Shown in pieces: positions 1 through 64,000 of a stretch of 64,000 nt of DNA; the first letter of the stretch is position 1; the number at the start of each line of letters is the position of its first letter. Below the pieces are notes generated by a model. That model was not told where the DNA came from. It saw nothing but the letters and a program-made list of their open reading frames with translations, and did not search any database. The stretch spans positions 1 through 64,000 of the forward strand of contig JAPJBO010000502.1 of NCBI GenBank assembly GCA_030068145.1, written 5' to 3'. Position numbers and translations under genes: made by a program. The stretch comes from Diplonema papillatum (lineage: Eukaryota; Euglenozoa; Diplonemea; Diplonemida; Diplonemidae).

Positions 1-235
1 GCATGATGTGTAGCATGTGACACCCCCAAAGAAAAACGTTGTGTCTTGCCGCATGATGTGTAGATGTGACACCCCCCAAAACAAAACGTTTGTCTTGCTG
101 CATGACCTCTACCTGTGACACCCCCCAAAACAAAACGTTGTGTCTTGCTGCATGATGTGTAGCATGTGACACCCCCCAAAACAAAACGTTGTGTCTTGCT
201 GCATGATGTGTAGCATGTGACACCCCCCAAAACAA
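1..235. repeat. Tandem repeat, about 51-bp unit
   Basis: Between four and five copies of a unit running from GCATGATGTGTAGCATGTGA through a run of C to TTGTGTCTTGCT. Copies differ by small substitutions and indels. The array is cut by the window edge, so its full length is unknown. No coding potential seen. Confidence 0.9.
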
Positions 236-389
236 AACAAGTGGTGTAATTGCAGCTAGCCCTTCAGTTTGACCTCTTCTCAGTCAACGACATTTGGGAC
301 AGACTTTCGTCTCAAGCAGCTCAGCCACATGACTCTTTCCTTTGTTTGTGCGTGCCAGTTGGTCGTTTTCCCACTTGTTTTACCTGGTC

Positions 390-475
390 CTGCTTTAGGT
401 TCTGTTAGGTTCTCCCGACTTCCGCACTCGTGTCGTTAGCACAAACTCATCAATGCGGCAATAGTGAGACTTTCA
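390..475 (-). repeat. Diverged third copy of the shared 3' exon/UTR sequence
   Basis: Resembles 3650-3760 and 12125-12210, the 3' ends of the coiled-coil and polyglutamine genes: the shared blocks are TTAGGTTCTCCCGACT and AGCACAAACTCA. No coding exon is recognisable beside it, so it is probably a dispersed copy of the 3' element. Confidence 0.5.
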
Positions 476-660
476 AAAATGCTCGAGCGACTGCCTTGTG
501 CGTGAGGCTAGAAGGGGATCTTTTTTTGTTGAACGCTTACGCCCACCACTGAACCCAGATTCACCTGTGTTTCGTGTGGGCTACAGCACATTTACCTCCA
601 TTGATCTTTTGCAGCTGGCAGCCTCCTCAAGTACTTCCTACAAAGCAGGTCCTTGATATC
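473..660 (+). mobile_element. SINE-like dispersed repeat (family A), copy 1
   Basis: The core begins AAATGCTCGAG, passes through GAACGCTTACGCCCACCACT and ends with TGGCAGCCTCCTCAAGTA then TTCCTACAAAGCAGG. The same order of blocks occurs near 10915-11050, 43768-44070 and 63270-63487, and partly at 54272-54390 and 54745-54863. Several copies end in an A-rich tail after GTGCTTATACAAAAA, which suggests retroposition. No clear tRNA-type A/B boxes were found. Confidence 0.6.
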
Positions 661-687
661 GTCCTGACCTGGTAAAATTCTCAGTGT

Positions 688-766
688 TGCGTCAGGTATC
701 CGTTGAGAGATCGGAGCAGGACTTTTGCCCGATGATGGACGCATTTCAAAGACTTGTGTCAGATAT
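688..766 (+). repeat. Dispersed repeat, paired with 18847-18925
   Basis: CAGGTATCCGTTGAGA, then GGAGCAGGA, then GACGCATTTCAAAGA appear in the same order near 18847. The 88-codon open frame at 684-950 lies largely over this repeat and is therefore not called as a gene. Confidence 0.6.
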
Positions 767-1026
767 TTCCAATAAAGCAAACGGCGACCACTTTCGACCA
801 TTCTTTGGCCTCTCACCCGCGAACTTGACACCCGCGAACTTTCTTGATTTAACTACCAATACCGTGGTAGTTCGTCCGGAAGTGGTTAATGAAGACATTC
901 TCGTCGAATGCTTTCGCTGTAGTTCGTCTTCCTACGATCTAAGAATTTGACCTCTGACGTAGGAGTACGTACGACCCCGGCACTCCCTATTGATCCCGCG
1001 CAATGAGGTCTTGGACGAAACTCAAG

Positions 1027-1155
1027 AGTTGAAGTATGGCTAAAGATAAAATGGTGTCACCTGAGGGGGTAATCTCAGGGCCGCCCACGTGATAAGCCGT
1101 TAGGCATTGAGTTCTTTTAAGTACATGAACCACACGGATTAACATGCACTGCCTT
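1027..1155 (+). repeat. Dispersed repeat family C, containing the left LINE target duplication
   Basis: Starts GAGTTGAAGTATG and includes GGTGTCACCTGAG and AATCTCAGGGC. Related copies lie at 38127-38270 and 38590-38715, inside the giant gene between its duplicated exons. The right part (1096-1150) is repeated at 3341-3394 on the other side of the LINE. Confidence 0.7.
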
Positions 1156-1165
1156 GAAAGTCAGG

Positions 1166-3340
1166 TTATCGGATGACGTCGTCACCTGCCATCGCGTCGT
1201 CAAGGTCGAGCATTTGTGGAGCTAGCGGGGTTTGGCTTTCTTGCGATTCCAGAGACTGAGTCGGCGAGTACGAGGGCGGGCACGTGTGCCCGTTTTTGAC
1301 TTTCGAGGGCATTGGCGTGCCCGTGGTCCCCGGTCGTTTCTGAGAGCTGCTTGCCCTCGGTACCTTCTTCTTCCTTCGATGCACCCCTGAGTCGGGGGTG
1401 GTCGCCTTCGTCTTCTTCCGCTTGCGGCCGGCGATCGGGCCTTCCTTCGGGGTGCCAAGCACCCTCTTCTTCAGCGCTGGTCGTTCGCTGGTTCCTGGCG
1501 TTGGTGGCGGCCTCTTGGTCGCCCGTCCGGTCGTCGCCGTCTCCTTTTTCGTTGCCGCGAGCGGCGCTCGCGCCGCTCGCTTTCCTACTGGCGTTTCCCG
1601 TTGTACGCCCACCTGGGTGGGTGAGGAGGGCCTCTTCTTCTTGTTGCGTCCGGGGGTTGACTGGACGTTCGGCTTGTTGGACTGGTGGTGGCCGCGGCTG
1701 CAACATGCCGCCGGTCGCCTCTGCGTCAGCGTAGGGAGCCTTTTGCACTCTTGGCAGGTTCCTCTGCCATGCGTGCGGCAGGCATGATGCCCGCTGCGGC
1801 AACACGCCGCCGCCGTCTTGCACTCGCCGCACTTCGTCGTGCTGTGCTCTGTGCACACCGCGATCGGCTGCCCATCGTTCGCGTGGTGATGGTGCCGGCA
1901 GCACATCTCTACCGTGGGAACGTCCCTTCGGACGAGTGCTCTGCACGCCTCACACTTCCCTTTGTGATGGGTCGCGCACGTGACGAGTGCCTTCTCTATA
2001 CCGACACCCGGCATATGCACGGGGTCTGGGTGCAGTTGTGGTGGGGCAGGCAGGGCCCACCTCGCCGCTCTCCCGATCGTCCAGTCAGGGTACGTCGGGC
2101 ACTGCGTCCCTACATCGCTTCCTTTCACTTGTTCCTCAAGTATCGTCCCCGTGTGTGCCTCGCGAAAGCGTGGCCTGGGCCGTATACCCGATATCCCCGT
2201 GATGCCCATGAACGACAGCGACGTCGTCGGGCACACCCTCTCTCCTCTCATGCAGCTTCCCAGCCCTTGCTGTGCCGCCAGCTTGTCCAACGCGCTCATC
2301 ATGCAGCGCAGGACGTTTCCCCGTTCTCTCACCCCCTTCGGCGCATTCCCGTGCAGCGGCATGCTGAGGCCCGAGAAGAGTTCAAAGTCGATCGCAAGCT
2401 CCAGCATTGACGCCTGCCCGTTCTCGGTCCATTGCATGTCCGACAGCCACGCTACCAACGCATAAAACGTCGGTAGTCCCCAGGTCTTGTTCCGCTCCCA
2501 CGTCCATGCCGGGGCAATCCGCGCGAAGGGGTGGTCAAATTTCTCGGCAGGCATCGCATTCGCTCTCGACCAGGGGGTCGTGGGGTTCCTGGCCACCCAG
2601 CCACGTGCTTCGAGCCCAGCCCGTTCCGCAAGGATTTCAGCCATCATCTCCTGGAGCCGCCTCGAGAATTGGGCATTCTCGGGTACTACCACACCGTGTT
2701 CCAGCGTGCATCTGGGCCAGTCGGCCCGGTTGGCTGCCATCAGCTCGGCATGTGCCTCTCGTCGCCGTATGTGCGAGTACGCTCCGCAGTCCCAGAATAC
2801 GTGTTTCTCGTCCTCGGTGTCGCCGCTTCCACAGTGCTTGCAGCTGGGCGCCTGCGGCTCAGCTCCGGCCTGCCTCATCCGCGACGTGTACTCAGCCGTG
2901 TTCACCCCCCCCGCCAACGCTACACGTATAAGCCTCGCGGTGTGCGCGGGACATTCACGCATCCTCCAGAAGGTGTTCGTCCGCTCCAGGTCGGCTCTCT
3001 GTATGCCCTCAAATCCCGGCCGCCTCGCCACCAGTCGGGACCACGTCTTCGCCCTCAAGTCCGCCCTAACTTCATGTCCCCTCTTCGAAGGTGCCGAGGC
3101 TAACGGGTCAAATGTTGCACCATTCCTCAGCGTGTGAGACAGGGGCCCGGGTCCCCATACGTGTCCACACTCCTCCATGCTCCTCATCGCCAGTCCAACT
3201 GGCCCCAGGGGTAGGTCCCCCTCGGCGTATCTTCCCCGGATGCTCTCCATCAGAGGCAGCAGTCGTGGCAACCTCGCGCACGCTGCGTAAAACGCTGTCG
3301 TCACCCTATATGCTAGGCATGTACCGGGATCCGTCAGGTG
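1166..3340 (-). pseudogene. 5'-truncated non-LTR retrotransposon (LINE) ORF2 remnant
   Basis: About 720 codons are open, but the reverse transcriptase core is missing; what remains aligns by eye with the C-terminal two thirds of the longer copy at 29930-33335. Visible parts are a CCHC-type knuckle (CKHC...H...C, as in zf-RVT regions of LINEs), a conserved block with MQWTENG and IDFELFSG, then a basic tail holding repeated Cys/His units of the form C-x2-H-x4-C-x2-C-xn-CC-x2-HH. The first 14 codons of the open frame are translated flanking duplication, not element. The element inserted into a family C repeat. Truncation makes it inactive. Confidence 0.85.
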
Positions 3341-3394
3341 GCCGTTAAGCATTGAGTTCTTTAAGTACATGAACCACATGGATTAGCATGCACT
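3341..3394. repeat. Right target-site duplication of the LINE (about 54 bp)
   Basis: GCCGTTAAGCATTGAGTT through GGATTAGCATGCACT repeats 1096-1150 with about four differences. It is long for a LINE target duplication but sits exactly at both ends of the homologous element. Confidence 0.7.
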
Positions 3395-3607
3395 AAGCCG
3401 TTAAGCAGCGGCTGCCGGCTTATCCCGTGTCACCTTTTATATGGACGTTATTGAAAGAGTAGCGTTGGCACTCTTACAGGTTCGTTCCCTCGTAGCTCGC
3501 CGGGAACGGGTCCTCCAGCGAAACTGGGTATGCTACCGTTTCAGGTTTGGATTTTGGGAGCATTGCCTCGAAGAACCCCGCTAAGAGGTGCGTATACAAG
3601 GAATAGT

Positions 3608-3724
3608 TTTATTCTTCGCTTTTTCTCACGAACGGGGGGGTCGGTCCTGCTTTTGGCTTTGTAGGTTCTCCCGACTCCCCTATTCGTGGTCAGCACAAAC
3701 TCAAGAGGTCTAGTCAACTATTCC
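3608..3724 (-). other. Shared last exon and 3'UTR of the coiled-coil gene
   Basis: On the minus strand the acceptor TACTGCAG is followed by GGAATAGTTGACTAGACC. Spliced from the donor at 3768 the frame ends after three residues at TGA (3716-3714). The 3'UTR then runs to AATAAA (complement of 3608-3613). The same acceptor, UTR and AATAAA occur in the unrelated polyglutamine gene at 11907-12197. The implied intron is only 43 nt; if it is not removed the frame continues for 17 codons to 3718. Confidence 0.6.
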
Positions 3725-5263
3725 CTGCAGTATTGGCATACTTTCAAAAGAAATAGTGGATTCGCACCTGATTCCAGCTCCGCTTGCGCCGTGCCCGGCG
3801 CCGGCGCGTCCGGGTTCCCGGCCGCGGCGGCGCTCTGGACGGCGCGCGCGCGGTCGATGGTCGCGCGCTGCTCGATCGTGGTCTTAACGGCGTCGCGGTA
3901 CTTCCGCTCGGCGGCCTGCAGCGCCGTCTCGAGGGCCGCGATTTTCCGGCGGAACGCGTCCGACTCGGTTTCGGCGCCGTCGGCCGGCGCCGGGCGGCCG
4001 ACCATGTCGTGGGCCCTGCGGAAGGCGGTACGGTCGTGCGCCTCGAACAGTCGGAGCAGCTTCTTGTCGAGCTCTCGCTCCTCCTTCAGCGCGGCCGCTT
4101 CGCGCTCGAGGCGCTCCATCGCGGAGTACCCGGCCTTCATCTGTCCCTCCAGCTTCTCGAGGCTCTTCCGCGAGGCCTGTCGCTCGTCTTCGAACCCCCG
4201 CTCCGCGGTCCGCCGGCTCTCGGCGAGCCATTCGCGCTTCGCGTCCGCAAGGCGCGCTTCGAAGCCGCCGGAGCCCGCCTTCAACTGCCCCTCCAGCTTC
4301 TCGAGGCTCTTCCGATAGGCCTGCCGCTCGGCTTCGAACCCCCGCTCCGCGGCCCGCTGGCTCTCGGCAAGGCGCGCTTCGAAGCCGCCGGATCCCGCCG
4401 TGGTTGGTTGCCCCTCGGGCTTCTCGAGGCTTTTCGGCGAGGCCTGCGGCTTGTCCTCCTGACGCTGGGCGTCCGCGACGCGGGCTTCGAAGCCGCCGCC
4501 GTGCTCGAGCTGCGCCAGGCCGTGCTCGACGGCGCCCCGCCGCTTCGCCATCTTCGCGAGGTCCTTCGCCTGCGCGTCGTAGTCCGCCCGCAGAGCTTCG
4601 AACCGCTCCTTCAAGTCCGCGTTCGACGCCCGCAGCGCCGTCGCGATCTTTGTCAGGTTCACGATGCTTTCGACGGCGTCCGCCTCTCCCAGCGGAAGGT
4701 CGACGGGTTCTTTCGGCGGCTCCTCGTTCCGCGCACCTGCACCGCCGTCCTCCTCCCCTGGCGCGCTCTTGGGCTTGCTTTTTGCCGGCGGGGGGTCGCG
4801 GGGGCCGGGGGTGGTTTTTTTCGGCGGCTCCTGTTTCCGCGCACCTGCACCGCGGTCCTTCTCGGACTCGCTTTTCGCCGGTGGGGGGTCACGGGGGCCT
4901 GGGGTGGCTTTTTTCGGCGGCTCCTCTTTCCGCGCACCCGCGCCGTCCCCTACCAACCGGCGAGCCCCCTCGGGCTCGCCGGTTGCCGGCGGAGGGGACG
5001 CTGCGCTGGCCGCTGCCTTGTCCGGCGATGCCGGGGGCGCGAGGGCAGCCGCGCCGCGTTGCTCGGCGGCGCGGGCCCGTTGTTGCGTCGGCGACAGGGT
5101 CTCCTCCTGCTCTTGGTCGTACCGCCAGCCCAGGTTCGCGAAGATGTCGGCGGGCGTGGAAAAGGACGGGCTCGACTCGCGGCTCGCGTGGCCCGCTTCT
5201 TCGGAAGGTTGCCCTGCTGCTGCAGCCTCCGCCTTGCTTGCTGCGCACGCCTCATGCAAGGAT
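3714..5263 (-). CDS. Coiled-coil protein with PK-rich repeats, function unknown
   Basis: About 500 codons. The N-terminal part is low-complexity Ala/Pro-rich with three copies of a unit resembling GAGARKEEPPKK plus TPGPRDPPPAKS. Then follow heptad-like segments and repeats containing GGFEARLA, RGFEAERQA and KSLEKLEGQ, typical of a long alpha-helical coiled coil. No enzyme motif is visible. There is no in-frame ATG near the N terminus; a 3' splice site (AAAACAG before 5263) or a distant first exon is likely, so the start is unresolved. A donor at 3768 joins the shared last exon. A broken copy of the 5' half lies at 5573-5950. Probably a structural or scaffold protein; this is inference. Confidence 0.65.
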
Positions 5264-5448
5264 CTGTTTTGTTTTTTTTGCGTTTCCGACGATCCCGTAT
5301 GGGCGCACAGATGAGTGTTTTTCGACGTTTTGTGCTTGTGTGAGGTTCAGCGTTGTGTGTGGTGTGACAGTGGGAGGGGACCGGGGGAAAGCTTTATTGT
5401 ATCGGGCTAAACTATAACACATGCTTCAGCCAGGTTGCCCACTTTGCT

Positions 5449-5527
5449 GCCTTATCGCTAGGCTTCCTTATCGCTAGGCTGCCTTATCGCTAGGCTGCCT
5501 TATCGCTAGGTTGCCTTATCGATAGGC
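5449..5527. repeat. 16-bp tandem repeat, five copies
   Basis: CCTTATCGCTAGGCTG repeated with small changes, ending CCTTATCGATAGG. It lies exactly between the coiled-coil gene and the broken copy of its 5' end. Confidence 0.85.
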
Positions 5528-5572
5528 GTACCCTTTCGTATACACACTTCATAACTGCGGCATTGCGTGCTG

Positions 5573-5950
5573 CGATGCCGGCGAAGGGGACGCTGCGCTG
5601 GCCGCTGCCTTGTCCGGCGATGCCGGGGGCGCGAGGGCAGCCGCGCCGCGTTGCTCGGCGGCGCGGGCCCGTTGTTGCGTCGGCGACAGTGCTCTTGGTC
5701 GTACCGCCAGCCCAGGTTCGCGAAGATGTCGGCGGGCGTGGAAAAGGACGGGCTCGACTCGCGGCTCCCGTGGCCCGCTTCTTCGGAAGCTTGCCCTGCT
5801 GCTGCAGCCTCCCCCTCCGCCTTGCTTGCTGTGCACGCCTCGTGCAGGGACCTGTTTTTTTTGTTTTTTTTTAGCGTTTCCGACGATCCAGGGCAGCAGC
5901 TTGGTTTCCGGCACATTTTCCAAATTTGGACCGCTAACGGCTTTTTTCGT
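5573..5950 (-). pseudogene. Broken duplicate of the coiled-coil gene 5' part
   Basis: Matches 4990-5300 closely, including residues SRESSPSFSTPADIFANLGW, then shifts frame after YDQE because a short stretch (ETL region) is missing. The upstream A-rich stretch and GGATCGTCGGAAACGC are also duplicated. No downstream coiled-coil part is present. Confidence 0.8.
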
Positions 5951-6045
5951 CCTCACTCAGGAATGGGCTCAACACAGCGCGACGCGACGTATCTTCACGA
6001 CACTGCTGGGCCCAGAGTGCCTCGGATTGCACGTTGGCCACCTCA
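5905..6045 (+). repeat. Dispersed repeat family E, inverted relative to 18990-19115
   Basis: Blocks ATTTTCCAAAT, CGTCCTCACTCAG, AATGGGCTCAACACAGCG and CACTGCTGGGCC recur as their complement at 18990-19115. Confidence 0.65.
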
Positions 6046-6059
6046 GGTATATTTTTTTT

Positions 6060-6150
6060 TTTCGAATCGCCATCAGTGCAGGGGTCTTTAAAAGTTTGGG
6101 GGTTGGAGCGGAAAACCCGGTGTCAGCCAAAAACCCGGTGTAAGGTCAAT
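6060..6150. repeat. Repeat with two AAACCCGGTGT motifs
   Basis: AGTGCAGGGG followed by two AAAACCCGGTGT motifs and a T-run. The complement with the same motifs is at 8405-8475, so this is an inverted dispersed pair. Confidence 0.5.
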
Positions 6151-6460
6151 TTTTTTTTTTCCAACACTTGGGCAGCAGGGATGCCTTGGGACGAAAATCT
6201 ACGCTCTAAACCGGAGTTTTGGGGAATCACACGGCATTCAGCGGTGACCCTACTGTAGCCCGACCCGCACAGTAGGCTGTCTTGACGCTTCGGGTGGGGG
6301 GCGACCTGCCCGCGCAGCGATATATTTTGTGGTGGTGAGCCACCTTTTGGCTTCTGCGTGCGTGTGCCGCCTCTGGTGCACGATTGAACCAGCGTTAAAC
6401 TCCGGAACACCGATCCAGCAACTCTTTTTGTGGCGGTTTTGTGTTTCTTAAAGGAGCCCT

Positions 6461-6800
6461 GCGCCGCAGGCGCGGAAACTTTTAAACGGTCGCACTTACG
6501 GATCAAAGCAGATGGGCAGTAGGGTGGCTCGTCACAACTAGGTTGGCTCACATGTCAATTAAACCTGCGCCGCAGGCGCGGAAATTTTGACGGTCGCACT
6601 TACAGCTAAACAGATGGACGGAAACACGTTGGTTGTTCACCGGCTGCAGCAGGTTTTCGTCCTGCACAACGCCCCTGCATTGCCTGCCACGGTGGAACAC
6701 TGTGAACAGAATGAGCAAATAATGCGGTAGCCCCATTACAAAAGATACTCAGCCAAAATACCTGCGCCGCAGGCGCGGAAATTTTTTGGCGCCTTTCTGG
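6461..6800. repeat. Three copies of a GC hairpin repeat
   Basis: CCTGCGCCGCAGGCGCGGAAA occurs near 6463, 6566 and 6761, the first two followed by CGGTCGCACTTAC. CCTGCG and CGCAGG form a perfect stem around one base. The spaces between copies are unrelated. Confidence 0.7.
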
Positions 6801-6829
6801 CCAGCCAGCTAACCTGATGGAAAAAATCT

Positions 6830-7625
6830 TCTCATAGCAGAAACCACCGGCGGAAATTTCTTTCACGGAAAACTGTTTTGCGATCTTCGTACTTATGCCA
6901 CGAGAAATTTCCACCGATGGATTCCGTTAGAAAACATTTCCACCAACAATTTCTGTTAGAAAAGTTTTGCGCCAAGCTTCCCGTGAAAGAAATTTCCGCC
7001 GCTGGTTTCTGCCATGAGAAAATTTCCATCAGTTTTCTGTCGTGAGAAAGTTTCCACCAACAGTATTCCACAAAGAAATTTCCGCCAGTAGTTTCCACGA
7101 GAACATTTCCACCAGGTTTCCACCATGAGAGAAATTTCCGCCAGTAGCTTTCGCCTCGAGAAAATTTCCACCAGTTTTCTGTCACGAGAGAAATTTCCAC
7201 CACCAGTTTCCCACGAAACAAATTTCCGCCAGTAGTTTTCACGAGAACATTTCCATCATCGGTTTCCGTCACGAGAGAAATTTCCGTCAGTAGTTTCCGC
7301 CACGAGAAAATTTCCATCAGTTTTCTGTCGTGAGAAAAATTTACACCAACAGTTTCCCACGAAAGAAATTTCCGACAGTAGTTTCCACGAGAACATTTCC
7401 ATCAGGTTTCCGCCACGAGAAAATTTCCATCACTTTTCTGTCGTGAGAGAAAATTTCCACCACAACAGTATTCCACAAAAGAAATTTCCGCCAGTAGTTT
7501 CCACGAGAAAATTTCCATCAGTTTTCTGTCGTGAGAAAATTTTCCACCACCAGTTTCCCTTCCCACGAAAGAAATTTCCGCCGGTAGTTTCCACGAGAAA
7601 ATTTCCAGCCTACACAGTGACAAAA
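6830..7625. repeat. Degenerate minisatellite, roughly 40-bp and longer units
   Basis: Variations of GAAATTTCCGCCAGTAGTTTCC and GAGAAAATTTCCATCAG then TTTTCTGTCGTGAG fill the stretch. Open frames across it are repeat translations rich in GNFxW and are not called as genes. Confidence 0.85.
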
Positions 7626-7680
7626 CAGAAATCTGGAAATTTTTTTTCCCCAAAAAATTTCTGACTTTTTTTTTTTTTTC

Positions 7681-7772
7681 CCGACGACAACTAGTGTCAG
7701 ACTAGCCTACCCGAAGGCAGTTGATTCCTTTAGGCAAGATTTCTCTACCGGCGGAAGTTGTTTGGGTTAACG

Positions 7773-7805
<33 letters not shown>

Positions 7806-8040
7806 TAACCCGGAAAAAATGCTTTACGCACGACCCCCGTGGACTAAGCGGAGAGTGTGGACTACGTTCGTGGAGCTTTTTTTTGTCTCGCGCCGTCTCT
7901 ATAAGAAAAGAAGAATTCGTAGTCCCGCCTCGTTCGCCCTCTAGGTGTCCCGCTCGCAAAGATAAAACCAAAGCTCTCGATAGTGTCCACATTTCTCATA
8001 TCGGCTATTTCGGTGCTGGGCTTCTTAGACCGAATACGTC
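7681..8040. repeat. Duplicated segment, related to 21625-22150, with poly-T tract
   Basis: CTACCCGAAGGCAGTTGATT, GTCTCGCGCCGTCTCTA, CTCGTTCGCCCTCTAGGTGT and TCTCATATCGGCTATTTCGG are all present in both places. Here a T-run of about 26 bases (7778-7804) interrupts the segment; in the other copy a 290-bp retroposon does. Confidence 0.75.
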
Positions 8041-8044
8041 GTGA

Positions 8045-8390
8045 TCAGCGTCGACCATCGGGCGGCGAGCGGGTCATCGCACAGGGCTTTCACGCGTCTC
8101 GCGACGTGTAGTACCGCCGGCCCGTGCTTCAGCGCAAAGTCTTCAAGGAGCTCTTTTACCACCGGCGGGCGACGCGTTGTGGCGCTTCGGATGTCCGACA
8201 CTTCGTTGTGTGTGTCGTCGTCGGCAAGCAGCACGTGTTCTGCGGTCGCCAGCTCGCAACACCGTCTACACTGCACGCGGGTTCTCTTCGGCAGTATCGA
8301 CCTTCTCACGATCGCGAGCAGGAGGTCCACCGCCCCTGGGACCGTCTCCAGCGCCCTGAGGGTGCTTCCTCTCGTCGTCTTCTTTTTTTT
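8045..8390 (-). CDS. Exon of an unknown gene, copy 1 (paralogue at 22142-22320)
   Basis: The open frame reads ALETVPGAVDLLLAIVRRS, then VQCRRCCELATAEHVL and LADDDTHNEV, ending after CDDPLAARWSTLITTYSV. A plausible 3' splice site (CCCTCAG) lies just before ALETVPG. The Cys-rich piece QCRRCC might bind a metal, but no family is recognised. Copy 2 keeps the C-terminal 60 residues with few changes, which supports a once-real protein. No start codon is seen, so both may be exons or gene fragments. Confidence 0.45.
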
Positions 8391-8409
8391 TTTTTCCTCT
8401 TTTTTTGAC

Positions 8410-8429
8410 ACACCGGGTTTTCCCGGTGT
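8410..8429. other. Perfect 8-bp stem hairpin
   Basis: ACACCGGG TTTT CCCGGTGT, followed by two more ACACCGGG motifs up to 8458. Lies in the repeat paired with 6060-6150. Confidence 0.7.
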
Positions 8430-8499
8430 CTGACACCGGGACACCGGGTTTTTAGAGTCCCCTGCATCAGTGCATAATACAGAGATGGGGCGATCCACC

Positions 8500-8930
8500 T
8501 AATTTCTAGCAGAAAAAATCACAGAATTCCGTCGTCTTGTTGCGTTAGTGGGGAGTCATTTGCAAGCAAATGAGTACCACACTACTTTTCACAGCTTTTC
8601 ACAGCTTGGTACTGCTTGGGTACGGCCTCCATAGGCCCTGGTTTACCCCTCCTGCCCCCCCCTCAGGCCCTTGTAACTTGAGAAAAATCGTCTGTCCGGC
8701 CGCCGAGGCCCACCCAGCTCGTTTGACCACATAATGCTGCCGGTGGCCCTCTGGTGGCCCTTCCTCCTCAATATCCATTTGCACTCTCTGGCCGATGGCG
8801 TGATGCGAGATCCGAGAACAAGGAGAAATGACTCGAAGGCACCGACGATCGATGGCTGAGACCCAAAATGGCTTTGGCCAAGGTCTATAGTCCTACTTTG
8901 AACTTCGGGGACTCTAGACTCCCACCTCGA
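8500..8930. other. Non-coding stretch with dispersed repeat family D
   Basis: 8524-8590 contains GTCGTCTTGTTGCGTTAGTG and TCATTTGCAAGCAAATGA (an 8-bp inverted repeat). Similar copies lie at 29868-29930 and 33797-33880. The rest shows no supported gene. Confidence 0.6.
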
Positions 8931-8931
8931 A

Positions 8932-10434
8932 CTAAGCATCGCCCGAACTTAGCTTCGCCAGCCTAAAGAGCATACACCCTGTCGCCACTTCCCGGGGAAG
9001 CCCCTTCTTTTGCCTCGCGTCGATGGATCGGTCGTATTTCCTGATCGAGATTGACGCCCGATCAAGGCGGTAGAGCACTGGTGCCGGAGGTCCCTGGTCG
9101 GCAATGACCACGCACACAGTATCCCCTCGCCGTTTGAACGAACCGACCGGCTCCACATTCCATTCGGCTGCTGCGCAGGCGGCGAGGAGGTCGGACGGGT
9201 GCTCCGCCGGACACGCCGTGGTGACGATGTACTTGTCACCCCGACGCTGGCGCTTTGACAGCTTCTTCCCGACCGCCGATTTCGTGGCGGCGACGTGCTC
9301 CGGGGTCGTTCGTATGCCGAAGACGCCGGTTTTCGCACCGCCGATCACACCGAAAGTGTTCGGTGTCCGGGAAGCTATCTGGCGCGCTTCCTCGAGGGCG
9401 CAGTCGCTCACCCACACCGCCGGCAGCGTGTCCGTTCCGTTGACGAACGACATGGCCTTCCAGAAAGTGCCGGCCTTCCCGGAGCTCCGAAGCAACTTCG
9501 GCACGTCTTCGACTGGAACGCGGACGCTCACCTCACACACGCCCTGACGTCGGTGCACCTTCGTAAACACCGACGACCAGTCCATGCGCAGACCTTCGGC
9601 TTCCGCCGCCTTCTTCGCCATGATCCTGACCGACTGGCCAGCCTTCATCGCCGTCTCCCACGTAGTGGCGTGGACATAAGCCGCACGTACCTGGAATAGG
9701 CACACCTGTGTCGTCGGCTGCCCGGGGGCGACCGTTTTGCACGATACCGTCGGCGGGGTGACGTTGTAGTACTTCGCCCACACGTCCTGGTGGTTCCCGT
9801 CAGAAAGCACCACCAGGTGCCTCGCCGACGGTACGGTGCACACGACGGCTACTTTTGCGCCCGGACAGACCCCGATGAGGTCCAGGGCAGCCCCCCATGC
9901 GTACTCCGCATCCTCGGTGTTCGCGGCAACAAGGACGCCGCCTTTCTTGCTCCCCATCTCGACACCGGACTCGACCTTTGGCATGACGGCCTTCGGTCGT
10001 GTGCGTCGGGTCTTTTCGGCCCACGTGCTCCCTTTGGGCGTGTTCGGTTGCGCCGCCGCTGCATCGCGCACTTTCTGCGCCCAGGTGTTGTTCGTCGGTG
10101 GGTTCGGTTGCTCTGCAGACGCAGAGGACCGAGTCTTCTCCGGCCGGGTCCGGTCCGGCAGCGGGGGTGCGCAGGTCCGGTCCGGCGGCGGAGGCTGTGC
10201 GCTGGCGACCGCCGGCCGGGTCCGGTCCGGCGGCGGGGGCTGTGCGTTTGTGCCCGTCAGGCCACGTTTCCCTGCTTCGGATGCGGGCGGCGCCCCGGAG
10301 TGCGCGGCTTCCATCAGGGTGAGAACGAGATTCATCATTCTCACCAGCTGCTGCCTCACCTTCTCGTCGACGCCTTTCTCAGCCAAGCATGATGCCCGGT
10401 CAAGCAATGCATCATGAGAATCATAGATTTTCAA
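8932..10434 (-). CDS. ORF1-like protein, probably of a non-LTR retrotransposon
   Basis: About 500 codons are open. The N-terminal 35 residues are helical, then comes a Pro/Asp/Arg repeat zone (PPPPDRT repeated), then a folded part of about 330 residues with no recognised catalytic motif. The layout, a low-complexity head followed by a globular nucleic-acid-binding-like body and no enzyme, fits LINE ORF1 proteins; this is inference, as no zinc knuckle is visible. The frame opens with TTG and the first ATG in frame lies about 30 codons in, so the 5' end may be truncated. No ORF2 follows within the window, so if it is an element it is separated from its partner. Confidence 0.45.
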   Translation of the reverse strand: MKIYDSHDALLDRASCLAEKGVDEKVRQQLVRMMNLVLTLMEAAHSGAPPASEAGKRGLTGTNAQPPPPDRTRPAVASAQPPPPDRTCAPPLPDRTRPEKTRSSASAEQPNPPTNNTWAQKVRDAAAAQPNTPKGSTWAEKTRRTRPKAVMPKVESGVEMGSKKGGVLVAANTEDAEYAWGAALDLIGVCPGAKVAVVCTVPSARHLVVLSDGNHQDVWAKYYNVTPPTVSCKTVAPGQPTTQVCLFQVRAAYVHATTWETAMKAGQSVRIMAKKAAEAEGLRMDWSSVFTKVHRRQGVCEVSVRVPVEDVPKLLRSSGKAGTFWKAMSFVNGTDTLPAVWVSDCALEEARQIASRTPNTFGVIGGAKTGVFGIRTTPEHVAATKSAVGKKLSKRQRRGDKYIVTTACPAEHPSDLLAACAAAEWNVEPVGSFKRRGDTVCVVIADQGPPAPVLYRLDRASISIRKYDRSIDARQKKGLPREVATGCMLFRLAKLSSGDA

Positions 10435-10914
10435 ACTAGTGGTTGCCGGAAAAGTCTACCATGAAGGCAGGTGACGAATAAGTTCGTGAGGGTCCGAAAA
10501 GGCGCACTCACACACCAGCCGTTGTCCACAACATCACCGCTGGCGACCATGCCACAACAAGCTCCCACACGCAGCGGCTCGCATGTTCCTTCCGAACGAC
10601 GACACGGTGACACGGTCCGATGAGGGTGCCGGTGTGGACACAATTCGTTCGGCGAGAGAAAAACGCAAGCCCTTGACGCGGGCATCACGTAAGTCGCGGA
10701 AATGCTTGGAGTTGACGAAAACACTGCAGCACGGCGCTTTGCCGACCCAGTTGTACGCCGACTTCTTGGTCGGACACCTGTCTGCCTTCCATACAATAAC
10801 AAGGCAGCGCGCGCCCCCCCTTGTGTGTGCGAAGGACCTGTTTTGTATCTTTGCATGGCAGGCTCCAACGCTGCCAACTTTCTTTTTTGTCCTGACATGT
10901 CCAGCGTGGTATGT
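10435..10914. other. No gene recognised
   Basis: Short open frames on both strands overlap each other and show no family resemblance. Composition is mixed. Confidence 0.5.
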
Positions 10915-11050
10915 TGTTGAACGCTTACGCCCGCCACTGAACCCAGATTCACCTGTGTTTCGTTTGGGCTACAGCACAATTACCTCCTTTGATCTTTGCA
11001 GCTGGCAGCCTCCTCAAGTATTTCCTACAAAGCAGGTGCTTATACAAAAA
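10915..11050 (+). mobile_element. SINE-like repeat family A, copy 2
   Basis: Starts GAACGCTTACGCCCGCCACT, continues TTCACCTGTGTTTCGTTTGG and ends GCAGGTGCTTATACAAAAAA. The leading part seen at 63270 is missing, so it is 5' truncated. The terminal A-run supports insertion through an RNA copy. Confidence 0.65.
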
Positions 11051-11905
11051 ACGGATCTGGCGCTTCTTTTGTTTGTGCGCACTTCCTTCAACCCTGTTTT
11101 GTTCATCTAACGGGAGTGAGGATAGTACGCTGCCATCGATCTGTTTTTGTTTTTGACAAATTGCATTTGTTAGACACAAAAAGAATCTCCGATGAACATA
11201 CCGAAAGCTGCCTGCTTGTTCAGCGTTCAGCTCCAGGCGTGCCAGGTCTTCGTCGCCCATTAGCTGCGTGGTGATACGGATGTGCTTCGAAGCCAACTGC
11301 ATGACCAAAATGTCTCAAAAGACAAAGAAGAAAGGCAAGGAGAAATGGAGGCGACACCAACACAGGGGGTAGGTAGTTGGACTGAACTACTGTTGAGGGA
11401 AAAGTCGTGTTGGTACTGGTTCACAGATTTTCCGAGGGAATCTGCGAGGCTTGACGAATCTACATACAGGGTGTCTGTTCTTCGGGGGAAACTTGTTGAA
11501 AATTTGTTTTGGATAGGTGCAGTGACCCCGCGGGGTGTCCAAAGTACCCTTGGGTATCATCCCATCTAAAGTTGTTATTCGGATTTCTTCATTCCTTTCC
11601 TCTCATTGAACGAAACGCGCTGCTGCAATGCACAGCAGCAATGCCTGACTGCAATGTCCTACTGCAATGCCCAGCACTGAGGATAGCCGATAGAAAAATT
11701 CTCTGGTAATCTGGAATCGCCTAAAAACGGGGCTGTCAGAACCCAGTTTTAGCTGGAATCCAACGGTGCCGTCAAGACGCTCCGGAAATCCAGAAAAGGT
11801 CGTTTCGGCTCGAAGAATGGCCGCACAGTGCAATTGCTCGAGGGAATCCCGTGCGAATAGTTGAGTTGCAGCTCTTGACAAAGACAGATGGAAAGAAGAA
11901 GGTGT
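11051..11905. other. No gene recognised
   Basis: Only short unsupported open frames. A CTGCAATGC motif is repeated near 11621-11680. Confidence 0.5.
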
Positions 11906-11906
11906 T

Positions 11907-12182
11907 TTTATTCTTCGCTTTTTCCCCCTCACGAACGGGGGGGGGGGGTCGGCTCTGGTAATGATCCTGCTGCAGGTTCACCTACAGCAACCTTGTTTAC
12001 GACTTTTGCTTCCTCTAGCTGAGAAACATTGCTTGGATTCGGGCGCTGAACTTGTTGCCAAGAACGAACTTCCCTCTCCCAAGCTCTATCCCACAGCCAA
12101 TCGGTAGCAACGACGGGCGGTGTGCTTTTGGCTTTGTAGCTTCTCCGACTCCCCAAATCGTGGTCAGCACAAATCAAGAGGT

Positions 12183-12197
<15 letters not shown>
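11907..12197 (-). other. Shared last exon and 3'UTR of the polyglutamine gene
   Basis: The acceptor ATACTGCAG at 12198 is followed by GGAATAGTCGACTAGACC. Joined to the donor at 12313 it adds Gly-Ile-Val-Asp and a TAG stop at 12185-12183. The rest matches 3608-3715, including AATAAA (complement of 11907-11912), except that an 18S rRNA fragment is inserted at 11958-12125. Confidence 0.6.
11958..12125 (-). rRNA. 18S rRNA 3'-end fragment (about 168 bp) inserted in a 3'UTR
   Basis: On the minus strand it reads GCACACCGCCCGTCG, continues through AGTCGTAAACAAGGTTGC and GTAGGTGAACCTGCAG, and ends GGATCATTAC, the universally conserved 3' terminus of cytosolic SSU rRNA. The uninterrupted homologue at 3650 goes straight from GGTCCTG to CTTTTGGCTTTG, which fixes both junctions. 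It is in sense orientation to the host transcript. It cannot be a functional rRNA gene on its own. Confidence 0.9.
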
Positions 12198-13989
<1,792 letters not shown>

Positions 13990-15190
13990 CAACGCCCCTC
14001 TTTTTCTTCCACCAGCGCTGCCGCTGCCCAACGCAGGGCGGCGAAGCGGCGGCCGGGTGTGTGTGAGTGGGGTCTCTTATATTGCTGTGGTTCTTCTTCC
14101 CCCCTGCTTCTCTTTTTCCGGTGTTTGTTGTTTCGGTTCCTGCTTTGTTTGATAATGACACAAGACAGGCCCCCTTTTATCGAAAAGCGATGGTTGAAAG
14201 ACAGGGTCTGGAGAGAGAGGATGGGCGTGTTGCCTTCATTGGCGGCCGGTGCCACGCACCTTGGCCCGGTGGACAATTTCAATTTCTGGTTATACAGCTG
14301 ACGACTTCTAGAGCTAAGGTTCGCTTGAGATTCCGGGGGGTTGGGGTCTCCGTGCCTCAGAGCAAGAAAGGGCTGGGTTGTGTCTTTGGTGCACACTTTC
14401 ATTGGAGAATTTTCGCATACCGATGCCAAGCGATTGAAAGTGTACCTAACGTAATTGAGGTTAGAATGCAGAGTATCCGTAGCGATGGCCTGCAATAGTC
14501 ACTAGGCGACTACCGAAATCGATCGTACCGTGCCCTGCTGCAGGCGCTTGCACTGAGAGCGGCAGCCAACTCCCAGCAGCAGCGCTTCTTCATCCTACAT
14601 ACACGACAACAAATTCCAGCCGAACACTTCTTCTACCCGTTGGGGGGGCATCCCTCGTCTTCGTTTCGCTGGCGCCGATGCCTTCCTTGTTGGTGACGAC
14701 GTCAGGACTGAAGTAGATCCGACCAATCAAATCGGTCGGGCAAAACAACCGCCGGCTCGATGTCAGCTAGTTGAGAAGCCGATTGGCTGGTCATCCCTGC
14801 TGCAATAAACACGGATCGCTTGAGATACAGCCGCAGAGAAAAGGAAGGTAAACAACAAGCCCCTTGTACTTGCCTCTTCTTTCTCTACAAGGGAGGTGGC
14901 AGTGCTTCAGTCTCCTAGCAAGAGGAAGGCGAGACATAGCCGGAAGAAGTGGGAGAAGAGCAACAAGAACAAAAGCTGAGGACGGCTGGAGAGGAAGCGT
15001 ACAATACAACAACAAAAAACGACAAGAGACACACGATAGAGCGCCTGAGAACTGCAAAGGAGCGAGCAAGTCCCCGAGTAGTTCTTAAGCGTGGCATCGA
15101 GGGCTGGCAGAGGCAATCACGACACGGTTTCGTCAATCAGTTGATTCGAGCAACGATAGACCGCGTTGATGCACAAACCAACGGAAGTAC
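13990..15190. other. No gene recognised; one dispersed repeat family B copy
   Basis: 14310-14360 carries GGTTCGCTTGAGATTCCGGG then GGGGTCTCCGTG (family B; also at 19962, 41590, 41775 and 46268). The upstream region of the polyglutamine gene lies at 13990-14160. Remaining short open frames are unsupported. Confidence 0.5.
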
Positions 15191-15194
15191 GGAA

Positions 15195-15480
15195 CTTGGC
15201 GGACGCCCCAGCATGTCAACGCACAAGACACACCGGCCACCATCGTGTAGCTGTAGCTTGGTGGCGGGACTTTTGCTTCTCGGAACGTGACATGCAAGCA
15301 ACGTGCTACCGCGTTGGTATACGAGCCGGCAGACTAGTAGGAGCCTGGCAGACGCCCCAGCGTGTCGCCACACGAGACCTAGGATACCGTCGTGTAGATA
15401 CTCTTTCTCGAATCGTCAAGTAATACTACGATGAGATACGAGCCGGCAGACTAGTAAGGAGCCTGGCGGACGCCCCAGCG
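15195..15480. repeat. Tandem repeats of roughly 120-150 bp
   Basis: Units start GACGCCCCAGC[AG]TGTC and end CGAGCCGGCAGACTAGTA then GGAGCCTGGC. Three consecutive starts are seen near 15203, 15351 and 15470. Similar units surround the second gene copy at 17340-17580. Confidence 0.75.
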
Positions 15481-15858
15481 TGTCGACACACATGACACAG
15501 GCCACCGTCTGGTAGCTGTTGCTTGGTGGTAGTACTCAAGGTCTTGCGCGTGGTTCCTTGCTTCCTTTGCGGCGGCCTCGGCCTGCGCCGCGTCAAGCCG
15601 CTGGCAGAAGTCCTCGTTCCGAGCAATGGCTTCGGCGGTCGCTTGCGCCATCGCATTCGTCCGCAGCTCGGACTCGGCCATGTACCCTTCGCTGCTGGCG
15701 TAGCGCCGAGCCTCCGTGTCCCACGCGAGCCCCCTCGCGATCTCCAAGCTGGTCCCGCCGGCGGGGAGAATCTCCTTCACAATGGTGACGGGCCGCTCAC
15801 TGTGCACAACGACTCCCTCGCGCACCGGGAAGTCAGCCGCAATCATCGGGACGGACAT
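15451..15858 (-). CDS. 135-residue protein of unknown family, copy 1
   Basis: ATG at 15858 gives MSVPMIAADFPVREG at the start; the middle is acidic and Ala/Glu-rich (AQATAEAIARNEDFCQRLDA), likely helical. The last 25 residues run into the surrounding tandem repeat, so the real 3' end may be spliced or different. Sequence upstream of the ATG differs completely between the two copies, which supports a start at or near this ATG. No function can be assigned. Confidence 0.5.
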   Translation of the reverse strand: MSVPMIAADFPVREGVVVHSERPVTIVKEILPAGGTSLEIARGLAWDTEARRYASSEGYMAESELRTNAMAQATAEAIARNEDFCQRLDAAQAEAAAKEARNHAQDLEYYHQATATRRWPVSCVSTRWGVRQAPY

Positions 15859-15939
15859 TTTTCGTTGGATGGGGGGGGGTGGCTGACGCTTCTTTTTACT
15901 TTTTGTGTATCTAAGGTGGAAAGAGCCCGACCTGCGCGA

Positions 15940-16400
15940 GCCGGCGGGAATTTGTTGTTGGGTAGGTGGGAGTTGGCCACCGTTCACAAGGATTCAAGTT
16001 TTAGTAGTCGTCAAGCCACCCAAGAGCCAAGTGGTTTGAGGGGCTGTCGTTGGACGCTGCGTCCAGCTACGATTTGGGTTCGTCCGCGTCGGCGGGAATT
16101 TGTTGTTGGGTAGGTGGGAGTTGGCCACCGTTCACAAGTATTCAAGTTTTAGTAGTCGCCGAGCCACCCAAGAGCCAAGTGGTTTGAGGGGCTGTCGTTG
16201 GACGCTGCGTCCAGCTACGATTTGGTTTCGTCTACGTAGGCGGGAGTTGGCTACCGTTCAATGATTCAAGTTTTACTAGTCGCCAAGCCACCCAAGGACC
16301 AAGTGGCTTGGGGGGCTGTCGTTGGACGTTGCGTCCAGCTAAGATTTGGTTTCGTGTACGTAGGCGGGAGTTGGCTACCGTTCAAACTGACGCATTACGT
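15940..16400. repeat. Tandem repeat, about 148-bp unit, three copies
   Basis: GGCGGGAATTTGTTGTTGGG, GTTGGCCACCGTTCACAAG and GTTGGACGCTGCGTCCAGCT recur with a spacing near 148, then in shorter form. GGACGCTGCGTCC is a near-palindrome within each unit. Confidence 0.8.
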
Positions 16401-16429
16401 TTTACCGCGGGAGCACAGTCACCAAACCC

Positions 16430-16765
16430 AAGTGGCTCAACGACTGTAACACACAATGCACAATGCCGGGCGCTAGCGTCCGTCAAGAGCATGCGTGGCA
16501 CAGCCTTGTCTTAAAGGCGAGATGAGAGGCATCGGCTCACCCTGTCAAAGGACAGTACCGCTAACAGGCTAACATCGAGTGACCGATGAAGCCTCTTGTC
16601 AATACCACCCAACGACTGTAACACACATGCACGATGCCAGGCGCTAGCGTCCGTCAAGAGCATGCGTAGCACAGCCTTTGTAGCGTTTATTGTGGCTTAG
16701 AGGTCCTTTGTCTTAAAGGTGAGGTGAGAGGCATCGGCTCACTCTGTCAAAGGACCATACCACCC
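16430..16765. repeat. Two-copy tandem duplication, then no gene to 17340
   Basis: CAACGACTGTAACACACA to TCTGTCAAAGGACA occurs at about 16437-16553 and again at 16610-16760. The second copy has extra internal sequence around TAGCGTTTATTGTGGCTTAG. From 16765 to 17340 nothing recognisable was found. Confidence 0.7.
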
Positions 16766-17548
16766 CTGCACCGATACGGTGGAGTCCCCTGCATGATTGT
16801 CTGGGAGCGGGATGGGTAAAAGAGAGAAGGCGAAGCCAAAGACTTTCGATTAGCTGTTCGTACAATTTCGGATACAAAGTACACGTACACACACGGCGCA
16901 AACGCCGGAAGAAAACAAAGGTACAGCCTCGTTCCGCGGGAGCCGGAGCTAGAAGGCGCAGACCTCAGAATAGGAAGGGTCGTCCGGACCCGTGAAGGAC
17001 ACGAGATACAAATTAGACTTGGATGTTGCCGTTCGCCGAAGCTAGTGGCCAAAAGTCCAAATGGCGCTTCAGCCACGACTCCAACGCAAAGAAACGATGT
17101 GAAAAGGCGGCGGTTCAGGTCTGCGATGCGACCATCTTCTGCTGACTGGTGCTTGCCGTGTTCTTTTCGGGACGTTGTGGTTCGCTTGATATCCGCCGTT
17201 TGAGCCTTCCAGGCTGAAAGTCAGCTTGAAACTTCGGGCTTTGGAGTTTCCGGATGACTTTCTGGATCAGAGAAATCGTCATGTGGGTACTGTATTGCCC
17301 TTGGCATCGTGTCAGTGTTCTCTGTAGGACCGACTAGCCTGTCGACACACAAGACACAAGCCACCGTCGGGTATTCTCGAACGTGCCATTCAAGCACCGT
17401 GATACCACGTTGACAAACGAGCCAGTAGACTAGGAGCATGGCAGACGCCCCAGCGTGTTGCCGAGACACAGGCTACCATCGCGTAGCTACTCTTTCTCGA
17501 ATGTGTCATCAAGTAACGTAACAACACGATGAGATACGAGCCGGCAGA

Positions 17549-17956
17549 CTAGTAAGGAGCCTGGCGGACGCCCCAGCGTGTCGACACACATGACACAGGC
17601 CACCGTCTGGTAGCTGTTGCTTGGTGGTAGTACTCAAGGTCTTGCGCGTGGTTCCTTGCTTCCTTTGCGGCGGCCTCGGCCTGCGCCGCGTCAAGCCGCT
17701 GGCAGAAGTCCTCGTTCCGAGCAATGGCTTCGGCGGTCGCTTGCGCCATCGCATTCGTCCGCAGCTCGGACTCGGCCATGTACCCTTCGCTGCTGGCGTA
17801 GCGCCGAGCCTCCGTGTCCCACGCGAGCCCCCTCGCGATCTCCAAGCTGGTCCCGCCGGCGGGGAGAATCTCCTTCACAATGGTGACGGGCCGCTCGCTG
17901 AGCACAACGACTCCCTCGCGCACCGGGAAGTCAGCCGCAATCATCGGGACGGACAT
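17549..17956 (-). CDS. 135-residue protein of unknown family, copy 2
   Basis: Nearly identical to 15451-15858: one amino-acid change (His to Leu) in the VREGVVV region. The duplicated block is 17527-17959 versus 15429-15861 (433 bp). The upstream region is unrelated. One or both copies may be active. Confidence 0.5.
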   Translation of the reverse strand: MSVPMIAADFPVREGVVVLSERPVTIVKEILPAGGTSLEIARGLAWDTEARRYASSEGYMAESELRTNAMAQATAEAIARNEDFCQRLDAAQAEAAAKEARNHAQDLEYYHQATATRRWPVSCVSTRWGVRQAPY

Positions 17957-18149
17957 TTTGGGGGTTTCGTGTTTTTTCACTTTTTTTTATACTTAAACTG
18001 TCGAATTGTTGTGTGCAGGTGTCGGTGGTGTGTAAGTCCTTTGGTGAGTTGGGTCAAAGCCTGGGCACAACAGAAGGAGTGTGTGCAGCAAGGTTACGAT
18101 GTTCTCCGCCGGCACACGTTGATATCATACGCAGTTGGGCGCCTTCCAG

Positions 18150-18525
18150 AATGGAAAGCTTTGGTAACGATCCTGCTGCGGGCTTACCTACAGCAACCTT
18201 GTCATGACTATTGCATTCCAACTGTTTTCTAGCTGATATCATTGACTTGGCGTGCTCTCAAATGTGACGCGGCTGACGGGACTTTCTCGGTTGTGGCGCG
18301 CGCTTGCCGCGGGCGTTTGCTGATGGTTCGACCCAGAACAACGTGGAGCGGCAGAAACGGGAGCTTCTCTCGTACCGCATTGCTGTCGGCGTGGTTTTAC
18401 CCTACTGATGGAGGCGCTCTCTCCATCCGAAGGGTAAAAAACAACCTGGCTCGCGACGGTGGAAACCCAGCTCAAATTCCCTGTAAGTCGGTGGCCAATC
18501 CAACCCTTAGACGATTCTGACACCC
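18150..18525 (-). rRNA. Scrambled rRNA block: 28S 3' domain joined to 18S 3' end and ITS1 start
   Basis: Minus strand, 18525 to about 18260: TCAGAATCGTCTAAGGGTTG, GAATTTGAGCTGGGTTT, ACCGTCGCGAG and GGTACGAGAGAAGC follow conserved 28S 3'-domain order but are diverged. Then 18240-18166 carries the 18S 3' end (ACAAGGTTGCTGTAGGTAAG to GCAGCAGGATCGTTACC), running into ITS1-like CCAAAGCTTTCC. In a normal rDNA unit 18S precedes 28S, so this order is rearranged. Substitutions in normally invariant positions indicate a pseudogene. Confidence 0.75.
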
Positions 18526-18527
18526 GT

Positions 18528-18735
18528 GCAGGGCTTACGCAGCTCTTTTGTCTCTGGAGCTAAATACCTACTGAAAATCAGTACGTAGGGTCAGGCAAAA
18601 AAGAAATAGACTGCCAGTGGTGCGTGGCTTTGCCTCTGCCTTCTCTCCGGCCTCAACCCTCCAGTGTCGCGGTAAGCAACAGCAGGATCTGCCGTCACTG
18701 TGGTTGATTCTCCAGATGAATCTGCAGAAAAGATA
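18528..18735 (+). repeat. Dispersed repeat family H, copy 1
   Basis: GGGCTTACGCAGCTCTTTTG, CTGAAAATCAGTACGTAGGG and GCAACAGCAGGATCTGCCG occur in the same order at 23125-23320. Confidence 0.75.
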
Positions 18736-18779
18736 GTACGTGCTGGTAACGTACTGATTTCAGCACGTGTACAAAAAGA

Positions 18780-19115
18780 AATTAACCACTTAAGGACGGA
18801 GGGGGAGGAGAGCTAATTTGGGAAAAGGGCGGGCTCCATAGCAAACCTCAGGTATCCGTTGAGAACTCGGAGCAGGATTTCTGCCCGACGAAGGACGCAT
18901 TTCAAAGATTTGTGTCAGATCTTTGATCTATCGCAACTGGCAGTCTCCTCAAGCATTTCCTAAAAGCGGGTGCTTACGCAAAAACAGAATGGCACAACAC
19001 CATCACCCAGGCCAATGTGCAATCCGGGGCACTCACGGCCCAGCATTGTCGTGAAGATTCGTCGCTGTGTTGAGCCCATTCTGAGTGAGGACGCAAAAAG
19101 CCGTTATTTGGAAAA
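18780..19115. repeat. Composite of dispersed repeats
   Basis: 18847-18925 repeats 688-766. 18926-18985 is a SINE family A 3' tail (TGGCAGTCTCCTCAAGCA, then GCGGGTGCTTACGCAAAAAC). 18990-19115 is family E in inverse orientation to 5905-6045. No gene. Confidence 0.65.
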
Positions 19116-21620
19116 TGGGCCGGAGATCAAGCTCATGCCCTGGTCGTGAGGTCGTAATCGCAAACCCGCGCATTTCCGAAGAGCAGAAGGGGGAACGGAA
19201 CCCACGTGGTAGTGTCTTGAACAGGTTAGATGGCCAGAACAGAGGTGGGGGAGGGAACTAACGAGAGTGTAAAAAGGGTTGGTTGACTTAAACGGTTGTG
19301 AGGGGGGGGAGGAGGGTTGCCTGGTTACGTGCACTCCGGACTCCCACTTCGGACTGCGGGAGTGGTTTTGCGGTCGCTTGTGCGGTCGGCCCCTCTCCCT
19401 CAATGCGGGAGTGGCCACTCCCGCACTTTTTCACTCCCGCATTGACTTAGTATACGGCTGCTGAAGTCCAGGGTGTGGGTGTGCTCAACGCCGCACCGTG
19501 TCCCGTCTGCCGCGGTCCTTCAAGCCACGGACACATAAGGCGGGCCATCATCAGCGCGGAACCTGAGTGTCTGCAGACAGGACAGCGGTGTGAGTCTGGT
19601 TTGTCACCATCAGACAGTGCTCCCGCTAACCTCATTTTTAGTGAGGAAACCCAAATACCTGGGCTAGGCTTTTTTTTATGGTAACAAGCTTGCTTGTCTA
19701 TATCAAAAAGTGTCGGATGGCAGCGTGCTGTGCTAAATCACTCAAAACAGGGTTTACACACAAAGGTGTACGCACAAAAGCCCCCGCTAGGCTCTCGCGT
19801 TTGGTGCAGGCTATTAGCTTCTGTTGCAGGGGGGCACCCGAGGAGGGGTCCGGGGTCTCCGGCCCCCGGCGAACGGTATCAACGGGAAAAAGGTGAGGAA
19901 TTCCTCACCCTCTTTTTTCCAGCCTCTTTTTTTTTTGAGGAATTCCTCGCACTTTTTCAGAGTTAAAGTTCGCTTGAAATTCCGGGGGTATAGGGTCTCC
20001 GTGTGACCGTTCATGAATGGGTTCTCGTTTTTCGTAAGCGGGCACTGCCATCAGACCAGCGGTCGTGAGGGGGGGAGTCTCAGCGCCACGAGGAGACCGG
20101 AAAGAGAGGTAACGAGGGTCGGGCGCAAACCAAAGATGCGCCTTGTCGTCTGTTGCAAGCTCTCTTGTACAGAGGCGCTGACGCGACGGCCTGAAACGCT
20201 TCCAAGGAACTAAGTCAGAAGCCAGCGAGGTTTATGTGGCGCAAACAATAAAACCATCAGAAATAGCGTTTCAATGAGGTTCGGTGGTCAGAACAGAGAG
20301 GGGAAGGGAACTAGCGGTGTAAAGGGTTGGTTGAAGCCCCCGTGGGTGGAGGCGGGTCACAAGGCCGGAAAGGGGACGGGCATACGAGTGTCTCACAATC
20401 GCGAAATCTTGTTGCAGATCTCGTTCTCAGAGGTGTCGGCACTGACGGCGGCTGGAAAGCCGGTCACCACCTTCAAATGAGGCGGCTGTGGACACGGACA
20501 CAATCACAGTTTCACTGAGGGAGTTGACGCACCACGAAAGTCGATTAGAGTTTTGTGGTTAGAATGCAAAGAATCTGCATCGATTAGAGAACTTCACAGC
20601 CTTCAGGGTGTGGTTGGTGCAAAGAAAAAATCAAGTTTTCTCACCCTCCCTAACCCCCCGGTGACCTCGCCCAAGCTCGTTTCCCCGGGTTAAGGCAGTC
20701 ACTCTAGTGCTATCAGTAACAAAGACGTGTTCATACTTTTCCCTTTCTTCTAGGCAGTTCTCGTCAGACAATACGAAGAGCAAAAACTCCGGCGCAGCGC
20801 ACGCTCAGAAAAAGACTGGCGCATCTTTCATTTGGTTGCGCGTTCCGGTTGTCCGTTTTTCCATTTTGAGCCGGACCATCCCCTCTTGATAGACCGAAAA
20901 ATACAGCACCCGGGCAATTCGATGCAGCTCTAGGGACTAGATATGGACCTGATAGACCGTGGTGGACCGTGATTCACTGTGATAAACAGCGGTAGGCACT
21001 TCGATGCAGTTTCAAGAGATGGGGACGGACCGGCTCACATTTGGGTTTTGCCCAGCTTCATTTTCCAGCTCAAGGCTGCGTCTACGTTTTAGCCTTCACA
21101 TTCAGCCGAGGTGGACAAATGATTTCGACCAAAATTTCGATCGTTTTTAGAGTTAAAGCTGGATTCAGGACCTTGGCTACCGTGAACCTTGAGACTTGAA
21201 CCCAGAATGGCTTGGGCCACAGCTCAGAGTGACCGACGGGTCTGGCCATTCTTTTGCATTGCTAAAGCTTTTGCAGAGTTCCAGTGAAACGTGCTGGGCC
21301 CCCCCCCCCCTTTTTCCGGCAAAACAGGAGTCTTTTAGGGTCCTTTTAGGGTCCCGGCGGTTTGGCGACACATTTTGCGGGCATTTCATGAACCCGGATC
21401 AGACTTTCCTGGGGGTTCCGAATGTTTTTGGGTTCCCACTTAGTACACAACGAACAAGCGGATGGCCTAAGGTCACGGATGCACTTCTGGGCAGCCCATA
21501 AACTCGGGCGTTGAGGCGACTATGCAGTCGAGAAGACACAGCTGCTAGTGCCAAGGAGCCACGCCCGGTAGGGTGGCGCGCATCGAAGGAAGAAGACGCG
21601 CGGAGACGGGTGGGGGGGGC
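19116..21620. other. Gene-poor stretch, no gene recognised
   Basis: Only short unsupported open frames. A family B repeat lies at 19962-20012 (AGAGTTAAAGTTCGCTTGAA, GGGTCTCCGTG). A C-run is at 21301-21311. Confidence 0.5.
19404..19425. other. Perfect 22-bp palindrome
   Basis: TGCGGGAGTGG and its complement CCACTCCCGCA are adjacent. A further CACTCCCGCA follows at 19432. It could form a cruciform or bind a dimeric protein; nothing more can be said. Confidence 0.7.
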
Positions 21621-21624
21621 CCCG

Positions 21625-22140
21625 ACGACAACCGGTGTCAGACTAGCCTACCCGAAGGCAGTTGATTTCTTCAGGCAAGATTACTCTACCGCGACGGAAG
21701 GTTGTTCGGGTTAGCGTCCTTTGTTGTCTCGCGCCGTCTCTAAAAATACTCGACGTAGCTGCTTCGACTCCGAATGGAAGGGGGGAAATATAGAGGTAGG
21801 GGGCAAATACAATACAAACACAATCTGATTTGTTCTTCGCTTACACCACCGTGTGTTGTTTTCTCACTCAGGATTTTTTGACCTGTTGTGTTTGTGTGAT
21901 TTGTCGTGTAGGGGTAGACCCGCATGACCTCACGTCCGTTCAACACGTGGTTCGGTAGTTACAGCACTTGGGATCCCTTCTGTTCTTTGTCGGGCAGCAT
22001 CGTCGAGCATTTCCTTTCAAGCTGGCGCTGATGTAAAATAAAAGCAGAATTTCGTGGCCTTCCGCCTCGTTCGCCCTCTAGGTGTCCCGCTCCCGTAGAT
22101 AAAACCAAAACTCTCAATAGTGTCCACATTTCTCATATCG
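21625..22140. repeat. Duplicated segment related to 7681-8040
   Basis: Carries the same ordered blocks as 7681-8040. Between CGCCGTCTCTA and CGCCTCGTTCGCC it contains a 290-bp insertion not present in the other copy. Confidence 0.75.
21745..22045 (+). mobile_element. SINE-like retroposon (family A2), copy 1
   Basis: Starts AATACTCGACGTAGCTGCTT, passes TGATTTGTTCTTCGC and GTAGGGGTAGACCCGCATGA, and ends AGCATTTCCTTTCAAGCTGG, then TGTAAAATAAAAGC. The copy at 58969-59255 has the same start and end. The empty site at 7880-7915 shows it is an insertion. The 3' tail resembles family A. Confidence 0.7.
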
Positions 22141-22141
22141 G

Positions 22142-22320
22142 CTATTTCGGTGCGGCGAGCGGGTCATCGCACAGGGCTTTCACGCGTCTCGCGGCGTGTA
22201 GTCCCGCCGGCCCGTGCTTCAGCGCAAAGTCTTCGAGGAGCTCCTTTACCACCGGCGGGCGACGCGTTGTGGCGTTTCGGATGTCCAACACTTCGTTGTG
22301 CGTGTCGTCGTCAGCGAGTT
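22142..22320 (-). pseudogene. Gene fragment of unknown family, copy 2
   Basis: Reads LADDDTHNEVLDIRNATT, then RRPPVVKELLEDFALKHGPA and RRVKALCDDPLAAPK before a stop; about 85 percent identical by eye to 8045-8230. Upstream sequence is unrelated to copy 1, so the N-terminal part is lost or lies in another exon. Confidence 0.45.
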
Positions 22321-22461
22321 TTTCTTTGCCTGGAGGCTTTTCGTGGTATTCTGCGGATGAGAAGGGTCTGGAGACGAGCAGCACGAACCAGCGTGTTTAC
22401 AGCCCGTCAGCCTGGCGTGGATTCATGCTCGTAGGCTTGTGCCAGACACGGGGATCCTACA

Positions 22462-22877
22462 CTACACCCGTCTGAAACGCGGACCAAAGGAATCGTCGGC
22501 GCCACGATCACGGGTCCGTCTCGTCACTGTGTTGGATCGAAAGCACGTCGTAGTCTTCGTCGGAAGCATGACTTCGCTGATCGCTTGCCTGCTGAGTTGG
22601 TGTTGAGTGGTAGTCCGGGTCCAATGTTGTCCCTGGGTCTTGAGCCTGAACGTTACGTTAGAACCGGTGAAGCAGCTCAGCGGAACCTGCGTCACCTGGA
22701 CTTCCACGTAGCGGCTTCACCACCTGCATGCCGTAAGACAACATTGCTTCTGCGGCACATGCGGATGGGTCTGTTGGGCACCACCAACAACGCTAAAAAG
22801 TTGACGCAAACGCACACCTGTTGTCCATCGGAGCCGTGGATGTCGATGGCTTCCATGCCGCTGTCGAAGAACTCGTC
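22462..22877 (-). CDS. Possible last two exons of the giant FN3 gene
   Basis: Exon 22877-22818 (20 codons, DEFFDSGMEAIDIHGSDGQQ) is bounded by CATCAG and GTGTGC; exon 22686-22462 (74 codons) begins after GACGCAG with VPLSCF. Both start in phase 0, matching the phase-0 donor of the exon ending at 24790. An alternative acceptor at 22723 would give a 22-residue end. No FN3 resemblance is seen, so the link rests on splice phase only. Confidence 0.3.
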
Positions 22878-23124
22878 CTGATGGTTTGCATTGGTTGCGG
22901 TGGTTTCAGGTGGCCAAATTGGCAAATGATCATGCAGGAAGGTCCTACTCGGGCGGTTCAGCTTCCTCACACGCAACGTTCCATTTTAGCTGCAACAAGT
23001 ATGCTCTCTGAGGAGGTAGTTACTGGGCCATGGGTGGATATACGTTTCTCACGGGGTAATAACTGTGTTCAGTTCTTGTCGGAGCAGGAACTATCTTCTG
23101 AGATCTTCGATCATGTACGACCAG

Positions 23125-23320
23125 GGCTTACGCAGCTCTTTTGTCTTGGAGCTAAATACCTGCTGAAAATCAGCACGTAGGGTCGGGTAAAAAGAAATAG
23201 AGCATAGGGGCAGGGCGGCATGTCTTTGCCTCCGCCTCCTCTCTCAACCCTCCAGTGTCGCGGTGGTAAGCAACAGCAGGATCTGCCGTTACTGCGGTTG
23301 ATTCCGCAGATGAATCGGGT
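23125..23320 (+). repeat. Dispersed repeat family H, copy 2
   Basis: Same ordered blocks as 18528-18735, with about 85 percent identity by eye. It abuts the 19-bp satellite. Confidence 0.75.
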
Positions 23321-23326
23321 TTACGG

Positions 23327-24690
23327 CACCCGTTGTATTTTATGGTACCCGTTGTATTTAACGATACCCGTTGTATTTAACGATACCCGTTGTATTTAAC
23401 GGTACCCGTTGTATTTAACGGTACCCGTTGTATTTAACGGTACCCGTTGTATTTAACGGTACCCGTTGTATTTAACGATACCCGTTGTATTCAACGGTAC
23501 CCGTTGTATTTAACGGTACCCGTTGTATTTAACGGTACCCGTTGTATTCAACGGTACCCGTTGTATTTAACGATACCCGTTGTATTTAACGGTACCCGTT
23601 GTATTTAACGGTACCCGTTGTATTTAACGGTACCCGTTGTATTTAACGATACCCGTTGTATTCAACGGTACCCGTTGTATTTAACGATACCCGTTGTATT
23701 CAACGGTACCCGTTGTATTTAACGATACCCGTTGTATTTAACGGTACCCGTTGTATTTAACGGTACCCGTTGTATTTAACGATACCCGTTGTATTCAACG
23801 GTACCCGTTGTATTTAACGATACCCGTTGTATTTAACGGTACCCGTTGTATTCAACGGTACCCGTTGTATTCAACGGTACCCGTTGTATTTAACGATACC
23901 CGTTGTATTTAACGGTACCCGTTGTATTTAACGGTACCCGTTGTATTTAACGATACCCGTTGTATTCAACGGTACCCGTTGTATTTAACGGTACCCGTTG
24001 TATTTAACGGTACCCGTTGTATTCAACGGTACCCGTTGTATTTAACGATACCCGTTGTATTTAACGGTACCCGTTGTATTTAACGGTACCCGTTGTATTT
24101 AACGATACCCGTTGTATTCAACGGTACCCGTTGTATTTAACGATACCCGTTGTATTTAACGGTACCCGTTGTATTTAACGGTACCCGTTGTATTTAACGA
24201 TACCCGTTGTATTCAACGGTACCCGTTGTATTTAACGGTACCCGTTGTATTTAACGGTACCCGTTGTATTCAACGGTACCCGTTGTATTTAACGATACCC
24301 GTTGTATTTAACGATACCCGTTGTATTCAACGGTACCCGTTGTATTTAACGATACCCGTTGTATTCAACGGTACCCGTTGTATTTAACGATACCCGTTGT
24401 ATTTAACGGTACCCGTTGTATTTAACGGTACCCGTTGTATTTAACGATACCCGTTGTATTCAACGGTACCCGTTGTATTTAACGATACCCGTTGTATTTA
24501 ACGGTACCCGTTGTATTTAACGATACCCGTTGTATTCAACGGTACCCGTTGTATTTAACGATACCCGTTGTATTCAACGATACCCGTTGTATTTAACGGT
24601 ACCCGTTGTATTCAACGGTACCCGTTGTATTTAACGATACCCGTTGTATTTAACGATACCCGTTGTATTTAACGGTACCCGTTGTATTTA
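23327..24690. repeat. 19-bp satellite, about 71 copies
   Basis: Unit CGGTACCCGTTGTATTTAA, with two common variable positions: GGTA or GATA, and ATTTAA or ATTCAA. The variants alternate in a patchy way. It lies in what would be an intron of the giant gene if the exons near 22.8 kb are real. Apparent coding across it is repeat translation. Confidence 0.97.
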
Positions 24691-24789
24691 GCCCCCACTG
24701 ATAATTCGACCCCCCTCCCCCCAGTAGCACAAACAAAAAAAAAAACAGGCAAAACAACAAAGCCGTGTTGGACCCCGCCGACGGCATAC

Positions 24790-25337
24790 CTGGAGGGTTG
24801 CGTGCACTTGCTGCGGCGACTGCCCCGCCGCGCGCGGGTCGGGCGGCTGCGGCGGGTGCGGCAGGGCGCGGGCGGCCGAGTCGATGGCCGGCACGCCGCC
24901 GTCGCGGCTGGAGCGGCGGAGCGGCGCGCGGATGCCGGGCGGCGGCGCGTCCGGCGGCCGCACGCCGACCGCCGGATTCAGCGGCAGGCCGAGCGGCTGC
25001 AGCGGCGCGGTCCGCGGCGGCGAGAGCACCGGCAGGCGGACGTTGTGCCCGGTCGTGTCGGAGGACGACGACTGCGTCGTGGGCCCGCCGGCCGGCGCCG
25101 TGACGGCGAACCTGCCCTTCGTCGACCGCCGCGGCGCTTGGGCCGCGGCCGCCGGCGCCTCCGGCGCCGCCGCGTCGGCCCGCGTCGAGAACTTCAGCAC
25201 CGAGTTCCGGACGGAGATGCCGCTGTCGGTCTCGACCTGGACCTGCACCCGGTAGTGCACGTTCGGCTTCAGCTCCGTCAGCTCGTACCGGCAGCTCTTC
25301 GTCATCCCGACGAACTGCGTCGGCCCGTCTTTCTCGC
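24790..25337 (-). CDS. Giant FN3 gene, exon 7 (copy C, chosen form)
   Basis: Starts after CAACAG with EKDGPTQFVGMTKSCRYELT, completing an FN3 repeat (LKPNVHYRVQVQVETDSG). The rest is Ala/Pro-rich low complexity. It ends at CTCCAG/GTATGC in phase 0. Copies A and B upstream share the same acceptor. Copy C is the only one with a good donor and is therefore taken as the functional exon. Confidence 0.6.
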
Positions 25338-28300
25338 CTGTTGTGGGGGTTGCAGTATACTTGAACTTGATACATCTCGCCTGCAGTAGATATGGTACGG
25401 GTAGTAGTGCGTTTGAACTTGATATTTCTTGCCTGCAGTAGTTATGGTAGTAGCAGTAGTTCGAACTCGATATGCATCAACAAAATCTGTGGCAACTTGT
25501 GCCTGGTCGTGTCGGAGGACGACGACTGCGTCGTCGGCCCGCCAGCCGGCGCCGTGACGGCGAACCTGCTCTTCGTCGACCGCCGCGGCGCTTGCGCCGC
25601 GGCCGCCGGCGCCTCCGGCGCCGCCGCGTCGGCCCGTCTTTCTCGCCTGTTGTGGGGGTTGCAGTATATTTGAACTTGATACATCTCGCCTGCAGTATGA
25701 TACGGTACGGGTAGTAGCGCGTTTGAAGTTGATATTTCTTGACTGCGGTAGTTTTGGTAGTAGCAGTAGTTTGAACTCGTTGTGCATCAACAATCTGTGG
25801 CAACTTGTGCCTGGTCGTGTCGGAGGACAACGACTGCGTCGCCGGCGCCGTGACGGCGAACCTGCCCTTCGTCGGCCTCCGCGGCGCTCGGGCCGCCGCC
25901 GCCGGCGCGTCCGGCGGCCGCACGCCGACCGCCGGATTCAGCGGCAGGCCGAGCGGCTGCAGCGGCGCGGTCCGCGGCGGCGAGAGCACCGGCAGGCGGA
26001 CGTTGTGCCCGGTCGTGTCGGAGGACGACGACTGCGTCGTCGGCCCGCCGGCCGGCGCCGTGACGGCGAACCTGCCCTTCGTCGACCGCCGCGGCGCTTG
26101 GGCCGCGGCCGCCGGCGCCTCCGGCGCCGCCGCGTCGGCCCGCGTCGAGAACTTCAGCACCGAGTTCCGGACGGAGATGCCGCTGTCGGTCTCGACCTGG
26201 ACCTGCACCCGGTAGTGCACGTTCGGCTTCAGCTCCGTCAGCTCGTACCGGCAGCTCTTCGTCATCCCGACGAACTGCGTCGGCCCGTCTTTCTCGCCTG
26301 TTGTGGGAGTTGTAGTGTATTTGAAGTTGATACATCTCGCCTGCAGTAGATATGGTACGAGGAGTGCGTTATGGTAGTCCTGGTAGGTGTTTTAGTTCCA
26401 ATGGAAACGAAATGCGCCGTACGAACATCGGCTACGTTCCTTGGCCGGACTGCTGACGCTACGGGATCCAATGGCTCCTATCCCAATGGTCTCTTGCACT
26501 CAGAGAAAGGGGGGGGGGGGGGGAACCGTAGTATTTTTGTTTAGGCAGGACCGTCTCTCATGCATGTTTGATGCTAGCATCAAGGCTTCTTCACAGCCGG
26601 CGAAGATGCCACCCTTGCGCTTGTCCTGTGGATTTCCATCCGCCAGCCCCTGACAGACAGCGACATACTGCAGACGTCTGACGGCAGACGTCCGCATGCG
26701 CAGTATACATAGGGCCGTCTACCACCCTGAGCCACCGGGCTGGCGACCATCGCATCTCGCTCTCTTCCCTTCACAGCCGGGGTAGCTCGCGACTATCTCA
26801 CGCAGGCCCTTTGCAAGGCAGTCAGCACGAAGCCGAGCAATGAACCTCTTCCAAAGCAGTCGGCGCCGAAGCAGATCACGGCCAATGGGTATTCAGAGAG
26901 TGCGAAGCATGTCTCTTGTCCAAAGCAGTCGGCGCCGAAGCAGATCACGGTCGATGGGTAGTCAGAGAGTGCAAAGCATGTCTCTTGCAGGGCAGTCAGC
27001 ACGAAGTAGAGCACTGAACCTCTTCCAAAGCAGTCGGCGCCTAAGCAGATCACGGTCAATGGGTATTCAGAGAGTGCGAAGCATGTCTCTTGTAGGGCAG
27101 TCAGCACGAAAGAGAGCACTGAACCTCGTCCAAAGCAGTTGGCGCCTAAGCGGATCACGGTCAATGGGTATTCAGAGAGTGCGAAGCATGTCTCTTGTAG
27201 GGCAGTCAGCACGAAAGAGAGCACTGAACCTCTTCCAAAGCAGTCGGCGCCTAAGCAGACCACGGTCAATGGGTATTCAGAGAGTGCGAAGCATGTCTCT
27301 TGTAGGGCAGTCAGCACGAAGCAGAGCATCCAAACCTCTTCCAAAGCCGTCGGCGCCGAAGCGGATCACCCCGCGTACCGTTTGTCTCCCTTGCGCTTCA
27401 CACCCGCTGTGGAGTCTGGCGAGCCGAGGATCCATCGGACTCGGCGCGCTTCCTTTTCTCCCTCACAGGTTGCCCTCGCGGCAGGGCCTCGCTTCCTCTA
27501 TTATTAGTAGCACACCCGTAATGTGCAGCGCCTTGTATTTGTCCGCACTAGCGGGACTCACCTGCTGTGTGGTAAGTTTCGTGAGTACGCTGTGAAGTAC
27601 GAGTGCTAGTACTAATTTTTAGTACCACCAATATGTAAACGCAAAGAACGAGAGTGGATGGCGTACCGAGTAAGACTTTGTAGATCGTCTTCGCTTTGTC
27701 GTCCGCCTTGCGGGACTGCGGCGGCGGGTTGGGCGGGGGAGGAGGGCGGACCCACTCGAGGGTGGCGGAGCTTTTCGACAGGGACGTGATGCACAGGTTG
27801 CTGACCGCGTCCGGCGGCGTGGCGGTGGTGAACGCCGCGACCGGGCTGTAGCTGGACCAGAGGTGCACCGGCTTGTCGATCTTGCAGCACTTGACGCGGA
27901 ACCGGCACTTGGTCAGCGCGGCGGTGGTCTTGATCTTCGCGTTCGGATCGCCGACAGTGTCGACGACCTTCCAGTCGAGATTACCATCAACCGCGGATCC
28001 CCGTTCGTCCTTTTTCACCATTCGGTCCACCTTCGACACCGCCTGCTCGACGCAATACAAGTACCGATTCAGCGTGTCCGGCGGCTCCCAGTCAAACATG
28101 ATGTAATTGGTATGCGCCTTCCTCAATATCGGCTTCCCCGGAGGATACGGCGGGGTCTCGAAGGACAACTCCGTCCACTCCCCCCACTCGCCCCGATCGT
28201 CCTGCGCCCTGACTTTGACGATGTATTCCGTATCGACGCTGAGATCCTCCGTGGTGCAGTAGGTTTGGATGTACTTGTACTTGTTGAGCTCCATCTCGCG

Positions 28301-31300
28301 CTCGAGACAGAGGGGTTCTTCGGTGTCCTCGTCGGACGCCCCGAGGGGGACGACTTTTTTGATGAGCAACGAGTATTTCGCGACCAGGCCCTTCCACACA
28401 ATGAGGTTCGGGTCGTAAGTGTGTTGCGCGCTTTGCATGCCGCGGCCCCACGTGACGTCTGCCTTGTCCTCGGAAATGTTGCTGACCGTCAGGCCGAGCT
28501 GGTTGAGGGTGAGGAACGTGACGGGGCTCGTCCACAGGCCCCACTCCTCGTCGCCGTAGCACGCGCGGAGGGTCAGGATGTACTTCGTGTCCGGCTTCAG
28601 GTTCCGGACCGAGAAGAGCCCGTTGGTCTCCGCCAGCGCTTCCGCGGTGACCCTCTTCTCGTACTGCAGCTCGTGCGAGGTCAGCACGACGTGCCACAGC
28701 TTGCTCGGGACGACAATCCCGCTCTGCAGCGCGTTGTGCGACGCCTCGTCTCGGCCCCAGCCGACCATCACGTAGTTCTCCCCGATGCTGTCCACCTTCA
28801 CCGTCAGCAGCGGGAGCGTGATCGCGGTGCGTTCCTCGCTCCACGACCCCCACTGCTGCTCGGTGTTCGCTGCTCGGACGATGACAATGTACATCGAGTT
28901 CGGGCTCAAATTCGCAACCTGTATGATGGTGTGATCCGCTAGCCTTACTTGGGTGTCCTCGGGAAGTACTTGGGAAGTTCACGGGAAGTACTAAAGGCAA
29001 AAAAGAATAGGCGTGTGTTTGTTTGTACGTGCGGGGTGCGATGATGCACGAGGCAAACACGCAGTCAAACTTCCCGTCGTCAAACTCCGCGCAGCGCGAT
29101 AGCTTGCAACGGGCACTGTGCCCGAGTTGACTTAATCCTCGAGGATTTCAGTCCGGGTAAGTGCCATTTCTGTTTGTACGGGCCGGGGGAGGATTAGCCT
29201 GTTAGTGATTGGTAGTGAGTGGATATGATCGTTAGGCTAATCTTCTCTCAAACACGCTGCCAGCGTTCTCTTTTCGTGTTTACAGAGCATTGTTACTACG
29301 AAGAAATCGTCAGAAATCGCCATTTTACCCTATTTGGGGTGTACATGGGGTGCACTAGGGAAGTACTCGGAAGTTCGTAGTAAGCTCATGGGAAGTTAAG
29401 TTTTCTACTCTGGATCACACCGTCATGCGTGAGTAGGAGTGGCAGCAGTTTTTCATCCCCAGTGTGATGTTTGATCAACGCAACATCAAAAGGCAGCCCT
29501 TTCAAAGACCAGCCACAGTAAACGCCGCGTGGGTGCGGGCTTCAGATGTCAACCATCATCAATCGTCAAACCCCCGATTGCGCGTTGGACCTGGAAGCAC
29601 CAAGAGGGTGTCGGTGGTACGAAAGTGCAGTTGCCCGCATCCAACCGGCAATCTGCTCGCATTAGAGCTAGCCGTGTAGTGGTTTGAACTCGACATGCCG
29701 CAACCTACCTGCGACGGTCGACCGCACAAATCTTGTCACTCAAACCATACTGGACCGAGGAAAATCCGACAAATCTGGGGTGGCCGGCTACATTGGATGA
29801 GCACACTTTTCCACAAAACTTCCCAGAAATTCCCAGAATTTCGTTCTCTTTCACGCTTTTTCACGCTTTTTCGTCGTCTTGTTGCATTAGTGGGGAGTCA
29901 TTTGCATGCAACACTATGCCAGCTTTTCGCTACGTGACTCCAGAAGGGTCACTTTTTCCGCGCTTTCGGCGCGGCGCAACTCTAGTCGGCTGCAACTGTT
30001 GTTGGCAGTTGCTCACGATCTCATAATCCGAAAAGGAATCGGAGTCTTCGCTTTCCCGCTTGCGCCGATAGGCACGCCGCGATGCGGAGGACGCGAGTAG
30101 CCGGGAAGAGCCGGCGGGAGGGCGCGATCGTTGTGTGACCCGTGGAGGGTCGGAACCAGAATCAGTAAAAGGGCCCGAGTCAGGGCCTGCCATCGAAGAG
30201 GGCCGGGCGGGGCCGGGTGGGCGCGGTGTGTTCGGGCCGGCGAGGCCAGTGCCGTCGTCGCCGAGATCGGCGCGTCGTCGTCGTCGTGCGCGCAGCGCGG
30301 CTGCGGGAGAGGCCGTGGGGGTGCATGGCGCGGGTCGCTTCCTGCCTGCTGGCGGGGGGGCGCGCTTCGGGGGCGACTTCGTCGTCCGCCTCCTCCGGCC
30401 ACGGCTGGTAGGTGTTCCAGGTGGGGACGGCGCGCGCCGCTTCCGGCCTGTGAGGCCGTCGCTCTCGCCTAGGCTGCGACCGCCACCGCCGCCGCCGCCG
30501 CGATCCCCGCCGCGTCCGCTGCCGCGACCGCCGCCGCGTGCGCGGCCGCGACCAGTGCCGCGGCCGCCGCCACCGTCTCCGTCACTGTCGTCTCCGCCGC
30601 CTCGGCCGCCGCGGCCGCGGCCACGGCCGCGGCAGCGGCCGCCACGACCACCGCCACCCCCGTCGCCACTGCTGCTGTCGCGGCCAGCACCACCCCTGTG
30701 ATGCCCCCGTCCGCAGCACGCGTCAGCGTTCGGGCAGGTCCCGCATCGCGTCAGCCGATGCGCCCGGCAGCACTGAATGCGCAGGCCGTCGTCCGGTTGG
30801 TGGTGCACCTGGCAGCACTGGTCCACTACAAGGCTGTAGTTTCTCCGCATGCCCGAGCACATTGCGCACTTCTGCTTCGCGCACGCGTGACAGACGGACT
30901 GTGAGCGGAGCAGGGGGTCTGCCTGCGACTCCGGGACGAGCACCGGGAGGCGTGGTCGTTGCGGCATTGGTGTGGGCTCGGCCCAGCGCGCCGAACGCTG
31001 CGCTCGCCTCGTCGCGTCATAGAGCGGGAACACGTCCCCGCCCCAGTTCTTCCCGTCCCCGAGCGCCGCACGCGGGAAGTTCATCTCCAAGACTTCGAAC
31101 GTCTCCTCCCCCCCAGCGAAATGTGGCCGCGGTGTCAGACCACCCCACAGCATCGGCGCCCCCAGCGTCCTCATCGAGCCCACCCGGTCTTTCCGTTCGG
31201 CCGGAAGCGGCGACGGCAGCTGCAGTTCCCGACACAGGCGGCACAGCGTCGCTAGCATCGTCCAAAGGGTTTTCCCCCTTCGGTTGGCGGCGAGGTTCGG

Positions 31301-34300
31301 GGGGCCCAGGATGTCGTGCCCGGTGAAGACCTCGAAGTCGACGGCCAACTCGATGTTCGACACTTCGCCAGTGTCCGTCCACTGCAATGCCGACAGCCAG
31401 CCCTTCATCGCCCGCATCGTCCGTCCCCCATACGGCCACTTCGGCGGCTCATCCGGTAGGCGCCCGAAGTCAAACAGGTGTCGGACCGCCGGCCGCGACG
31501 TTGCCGCCCTCCAGGGGTGGATCGGCTGTACCGCTGCCAGACGGCCACGTTCTGACTCTTCGCGCGCCACGTACACCGACGCCATGAAATGGTGCAAGGC
31601 CGCCGCGTCGACCGGCGCGCCTTCCACGATTACCCCGTGCACGCGCGTACAAGACGGCCACCGCGCACGGTCCGCCCGCATGAGCTCAGCAAAGCAGGGG
31701 CGGCGGCGAATCTCGTCGTACGCAGGGCACTCCCACCACAAGTGATCCGCCGTGTCGTGGGCGTGGCGGTCACAGTCCCTGCAACACCGGTCCGGCGGCG
31801 GGCGCCGCTCACCCGTGGAGGAGCCTCCGTCTTCGCCAGCCTGCTCGTCGAAGCTACCGGACGCATCTGATGCGGTCGACGTCGTCGACGACGCCGTCGT
31901 TGACGCGGGAGAGCTCGCCGAACCTTCCGATCCCGCCGCCTCTTCCCCCGCACGCGCATTCCGCCCCCACCGAGCCGCAAGGAAAACACCCCCGGACAGG
32001 ATGACGGTCAGCGCGCGCCTCACACCGCCGTCGGCCGCCGTCAGACGCAGCCCGTTCGTGCGCCCGCAGTCTACCCCGGCCTGCACTCCGTCGTACGAAG
32101 GCCGCTGTCGCGCAAGCTGCAACCACACCTTCCGCCGCAGCTGCGCTCGGACGACGTGGTGCCTCTCGCCTCGCTGCATGCCGAGAAGCCGACGACCCCC
32201 CAGCGCCGCAGAACAGAGATCCCCGCCCTCGAAGCCAATGCCCGCGACCGACAGCCCATCCGCAATGGCGATCCCTACCGGCCCCAGGCGCGCCCTCGGC
32301 AAAAACGTTTCGTGCCGCTCGTACAACCTCACGATGTTCCGCATGCGCGCACACACGCGTGGCAGCCTCTCGCAGGTGTCGAATAACGCGCACAGAATCC
32401 TGTACGGCCGAGCGATCATCGGATCCAGACGGTGACCCTTCGCCAAGATCGATAGCACCGCCGTCACGTTCCTCGACGGGTGCTTGCTCCCAAAAGCGCC
32501 CCTCACGATCCGCGTCCGGAGTCCCTTCAGGCGCGTCTGCGTGTACGTCTCGTAGGAGCACCCGGTAAGGACACTGCTGAGCACGTTCGAACTCGCCACC
32601 TCGCAGCGGACATCGAACGGAAGCTTCGAGGTGCCCAGCCTGTCTATCAGACCGTCATGTGCGCTCAGACGCGCATCGTTGGCCCGACCCGTTTGGACGC
32701 TCTCCACACTCGTTCGCACCCCGAGGATCTTCGCAGCCGTCGCCGTCGCTATGGCCTCGCCGTCCACCTTCACCGCGCTGGCGTACGGACGCCGCCTGCG
32801 CTGTTGCGTCGAGCCCGCATGGATGCCCATCGCCAAGGTTTTCGCCATGTTCAGGCGCATCCCGGTCAGGGCACAGAACCGCGCGACGATGTCGACCGCC
32901 TGCTGCAGCTCGGCTTCCGCCGCCGCGAAGAGCGTGGCATCATCCGCCAGCGACTCCGACGAAACCTCCGGTACGCGCGCCGACACCGCTCGGAGCACAA
33001 CCGACAGCAAGGCGTTGATGAGGATCACCGAAAGCGGGCACCCCTGCAAGATACCGTTGGTGACCTCAAACTCGGAGCCCACGCCGAGCGGCAGCTTGAA
33101 CCGTCGCTTCATGCCGCGGTACATGGCGCGCAGGGGGCGCAGGATGCGCGCGTCGAGGCCCATCTCTTCGGCGAGCCGGAGAACGATCCCCTGCGGTACC
33201 CGGTCGAAGCACTTCGCGAAATCGAGTGCGACCATGTACAGCGACTTCGACTTGTCGAGCAGCGTCTCCTCGATCAGCGTCGTCAGCTCCATGAGGACGT
33301 CGTCCGTCCGATGCCCTCTGCGGAAGCCGTGCTAGGTGGTGATCACTATAAATATTCCGAGGAAGCGCATAACAAGTGCCAAGCTACTCTACCACGAATC
33401 ACGTTAGGTGACGTCAACAAATATGCGCTGCGCTACGAAGCAAATGAGGTTTGCTGGCGGCATGTCAGGGGGGTATGTCAGGGGGTGTCGTGCGGTCGGA
33501 CAAGGCGATGCCGGATGGTCGTCGATGCCGAGTGACGCCTGCGGTGCGGACAAGCAAGCTTGTTACCATAAAAAAAGAACCCCTGTTCCTTCGCTCAGTT
33601 TCCCACTGTTTCACAGTTTCTCCAAAATTTTGTTCTCCTTCGCACTTCTTCCCATTTCCCCAGTTTCGGGCTGGTGTTCACGTTGGTAGGGAGTCAATAG
33701 CCCCCAAAAAACTGGAAAAGTATTCAAAAACTTCCAAAATCTTCCCAGAATTTCCCAAGATTTCCCAGAATTTCGGTCCCTTTCACGCTTTTTCACGCTT
33801 TTTCGTCGTCTTGTTGCGCTAGTGGGGAGTCATTTGCAAGCAAATGAGTACCACACTACCGCTTTTTCACAGTGTTTCACAGTGTCTCACGTGGTTCCAC
33901 TTTCATACACATAAGAGCGACTGGTGATATCATGTGAAAGACATGGGAATTTTTGTGAAATTTGGTGTGTCTCCAATGTAGCCGGCCACCCCACGAATCA
34001 GAGATTCGTCGCCCTGCGTAAGTAGTAGCAGCAGGAGTGTGAAAGCAAATCTGCAAATTCGTGGCGCCCTGGACCCAAGTATACTGGGGCCGATTTACGG
34101 CGAGTCCACGCATGGCAAAAGTTGCACCTGGCGCATCTTCACTTTGCCGGGTTTATCCCTGGAAAAATCTAAACCCCGTACACGTATATTATTTACTTAT
34201 TTATTAGTAAATAATACACGGGAAAGCAAATAATAAACGAATCGATTTATGAAACGGGTTTGCGGGAAGCAAATAATAATTGAAATTATTTATAAGAGTA

Positions 34301-37300
34301 AATAATATCCGTGAAGTAAATAATATACGGGTACGGGGTTTACACCGGTTCTGTGTGTACGGATCAGAATTGGTGGTTGCGCCTTCGGCGCACGCACCAA
34401 TCGCAAAAGAGATCGCACGTGAGCACGCCCCATGCTGCTGAGGCATAGGCAAATCCGTCTAAGGCCCTCACAGCCGCGCCTGAACGCTCAGGTAAAACTC
34501 GCTAAAACCGCACTGGACTGTCTTCGTTTTACGCTGGCTATCTGCGATGAAAACTTTGCAGAGCTCAGCGTCTGGTGTATGTACGTGTCAAAAAGCTGAT
34601 GGTTTAGAGTGGGTAACGCTGACGCGAAGAATGGTCCACCTTGTCAGACACGCTGCTGGCCTTGTGACTCCACTCCGAAAGGGAAGGGACGAATGGCAAA
34701 CCTTGAAGTTCGTAACATCTCCTGAAAACTGCTTGTCGACCAGCGGTACGGAGGGCGCGTGCTCTGCAGCGAAGACACACAAGTGATACTGTGGGGGATT
34801 GGTGAAATATTGGATTTCGTCTTTGAGGTCCTTGTCGCAAACAACTGTCCGCACCACGATTGTGCATAGTGCGTTGCTCAGGGTAGTCGAAGGCCTCACA
34901 CTAATGCAACAAGTGTTCAACGACGCTGCGGAGAAAGGAAAGGCAAGAAGTCGGCAGTCGTCGGAGGGGATCCGTGGTACGTGCCGGAAGGGGTTCCCCG
35001 ACACGAAAAGTGGGGTGAGCAGGTGTGTCACGAGCACCAAAAGGTGAAGTGCGACGCCTGCAAGCGCCGGGGCAAGTCGGTGGCGAGGTGCTGTAAGGCC
35101 CACCATTCGGTGGGTGGTGACCCCTCCGAACAGTCTCCCTGGCCCTGGCCCACGCCTGATGCCGCAACCCCTTAACCCGGGCGGCGGCGCTTTGGCATGA
35201 GCCAGGAACCTCAAGGGGAGCAGCGCGAGAGGCATCATCCACGTTTCAAAGGCCCACACACACTACTGCAACAAATTTACCAACTGTCCGCACCACGACG
35301 CAAGTTCAAAGGACTTTCCGTCCTCTTCGAGATAGGTAGCCGGAAAACTCTCAAATTCGTTTAGATGCGTCAGGACGTAGTGCGCATCCTTTTGTTTGCT
35401 CTTCCCCATGCAAACACATAGACAAAACACAACACCTTGGTCACTGCAGCTTCGGGGAGGACGGGGGGCAGGCTGTGGTTGTAGTCGGTGGCGTGCTGCT
35501 TTTCGCGGGTCCACTCGACGTGGACGAATTGCTCGGCGATCTTACCGAATGTCACCGTGATCGGCCGCAGGGTAACGAAGCACGCCTGCTCGGACCACAG
35601 GGACCACGTGTTGCCCGCGTCGCACGACCGGACGCGGACTGTGTACATGCTCGAGACGTCGAGGCGCTTCACTTTGTAGGAAGTTCGACTCGCTTTGAAC
35701 TTCTTGGCCAGGTGGTACGGCTGGTCGACGCCGTGCATCTCGACGTGGTACCGTGACACGTTGGACGACGTTCCGACGAGCGCTTCGTTGATCTCCAGCT
35801 GCTTTTGGAATCGGTCCCACGAGATGACCACGTAGTCCTCTCCGATGTTGTTGATGCTGATCGAGAGCTTCGGGAGGGTGATGAGGACGCACGGCTGCGA
35901 CCAGAGCCCCCATTCGTTGTCAGCAATCGCCCGGACGAACACCTTGTAGCAGGTGGCCGGCGTGAGATTGGTAACGCGGAACGCCGTTTCATCCGGCCCG
36001 AACTCATGGTCGATGTGGACCGTGTTTTCGGCCATGTCTTTTTCGGTGCCGTCCGCGTGCAGCTGGTCGATGACGACGTGGTACCCTTGCACGTCGGGGA
36101 CCAAGTCAGCCACCGAAGACGGGTGGAAATTGTGCGCGTCCGGGTCCCGGATCCAGCGGAGCGAGAAGTAGTCCTCGGCGATCTCGTCGATGATGGCGAC
36201 CATCGGCTTCAGCGTCGCGACGTGGGTGGCCGAGCCCCATATCCCAGGCTCCCCGATGTACGGGTCTTCGTGCTGCTCCGGCGCTTGCCCTTCGGTGCCG
36301 GCCGGCGCGGCGTCTGCTTCAGGGGAGGCCGGTTGCTCTGTGGTTTCCGATTAGTGATACGAGCCCTTTATGGACGGGGACGCGCATAATTATGTCTAAG
36401 AACGTCGAAAAAGCCAGAACTCGAGTTCGGACACTCGCCTGCAAAAGAATTTCCCCGCCAGCCAGCCCAAAGGAACCTGAAGTTCGTTCGCAATGCCTAG
36501 TGGAATTCCCTCGATGAATCGCAAGACGTGTCAAAAAAGACTCATGTTTCGCTGCTGCAAAGAGATGTGTCCAAGCAGCACCAGGCTATCCATCTTGGAG
36601 TCAAAACCCTTCGAGTTTGACCCATTCCCCTCTGTAGTTTCCGGTTGCTGCAGGTCTTACAGTTTACCAGGGGTTGACCCTTTACGGACGGGAGACACAT
36701 GATGTCGAAAAAGTCAGAACTCGGACTGTAGTTCGGACACTGCGCCTGCAGAGCAAAGACGCGTCGAAAAGGACCCATGTTTTGCTGCTGCGAAGAGATG
36801 CGTTAAACCCCCTTCCCAAGGAGCGCCAGGCTTCCCATTTTTGAACTCGGAAAACGTTCGAGTTTGACCCAAAGGTTCCCCCAAGGCTTTCTGCGCCCTG
36901 GACTACCTCCCTCCGTCCGTAAATGGCGACCATCGGCTTCAGCGTCGCGACGTGGGTGGCCGAGGCCCACATCCCGGTCTCCTCGATGTACGGGTCTTCT
37001 TGCTCAGGCTCGGATCTTATAGTTTGCCAGGGGGTTAGCCCTTCACAGACGGGAGACACACATAATTACGTCGAAACAAAGCTTAACCCCTTACCGACCG
37101 GGCACCCTCGACTTTCTTCCGGGAGTTTGGGTCTAAATCCTGGTCATGTCAGGTTGGCACCTTGTCGACTGCTCGAGGGGGGAGCGAGATTTCCGGGGTT
37201 CAAGGGCGGGAATAAAGAGATACGCCACATATCTTTTCATTCCCGCCCTTGAAAGCTGTTTCCGAACACCATCCCAACTTTCCAGCATATCTGAGAAATG

Positions 37301-40300
37301 GGCTATTTAACGACCCCTGTGGAGGTCGCTGGTCGGTAAGGGGTTAAGTTTAGAAAGTCAGCCACACCTTCCTCATTCGTTTTTTCGGCGTCGGCCTCGT
37401 CGGTGATGTCTTCGACCGCGGACGGTTGCTGCTGCTGGGTCTCGCTTTCTTCGTTCGGGAGGAACCAGTGCTTGGTCTTTTTGCTCTGCGCTTTGAGGGC
37501 CGCCTCCTTCGCCCGCCGATACGACTCGTCGACGGGGATGTACCAGTGCCTGACCTCGACCCTGTATCGGTGGTTCGGCACCAGCTCCCGGAGGGTCACC
37601 GCCGTCTCCCCCGTGAACGACGAAACCACGACCGGGTTGCCCTTCGAGTCCCGCGCCAGCTCGCCGCCTTCCTTTTTCCCGCCGCCGCCCTTCTGCAGCC
37701 GCGAGCCGACCGCGTGCAGCCTGCCGGCCGTCAGGCCGCCTGGAGCCGTCAGGACGGACTGCCCTCCAGGGCTGGGCGGTGTTGCAGGCGTACTGGGGTC
37801 CGTTGCGTCGATCGTGATGTCGGAGACCCGGTACTGCCAGCGGATGGTCGCCTCAAGCTGCCCGAGGTGGAGCTGAGGGTCGCCCGGCTGGGGCCGGTAC
37901 GTGTGGGGCAGCCGGTGCCACTTGGTCTTGATGTAGTCCTCGCCGACCTGGTACGCCTCGACGGAGAGCACGTTCAGGGTCGCCGTCGCAACCGTCTGCG
38001 ACGTCGTGCCCCACGTCTCATCCTCGTACGACGCCCGGATCGAGACACGGTACCTCTTGTCGGGCACAAGATCTGCAGGTTTTCGTGCGAGGTCAATAAT
38101 ACATGTGCATGCATTCCGAAAGTGAGTTGAAGTATGAATAGTTGAAGGTATTACAGTGGTGTCACCTGAGCAGGGTAATCTCAGGGCTGTCCACGTGGTA
38201 AAGCCGCTAAGCACTGAGAACTTTTAAGTACACGGACCACACGAACTAGCATGCACTGCCGTTAAGCACTGGGACCGATCGTGATGTCGGAGACTCGGTA
38301 CTGCCAGCGGATGGTCGCCTCAAGCTGCCCGAGGTGGAGCTGAGGGTCGCCCGGCTGGGGCCGGTACGTGTGGGGCAGCCGGTGCCACTTGGTCTTGATG
38401 TAGTCCTCGCCGACCTGGTACGCCTCGACGGAGAGCACGTTCAGGGTCGCCGTCGCGACCGTCTGCGACGTCGTACCCCACGTCTCATCCTCGTACGACG
38501 CCCGGATCGAGACACGATACCTCTTGTCGGGCACAAGATCTGCAGGTTTTCGTGCGAGGTCAATAATACATGTGCATGCATTCCGAAAGTGAGTTGAAGT
38601 ATGAATAGTTGAAGGTATTACAGTGGTGTCACCTAAAGGTAAGCCGTTAAGCACTGGGAACTTTTAAGTACACGGACCACACGAATTAGGATGCACTGCC
38701 GTTAAGCACTGGGACCGATCGTGATATCGGAGACTCGGTACTGCCAGCGGATGGTCGCCTCAAGCTGCCCGAGGTGGAGCTGAGGGTCGCCCGGCTGGGG
38801 CCGGTACGTGTGTGGGCAGCCGGTGCCACTTGGTCTTGATGTAGTCCTCGCCGAGGTCGCCGTCGCGACCGTCTGCGACGTCGTGCCCCACGACGTCGCA
38901 GACGGTCTCGTCTCATCCTCGAACGACGCCCGGATCGAGACACGGTACCTCTTGTCGGGCACAAGATCTGCGGGGTTTCGTGCGGGTCACTGGTACGTAT
39001 GCATGGCACTGTGCATACCACGTGTTCGGATATTTACATGGTCCATACGTGGTCCATTACCGGATACCCTAACCCCCATCGTGTAGCGGTGCATCAACAC
39101 CTAGTGCGTAGCATCCACCGTGTGGGTGCTACATGTATACTTAGGTATTGGTGGTGTACGTACGCATACAGCGCGTGTACACCGTACCACTACGTGTGCA
39201 CACAGGGTCTGCACGGTGGGGTCGAGCCTCAGAAGCTGGGGTTAAAGAGAGCGTGCCCGAAACACACGGGAAAAAAGGGTGCTGCAACCGAGATGTGTGT
39301 AAATACACCCGGAAAGCGGGTGTGACACCCGCTTCATGCACCTGCTGCCTTGCAAAGTTGCATGCAGTACCAACAACGAAGTTTTAGATCGTGGGAAGGC
39401 ATTCGACGGAAACGAGAGCGCGGGGATCCAAGATGATCAGGTACTGTCGTATAGTAGGAAGTAGTGCGTTGCTCAGGGTAGTCGAAGGCCTGACAATCAC
39501 ACTAATGTAACAAATTTAGAGAGGACGCACGGAAGGACCCGCACAGCACCAGTCCATTCCCCACGCGGGGGGGGATGGCCGTGGAACACTCCCCCGGGAT
39601 GACGAAGGCCGGGGAGAGCCGGGGGCAGTGAAGTAACGAAGCCCGCGAACGGTGGGTGGTGACCCCTCCGAACAGCCTCCCTGGCCCTGGCCCACGCCTG
39701 ATGCCGCAACCCCTTAACCCGGGCGGCGGCGCTTTGGCATGAGCCAGGAACCTCAAGGGGAGCAGCGCGAGAGGCATCATCCACGCTTCAAAAGCCCACA
39801 CACTAATGTAACAAATTTACTACTGCTGTAGACCGGAATTTGAATAATGTTGAACTGGACTAAAGCTGGAACGAGTAAATGTCAGACCGGGTAAAACCTG
39901 GTACACCCGGCAGGGTGTCTCAGGTAGTTACCTGCGTGACTGCACCAGTGGTGGTCCTGCAGCCTCCTATGACAGCGGCATCTACAGCCGCAGGGGACAA
40001 GCTGAGTATTGTACACCCCAAGGCGCGGACAAGCACCACGGGGTCGCGATATTCTGCAGAGCAAAGCCGCAGACCCCGGAAAAGAAATATGCTGAACCGG
40101 GTAAAACCTGGGACACCCAGCCCCGTGTCCCAGGTTTTACCCACCCCCAGAATCCGATTACGTTACGGTAATATACGCCGTCTCAGGATCGAAGGAAGGG
40201 AAGTCATTTTTGGCTCCCACGGCAACAATAATACTCTCCTCCTCGCCCGTCTCGCTGCTCCGTACTCGCTGCTCTCGTCCTTGCTGCTGCGTGATGCCAG

Positions 40301-43300
40301 ATTGATGGTGTGTAACAAACGTAGAAAGGTCATGCAGAGATTCTCGTGTGTATGCCACGAACTTCTTCCGAGCGAGGGGTAAAATTACGGTGTTTTTCTC
40401 GGTGCGACGGGGTAATACCCTGTTTACAATGGTGACCAAAAAAAGGCGTGATAATAATACCTGTGATCGTAAACGACGTCGCAGCGTTGTCGGTGTTCGG
40501 TACGATGACGGTAGACTCCCACTCTTGCTCGCTGCCCAGCAGGGAGATGGTCAGCTCGTACTTGTCGATGCGGGTTTCCGGCGCGGTGAAGACGAAGGCC
40601 TCGTCCTCCCTGGGCTCCTCTGGCCGGACGGGTTCCCCCAGCCCGCCGTAGTGGGTTGTGATCACGTTGGCGTTCGTGTTCTCGAGGATGGGCGCCTGCG
40701 CGGCGGCCGCGCCGGCATCCGGCGCGTGCCGCCACCACCGGACGTTCACGTAGTTCTCCCCGACGGCTTTGACGTCGAGACACAGCAGCTGCATGGTGCG
40801 CACTGTCCCATGGGAACTCCAAGCCCCCCATTCTCCGGCTGCGTTGCACGCGCGGCACTCAACGTAGTACGTTGAATTCGGTGTCAGGTAGTGGACGGTG
40901 TAACGCGTTACCGACCCTACGAACGTACGGTCGACGAGCACGGTTTTTCTGTCGTCGTTCGACCAGACCCTGAGGTGGAACTGCATCGTGCGCTCCTGGG
41001 AGATGACCAGCTGCGACTCCTGCGACTTCTGCGGGTAGTCTTCGGCCCGCTGCTTGGGGCGGCCCCATTGCACGACCATCATTTGCTCGGTGGTTTTCAC
41101 GGACCCGACGGCCATGCGCATCAGCGTGACGACTTCCATCGGCAGGTTCCACAGCGACCACCGATCCCGGCAGTCCTTCGATCGAACTCGAAACGCGTAC
41201 AAACTGTCCAGCGCGAGCCCTGTTATCCGCCACATCGTCTCCGTCGGCGGAAACGGCTTCCTCGCCTGGAACCCGCTCGCTGATCCCTTGCCCAGCACTT
41301 CGGCCTCGTACTCCACGACCGTGGTGTCCCCTTCGTACACGGTAGGCAGCCGCGGGTGCTTCCGGTTCGGCGGCCGGTTCCACGTCACCGTGAAGTTGTC
41401 CTCCCCCACCAGCTCCACGTCCACCGACATCCGCTTCATCGTGACGAAGAAGCAGTCCGGCGACCACACCCCCAGCTCGTTGCCGGACGTCTCGGCCTGG
41501 ACCCTGATGTTGCAGAACCGGTTCGACTTCAGGTTGTCGATTCTGAGGGACGACACGGTCGGTGCCAGCTTCAGCGTCATGCGGTACCTTTTTTAGAGTT
41601 ATAGTTCGCTTGAGAATCCGGGATTTTAGAGTCTCCGTCGAATGGGTTCCTTTAAAGCTAATACGTACTGGGTGGGTTTGGGGGCATGCATGGCTTCTTT
41701 CGTGTACACGTTACTTGCTCGCTTTGGCGAGTCAGGTTCGAAACAATTTGTGACCGACACCAAGTACTCGCCAGGTTTGTATAGAGTGAACGTTTGCTTG
41801 AAGATCCGGGGTTTAAAGTCTTTGGGTGACCTTCGTCGAAAGGGCTCCTTAACCCCTTACCGACCAGCGACCTCCACAGGGGTCGTTAAATAGCTCATTT
41901 CTTAGATATGCCGGAAAGTTGGGATAGGTGTGTCGAAAACAGCTTTCAAGGGCGGGAATGAAAAGATAGGTGGCGTATCTCTTGATCCCCGCCCTTGAAC
42001 CTCGGAAACCCCGCTCCCCCCTCGAGGAGTCGACAAGGTGCCAACCTGACATGACCAGGATTTAGACCCAAACCCCGGAAATCCCGCTCCCCCCTCGAGG
42101 AGTCGACAAGGTGCCAACCTGACATGACCAGGATTTAGACCCAAAACCCCGGAAATCCCGCTCCCCCCTCGAGGAGTCGACAAGGTGCCAACCTGACATG
42201 ACCAGGATTTAGACCCAAACCCCGGAAATCCCGCTCCCCCCTCGAGGAGTCGACAAGGTGCCAACCTGACATGACCAGGATTTAGACCCAAAACCCCGGA
42301 AATCCCGCTCCCCCCTCGAGGAGTCGACAAGGTGCCAACCTGACATGACCAGGATTTAGACCCAAACCCCGGAAATCCCGCTCCCCCCTCGAGGAGTCGA
42401 CAAGGTGCCAACCTGACATGACCAGGATTTAGACCCAAACCCCGGAAATCCCGCTCCCCCCTCGAGGAGTCGACAAGGTGCCAACCTGACATGACCAGGA
42501 TTTAGACCCAAACCCCGGAAATCCCGCTCCCCCCTCGAGGAGTCGACAAGGTGCCAACCTGACATGACCAGGATTTAGACCCAAACCCCGGAAATCCCGC
42601 TCCCCCCTCGAGGAGTCGACAAGGTGCCAACCTGACATGACCAGGATTTAGACCCAAACCCCGGAAATCCCGCTCCCCCCTCGAGGAGTCGACAAGGTGC
42701 CAACCTGACATGACCAGGATTTAGACCCAAAATCCCGGAAATCCCGCTCCCCCCTCGAGGAGTCGACAAGGTGCCAACCTGACATGACCAGGATTTAGAC
42801 CCAAACCCCGGAAATCCCGCTCCCCCCTCGAGGAGTCGACAAGGTGCCAACCTGACATGACCAGGATTTAGACCCAAACCCCGGAAATCCCGCTCCCCCC
42901 TCGAGGAGTCGACAAGGTGCCAACCTGACATGACCAGGATTTAGACCCAAACCCCGGAAATCCCGCTCCCCCCTCGAGGAGTCGACAAGGTGCCAACCTG
43001 ACATGACCAGGATTTAGACCCAAAACCCCGGAAATCCCGCTCCCCCCTCGAGGAGTCGACAAGGTGCCAACCTGACATGACCAGGATTTAGACCCAAACC
43101 CCGGAAATCCCGCTCCCCCCTCGAGGAGTCGACAAGGTGCCAACCTGACATGACCAGGATTTAGACCCAAAACCCCGGAAATCCCGCTCCCCCCTCGAGG
43201 AGTCGACAAGGTGCCAACCTGACATGACCAGGATTTAGACCCAAACCCCGGAAATCCCGCTCCCCCCTCGAGGAGTCGACAAGGTGCCAACCTGACATGA

Positions 43301-46300
43301 CCAGGATTTAGACCCAAAATCCCGGAAATCCCGCTCCCCCCTCGAGGAGTCGACAAGGTGCCAACCTGACATGACCAGGATTTAGACCCAAAATCCCGGA
43401 AATCCCGCTCCCCCCTCGAGGAGTCGACAAGGTGCCAACCTGACGTGACCAGGATTTTTAGACCCAAAACCCCGGAAAAAAGTCGAGGGTGCCCGGTCGG
43501 TAAGGGGTTGATGGGCGTCGATGTAGTATGCTGCCAACTACATTGCAAACAAGCGAGGGGTGCAGTATACGGTACTTTTCTCGGGTTAGCAACGGGGCAA
43601 TAACCTTGTACGAGGGTCAGTTCTGGTCGGAATAATAATACCAATTCATTCGAACTTCTACAGACTTGTTTCGACGGAAAACTGTAACAGTGGCATGATG
43701 TTCAGTATGGTGTTGGTTCGCTCATTGTGCAGGCTTACATTTTTGAAACACATTGCAAAGCCTCGACGAAATGCTCGAGGGGCTGCCTTGTGCTTACTTC
43801 GAAGGAGGCTACAGGCCCTAAGAGGGGGAGAAACAATACAACTAGAAAGTGGGTCTTTTTTTGTTGAACGCTTACGCCCGCCACTAAACCCAGATTTACC
43901 TGTGGTAAGTAGAGGTAAAGTTCGCTTTTGCGTGGGCTGCAGCACGTGTTCCTCCTTTTGAGATCGGAATATTGTTGCGATAGCGGGGAGACGTCGGCAT
44001 GCCGATGACCCTGCCTTCGAGATTTCGCAACGCAGTCTTCTCAAGTGTTTCCTACAAAGCAGAAGCTTGTGACGATAGACTGCACAAACCGCTACAGACG
44101 GCCGCCTAGTAGTATGTTTCGTTCTTCATACAAAAAGTCGGTCGCAACAGTTACAAACTAGGCTAGCCGTAGTTAAAGTGTGTAAGTGTGCCTTCGAGAT
44201 TTCGCAACGCAGTCTTCTCAAGTGTTTCCTACAAAGCAGAAGCTTGTGACGATAGACTGCACAAACCGCTACAGACGGCCGCCTAGTAGTATGTTTCGTT
44301 CTTCATACAAAAAGTCGGTCGCAACAGTTACAAACTAGGCTAGCCGTAGTTAAAGTGTGTAAGTGTGCCTTCGAGATTTCGCAACGCAGTCTTCTCAAGT
44401 GTTTCCTACAAAGCAGAAGCTTGTGACGATAGACTGCACAAACCGCTACAGACGGCCGCCTAGTAGTATGTTTCGTTCTTCATACAAAAAGTCGGTCGCA
44501 ACAGTTACAAACTTGGCTAGCCGTAGTTAAAGTGTGTAAGTGTGCCTTCGAGATTTCGCAACGCAGTCTTCTCAAGTGTTTCCTACAAAGCAGAAGCTTG
44601 TGACGATAGACTGCACAAACCGCTACAGACGGCCGCCTAGTAGTATGTTTCGTTCTTCATACAAAAAGTCGGTCGCAACAGTTACAAACTTGGCTAGTCG
44701 TAGTTAAAGTGTGTAAGTGTGCCTTCATCCCTCACTCTACGCGACTCCCAACCTCACTGGTCAGCCGGAGACCCTAAAACACCGAATCTCTAAAACACAA
44801 CAAACGCTGTACCTGCCGTCGGGCCCGATGACTCCCTTCTCACTGGCGGCGACCGCCGCCTCGAGTTCCGCCAGGCGCTGGCGGTCCTCCAGCTCCTTCT
44901 TCCGCTGGCGCTTGCGGTGGACGGCCATCTGGTCCTCTTCGTCGGTGGTGGAGTCGGTGTCCGAGTTGCTGTCGTGCTTGTCCTTCTTGTCGTCGTCGCG
45001 GCCGGGTGACGCGAGGGCCTCCTCCGCCGCTTTGATCGCCAAGGCATGCATCCGCCGACGTTCTTCGTCTTCTGGCAGGTCGTTGTCGTCGAGTTCTTCC
45101 ACGTCGAGGTAATAGGCGGTGACGGACACAGGCATGGACACCATTGCGGGATCGTCGTACCGGATGCGCTGTTTCATCCGCTCCCACGCGACTTCGATCC
45201 AGTCTTCGCCGATGTCGCAGATCGCTGCCACCATTCTCGAGAGTGTCATGCAGGTTCTTTGCGGGGACCAGAGCCCCCAGTCCCCTTTCCGATCCCATTC
45301 CCGGACGGCGAGAGTATACTTCAGGTCGCTGACGAGCCCCGTGACCCTGAAAGAGTTGGTGTCGACGACGTCAACGGACTGCTTCCTCTCCTCGTGCTGC
45401 CCGGTCATCTTGTTCTCCGCTTCGAAGTCGAGCCTGATCTGGTAGTGATGCCCCAGCCCCTGCTCCGTCGGCGTCGTCTGCACCCGGCTCATGTCCTCGC
45501 CCTTGATCCTGACGTTCGGCGCCCTCTTCCAGTCCAGCTGGATGAAGGACTCCCCCACGTACGAGATCGACAGCTGCAGCAAATTCTGCGTCATGAACTT
45601 CGTGCTCCCGGACCAGTCCCCCCACTCTCCCCCGGCGTAGCACAGCATCAGCCGGACGACGTACAGGTGGTTGGGCACCAGGTTCGAGACGGTGTACATG
45701 TTTAAAATGGGCTGATCTTTGCCGTCGAGGGCGGGCAGTTCGACGTCGTCTATTTTGCCGTCCTCCGACACGACGCGGAGGAGGAACTTCTCGACCTTGA
45801 CCTCGGGCGGGACGAAGACGAGCCCCTTCCCTTCTTTGCGGGTCTGCGCGGTTTCCCTGAGTTCGCGGACCCGCGCCTTGTGCACTTTCAGCTCCTTGCG
45901 CATCCGTTCCTTTGCCTCCGCGCTGGGCTCCTGGCGGACGTACTGCACGTTGTCGCGCTCGGTTTGGTCCCGCTCACGCTTCTCCCGCTCCTCGATCTGC
46001 TTCTTGTTCGCCTCGTACTCCTTCTTGCACAGCTCCTGCTGCTGCTCGTGGTCGGCGCGCTCCTTTGACAACCGGAACCAGAACAGGTTGATGTAGTGCT
46101 CGCCGAATCGGCTGTTGCACAGCTGCAGCGGCAGCAGGGTCTGCGCCGCGAGAGCCTCGGACCAAATGCCCCACTCGCCCTCCGTGTTCCGCGGCCGGAC
46201 GGCCACGGTGTACAAGGTATCCGGCGTCAGGTTCTCGATTTTGAACTTCAGAACCTGCAAAAAACATTTTTTTAGAGTTAAAGTTTGCTTGAGAATCAGG

Positions 46301-49300
46301 ATTTTAGAGTCTCCGGGTGACCTTCGTCAAATGGGTTCTGTTGTAGCAAATCCGTATCAGGTTGGGGGTGTACAAGAACGTGTTTGGAATGGATATGTGC
46401 TCAACACCGCCTGTCTAGTCCCGCGTGCGCCGCGAGAGCCTCGTACTCCTTCTTGCACAGCTCCTGCTGCTGCTTGTGGTCGGCTCGCTCCTTGGACAAC
46501 GGGTACCAGAACAGGTTAACGTAGTGCTTGCCGAACCGGCTGTTGCACAGCTGCAGGGTCTGCCGCGAGCCTCGGACCAAATCGCCCTCCGCGTTCCGCG
46601 GCCGGATACTATACATTGAATATACGCTGCAGCACATTCCTTTTGAGATGGCACAACTGGCAGTCTCCTCAAGGATTTCCTTTAAAGCGAAGGTGCTTAT
46701 ACAAAGAAAAACAACACCTGCTTTCGAACCTGCGCGTCGAGCAGGCACCTGTCGGCTTCGTCGTCTCCTACAAGTGTCTCCACCTCGTCCAACGTGGCGT
46801 CCAAGCTCGGGTCTGCGTCTGCATCCGCCTCCGCCTGCCCCGACGACGCCGTGTCGGCCTTGTCGGTCTTTTTCTTCGCCCCCTTCGCCTTCTTCTGCGC
46901 GCGGAGCTGCGGGCGCCCGACCGTGGAATGCGTCGGCTTCAGGGACTTTCCCTCCTTGACTTTGCGGGGGGTGTTCTTGGGCTTGCGGCTCCGGCGCTCG
47001 GAGACCGTTGGGGAAAACGGGTCGTCCAGGGGAATGCAAAGGGAGGGAGGAGGCGGCGTGGGGCAGCCGGTGTCGCCCCACAGGCGGAAGTGGTACCCAG
47101 TGCACTCCGTCGACGCGGTGTGGACGTTGTGGAGGTGGAGGTACTCCTTCGACTTCTGCTTGAGCTCGGTCAGGCCGGCGGTGTCGCCCGACTCGCCGCC
47201 GGCGTTCGAATCGGTGAACAGCCCGCTGAAGTCGCTCTCGTCGCCACCCTCGTTTTCGTCCAGCGCCAAGTCCCGGTCCCCCGACAGCTCGCCCTCAGCC
47301 GCACCCTCCCCGAGCGCTTTACGCGATCCTTTCAGCCCTCCCCTCCTATCCCGCTCGTCCTCCCGCTCGCTCTCCTCCGCCAGCACATCCGCGAAGTCCT
47401 CCAAGCACTGCGGGTCCCGCTTCCAGTGCACCCACATGAAACACTCCGTCACCCTCGACACCGACACGCTGATTGTATTCAGCGTCAAAAACGACACTTT
47501 TTGCGACCAAAGCGACCAGACCGACCTGCTGTTCCGACTTCTAACGCAGGCACCGTATATCTTGTTGGGCTGGAGCCCCCGCACTCGGAAGGAGCTGACG
47601 TGCGAAGGAAGGAGGTGCGTTGCGGACGAGTCGTGGCCGAGGCCGCAAAGTTTCAACTCATAGCTGGTCACCTCGTAGTTGCCTGTTTTGATCTGACCGA
47701 GGTTCGCGCTCGGGACGACGTCCGATCCGTGGTCGCTAGCCGTGTCGTGCTTTTGGTCGGGTGACTTTTGCAGACTGGAGGATTCAACCGGTTTTACAGC
47801 GAGCATGGTGGAACTCATTTTGTCGGTGCCGTCTGAACGCGCCGACGACGGAGAGGATGCGGAGCCGTCCTGCTCCATGAGCCAGTCGACGCTCTCCCGG
47901 TTCCACTGGCATACGACGCTGTCTTCGTTGATGCCTTCCACCGCTATCGTGAGCATTTTGGTCGTCGCTATCATCAGCACCTCCGACCAGGCGCCCCAGT
48001 ACTCCTTGTCGGTTTGGCACCTCGCCTTGATGCTGTACGTTTTGTTCGGGCAGAGGTTTTTGATGCTCCACTCGGTGTCGCCCTGCCGGAACGACTGGAC
48101 CGTCTGGAACGCGTCCGCCGCGCTGCCGACGACCCCGCTCCGGTCGACTTCGATGCTTTGGACGTTGACTTGGTACATCGAAGGCTCCGCTCTCGACTGA
48201 ATCACGTCCGGGGGCGGCGGCTTCACCCGCGGCACGCGGCCCCACTGCACCTTGCAGAAGCACTCCCCCAAATCCTCGAGCGTGAGCCCCATCGGGTTCA
48301 GGGTCTGTACCGTGCTCTTCTCGGAGCACAGCCCCCAGTTCCCCTCCCGGTCCTTCTCCCGGACGCCGACCCTGTACGTCGACCCGGGGCGCATGTCCCA
48401 CACTTCGTACTTCAGCTGCGAGACGTCGAAGTCACGCTCCAGCGCGTCCTCCGGGCTTTGCAGGGTGCTCGGATCGTCGACGACGGGGATGATGCTCAAT
48501 TGATACGTGTGGACCTCGTTTTCGAGGGGGAAAACGCTCAATCGGCCAAACGACGCGTGGGTCGCCGTCTTCGGCCGGTCCCAGTTTACGACGATGAAGT
48601 CCTCGCCGATGTAAGTGATGTCGGTGGTTATCAGGGGAAGGGTGGTCACGACCTGTTCTTTCGACCAGAACCCCCAGTGGCCAGAGTCGGATAGAGCGCG
48701 GACCGAGAAGGTGTACGTAGTGTTGGGTTCCAGCTGCGTGATGCGTTTGCTGAGATCCTCGGCGGAGAGTTCGAATTCGCTGTGGTTGTCTCCCCACGAT
48801 ATTTTGCTCGTGTAGACGCGGACGATCCACCGCAAGACTTCGTCCGACCCCACCGCGATGCCGGCACCCGCTTCGTTTTCCTCGAACACGTCCTGCACGT
48901 TGCACTCAAACTCCGTGACTTCCCCTTCTTTCTCCGCTTCTTCCTCCTCGCCTTCTTCGTGTTCCTCATCTTCCTCGTCCTCCTCCTCCTCTTCCAACGC
49001 CGACGAGAGCTGGCGTTCGGTGTCCTCCGTTTTCGTATTCTCCCTTCTGCCCCACTGCAGGTGCACGAAATCCTCGCCGATCCTGTCGATGCTCAGCGTC
49101 ACCGGCCGCAAGGTCGCAAACCGGCGCACGGCCGACCAGAGGCCCCACTCCCCTTTTGCGTCCTTCATCCGGACGGTCACTTGGTAGATGGTGTCGACGT
49201 CGAGCCCTTCGACTTTGCAGCAGTTCACGTCGGCCGCCAGCTGCCGTTCGACCACGACGCCTTGCCGGCCCTCCACCTTCACGTGGAACTCCTCCACCAA

Positions 49301-52300
49301 CGGCGTCGGCAGGTACGTTGATATCGGACCGTCGCCGTCCGCCTCGCCTGGCTGGCCGTCCTGCCCAGCCACGACGTGCCGCGCCCACTCGACGCTGGCG
49401 TAGGCCTCACCGATGTCGGAGATGCTCAGGTACAGCGGGGGCAGCGTCTGCACCCGTTTGTCGGCGGACCACAGCCCCCAGTGCCCCTGCGTCGAGCAAG
49501 ACGCGACCCAGACGGAGTACGTCTTGTTCGGCGAGAGGCCGGTGACCTTGAAGCTCGTGCAGTCCGCTGGTAAGTCGTAGAGCTTCGTCGTGGCTGGGTT
49601 GCCGAGCTCCATGATCCTCAGCCGGTACTTCGACACGGTGGCTTCGACGCGGGTGACGGAGAGCCCCGCTCCGCCATCGCCTCTGGTCGACACCTGCCGG
49701 TGCCACTTCAACTCGGCGAACTGCTCGCCCACGTTGCAGAAGGACAGCTCGAGGCGCCCGAGGGTTTGGAAGTAGAGGCGCGCCCACTGCCCCCACACGT
49801 CGCTCCTCGAGTACCCCCGCACCGCGATTTCGTACACGCCGCTCGGCACCAGTCCCCGCAGCGACAGCGCGCGCGACGCATCACCGGGCGATTCCCGGCT
49901 GAACACGAAACCATCCCCCCCGATGCACTTTATCTGGTACCTCGAAACCGAGGTGTCCGTCGACACCGACGTCATGACGCTGTGCTCTTCCCCCGCAGAC
50001 GCCCCCCCGCGCGCCCACGAAAACGACACGAAGTCCTCTCCGATCGTGTCGAAGTCGACCACGAGGCCGGACACCGTGCGGAACGCCTTGTCCGGTGACC
50101 ACAGCCCCCAGCTGTGGCCGTCGTTGAAGGTCCGGACCGACGCGCAGTACGTGGTGGCCGGGCGGTAGTCCTGAATGGCGAGGGTAGTCAGTGCGTTGTC
50201 GACGTCGTAGGTCTGCGCCAGGCCGGTGGGTGACCTGATTTTGACCTGCGATTTGGTGGTCATGCCGCGGCCTTTCGCCACCTTCGAGTCGCGGATGTCC
50301 TGCTGCGGACGCTCCCACCGCAGCCGCGCGAAGTCCTCGCCGATGGTGGTGAAGGTGATCACGTTGGGCTTCAACGTGATCAACTTCTGCACCTTCGACC
50401 AAACCCCCCACGACCCCCCTTCTATCCGGGAGCGCACGAGCAGCGCGTACACAGTGTCCGGCTTCATGTTCGGGACCGTGTACAGCACTTCCTCCGACGT
50501 GTTGTGCACTTCGGTTTCGAGCACGATCTTCATCTCCGGCTCGGTGGGTGCGCCTGTGGTCTGCAGCCCATCGCTCATCTCGGCGTCGTCGGTGTCGGTT
50601 CGCTCGAGAAAGTTGGGGTCGCTGGCTCGGTGGATCCCGTCCCAGGACAGCTGTCCGACGGTCGACGGGCCCGCGTCGCGGGTCGTCACGCGCAGCTGGT
50701 AGAACGGGCGGTGCTGCCCGAAGCAGAACACCGGCTCCGACTCCTTGTCGGTGTCCTGGTCTGCGTTTCGGGCCGCCGCCGGCGCCGTGAGGGACGGGAT
50801 CTCCCTCGACTGCGCTGGGCGTGTCCAGCGGATGTTGACGAACTCCTCGCCGATGAGCAGCGTCCGGATGTCGATGAGCTTCAGGGTCAGGCACTCCAAC
50901 GGCGTCGACCACAAGCCCCACTCGTCGTCGTTGTAGTTCGCTTTGACGACGACGCGGTACCGCTTGTTGGCGGCGAGGCCGTTTATGCGGTACGGCGACG
51001 CGCCCTCTGACAGCTCCGCGTCGAAGGAAAAATCGTCGTCCCCGGTCACCCGGAGGAGGTACCGGGTGGTGTGGCCCTTCCCGGAGGGGTATCCCCGCTC
51101 GTCCTCGGTCGTCTTCTTCCGCTCCCACCGCACGATGATGTAGCTCTCCGCCACCTCAAGCACGCGCATGACGATCGTCGCTCGGGTCTTGAACAGGACC
51201 ATCTTCGACCACGTCCCCCACTCCCCGCTCGAGTTGCACGACCGAATCCGGATGCTGTACGCCGACGCCGGGCGGAGCCCGTACACTTTCATGTCCCGCG
51301 CCGCCGCCGGCAGCACCCTGTCGAACGAGTACTTCGTGTCGACGCCTTCGATGCGCAGCTGCTGGGAGGTCACGGTGTAGTCGCCCGTCAAGACGCCGTC
51401 GGCGAGCGCCGCGCCGTCGTCGCGCGTCCACACGAAGTGGATGTAGTTCTCCCCGATGCTCAGGTCCGCGGCCGGGATCGTGAACGGCGGCACGGTCCGG
51501 AACCGCAGCGGCTCGGACCACAGGCCCCACACCCCCGTCTTCGTCGCCGCCCGCACCACGACCGCGTACGGCGTGTCGGCCGCGAGCTCCGCGAACCGAA
51601 ACGACGTGTGCGACGGGTCCAGAAACTTGTCGACGACGAACTTCGACCCAACCGCCGCCGGATACGCATCGTCCTCCCGCGCGCCCTTCGCGTCTTCTCC
51701 GTCGCTTTCCGGGTTGTCTTGGGTGTCTTGCGGGTCCATCGGGCCGTTTGCCGTCGTGTGCTGATTGCCCGACGAGGCGGTGCTGGGGGTCGTTTTCCCT
51801 TCGCCGTCGGCGTCGGGGTCGGCGGCGGCATACAGGAGGAGCCGGTAGCGGGCGACGAACGCGTCGGTTTTGAACGCGTTGACGCGGCCGGATGCGGGCC
51901 CGACGTTCTCGCGCTCCCAGATCACCCGCGCGAAGTCCTCGCCGACTTCGTGGCTCCGCAGGGCGACCGCCGACAGCGTGCGGAAGTACATCGTGCACCA
52001 CAGGCCCCACTGCTCCTTGTCGTCGCACGCCCGGACGGCGACGGAATACGTCGTATTCGGGACCAGGTTCGCGATGCGGTAGCTCGTGCGGAGGAGCTCC
52101 TTGTGGCGCACTCGGTCTTCGCCGCTGTCGACGCAGCCGAGGACGACCTCGTACTTCAGGTCGTACCACGTGCCCTTCTTCGGATGCCCCCCGGGGATGT
52201 CTGCGAGGGCGGCTGACGTGTGGATCGCGCGGCACCACGACAGCTGCACGAAGTCCTCGCCGATGTCCGCGATGTCAACCTTCACCGGGCGCAGCGTCGT

Positions 52301-54142
52301 CATCACCACCGGAACCGACCACAACCCGAAGCACTGCGCGCCGTTGACCGTATGGACGGTCCGCACCTTGATCCTGTACCTCGTTTCGGGGCTCAGCTTC
52401 GCGATGCGGAACCCCGCCGACTCCCCGACGTATTCCCCGGAAAACGCGAGGACGCCGTCCTCCTTCGCGTCGTTATCACCCGTCTCCCCCTCGCCACCGC
52501 CATCGGCCTCCTCTTCGGCCCCCGGGGGCGGCCTGTCCAAATTGTCGTCCTCCGTGGAGAGCTCGGTCGCCCCGGGCCCCGCCGTTCGGAACGCGTTGAT
52601 TTGGTACACCGTCTTTTTGGCCGCCGCCGTGGGAAGCGGGCCCGCCGCATCGGCGTCGGCGGGCGGCGGCGACGTCCAGGAGACGGTGATGAAGTCTTCT
52701 CCGCGCTCGGTGCACGCGACCGCCGGCAGCTCCTGCGTCGTGAACGCGGCGCCCTCGCCCCAGAGCCCCCACTTCTCGCCGGCGCCGCTCGTCGCGCCGC
52801 GGCAGGCACGGCCGAAGGCTTTGTACCGCATGCCCGGTCTAAGGTCGCCGACGACAACGTTATACGCGTCGGCTTCGATCTGCTCGCGCCCGACACACTG
52901 GTCGAAGTTGTGCGAGTGCCCGATGCCGAGGACGTTGATCCGGTAGCAGGTGTCGTCGGCGGCGTCCCCCTTCACCCCCCGTAGCACTCGCAACTGCGCG
53001 AAATGCTCCCCCCGGTTGACGACTGAGACGGCAACCATCGAGACGGTGCGTGTCTTCAGCGGCGCGGACTGCGGGCCCCACCGTCCCCGGGTCGACAGAC
53101 CCCGCACCCGAATCGTGTATTCCGTGGCGGGAATCAGGTTCGCGAGGGTGTGTGACATCTCCGCACTGTGCAGCTCGATCGGGTCTGACAGCATCCCGCG
53201 GCCCCCTCCCTCCACCACCAGCTCGAACTCGAGCGGCTGCGCGGTGCTTTTCTGGTATACCCGTTCGCCGGCCTTCCAGTCTTGCCTGTCGAGCCCGGCC
53301 TCCTCGGCCCCCCCTCTCTCCCGGACGTGGAACGGCGCCTGCCGCGCCCACGCCAGCGCGAGGTAATCCTCGCCGACTCCCTCTGCTCGCAGCTCGTAGG
53401 CGGGCTGCGTCTCGAACCGCAGCGCTTCCTGCCACGTCTTCTTCTTGCCGAAGAGCGTGTTCCAGCAGGCCAGCACGACGTACCGGTACCCCGGGGCCAG
53501 CCCGGCGACGGTGTGCGCCCTCGTTCCCTGTTCGAATTCGTCTTCGTACTCGGTGTGCATGTCGTGGTCACGCAGGATGCGGAGGGCGTATCCGTCGATG
53601 CCTCTGACGGCCGCCGACAGGGCTGGGTCACGCTCCGGCGTGTTCAAAGGCTCGACTGGGGGCGGCGGGCGGTCCCATCGCAGGGCGACGTGGTCTTCGC
53701 CTATTGAAGTGCACGCAGTTGTCACTTCGTTGAGCATCCGGAACCTGCCGGATGCCGGGGGGCCCCACTCGTGCTTCGCCTCTGCATATACCCGCGTTGT
53801 GAAGGTGTAAAGCTTCCCGGCGTGCAGCTTGACCACCTTCGAGCGGCGGGCGCCGTCGCCCGCCTTCATTTGCTCCCAGAAGCAGGTCCGCTTCTCGTCG
53901 TCGACCACCGCCAGCTCCCAGCTGGTGACGGCCGCCGCGGCCTCATTCTCCTCCGCCGCGGTCAGCGGCGCCGGCGGGCGCGCGTAGCCGAGCTCCGCGA
54001 AGATCTCGCCGACGCGCACGACTTCGCAGCGGCAGGCCAGGGCAGCCTCGCTGTCGGCGGCCTCTGCCGCTTCGCGGGCTCCGACGGCCGCCGGCGCGTT
54101 CAGCTTCTTGCTGTTGTGCACAGCGCTGCCGACCTCCGTCAT
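24790..54142 (-). CDS. Giant fibronectin-III-repeat protein gene (whole span)
   Basis: Seven exons listed separately join with consistent phase (0, 2, 1, 1, 0, 1, 0 at the ends of exons 1-7) and GT-AG borders, giving about 4,460 codons. About 33 repeats of 110-140 residues are visible, each with a GED[FY]xxxxW core, a hydrophobic strand, NLxPxTxYxxxVR and GxWGxWS, as in fibronectin type III domains. No signal peptide or transmembrane segment is evident at the N terminus, so it may be an intracellular titin-like scaffold or be exported by another route; inference only. Introns are repeat-filled, up to about 6.5 kb. The start is ATG 54142. The 3' end is uncertain. Confidence 0.8.
25500..25656 (-). 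pseudogene. Giant FN3 gene, broken exon 7 copy B
   Basis: Keeps the acceptor and GEKDGP, then jumps to the later AAAPEAP section, deleting the FN3 part and shifting the frame. Surrounding intronic sequence with CTGCAGGCGAGATGTATCAA is duplicated too. Confidence 0.75.
25820..26297 (-). CDS. Giant FN3 gene, exon 7 copy A (alternative or duplicate)
   Basis: Identical in frame to copy C through the AAAPEAPAAAAQAPRR and TAPLQPLGLPLNPAVGV regions, then diverges into a repeated KGRFAVTAPA segment. The acceptor is intact and in phase with exon 6. No convincing donor was found, so it is either an alternative end or a non-functional duplicate. Confidence 0.45.
26817..27365. repeat. 105-bp tandem repeat, about five copies
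   Basis: Unit starts GGCAGTCAGCACGAA and contains CTTCCAAAGCAGTCGGCGCC, TCACGGTCAATGGGTATTCA and GCGAAGCATGTCTCTTG. The first unit is internally duplicated. Because 105 is a multiple of three, frames stay open on both strands; no gene is called. The array lies in the intron between exons 6 and 7. Confidence 0.9.
27667..28918 (-). CDS. Giant FN3 gene, exon 6
   Basis: Starts after CATACAG with VANLSPNSMYIVIVRAAN, which completes the repeat opened in exon 5 (TEQQWGSWS follows). Contains further repeats with SIGENYVMVGWGRD and NISEDKADVTWGRG, then two weaker ones (TNYIMFDWEPP and KSSATLEWVRPP). It ends in phase 1 at ACTCG/GTACGC, joining exon 7. Confidence 0.8.
28923..29426. mobile_element. MITE-like element with 15-bp terminal inverted repeats
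   Basis: ATGATGGTGTGATCC at the left end is matched by the complement of GGATCACACCGTCAT at the right (14 of 15). Internal GGGAAGTACT and GGGAAGTT motifs occur near both ends. The left end lies directly beside the CAG acceptor of exon 6. No transposase is encoded. Confidence 0.6.
29427..29929. other. Intronic stretch without gene; inverted repeat and family D copy
   Basis: 29771-29830 (GGGGTGGCCGGCTACATTGG) has an inverted partner at 33935-33999, on the other side of the LINE. 29868-29930 is family D. Nothing else recognised. Confidence 0.55.
29930..33335 (-). pseudogene. LINE ORF2 with reverse transcriptase, 5' truncated
   Basis: The open frame runs from a stop at about 33334 (HGFRRGHRTDDVLMEL) to 29930. 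RT motifs: FRRGHRT; VALDFAKCFDRV with the first catalytic Asp; NGILQGCPLS; and LADDATLF, where LADD replaces the usual YADD or FADD but keeps both Asp. A CCHC knuckle follows (CRDC...H...C), then a conserved QWTDTGEVSNIELAVDFEVF block and a tail of Cys/His units (CCQVHH, CGTC, CCGRGHH) with an Arg/Gly-rich stretch. The endonuclease and N-terminal RT are missing, so the copy is dead although over 1,100 codons remain open. It lies in the intron between exons 5 and 6 of the giant gene, in the same orientation. Confidence 0.9.
33336..34169. other. Intronic repeats; no gene
   Basis: 33600-33890 is rich in TTTCACGCTTTTTC and TTCCCAGAATTT motifs and contains family D (GTCGTCTTGTTGCGCTAGTG). 33935-33999 is the inverted partner of 29771-29830. 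Confidence 0.55.
34170..34342. mobile_element. AT-rich MITE with 28-bp terminal inverted repeats
   Basis: TAAACCCCGTACACGTATAT at the left (34170-34197) is the complement of 34315-34342 with one mismatch. The 117-bp interior repeats AGTAAATAATA and GCAAATAATA. A TA or TTA target is possible but the duplication is not clear. Confidence 0.65.
34343..34896. other. Intronic stretch, no gene recognised
   Basis: Short open frames on both strands only. AACTGTCCGCACCACGA occurs at about 34842 and again at 35282, on either side of the LINE fragment. Confidence 0.5.
34897..35274 (+). mobile_element. LINE 3' end with Cys/His tail and target duplication
   Basis: Plus-strand frame 34981-35115 reads VCHEHQKVKCDACKRRGK, then RCCKAHHS, the same Cys/His unit as the two longer LINE copies. 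The 3'UTR (GGTGGGTGGTGACCCCTCCG to CATCATCCACGTTTCAAAGG) matches 39650-39797. CACACTAATGCAACAA at 34897 is repeated as CACACTACTGCAACAA at 35259, a 16-bp target duplication. Confidence 0.75.
35436..36337 (-). CDS. Giant FN3 gene, exon 5
   Basis: Starts after AACCACAG with an acidic linker (EQPASPEADAAPAGTE), then the second half of a repeat (GIWGSATHVATLKPM) and repeats with EIAEDYFSLRWIRD, NIGEDYVVISWDRF and KIAEQFVHVEWTRE. Ends in phase 0 at ACCAAG/GTGTTG; the repeat is completed in exon 6. It joins exon 4 through a split Glu codon. Confidence 0.8.
36345..37082 (-). pseudogene. Broken duplicates of exon 5 start and adjacent intron
   Basis: 36915-37010 repeats the exon 5 opening (DPYIEETGMWASATHVATLK, then KPMVAI) and stops matching afterwards. 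Blocks with GGACGGGAGACACA and GTCGAAAAAGTCAGAACTCG occur three times (36370, 36690, 37050), pointing to repeated local duplication in the intron. Confidence 0.6.
37083..37347. mobile_element. piggyBac-type MITE, 265 bp, flanked by TTAA
   Basis: TTAACCCCTTACCGACC at the left is matched by GGTCGGTAAGGGGTTAA at the right: a 13-bp inverted repeat inside a TTAA target, as is typical of piggyBac-derived elements. An internal inverted repeat (TTCAAGGGCGGGAAT and its complement) is present. It lies 20 bp downstream of the exon 4 donor. An expanded relative is at 41849-43511. Confidence 0.85.
37368..38072 (-). CDS. Giant FN3 gene, exon 4
   Basis: Starts after CCTGCAG with DLVPDKRYRVSIRASYED and continues ETWGTTSQTVATATLNVL. 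One full repeat follows (QVGEDYIKTKWHRL to VPNHRYRVEVRHWYIP) with a Gly/Lys-rich insertion. It closes in an acidic, Gln-rich linker and a GAAG/GTGTGG donor in phase 1. Two truncated copies of its first half lie upstream. Confidence 0.8.
38273..38539 (-). CDS. Exon 4 copy 2 (truncated, acceptor intact)
   Basis: Same acceptor and first 85 codons as exon 4 with no amino-acid difference seen, ending after YRVSDITI where homology stops and repeat family C begins. It could be an alternative 3' end or a dead duplicate; no donor was found. Confidence 0.45.
38700..38967 (-). pseudogene. Exon 4 copy 3 (truncated, internally rearranged)
   Basis: Starts like exon 4 (DKRYRVSIRASFEDET) but a small inverted duplication around GACGTCGTGGGGCACGACGTC replaces the NVLSVEAYQVGED section and frame is shifted. 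It ends at the same point as copy 2. Acceptor variant is CCCCGCAG. Confidence 0.65.
38968..39497. other. Intronic stretch, no gene recognised
   Basis: Only short overlapping open frames. GTGCGTTGCTCAGGGTAGTC at about 39463 also precedes the other LINE 3' fragment at 34870. Confidence 0.5.
39498..39819 (+). mobile_element. LINE 3'UTR fragment with perfect 21-bp target duplication
   Basis: CACACTAATGTAACAAATTT is found at 39498 and 39799 (21 bp including the following A). The interior is LINE 3'UTR, matching 35109-35258 in its right half. No coding part is retained. Confidence 0.8.
39880..40142. repeat. Two copies of GGGTAAAACCTGG, one forming a 17-bp perfect hairpin
   Basis: GGTAAAACCTGGGACAC (40101-40117) pairs perfectly with GTGTCCCAGGTTTTACC (40126-40142) around an 8-base loop. 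A related imperfect copy begins at 39889. Confidence 0.8.
40461..41587 (-). CDS. Giant FN3 gene, exon 3
   Basis: Starts after AAAAAAG with YRMTLKLAPTVSSLRIDNLK. Contains repeats with LVGEDNFTVTWNRP, TTEQMMVVQWGRP and AVGENYVNVRWWRH. Ends within a repeat (SFTIT) at ATCACAG/GTATTA in phase 1; exon 4 continues it. Confidence 0.8.
41590..41848. repeat. Two family B repeats beside the exon 3 acceptor
   Basis: 41591-41645 (TTTAGAGTTATAGTTCGCTT, AGAGTCTCCG) begins three bases from the acceptor. A second, more diverged copy is at 41775-41848 (GTTTGCTTGAAGATCCGGGG). Confidence 0.75.
41849..43511. mobile_element. piggyBac-type MITE with internal 73-bp minisatellite
   Basis: Left end TTAACCCCTTACCGACC and right end GGTCGGTAAGGGGTTGA match the 265-bp element at 37083-37347, inverted. 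The outer 150 bp and last 45 bp align with that element; a segment present once there (CTCGAGGAGTCGACAAGG, then CCTGACATGACCAGG) is repeated about 20 times here with a 73-74-bp period. Confidence 0.9.
43512..44013 (+). mobile_element. SINE-like repeat family A, copy 3, in intron 2
   Basis: From about 43768: AAATGCTCGAGGGGCTGCCT, GAGAAACAATACAACTAGAA and GAACGCTTACGCCCGCC. It contains a 24-bp insertion after ACCTGTGG (near 43909) and its 3' tail starts the 177-bp satellite. 43512-43767 shows nothing else. Confidence 0.6.
44014..44721. repeat. 177-bp satellite, four near-identical copies
   Basis: CCTTCGAGATTTCGCAACGC starts at 44014, 44191, 44368 and 44545. Each unit includes the SINE family A tail (TCTTCTCAAGTGTTTCCTAC, AAAGCAGAAGCTTGTGACG). 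The copies differ by very few bases, so amplification is recent. Confidence 0.95.
44813..46254 (-). CDS. Giant FN3 gene, exon 2
   Basis: Starts after TTGCAG with VLKFKIENLTPDTLYTVAVR. The first full repeat (GEHYINLFWFRL) carries a long charged coiled-coil insertion (KKEYEANKKQIEEREKRERD). Repeats with YVGESFIQLDWKRA and DIGEDWIEVAWERM follow. A charged tail ends at GACGGCAG/GTACAG in phase 2. Confidence 0.85.
46255..46729. other. Intron 1 of the giant gene, with repeats and an exon relic
   Basis: 46268-46370 is family B beside the exon 2 acceptor. 46428-46612 is a decayed copy of the start of exon 2 (LQLCNSRFGKHYVNLFWYPL). 46625-46700 is a SINE family A tail (TGGCAGTCTCCTCAAGGA, then GTGCTTATACAAAG). 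Confidence 0.7.
46730..54142 (-). CDS. Giant FN3 gene, exon 1 (7.4 kb, 2,471 codons)
   Basis: ATG at 54142 (MTEVGSAVHNSKKL) is preferred because upstream sequence has no other in-frame ATG and this start is preserved in the duplicated copies. About 19 FN3-like repeats follow without interruption, for example SIGEDHVALRWDRP, DIGEDFVQLSWCRA, TIGEDFARLRWERP and RIGEDFVHLQWGRR. Each has an NLxPxTxY strand and a GxWGxWS end. Linkers include poly-Glu (EEEEEDEEDEEHEEGEEE). The last 150 residues are Lys/Ser-rich. The donor is at GACGCGCAG/GTTCGA (46730) or 12 bases further at AAGCAG/GTGTTG; both keep phase 0. Confidence 0.9.
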
Positions 54143-54916
54143 CACGCCGGAGCCACCCTGACACCGCAAGAACGCCGGCCCCACAACACCAGACACCCCC
54201 CAGGCGGTGTGTTCCCTTTGGTTAGAGTTTTTGGAAGTGTTGGTTTGAAAGAAACGCTGTGGGAATAATTTTGTTGGACGACTGAGCCCAGATTCACCTG
54301 TGTTTCGTGTGGGCTTCAGCTATTTCTCCACCGCCTTTGAGATTTTCGCGACTGGCAGTCTCTTCAAGTATTTCAAAGCAGGTGCTGCGGTGGCCACCCT
54401 CGTTGTGAAGGTGTTCAGCTTCCCGGCGTGCAGCTTGACCACCTTCGAGCGGCGGGCGCCGCCGCCCGCCTTCATCTGCTCCCAGAAGCAGGTCCGCTTC
54501 TCGTCGTCTACCACCGCCAGCTCCCAGCTGTTGACGGCCGCTGCGGCTTCATTCTCCTCCGCCGCGGTCAGCTTCTTGCTGTTGTACACAGCGCTGCCGA
54601 CCTCCGTCATCGCCGGAGCCACCCTGACGCGGCAAGAACGCCGGCCCCACAACACCAGACACCCCCCAGGCGGTGTGTTCCCTTTGGTTAGAGTTTTTGG
54701 AAGTGTTGGTTTGAAAGAAACGCTGTGGGAATAACTTTGTTGGACGACTGACCCAGATTCACCTGTGTTTCGTGTGGGCTTCAGCTATTTCTCTACCGCC
54801 TTTGAGATTTTCGCGACTGGCAGTCTCTTCAAGTATTTCAAAGCAGGTGCTGCGGCGGCCACCCTCGTTGTGAAGGTGTTCAGCTTCCCGGCGTGCAGCT
54901 TGACCACCTTCGAGCG
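54143..54916 (-). pseudogene. Duplicated pieces of exon 1 start, with SINE-like sequence
   Basis: 54400-54612 repeats the first exon (AEENEAAAAVNSWELAVV, KRTCFWEQMKAGGGARRS) but lacks the segment between KKL and TAAEEN. It then joins a SINE family A piece (54272-54390). A second family A piece (54745-54863) and the sequence CCTTTGGTTAGAGTTTTTGG are also duplicated. The promoter of the intact gene must lie within or near this region; no element is recognisable. Confidence 0.7.
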
Positions 54917-55577
54917 TCCCGCATCGCCAGTCCTGCTTACCAGAAGTGGCCCACTTAGAACCAGGATTCTACGTCGGGGTTCAATGAAGTAACCCCGAGC
55001 TCACGCCCATTTAAAGTTTGAGAATAGGTCGAGGAAGCGATTTCCCCAATGCCTCCAATCATTCGCTATACCTGGCATAACTCCTGTTTTGGTTCTAGCT
55101 ATCCTGAGGGAAACTTCGGAGTGAACCAGCTACTAGATGGGGGTTCGATGGGTCTTTCGCCCCTATACCCAGCTTTGACGAGCGATTTGCACGTCAACAC
55201 CGCAACGGACCTCCACCAGGGTTTCCCCCGGCTTCGTCCTATCCAGGCATAGTTCACCATCTTTCGGGTCCCAACAAGTGTACTTAACCTCAAATCCCTT
55301 TCCAGTAAATCAGGATCGGGCTGTGCTGCGTCCTCAAGGATTGGCACATCTCCCTTTCAGTGCGGCTTGTGGGTTTGACACCCTAAGCCTCGCACACGTG
55401 TTAGACTCCTTGGTCCGTGTTTCAAGACGGGTAGTAGAAGATCGCTGTGTCTGACATGAGCCTGCGAGCGTTTAACCACGTCAGGCCAGCGGGAGCAAGG
55501 ACGTTGTCCGAAGACGCCGACACTTACCCTTCGCTGACGATGCCGCGGGTCACCTCCTCAACTCATTCCTATCCTGG
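54917..55577 (-). rRNA. 28S rRNA internal fragment (about 660 bp) inserted in an exon duplicate
   Basis: On the minus strand it contains ACCCGTCTTGAAACACGGAC, AAGGAGTCTAACACGTGTGC, ACCCGAAAGATGGTGAACTA and ends GTAAGCAGGACTGGCGATGC, all conserved LSU rRNA blocks in correct order. It interrupts exon-1-derived sequence between CCTTCGAGCG (54916) and GCGCCGCCGCCC (55578), which are adjacent in the intact copies. It looks little decayed. A stand-alone fragment cannot function as 28S. Confidence 0.9.
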
Positions 55578-56560
55578 GCGCCGCCGCCCGCCTTCATCTG
55601 CTCCCAGAAGCAGGTCCGCTTCTCGTCGTCTACCACCGCCAGCTCCCAGCTGGTGACGGCCGCTGCGGCATTCTCCTCCGCCGCGGTCAGCTTCTTGCTG
55701 TTGTGCACAGCGCTGCCGACCTCTGTCATCGCGCCGGAGCCACCCTGACGCGGCAAGAACGCGCTTTTTCGGGCGCCGCCAGCCTCTGGCTTTCCGAGTT
55801 AGCGTTGCCCCTCCCCCCAACAACACCGAACACCCAGGCGGTGTGTTCCCTTTTGTTTGCAGGGTGGTGGTTCGGAAGAACCGCTGCGAAAGAAAACAGA
55901 GCTGTGGTGGCACACACCGAAGCCTTCGGGTTTGTATCTTGGAGGAGGAAGACTTGGGTCAGTCGTCAGCTGCTTGCTGTTGCGCACAGCGCTGCCGACC
56001 TCCGTCATCGCGCCGGAGCCACCCTGACGCAGCAAGAACGCGCTTTTTCGGGCGCCGCCAGCCTCTGGATTTCCGAGTTAGCGTTGCCCCTCCCCCCAAC
56101 AACACCGAACACCCAGGCGGTGTGTTCCCTTTTGTCTGCGGTTTGGAAGAAACGCTGTGTGGTGGCACACACCGAAGCCTTCGGGGTTTGTATCTTGGAG
56201 GAGGAAGACTTGGGCCAGTCGTCAGCTTCTTGCTGTTGTACACAGCGCTGCCGACCTCCGTCATCGCGCCGGAGCCACCCTGACGCAGCAAGAACGCGCT
56301 TTTTCGGGCGCCGCCAGCCTCTGGCTTTCCGAGTTAGCGTTGCCCCTCCCCCCAACAACACCGAACACCTTCCCTTTTGTCTGCGGTTTGGAAGAAACGC
56401 TGTGTGGTGGCACACACCGAAGCCTTCGGGTTTTGTATCTTGAGGAGAATGACTTGGGCCAGTCGTCAGCTTCTTGCTGTTGCGCGCAGCGCTGCCAACC
56501 TCCGCCATCAGGAGCAAGAACACGCTTTTCGGGCGCCGCCAGTCCCCTCAACACCGGAAG
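55578..56560 (-). pseudogene. Tandem copies of exon 1 start plus upstream region
   Basis: Four starts of the MTEVGSAV/NSKKL segment lie near 55700, 55976, 56232 and 56475 at a spacing of 243-277 bp. Units also share CGCCGCCAGCCTCTGG, AACAACACCGAACACC and CACACCGAAGCCTTCGGG. No copy retains the FN3 repeats. Confidence 0.8.
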
Positions 56561-57930
56561 AAATCTCGGCGACGCGCACCATTATTTAGATGCCGGCCGC
56601 CTTGGAAAGTCGCACTCTGTTTAGCAACGGATCCCTGTCGCAAACTAGCACGTACTTGGTCCAGACTGTCTGGTTTTTCGCTGGCGGAATGACGCTGACT
56701 CGAACGAGAAAAAGCATCATGCAGCAATACCTCTCCCAGTCGTGTGAGCACCGAAGCACGGAGCTTCGTCCAAATACCAAAAGGAGAAGCGGCGTGTCAG
56801 GATCCTGCCGACGCAGTGCCGTAGTCGTGTGCATCCTTGAGATACTCCTAACGGGTGTGCTGCACCCAAAAACGCGTGTAGGCGTACACCCAAGAAGCAA
56901 GTGACTTCCGCTTTTTTGAGCTCTGGAAGCAGGCTGTGCATTTGGTACCGACAGCTGCGCGAGGGCCTGACGCACCGGAAAAAGAGAAAAGGACTGCGGC
57001 GAAGTTGGAAGACGCGTGCCAGACTGGCTATTCTATTGAAGAGAGAAGTTGCAGGGACGCGCGGGGGGGAGAGAGGGGGGTCAACGTAGCCCTGCACGGT
57101 GACTGGAGCAATGCAGCAACTAGCACGCGTTTAGGGTGGTAGCACACCCGCGGGGTGTGATTGAGGCAACTCCAGCTTCTGAGGCTGGACGCCATCGTGT
57201 GGGCTACGACCTACGTACTGGCAGGACGCACAGTACTCACGACTATGTAACCGCTGTGGCGGGGTCGTGTCGACAGAAGGTTTGGGTGGCAGAATCTACG
57301 CCGCTGTTTTTTTGTGCTTCTGACGATCCCGTATGGGCGTGCAGATATGGGTCGTTCGACCTTTCTTAGCTTGCCGACGATCAATCAAGGTTGATGTGCA
57401 GTCTGGTGCCTTTCGACTCTTCTTGGCATCCTTCCTTTTGGGTGGTGGCTCTGCTAGCAATCCTTTTGTTTTCTTGTCGCCGCATTTTGCTTACTGCAGC
57501 CGGTGGCAGCTGCGGGAACGTGTCTGCAAGAGCACGCGCTTGACGGGTCCAACAGCGCTGGAGGGGGGGGGGACGTCGGGAATCTAGGTGCTTTTACGAC
57601 TTTGTTTTGCTTGTAAACTAACGAAGGTCGGGGCGGGGGGGTGGAACCATCCTCTACAATACCCGTGGTTCTATCCGATTCTTAGAGTGAGATCTAACTT
57701 GGAAACTCCGGGGTGGGACGGCTTCGGGACTGTTGGCGACAAAAGTTCTTCTTGTACACAGCAGAGCAAAGCGCAACGCAACGATACCACCAATGAACAA
57801 GGGTGCATGACACCCGAGTAGGCATATGTCGCACGTCAGCAGTGTACACCGAACACCCGGACCAGCACCACACGAGGTACAGGTGTTGGCGCAATCAGGT
57901 AGGTCGACTGGGGGCCAACCAATATCTTCA
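56561..57930. other. No gene recognised
   Basis: Short unsupported open frames. 57305-57345 (GACGATCCCGTATGGGCG) repeats the sequence just upstream of the coiled-coil gene at 5288, in the same orientation. Confidence 0.5.
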
Positions 57931-57934
57931 GGGC

Positions 57935-58165
57935 GCAGACGATGCAGCTACAATCGCGATTGTAACTGAAGATTTTCCTGGTGAAAATGCCTTGCGATTG
58001 TAACTGAAGTTTTTCATAGTGAAAATGTTAAGAGCTACAGTCGCGATTGTAACTGAAGATTTTCCGGGTGAAAATGCCTTGCGATTGTAAGTGAGGTTTT
58101 TCCTGGTGAAAATGTTAGGAGCACAGTCGCGATTGTAACTGAAGATTTTCCTGGTGAAAATGCGG
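57935..58165. repeat. Tandem repeat, 38-86-bp composite unit
   Basis: GCGATTGTAACTGAAGATTT followed by TCCTGGTGAAAATGCC is repeated five times, alternating with GTTTTTC[AC]TAGTGAAAATG variants. Confidence 0.85.
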
Positions 58166-58968
58166 AGACGTGCTGCGTGTCGGATGCACTTGGATGAGCG
58201 TATAGCTAAGCAGCGGGGAGAGCGCAGTAGGGAAGTGGCAAAACTGTGCACGGAACGTATCCGATAGCCGACCGGGCAGCACGACATGAATGACTGGCTC
58301 GTCCAGTGGCTGCTTGTAGCTCGTCACAGCCAGGACCCGCGCGACGAGAGCCTATAGGCAATCCCCTTCGACGAGAGTGCAACAGGGAGGGGGGAGACTA
58401 CGAAACGTATATGGAGCAATATCTATCTAAAATAGGAAACGGACGCTGCGTGTTGGCTCCTGTCTTCGCTACAACGGGGTGGCGACGTGGCAGCTACGAC
58501 AGGCAGGTCGCAGGGTGGCTCGCGAACTGAAAAGGATTCAGCGAGGATGGAGCCAATGCTGGTGTGGGAATAAAACAGGCAAATCGAGTGATAGCACACG
58601 ACTTCAAGTCGGTGCAAGCCCGCAAAAGCTTTTGACGGTAGTGCACTATACTGAACGACCGTGGCTGCAACGGGTGACGTGGGATTGGGGTTCGATTCCA
58701 GCTCCTTTCAAAGTGCCGCCGGAACGAGATGAACTTCCCTTTGCGGTTTCGGAACAGCTCTCTTCTTGAGCACAGTTTTGTGCGAAACCCGCAGTGTCGG
58801 AGTGGATGGCCCGGGATGCCTTCACCACAAAGTAGAGGATTCGGCAAGCACCATAGAATGGCCAGTAATGACCGGTTCAAGATGTCCGTCCAAGTAATAG
58901 GAAAACGCGCGGATCTTACGATGAGAAGCAAACGGTGCGGGCTGAAGAACAGCGGGGAAAAAGAAGAA
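58166..58968. other. No gene recognised
   Basis: Contains a possible tRNA-like TPsiC motif (GGGGTTCGATTCCAGC near 58687), but no cloverleaf could be built around it. Short open frames only. Confidence 0.45.
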
Positions 58969-59255
58969 AATACTCGACGTAGCTGCTTTGACTCCGCATG
59001 GAAGGGAGGAAATATCGGGGGGTAGATACAATACCAACACAATCTGATTTGTTCTCCGCTCACACCACCGTGTGTTGCACTCGCGACGTTTTTTCGCTGT
59101 TGGGTTGTGTGTCTTGTCGTGTAGGGGTAGACCCGCATGACCTGACGTCCGTTCAACGCGGTTTGGTAGTTTCAGCACTTAGGATGCCTTCGGTTCTTTG
59201 CCTGGCAGCTTCGTCGAGCATTTCCTTTCAAGCTGGCGAATATGTAAAAAAGAAG
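58969..59255 (+). mobile_element. SINE-like retroposon (family A2), copy 2
   Basis: Same start (AAATACTCGACGTAGCTGCT), middle (GTAGGGGTAGACCCGCATGA) and end (GCATTTCCTTTCAAGCTGGC) as 21745-22045, followed by an A-rich tail (ATGTAAAAAAGAAG). Confidence 0.7.
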
Positions 59256-59367
59256 AACGAACAGCGGTGGAAAAGAAGACACTCGAAGAAAGGCGGGCAA
59301 AACAAAAACAAAGAAAAGACATCTACGAGGGAGGAAGGGGTGTTTGGCCTCGGGCGGGCGGGGCTGG

Positions 59368-59425
59368 TGAACCTGCAGCAGGATCATTACCAAAGATTTC
59401 AATTCTGAATGGAATGAAGAAACGA
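59368..59425 (+). rRNA. 18S 3'-terminal fragment running into ITS1
   Basis: GGTGAACCTGCAGCAGGATC, then ATTACCAAAGATTTCAATTC. The part after ATTAC also follows the 18S end at 18165, so both derive from an rDNA transcript or unit including ITS1. Confidence 0.8.
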
Positions 59426-60440
59426 CTTTCAAACAGATTGGGGGACTACTCATGAGCGTGGTCGGCGCGAAGGTTTGCACGCCGAGTCGAACGACGGGTT
59501 AAAGGGTGTTTGCATCACGTTGTTGAAAAGAGGCGACAGACCGGCGGCGAACCCCCCTCTTTCCATTGTATCAAACATGAAACGCTGGAGGATGAGAAGC
59601 TCGTCGTCGCAAACCGTGGCGTTTTTACTGGCGTCCTGGATTGCAACTTGATCAGCTTTACGTAGAAGCGATCAGGCATTGCGTGCAACGAAAACAACTC
59701 TCTCTTCCCGTGCTTAGTTTCGTATCAGCCACGGTTGTGCGGGTGACGAGCTCTATTTTTTGCTGCTGCTGCTCCATTTGGGCAAAGCAATCTACGAGGG
59801 GGGAGAAGAAAGGTGCCTGCAGGGCGGCGAGATGAGGTCGTTGAAGCGGTAGTGGGGCTCGTCGGTGGAGGCGGCCACCGTGGTCGTCTCAGGGTTCGTC
59901 CAGCACGAACGACGGGTGCGGGGAGGAAACGAAAAGCTCGTCGCCACAACCCGACCTGCGTCCTGGATTCAGCTTCACGTATAAACGATCAAGCACTGCG
60001 TTCAACGAAAACAACTCTCTCTTCCCATCATCACCATCACCATCACCATCATCATTAGTTTTGTACCAGCCATGACGAGCTCTAATTTGTACTGCCTGCT
60101 CCATTTGGACGAAGCAATCTACGAGGGAGGAGAAGGAGGGTGCCGGCGGGGCGGCGAGATGAGGTCGGTTGAAGTGGCAGTGGGGCTCGTCTGTGGGCGG
60201 AAGGCAGCCACGTGATCGTCGCACGGCTCGTCCGGCACGAACGACGGTGCGCGACGGTATGTTAGACGAAATGAGAAGCTCGTCGCCACAAACCGTGGCG
60301 TTTTCACTTGCGTCCTGGATTGCAACTTCATCAGCTTTACGTAGAAACGATCAGGCATTGCGTTCAACGAAAACAACTCTCTCTTCATCATCACCCTCAC
60401 CATCATCATTCGATATGTGTCAACCATGACGAGCTCTAAA
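59426..60440 (-). pseudogene. Two partial copies of the IQ gene 3' end
   Basis: 59620-59950 and 60060-60300 repeat the last coding codons (region of PSFVPDEP, FNDLISPPRR) and 3' flank (CAGCTTTACGTAGAA, GTTCAACGAAAACAACTCTC) of the gene at 60494. Both are frameshifted. Simple CAT repeats lie at 60029-60055. Confidence 0.75.
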
Positions 60441-60493
60441 TTTTGCTGCTGCTGCTGCTGCTACTGGCTGCTGCTCCATTTGGACGAAGCAAT

Positions 60494-63158
60494 CTACGAG
60501 GGAGGAGAAGGAGGGTGCCGGCGAGGCGGCGAGATGAGGTCGTTGAAGCGGTAGTGGGGCTCGTCTGTGGGCGGGAGGCGGCCGCCGTGGTCGTCGCACG
60601 GCTCGTCCGGCACGAACGACGGGTGCGCGAAGGAGAGCGGGGCGTCGGCGCCGGCGCCGCCAGTGGCCACGTGGCTCTGCGGCGCACGGTCCGCGGCCGC
60701 CGCATCGTTCGCCGACGTCAGCGACCAGTTCCCCCGCGCCAGCCCCCCGGCACCCTGCTGCTGCTGCTGCTGCTGCTGGATCAGCCTCTTCATCTCCTGC
60801 TGCCGCATCTGCTGCCGCAGAATCGCGCTCCGGATGCCGGCGGAGGGGACCGAGTCCCCGCGCGCGGAGTCGGCGCCGTCTTCCTCGTCGTCCGCCGCGT
60901 CCCGCGCGCTTTTCCGCGCGCTGCCCGGCGAAGGCATCGAGTTCCCCATCCTGCTCTTGCTCGGCCTGTCGTCCCCAGCTGGCGACCCCTCCTTCGACAG
61001 CAGCGCGGCGGTGCCTATGGCGCCGTGGTGCCTGTCTTCCCCAGCCGGCGACCCCTCCTTCGACAGCAGCGCGGCGGTGCCTATGGCGGCGTGGTACCTG
61101 TCTTCCCCAGCCGGCGGCCCCTCCTTCGACCGCAGCGCGGTAGTGCCTATGGCGGCGTGGTGCCTGTCTTCCCCAACCGGCGGCTCCTCCTTCAGCCGCA
61201 GCGCGGTGCCCATGGCGGCGTGGTACCCGGCCGGCTTCGCGGCGCTGAAACCCGGCGGGCTCCTCGCCACGTCCGGCAGGTTCGTGAGGTTCGAAAACGT
61301 GCTGCTGAGAGGGCGGGAATTCGCGAACCGCCCGCTCCTCGGATCGGCGGCGGCCGCCGCGGCCGGCGGCGCGGAGCCCATGCGCGAGAAGCCGAATGGC
61401 AGCCCGCCGAGCCGTGCCGCGTCAATGAACCGAAGCCCCCGCGCCAGTCCGGCCGCCCCGCCGGCGGCGGGGGCTTCGCGCTCGTCGTCTTCTTCGTCGT
61501 CGTCGTTCGGCTCCCCGTCCTTCGACTGCACCAGGCCGCTGTCCTCTCCGTGGTCGATGCTCTCGTGCTGCGGGGCCTCTTCACTGTCCCCACCGTCGTC
61601 ATCCTGCTCGATGTCTGCATCATCCCCCCCCACGATGCGGTGCGGGTGGTGTTCACCGCTGTGCAAAGGGGGTGTCTCAGCGACCGAGCTCCGAGCACCC
61701 GCGGTGGCCGGCGTACCTGCGGTCGTCAGCGGGGTCCCCGGGCTGTTGCCGTATGGGGCAGAAGGCGCGTGGCGGTGGGTCGGCGTCGCCGGTTCCTCGG
61801 TGACTTCGATGGCGTGCCCGTCCTCGGACGGGGGTTCGGATTCCGAGGACTGGCGGTCGTCGGCTTGCGGGTGGCGGTGGAGCTCGTTCCGGCGGAGGAT
61901 CTCGTGCTGCTGGAGGAGGAGCGCGTCCTCCTGCTCCTTGAGGCGCTGCTCGTCGCAGCGGACGCGGGCCCGGTGCGCCTTCTCCTGCTGCTCGAGCTTC
62001 TGCTGCTGCAGCGCCTGCTTCCGCTGCAGCAGCTGCTGCTGCTCCTTGAGCTTCTCCTGCTGCTCGCGCAGCCGGTGCTGCTGGTCGCGCTGCAGCTCCT
62101 CCTGCTGCTGCAGCTTCGCGTGGTGGTCGGCGAGCTTCTGCTGCTGCCGGCTGAGCTCGGACTCCTGCCGGCGCTGCGCCTGCTCCTTCTCGCGCTCCGC
62201 TTCGCTCTGCTGCTGCTGCAGCTTCGCGTGCTGGTCGGCGAGCTTCTGCTGCTGCCGGCTGAGCTCGGACTCCTGCCGGCGCAGCGCCTGCTCCTTTTCG
62301 CGGTCCGCCTCGCCTTGCTCGCCCTGCTGCTGCTGCTGCTGCTGCGCCCTCGGGCGGACTGCCGCGTTGAGCTTGTTCTGCTGCTCGGTGAGGTTCCGGA
62401 CCATCTCGAACAGCAGGTGCACCTGGTGGTTGAGCTGCCGAATCTGCCGTTTGTCGGCGGCCGCCTCCCGCCGCGCCGCGCACCGCTTCCGGGCGAGATG
62501 CCCTCGTGCGACCCTCTGCAGGCAGATGGCCGCGCAGGTGTCCCGGTGGCTCCGCGCCAGCGCGCGGCGGCTCTGCAGACCCTTGAACAGGGCCTGCAGC
62601 CGGGTTGTCGGGAACGAGTATATCTGGCAGTACTGGACGTACCGTGTGTGCACGGCGTGGTACATGCGCCGGGCGAGCCACCCCTTCAGGACCGCTTGGA
62701 TCTTCACCGCGGCGCGGTACATGACGCGGGAGGCGATTTGCTGTACCGGGCGGCTCTCGTTCCAGAGCACCCGGAGAGCGCTGTGCAGCTGCTCGTTCTG
62801 CGCCTTCAGGGCGTCGATTGTGTCGCCCAGGCGCTGGACCTGCGCTTCGAGGACGAACTCGGAGCGGTTGTCGCGCTTCCGCCGGCGGACGCGGTGCCCC
62901 TTCCACGCGGCCTGGACCGTCAGCGCGGCGTAGAACCGCAGGCGGATCTGCTCGAGGCGCGCCCGCACCAAGAAGCCGCGCGCGTGCTTCTGCAGAAGCA
63001 CCGCCGGCTCCGCGGCCGCGTCCAGCTCCGCCGGACACGCCGCCGGCCGCGAGACGTGCAGGCGGGCGGGGTTGTCCAGCCAGCCGTTCTCCATCCGCTG
63101 CCACCGTTTCTCAGCCCTCGAGGCAGCAATCGCGCGCTCGGCCCTCTCTTGCTTCTCT
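60494..63158 (-). CDS. IQ-motif, glutamine-rich coiled-coil protein
   Basis: The exon begins after CTTTTCCAAACAG (63158); an upstream first exon is required because no in-frame ATG precedes it here. The N-terminal third has five IQ-type calmodulin-binding motifs: LLQKHARGFLVRAR, TVQAAWKGHRVRRR, KIQAVLKGWLARRM, RLQALFKGLQSRRA and CLQRVARGHLARKR. About 220 residues of Gln/Glu/Arg-rich coiled coil follow, with a duplicated QESELSRQQQKLADxHAKLQ block. Then come an acidic linker and four tandem units of 23 residues (HHAAIGTAALLSKEGSPAGE). It ends with SPPRRHPPSPPS and TAG at 60494. The family role is calcium/calmodulin-linked cytoskeletal scaffolding; the exact function is unknown. Confidence 0.75.
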
Positions 63159-63269
63159 CTGTTTGGAAAAGGGTAAATAAGATGAGCGTGGTTAGTACGC
63201 TGCCAACTACTGATTTTCGTACTTGTTAACACGAAAATGTGGGTGACCGGCGTTTTTGCGACTACTCAT

Positions 63270-63487
63270 AAAATACTCGAGGGGATGCTTTGTGCTTACT
63301 TCGAAGGAGGCTAGAGGGGGAGAAACAATACAACTACAAACTTCGTCAAAGTGGGTCTTTTTTGCTGAACGCTTACGCCCGCCACTGAACCCAGTTTCGT
63401 GTGGGCTACAGCACATTTACCCTTTCATAATTTGCAGCTGGCAGCCTCCTCAAGTATTTCCTACAAAGCAGGTGCTTGTACAAAAAT
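63270..63487 (+). mobile_element. SINE-like repeat family A, copy 4 (longest clean form)
   Basis: AAATACTCGAGGGGATGCTT, GAGAAACAATACAACTACAA, GAACGCTTACGCCCGCCACT and a tail GCAGGTGCTTGTACAAAAAT. A 14-bp gap exists after GAACCCAG. Useful as a family reference. Confidence 0.65.
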
Positions 63488-64000
63488 GTATTCCCGGGGT
63501 GGCAACAGGTGAGCAACTTGTGTACAAGCGCCAGTACTCGGAACAGCATCAATCTGTATCCCGTCTACATTACACAACAGAAACCCCGGATCATTCAACG
63601 GTCGGAATAATATCATAGCGACAAAAATGTATTCCCGGGGTGGCAACAGGTGAGCAACTTGTGTACAAGCGCCAGTACTCGGAACAGCATCAATCTGTAT
63701 CCCGTCTACATTACACAACAGAAACCCCGGATCATTCAACGGTCGGAATAATATCATAGCGACAAAAATGTATTCCCGGGGTGGCAACAGGTGAGCAACT
63801 TGTGTACAAGCGCCAGTACTCGGAACAGCATCAATCTGTATCCCGTCTACATTACACAACAGAAACCCCGGATCATTCAACGGTCGGAATAATATCATAG
63901 CGACAAAAATGTATTCCCGGGGTGGCAACAGGTGAGCAACTTGTGTACAAGCGCCAGTACTCGGAACAGCATCAATCTGTATCCCGTCTACATTACACAA
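63481..64000. repeat. 141-bp tandem repeat, 3.7 copies, running off the window
   Basis: CAAAAATGTATTCCCGGGGT starts at 63481, 63622, 63763 and 63904; the copies are identical by eye. 141 equals 47 codons, so the minus-strand frame (CNVDGIQIDAVPSTGACTQ...) stays open throughout. Without a start, end or homologue it is listed as a repeat, not a gene. Confidence 0.95.

Follow-up and report, generated by a model that had tools for sequence, protein, structure and literature searches.

The window analysed here is a stretch of 64,000 nucleotides of the Diplonema papillatum genome (contig JAPJBO010000502.1 of assembly GCA_030068145.1). It contains two MITEs of one family, lying among open reading frames (ORFs) of the minus strand, at the following positions.

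35370..36350, minus strand: ORF bearing a fibronectin type III (FN3) match, on one side of the single-copy MITE (Pfam fn3, 1.9e-12)
37083..37347, plus strand: single-copy MITE of the same family as the element at 41849, with TTAA on both sides (end comparison)
37117..37123, plus strand: left copy (TTCCGGG) of a direct repeat that borders the single 73-bp segment (repeat scan)
37191..37197, plus strand: right copy of this repeat, 74 bp from the left copy (repeat scan)
37199..37253, no strand: subterminal hairpin of the single-copy MITE (position by self-complementary match), with a counterpart in a piggyBac 3' end (by consensus)
37303..38223, minus strand: stop-to-stop ORF adjoining the single-copy MITE and overlapping its end (weak FN3, below the Pfam cut-off, 21.8 bits vs 25)
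40330..41592, minus strand: FN3-bearing ORF between the two MITEs (Pfam fn3, 3.3e-11)
41849..43511, minus strand: array-bearing MITE of 20 units (ends and unit count; minus denotes a unit strand opposite to that of the 37083 copy)
41849..41865, no strand: terminal inverted repeat of the array MITE, including TTAA (end comparison)
41945..41999, no strand: subterminal hairpin (inverted repeat) adjoining the array (self-complementary match)
41998..43478, minus strand: 73/74-bp minisatellite array of 20 units (TRF and unit split)
43495..43511, no strand: terminal inverted repeat of the array MITE, with TTGA replacing TTAA (end comparison)
44761..46326, minus strand: ORF with an FN3 match, beyond the array MITE (Pfam fn3, 1.3e-10)

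Minus-strand ORFs with FN3 matches flank each MITE on both sides (9 of the 105 window ORFs were searched), and it is plausible, though not proven, that both elements lie within introns of one gene. The window also holds unrelated arrays, for example 72 copies of a 19-bp period and four copies of a 177-bp period.

The element at 41849–43511 starts with TTAACCCCTTACCGACC and finishes with GGTCGGTAAGGGGTTGA. In the interval 41998–43478 TRF reports a period of 73 with 20.2 copies and 98% matches, and 20 unit cores spaced by 73 or 74 bp were counted there, in agreement with the earlier note, which had described TTAA-type MITE ends enclosing about 20 copies of a 73-bp unit. The array occupies 1481 of the 1663 bp (89%) and is, as had been claimed, the bulk of the element; no Rfam match was found in it, rDNA spacers not being expected in Rfam. 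The right target does read TTGA rather than TTAA, and either the decay after insertion that the note proposed or a non-canonical target may account for it; non-TTAA ends are common across the MITE family. These observations support the location of the 41849 minisatellite inside a TTAA-flanked piggyBac-type MITE, bounded by the MITE ends.

The 265-bp relative at 37083–37347, which carries the 73-bp segment once, is, as the note had held, a single-copy MITE of the same family, with terminal inverted repeats of 17 bp counting TTAA and an orientation opposite to that of the 41849 element. Compared with its own genome by BLAST, this 265-bp element gave at least 132 matches (40 of 224 candidates scored), and a unit-junction pattern gave 297 matches (127 + 170) versus none in the reversed control, which shows that the family is not a chance grouping. 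Most family copies examined carry the 73-bp segment once, and others carry it in 5 to 31 tandem copies. The single-copy members, whose consensus of 267 bp is too short for a transposase, are diverse and dispersed in the genome. Among the 29 given, 5 are without an end pair, and TTAA is present on both sides in 11 of the 24 counted, whose two ends were found by script. In viral contigs, two scans found neither the unit nor the MITE end.

The tabulation of internal copy number suggested in the earlier note could be made, among the matches listed, for nine array loci including the window, which contain 5, 6, 7, 7, 10, 20, 25, 29 and 31 units. The unit boundaries, the left MITE end and the hairpin side are alike in all nine; the left MITE end is present in 9/9 and both ends in 8/9, the right end being rearranged in the ninth locus (C435). 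Among the matches listed, there is no sign of a 73-bp array that exists independently of the family and has MITE ends beside it by coincidence. Identity between units of one array is 0.96–0.99 in eight loci and 0.90 in C144, against an average of 0.906 for element flanks over 496 pairs. The hairpin-side end is TTAA in all eight array elements with both ends, and the array-side end in 3/8; we place no weight on the corresponding p values for non-TTAA ends (array-side 5/8 vs hairpin-side 0/8, p = 0.026; array-side 5/8 vs single-copy left ends 6/24, p = 0.088), as the counts were made by eye and the question arose only from looking at them. Copy numbers are those of the assembly, and the series might be largely an artefact of collapsed or expanded repeats; this is extremely improbable because the arrays, at nine places, differ in their flanks and carry internal variants in a definite order, and because five of the nine span only 365–743 bp. 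It is also very unlikely that a free 73-bp tandem repeat existed first and was captured by the MITE, single-copy elements then being reductions. Excerpts of PMC12628747 attribute a suggestion of capture to the authors of the Xenopus miDNA4 work. Here, no 73-bp array free of MITE ends was found in the nine array loci read, among the junction matches listed (100 of 297), the ninth place group among these matches (C558) is a single-unit remnant, and the single-copy members are diverse and dispersed.

The proposal that the two window copies form a direct ancestor–descendant pair did not hold: their flanks are 0.928 identical, and at least 12 of 31 other elements are closer to the array element. 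In the tree, 37083 groups with the 7-unit C363 element (94/80). This tree used 32 of 33 rows, C1065 being omitted for an insertion; two of its flanks, those of C435 and of the array element in the window, retained unit sequence, and corrected flanks were used for identities only. It is nearly star-like, with one of its 29 inner branches starred. Nothing singles out the 37083 copy as kin of the 41849 element, and the two are one pair among the many of a series that runs through the genome.

Variants inside the units are common to several loci. The position-30 C/T is found in the arrays at C657, C76, C219 and C250, and the position-39 G/A in those at C657 and C219; C657 and C250 have no outside flank in common in the 203–367 bp compared per side, and C76, C219 and C363 occupy one and the same position within another dispersed repeat. 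These variants make it probable that whole arrays moved or that units were exchanged between loci; they could also come from conversion between loci or from the copying of a larger host repeat. Two other readings were weighed. According to the first, a single founding array element transposed, its descendants gained or lost units, and related single-copy members are contractions, so that the series is bidirectional and not all single-copy members are ancestral. The single junction in all unit types read fits this reading, as do the identical consensus units of C657, C76, C219 and C250, whose flanks differ. In addition, the single-copy C52, C955 and C85 carry, by eye, the subfamily-A unit and the flank letters of these four arrays, and a weakly supported unit tree joins them with the subfamily-A arrays. 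However, unit types differ between arrays (ATCGGCGCC; GGTTGGCACC with CTCCTCGAG; GGTTGGCACC with CTGCTCGAG; a 71-bp type), which speaks for more than one birth or for a later replacement of units, and the near-star shape of the flank tree cannot decide; we regard a single founder as possible but rather doubtful. According to the second reading, any short direct repeat in this genome tends to become a minisatellite, with the MITE as an incidental substrate and transposition having spread single copies only. Tandem repeats with a period of at least 10 do make up 12.9% of the window; in twenty 9.9-kb loci around family members the share is 12.3% (a figure biased upwards, as 8 of the 20 surround arrays), and many unrelated arrays exist. 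This reading is nevertheless unlikely, because variants common to loci with different flanks (C657, C250) need array movement or exchange, and because the boundaries are alike in all nine loci read. A search for arrays bracketed by inverted repeats left 45 arrays after merging, of which 38 were scorable for flank and seven were flagged; five of these belong to the MITE family, whose other four arrays were unflagged, so that the test is blunt, and neither of the two remaining flagged arrays (L057:7813-8062 and window 6988-7428) is clearly a second MITE with an array.

The best-scoring direct repeat in the 267-bp single-copy consensus (offsets of at least 30 scanned) is TTTCCGGGGTT/TTTCCGAGGTT, at offset 74 and at the unit boundary. 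It is an imperfect 11-bp repeat, TTTCCG(G/A)GGTT, in which 10 of 11 positions agree; a scan for direct repeats matching at 11 of 12 positions and at least 20 apart found none. A repeat of equal score is unremarkable as such, since 48% of 200 Markov shuffles have one somewhere in the 267 bp, whereas one at offsets 73–75 occurs in 1.5% of 3000 shuffles. By eye, the unit junctions have GGG after TTCCG, like the left repeat copy, and the last unit at the hairpin side has CCGAGG in eight of nine elements and CCGCGG in C219, a pattern that fits a crossover within the TTCCG part of the repeat. All arrays read share one junction, which is compatible with one birth or with several.

Several properties link the family to piggyBac. 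Its target is TTAA and not the TA duplicated by Tc1/mariner elements, and its 17-bp terminal inverted repeat continues after TTAA with CCCCTTACCGACC, beginning with CC as piggyBac ends do. The genome contains at least 118 matches to PF13843 (best 1.6e-72; controls 0/14; 116 of 327 candidates scored), and many of these frames are intact, with 851 or 891 aa and no stops. The right half of the MITE resembles the 3' end of one such element, C162 (local score 21.0; none of 1000 shuffles reaches it, maximum 17.5); when the hairpin is left out the similarity is weaker, its score being reached by 2 of 1000 shuffles. A strong hairpin is present in both sequences, in co-linear position (-34.6 and -30.6 kcal/mol, RNA parameters). 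After TTAA, the MITE and C162 ends agree at 14/20 positions in the best pairing and at 10–11/20 in the other three, and no MITE match was found at two further transposase 3' sides sampled (401 bases at C1, 201 bases at C767). Hence, of the autonomous piggyBac with matching ends that the earlier note had envisaged, the transposases and a 3' likeness are found, while an exact end match was not found in the three lineages sampled.

We consider it highly probable that this is a piggyBac-type MITE family whose 73-bp segment, from the left end to the subterminal hairpin, expands in tandem. The starting point would be the imperfect 11-bp direct repeat that brackets the segment, and mispairing of its two copies, by replication slippage, unequal exchange or repair of a break after excision, would yield the first duplication. 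From then on the length of the units would permit unequal exchange and slippage of the ordinary kind, which would change the number of units up or down (5 to 31 are seen) and homogenise them. Since the MITE ends are largely intact, an array-bearing element could still be mobilised in trans by piggyBac transposase and would spread ready-made minisatellites. By extension, the family may act as a self-dispersing VNTR, in which transposition spreads expanded arrays into introns and elsewhere and excision or gap repair at the direct repeat resets copy number; this is a real possibility, which we advance tentatively.

MITE-borne arrays are already known from other organisms, and the Diplonema family opens no new category. 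The closest precedent is miDNA4 of Xenopus tropicalis (Scalvenzi and Pollet 2014), a MITE whose internal satellite unit is, in excerpts of PMC12628747 and PMC9659126, single or in an array of variable number and flanked by short direct repeats that are the proposed cause. In the Diplonema family, too, the same ends enclose either a single unit or an array of varying length, and short direct repeats mark the borders of the unit. It differs by its TTAA target and piggyBac-like right half, miDNA4 being filed as Tc1/mariner (PMC9659126), and by having no free array among the matches listed, whereas capture of a pre-existing repeat is suggested for miDNA4 in one review (PMC12628747) and birth of the monomer within the MITE in the other (PMC9659126). 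Pokey of Daphnia, as described in part of PMC3849761, belongs to the piggyBac superfamily, targets TTAA and has internal repeats varying from 2 to 5 between copies; these repeats derive from the rDNA spacer, apparently evolve in concert with it and, unlike those of our family, lie in transposase-bearing elements, and the MITE derivatives (mPok) are described there as lacking them. In the Xenopus Xstir MITE (Hikosaka and Kawahara 2004), tandem repeats come from internal MITE sequence, and MITE, array and composite structures coexist, but the element is another one and the mechanism proposed is a stem-loop between neighbouring elements (excerpts of PMC12628747 and PMC9659126). Pearl, Helentron and DINE elements of bivalves and Drosophila, compared at review level only (excerpts of PMC9659126), are also non-autonomous DNA elements with a central tandem array, of types other than TTAA/piggyBac.

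The birth of satellites within transposons is, as a rule, reconstructed from its end products, whereas here a series from 1 to 31 units is found between the same ends in one genome. The candidate starter repeat is still readable in the single-copy members, and the variants mark arrays as moved or as exchanging units. This series, together with many intact piggyBac genes, makes the order duplication, expansion, dispersal testable, and if the family is indeed a self-dispersing VNTR, one MITE family would supply many hypervariable minisatellite loci.

Two members of one family of TTAA-inserting MITEs lie in the window, both with a segment of 73/74 bp between the left end and a subterminal hairpin:

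41849-43511, array-bearing MITE, 20 units of 73/74 bp enclosed by MITE ends
41998-43478, tandem array of 20 units of 73/74 bp, 89% of the array element
37083-37347, single-copy MITE in opposite orientation to the array element, 265 bp, with the segment once and TTAA on both sides

The structure that the earlier note had described, MITE ends around an array of about 20 copies of 73 bp, is borne out by the count of 20 units, and TTGA at the right target of 41849-43511 was correctly read. The same note placed both MITEs in introns of one gene; fibronectin type III matches are found in minus-strand ORFs on either side of both (9 of 105 ORFs examined), as would fit a single large FN3 gene with the MITEs in its introns, a reading made at the level of ORFs. 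Tandem repeats are abundant in the stretches read, and the window holds further arrays at 23323-24690 (19 bp x 72), 44012-44726 (177 bp x 4, 99%) and 63480-64000 (141 bp x 3.7, 100%). At 29930-33331 (-), a frame of 1133 aa contains a reverse transcriptase domain (RVT_1, 3.9e-19). Matches to rRNA (Rfam) are confined, in the window, to fragments of eukaryotic LSU and SSU genes at 54805-55410 (-) and 888-995 (-).

The single-copy element, used as a BLAST query against its own genome (2910 contigs, 271 Mb), gave at least 132 matches (40 scored of 224 candidates). Both ends were located by script in 24 of the 29 single-copy members examined. Of these 24, 11 as printed are flanked by TTAA left and right; the rest are altered at one or both ends. 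The pattern of the unit-unit junction occurs 297 times genome-wide, against 0 for the reversed control; the place is known for the first 100 matches, in 9 loci, and for those at contig C657.

Array units per locus, by contig
C144: 5
C432: 6
C363: 7
C435: 7
C76: 10
C502 (window): 20
C250: 25
C657: 29
C219: 31

The left MITE end is present in all nine array loci read and both ends in eight, the right end of C435 being inverted and displaced. Since these loci carry 5-31 units, the two elements of the window belong to a graded series. None of the loci read has 2 to 4 units, and C558, the last locus among the junction matches listed, has one degenerate unit. Judged by eye, the target on the array side (the left MITE end) is other than TTAA in 5 of 8 array MITEs, against 0 of 8 at the other end (p 0.026, for a comparison chosen after the counts had been seen).

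The proposal that the two MITEs of the window are a direct ancestor-descendant pair does not hold: of 31 elements, at least 12 resemble the array element more closely than the 37083 copy does. With units removed, the flanks of the array element are closest to those of C657 (identity 0.943, versus 0.928 for the 37083 copy). The flank tree (32 of 33 rows, C1065 being left out for an insertion) places the 37083 copy together with C363 (7 units), with support of 94/80, just under the program's star; the rows of the window array element and of C435 still held unit sequence in this tree, while the identities used corrected flanks. With 1 of 29 inner branches starred, the tree is near star-shaped overall, as it might be after a burst.

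Inside single arrays, identity between units is 0.96-0.99 at eight of the nine loci (0.90 in C144), whereas family flanks have a mean identity of 0.906 (496 pairs), and the arrays are therefore homogenised or young. At position 30 of the unit a C/T variant recurs in C657, C76, C219 and C250, and at position 39 a G/A variant in C657 and C219; C657 and C250 have no common outside flank in the stretches compared. These shared intra-array variants would imply either that elements already multi-unit transposed or that units were exchanged between loci, and we consider multi-unit transposition the likelier. The array MITEs of C76, C219 and C363, which represent two unit types, are all inserted in a different dispersed repeat, each at one and the same TTAA of it.

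In the single-copy consensus (majority of 20 rows, 267 bp), the best-scoring direct repeat, TTTCCGGGGTT/TTTCCGAGGTT, has an offset of 74 and lies where the unit starts and ends. A direct repeat of equal score is ordinary anywhere in the sequence (48% of 200 Markov shuffles) and less ordinary at offsets 73-75 (1.5% of 3000 shuffles). By eye, junctions inside arrays read TTCCGGG, like the left repeat copy, and in the last unit, beside the hairpin, eight of the nine array elements have CCGAGG and C219 has CCGCGG. Mispairing within the TTCCG of the two repeat copies would leave such a pattern, both at the junctions and in the letters of the last unit; slippage, unequal exchange and break repair would all fit it alike. 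Judging from unit types, arrays may have been born independently between one and about four times.

A search for autonomous piggyBac elements with matching ends, as the earlier note had suggested, shows that transposases are present; an exact partner was not found among the C162, C767 and C1 regions. The Pfam piggyBac transposase domain PF13843 has at least 118 matches in the genome (116 of 327 candidates scored; for example C162:278245-280513) and 0 in 14 control genomes. Dozens of these are intact: their frames, 851 or 891 aa long, are free of stops, and the scores do not differ within either length group. Autonomous piggyBac elements seem to have undergone a recent burst. The region C162:273400-282300 was read over its whole length; on the 3' sides of other transposases, the 201 bases sampled at C767 and the 401 at C1 contain no match to the MITE. 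The C162 element, of about 3.15 kb, is bounded by TTAA, with ends TTAACCACATACGGACG. Its last 190 bp align co-linearly with the MITE's right half, from the hairpin through a stretch that closes with CCCAACT to the end. The local alignment of the two scores 21.0, reached by 0 of 1000 shuffles, or 13.0 without the hairpin, reached by 2 of 1000; both hairpins fold strongly. Of the outermost 20 bases after TTAA, the best pairing of ends has 14 in agreement and each of the three remaining pairings 10-11. Elsewhere in the C162 region, next to another piggyBac ORF, there are TTAACCCAACTCCGACCAAGCACC and a stretch related to the hairpin (74%, E 2e-6). We conclude, on these sequence comparisons, that the MITE family belongs with the piggyBac superfamily.

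Other copies of the MITE are associated with tandem repeats in different ways. On C758 (80000-81300, excerpt L023), copies lie within another tandem repeat, some monomers of which contain CTACCTTAA; a satellite with TTAA in it therefore seems to have been the target of insertion, and the MITE was perhaps amplified along with it. On C48 (259400-261100, excerpt L024), the whole MITE and its flank are present in three copies with a period of about 335 bp, a second route from MITE to tandem repeat.

We recognised no report of the 73-bp family, or of a TTAA/piggyBac MITE with such a copy series, in a literature search that covered mainly freely accessible papers. Variation in the number of internal repeats, as here, is reported for the piggyBac element Pokey (PMC3849761), and two reviews describe miDNA4 of Xenopus tropicalis as being, like the present family, a MITE that carries either a single unit or an array, with short direct repeats bordering the unit (PMC9659126, PMC12628747). 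Arrays borne by MITEs are already known, and miDNA4 is the closest precedent for those of D. papillatum.
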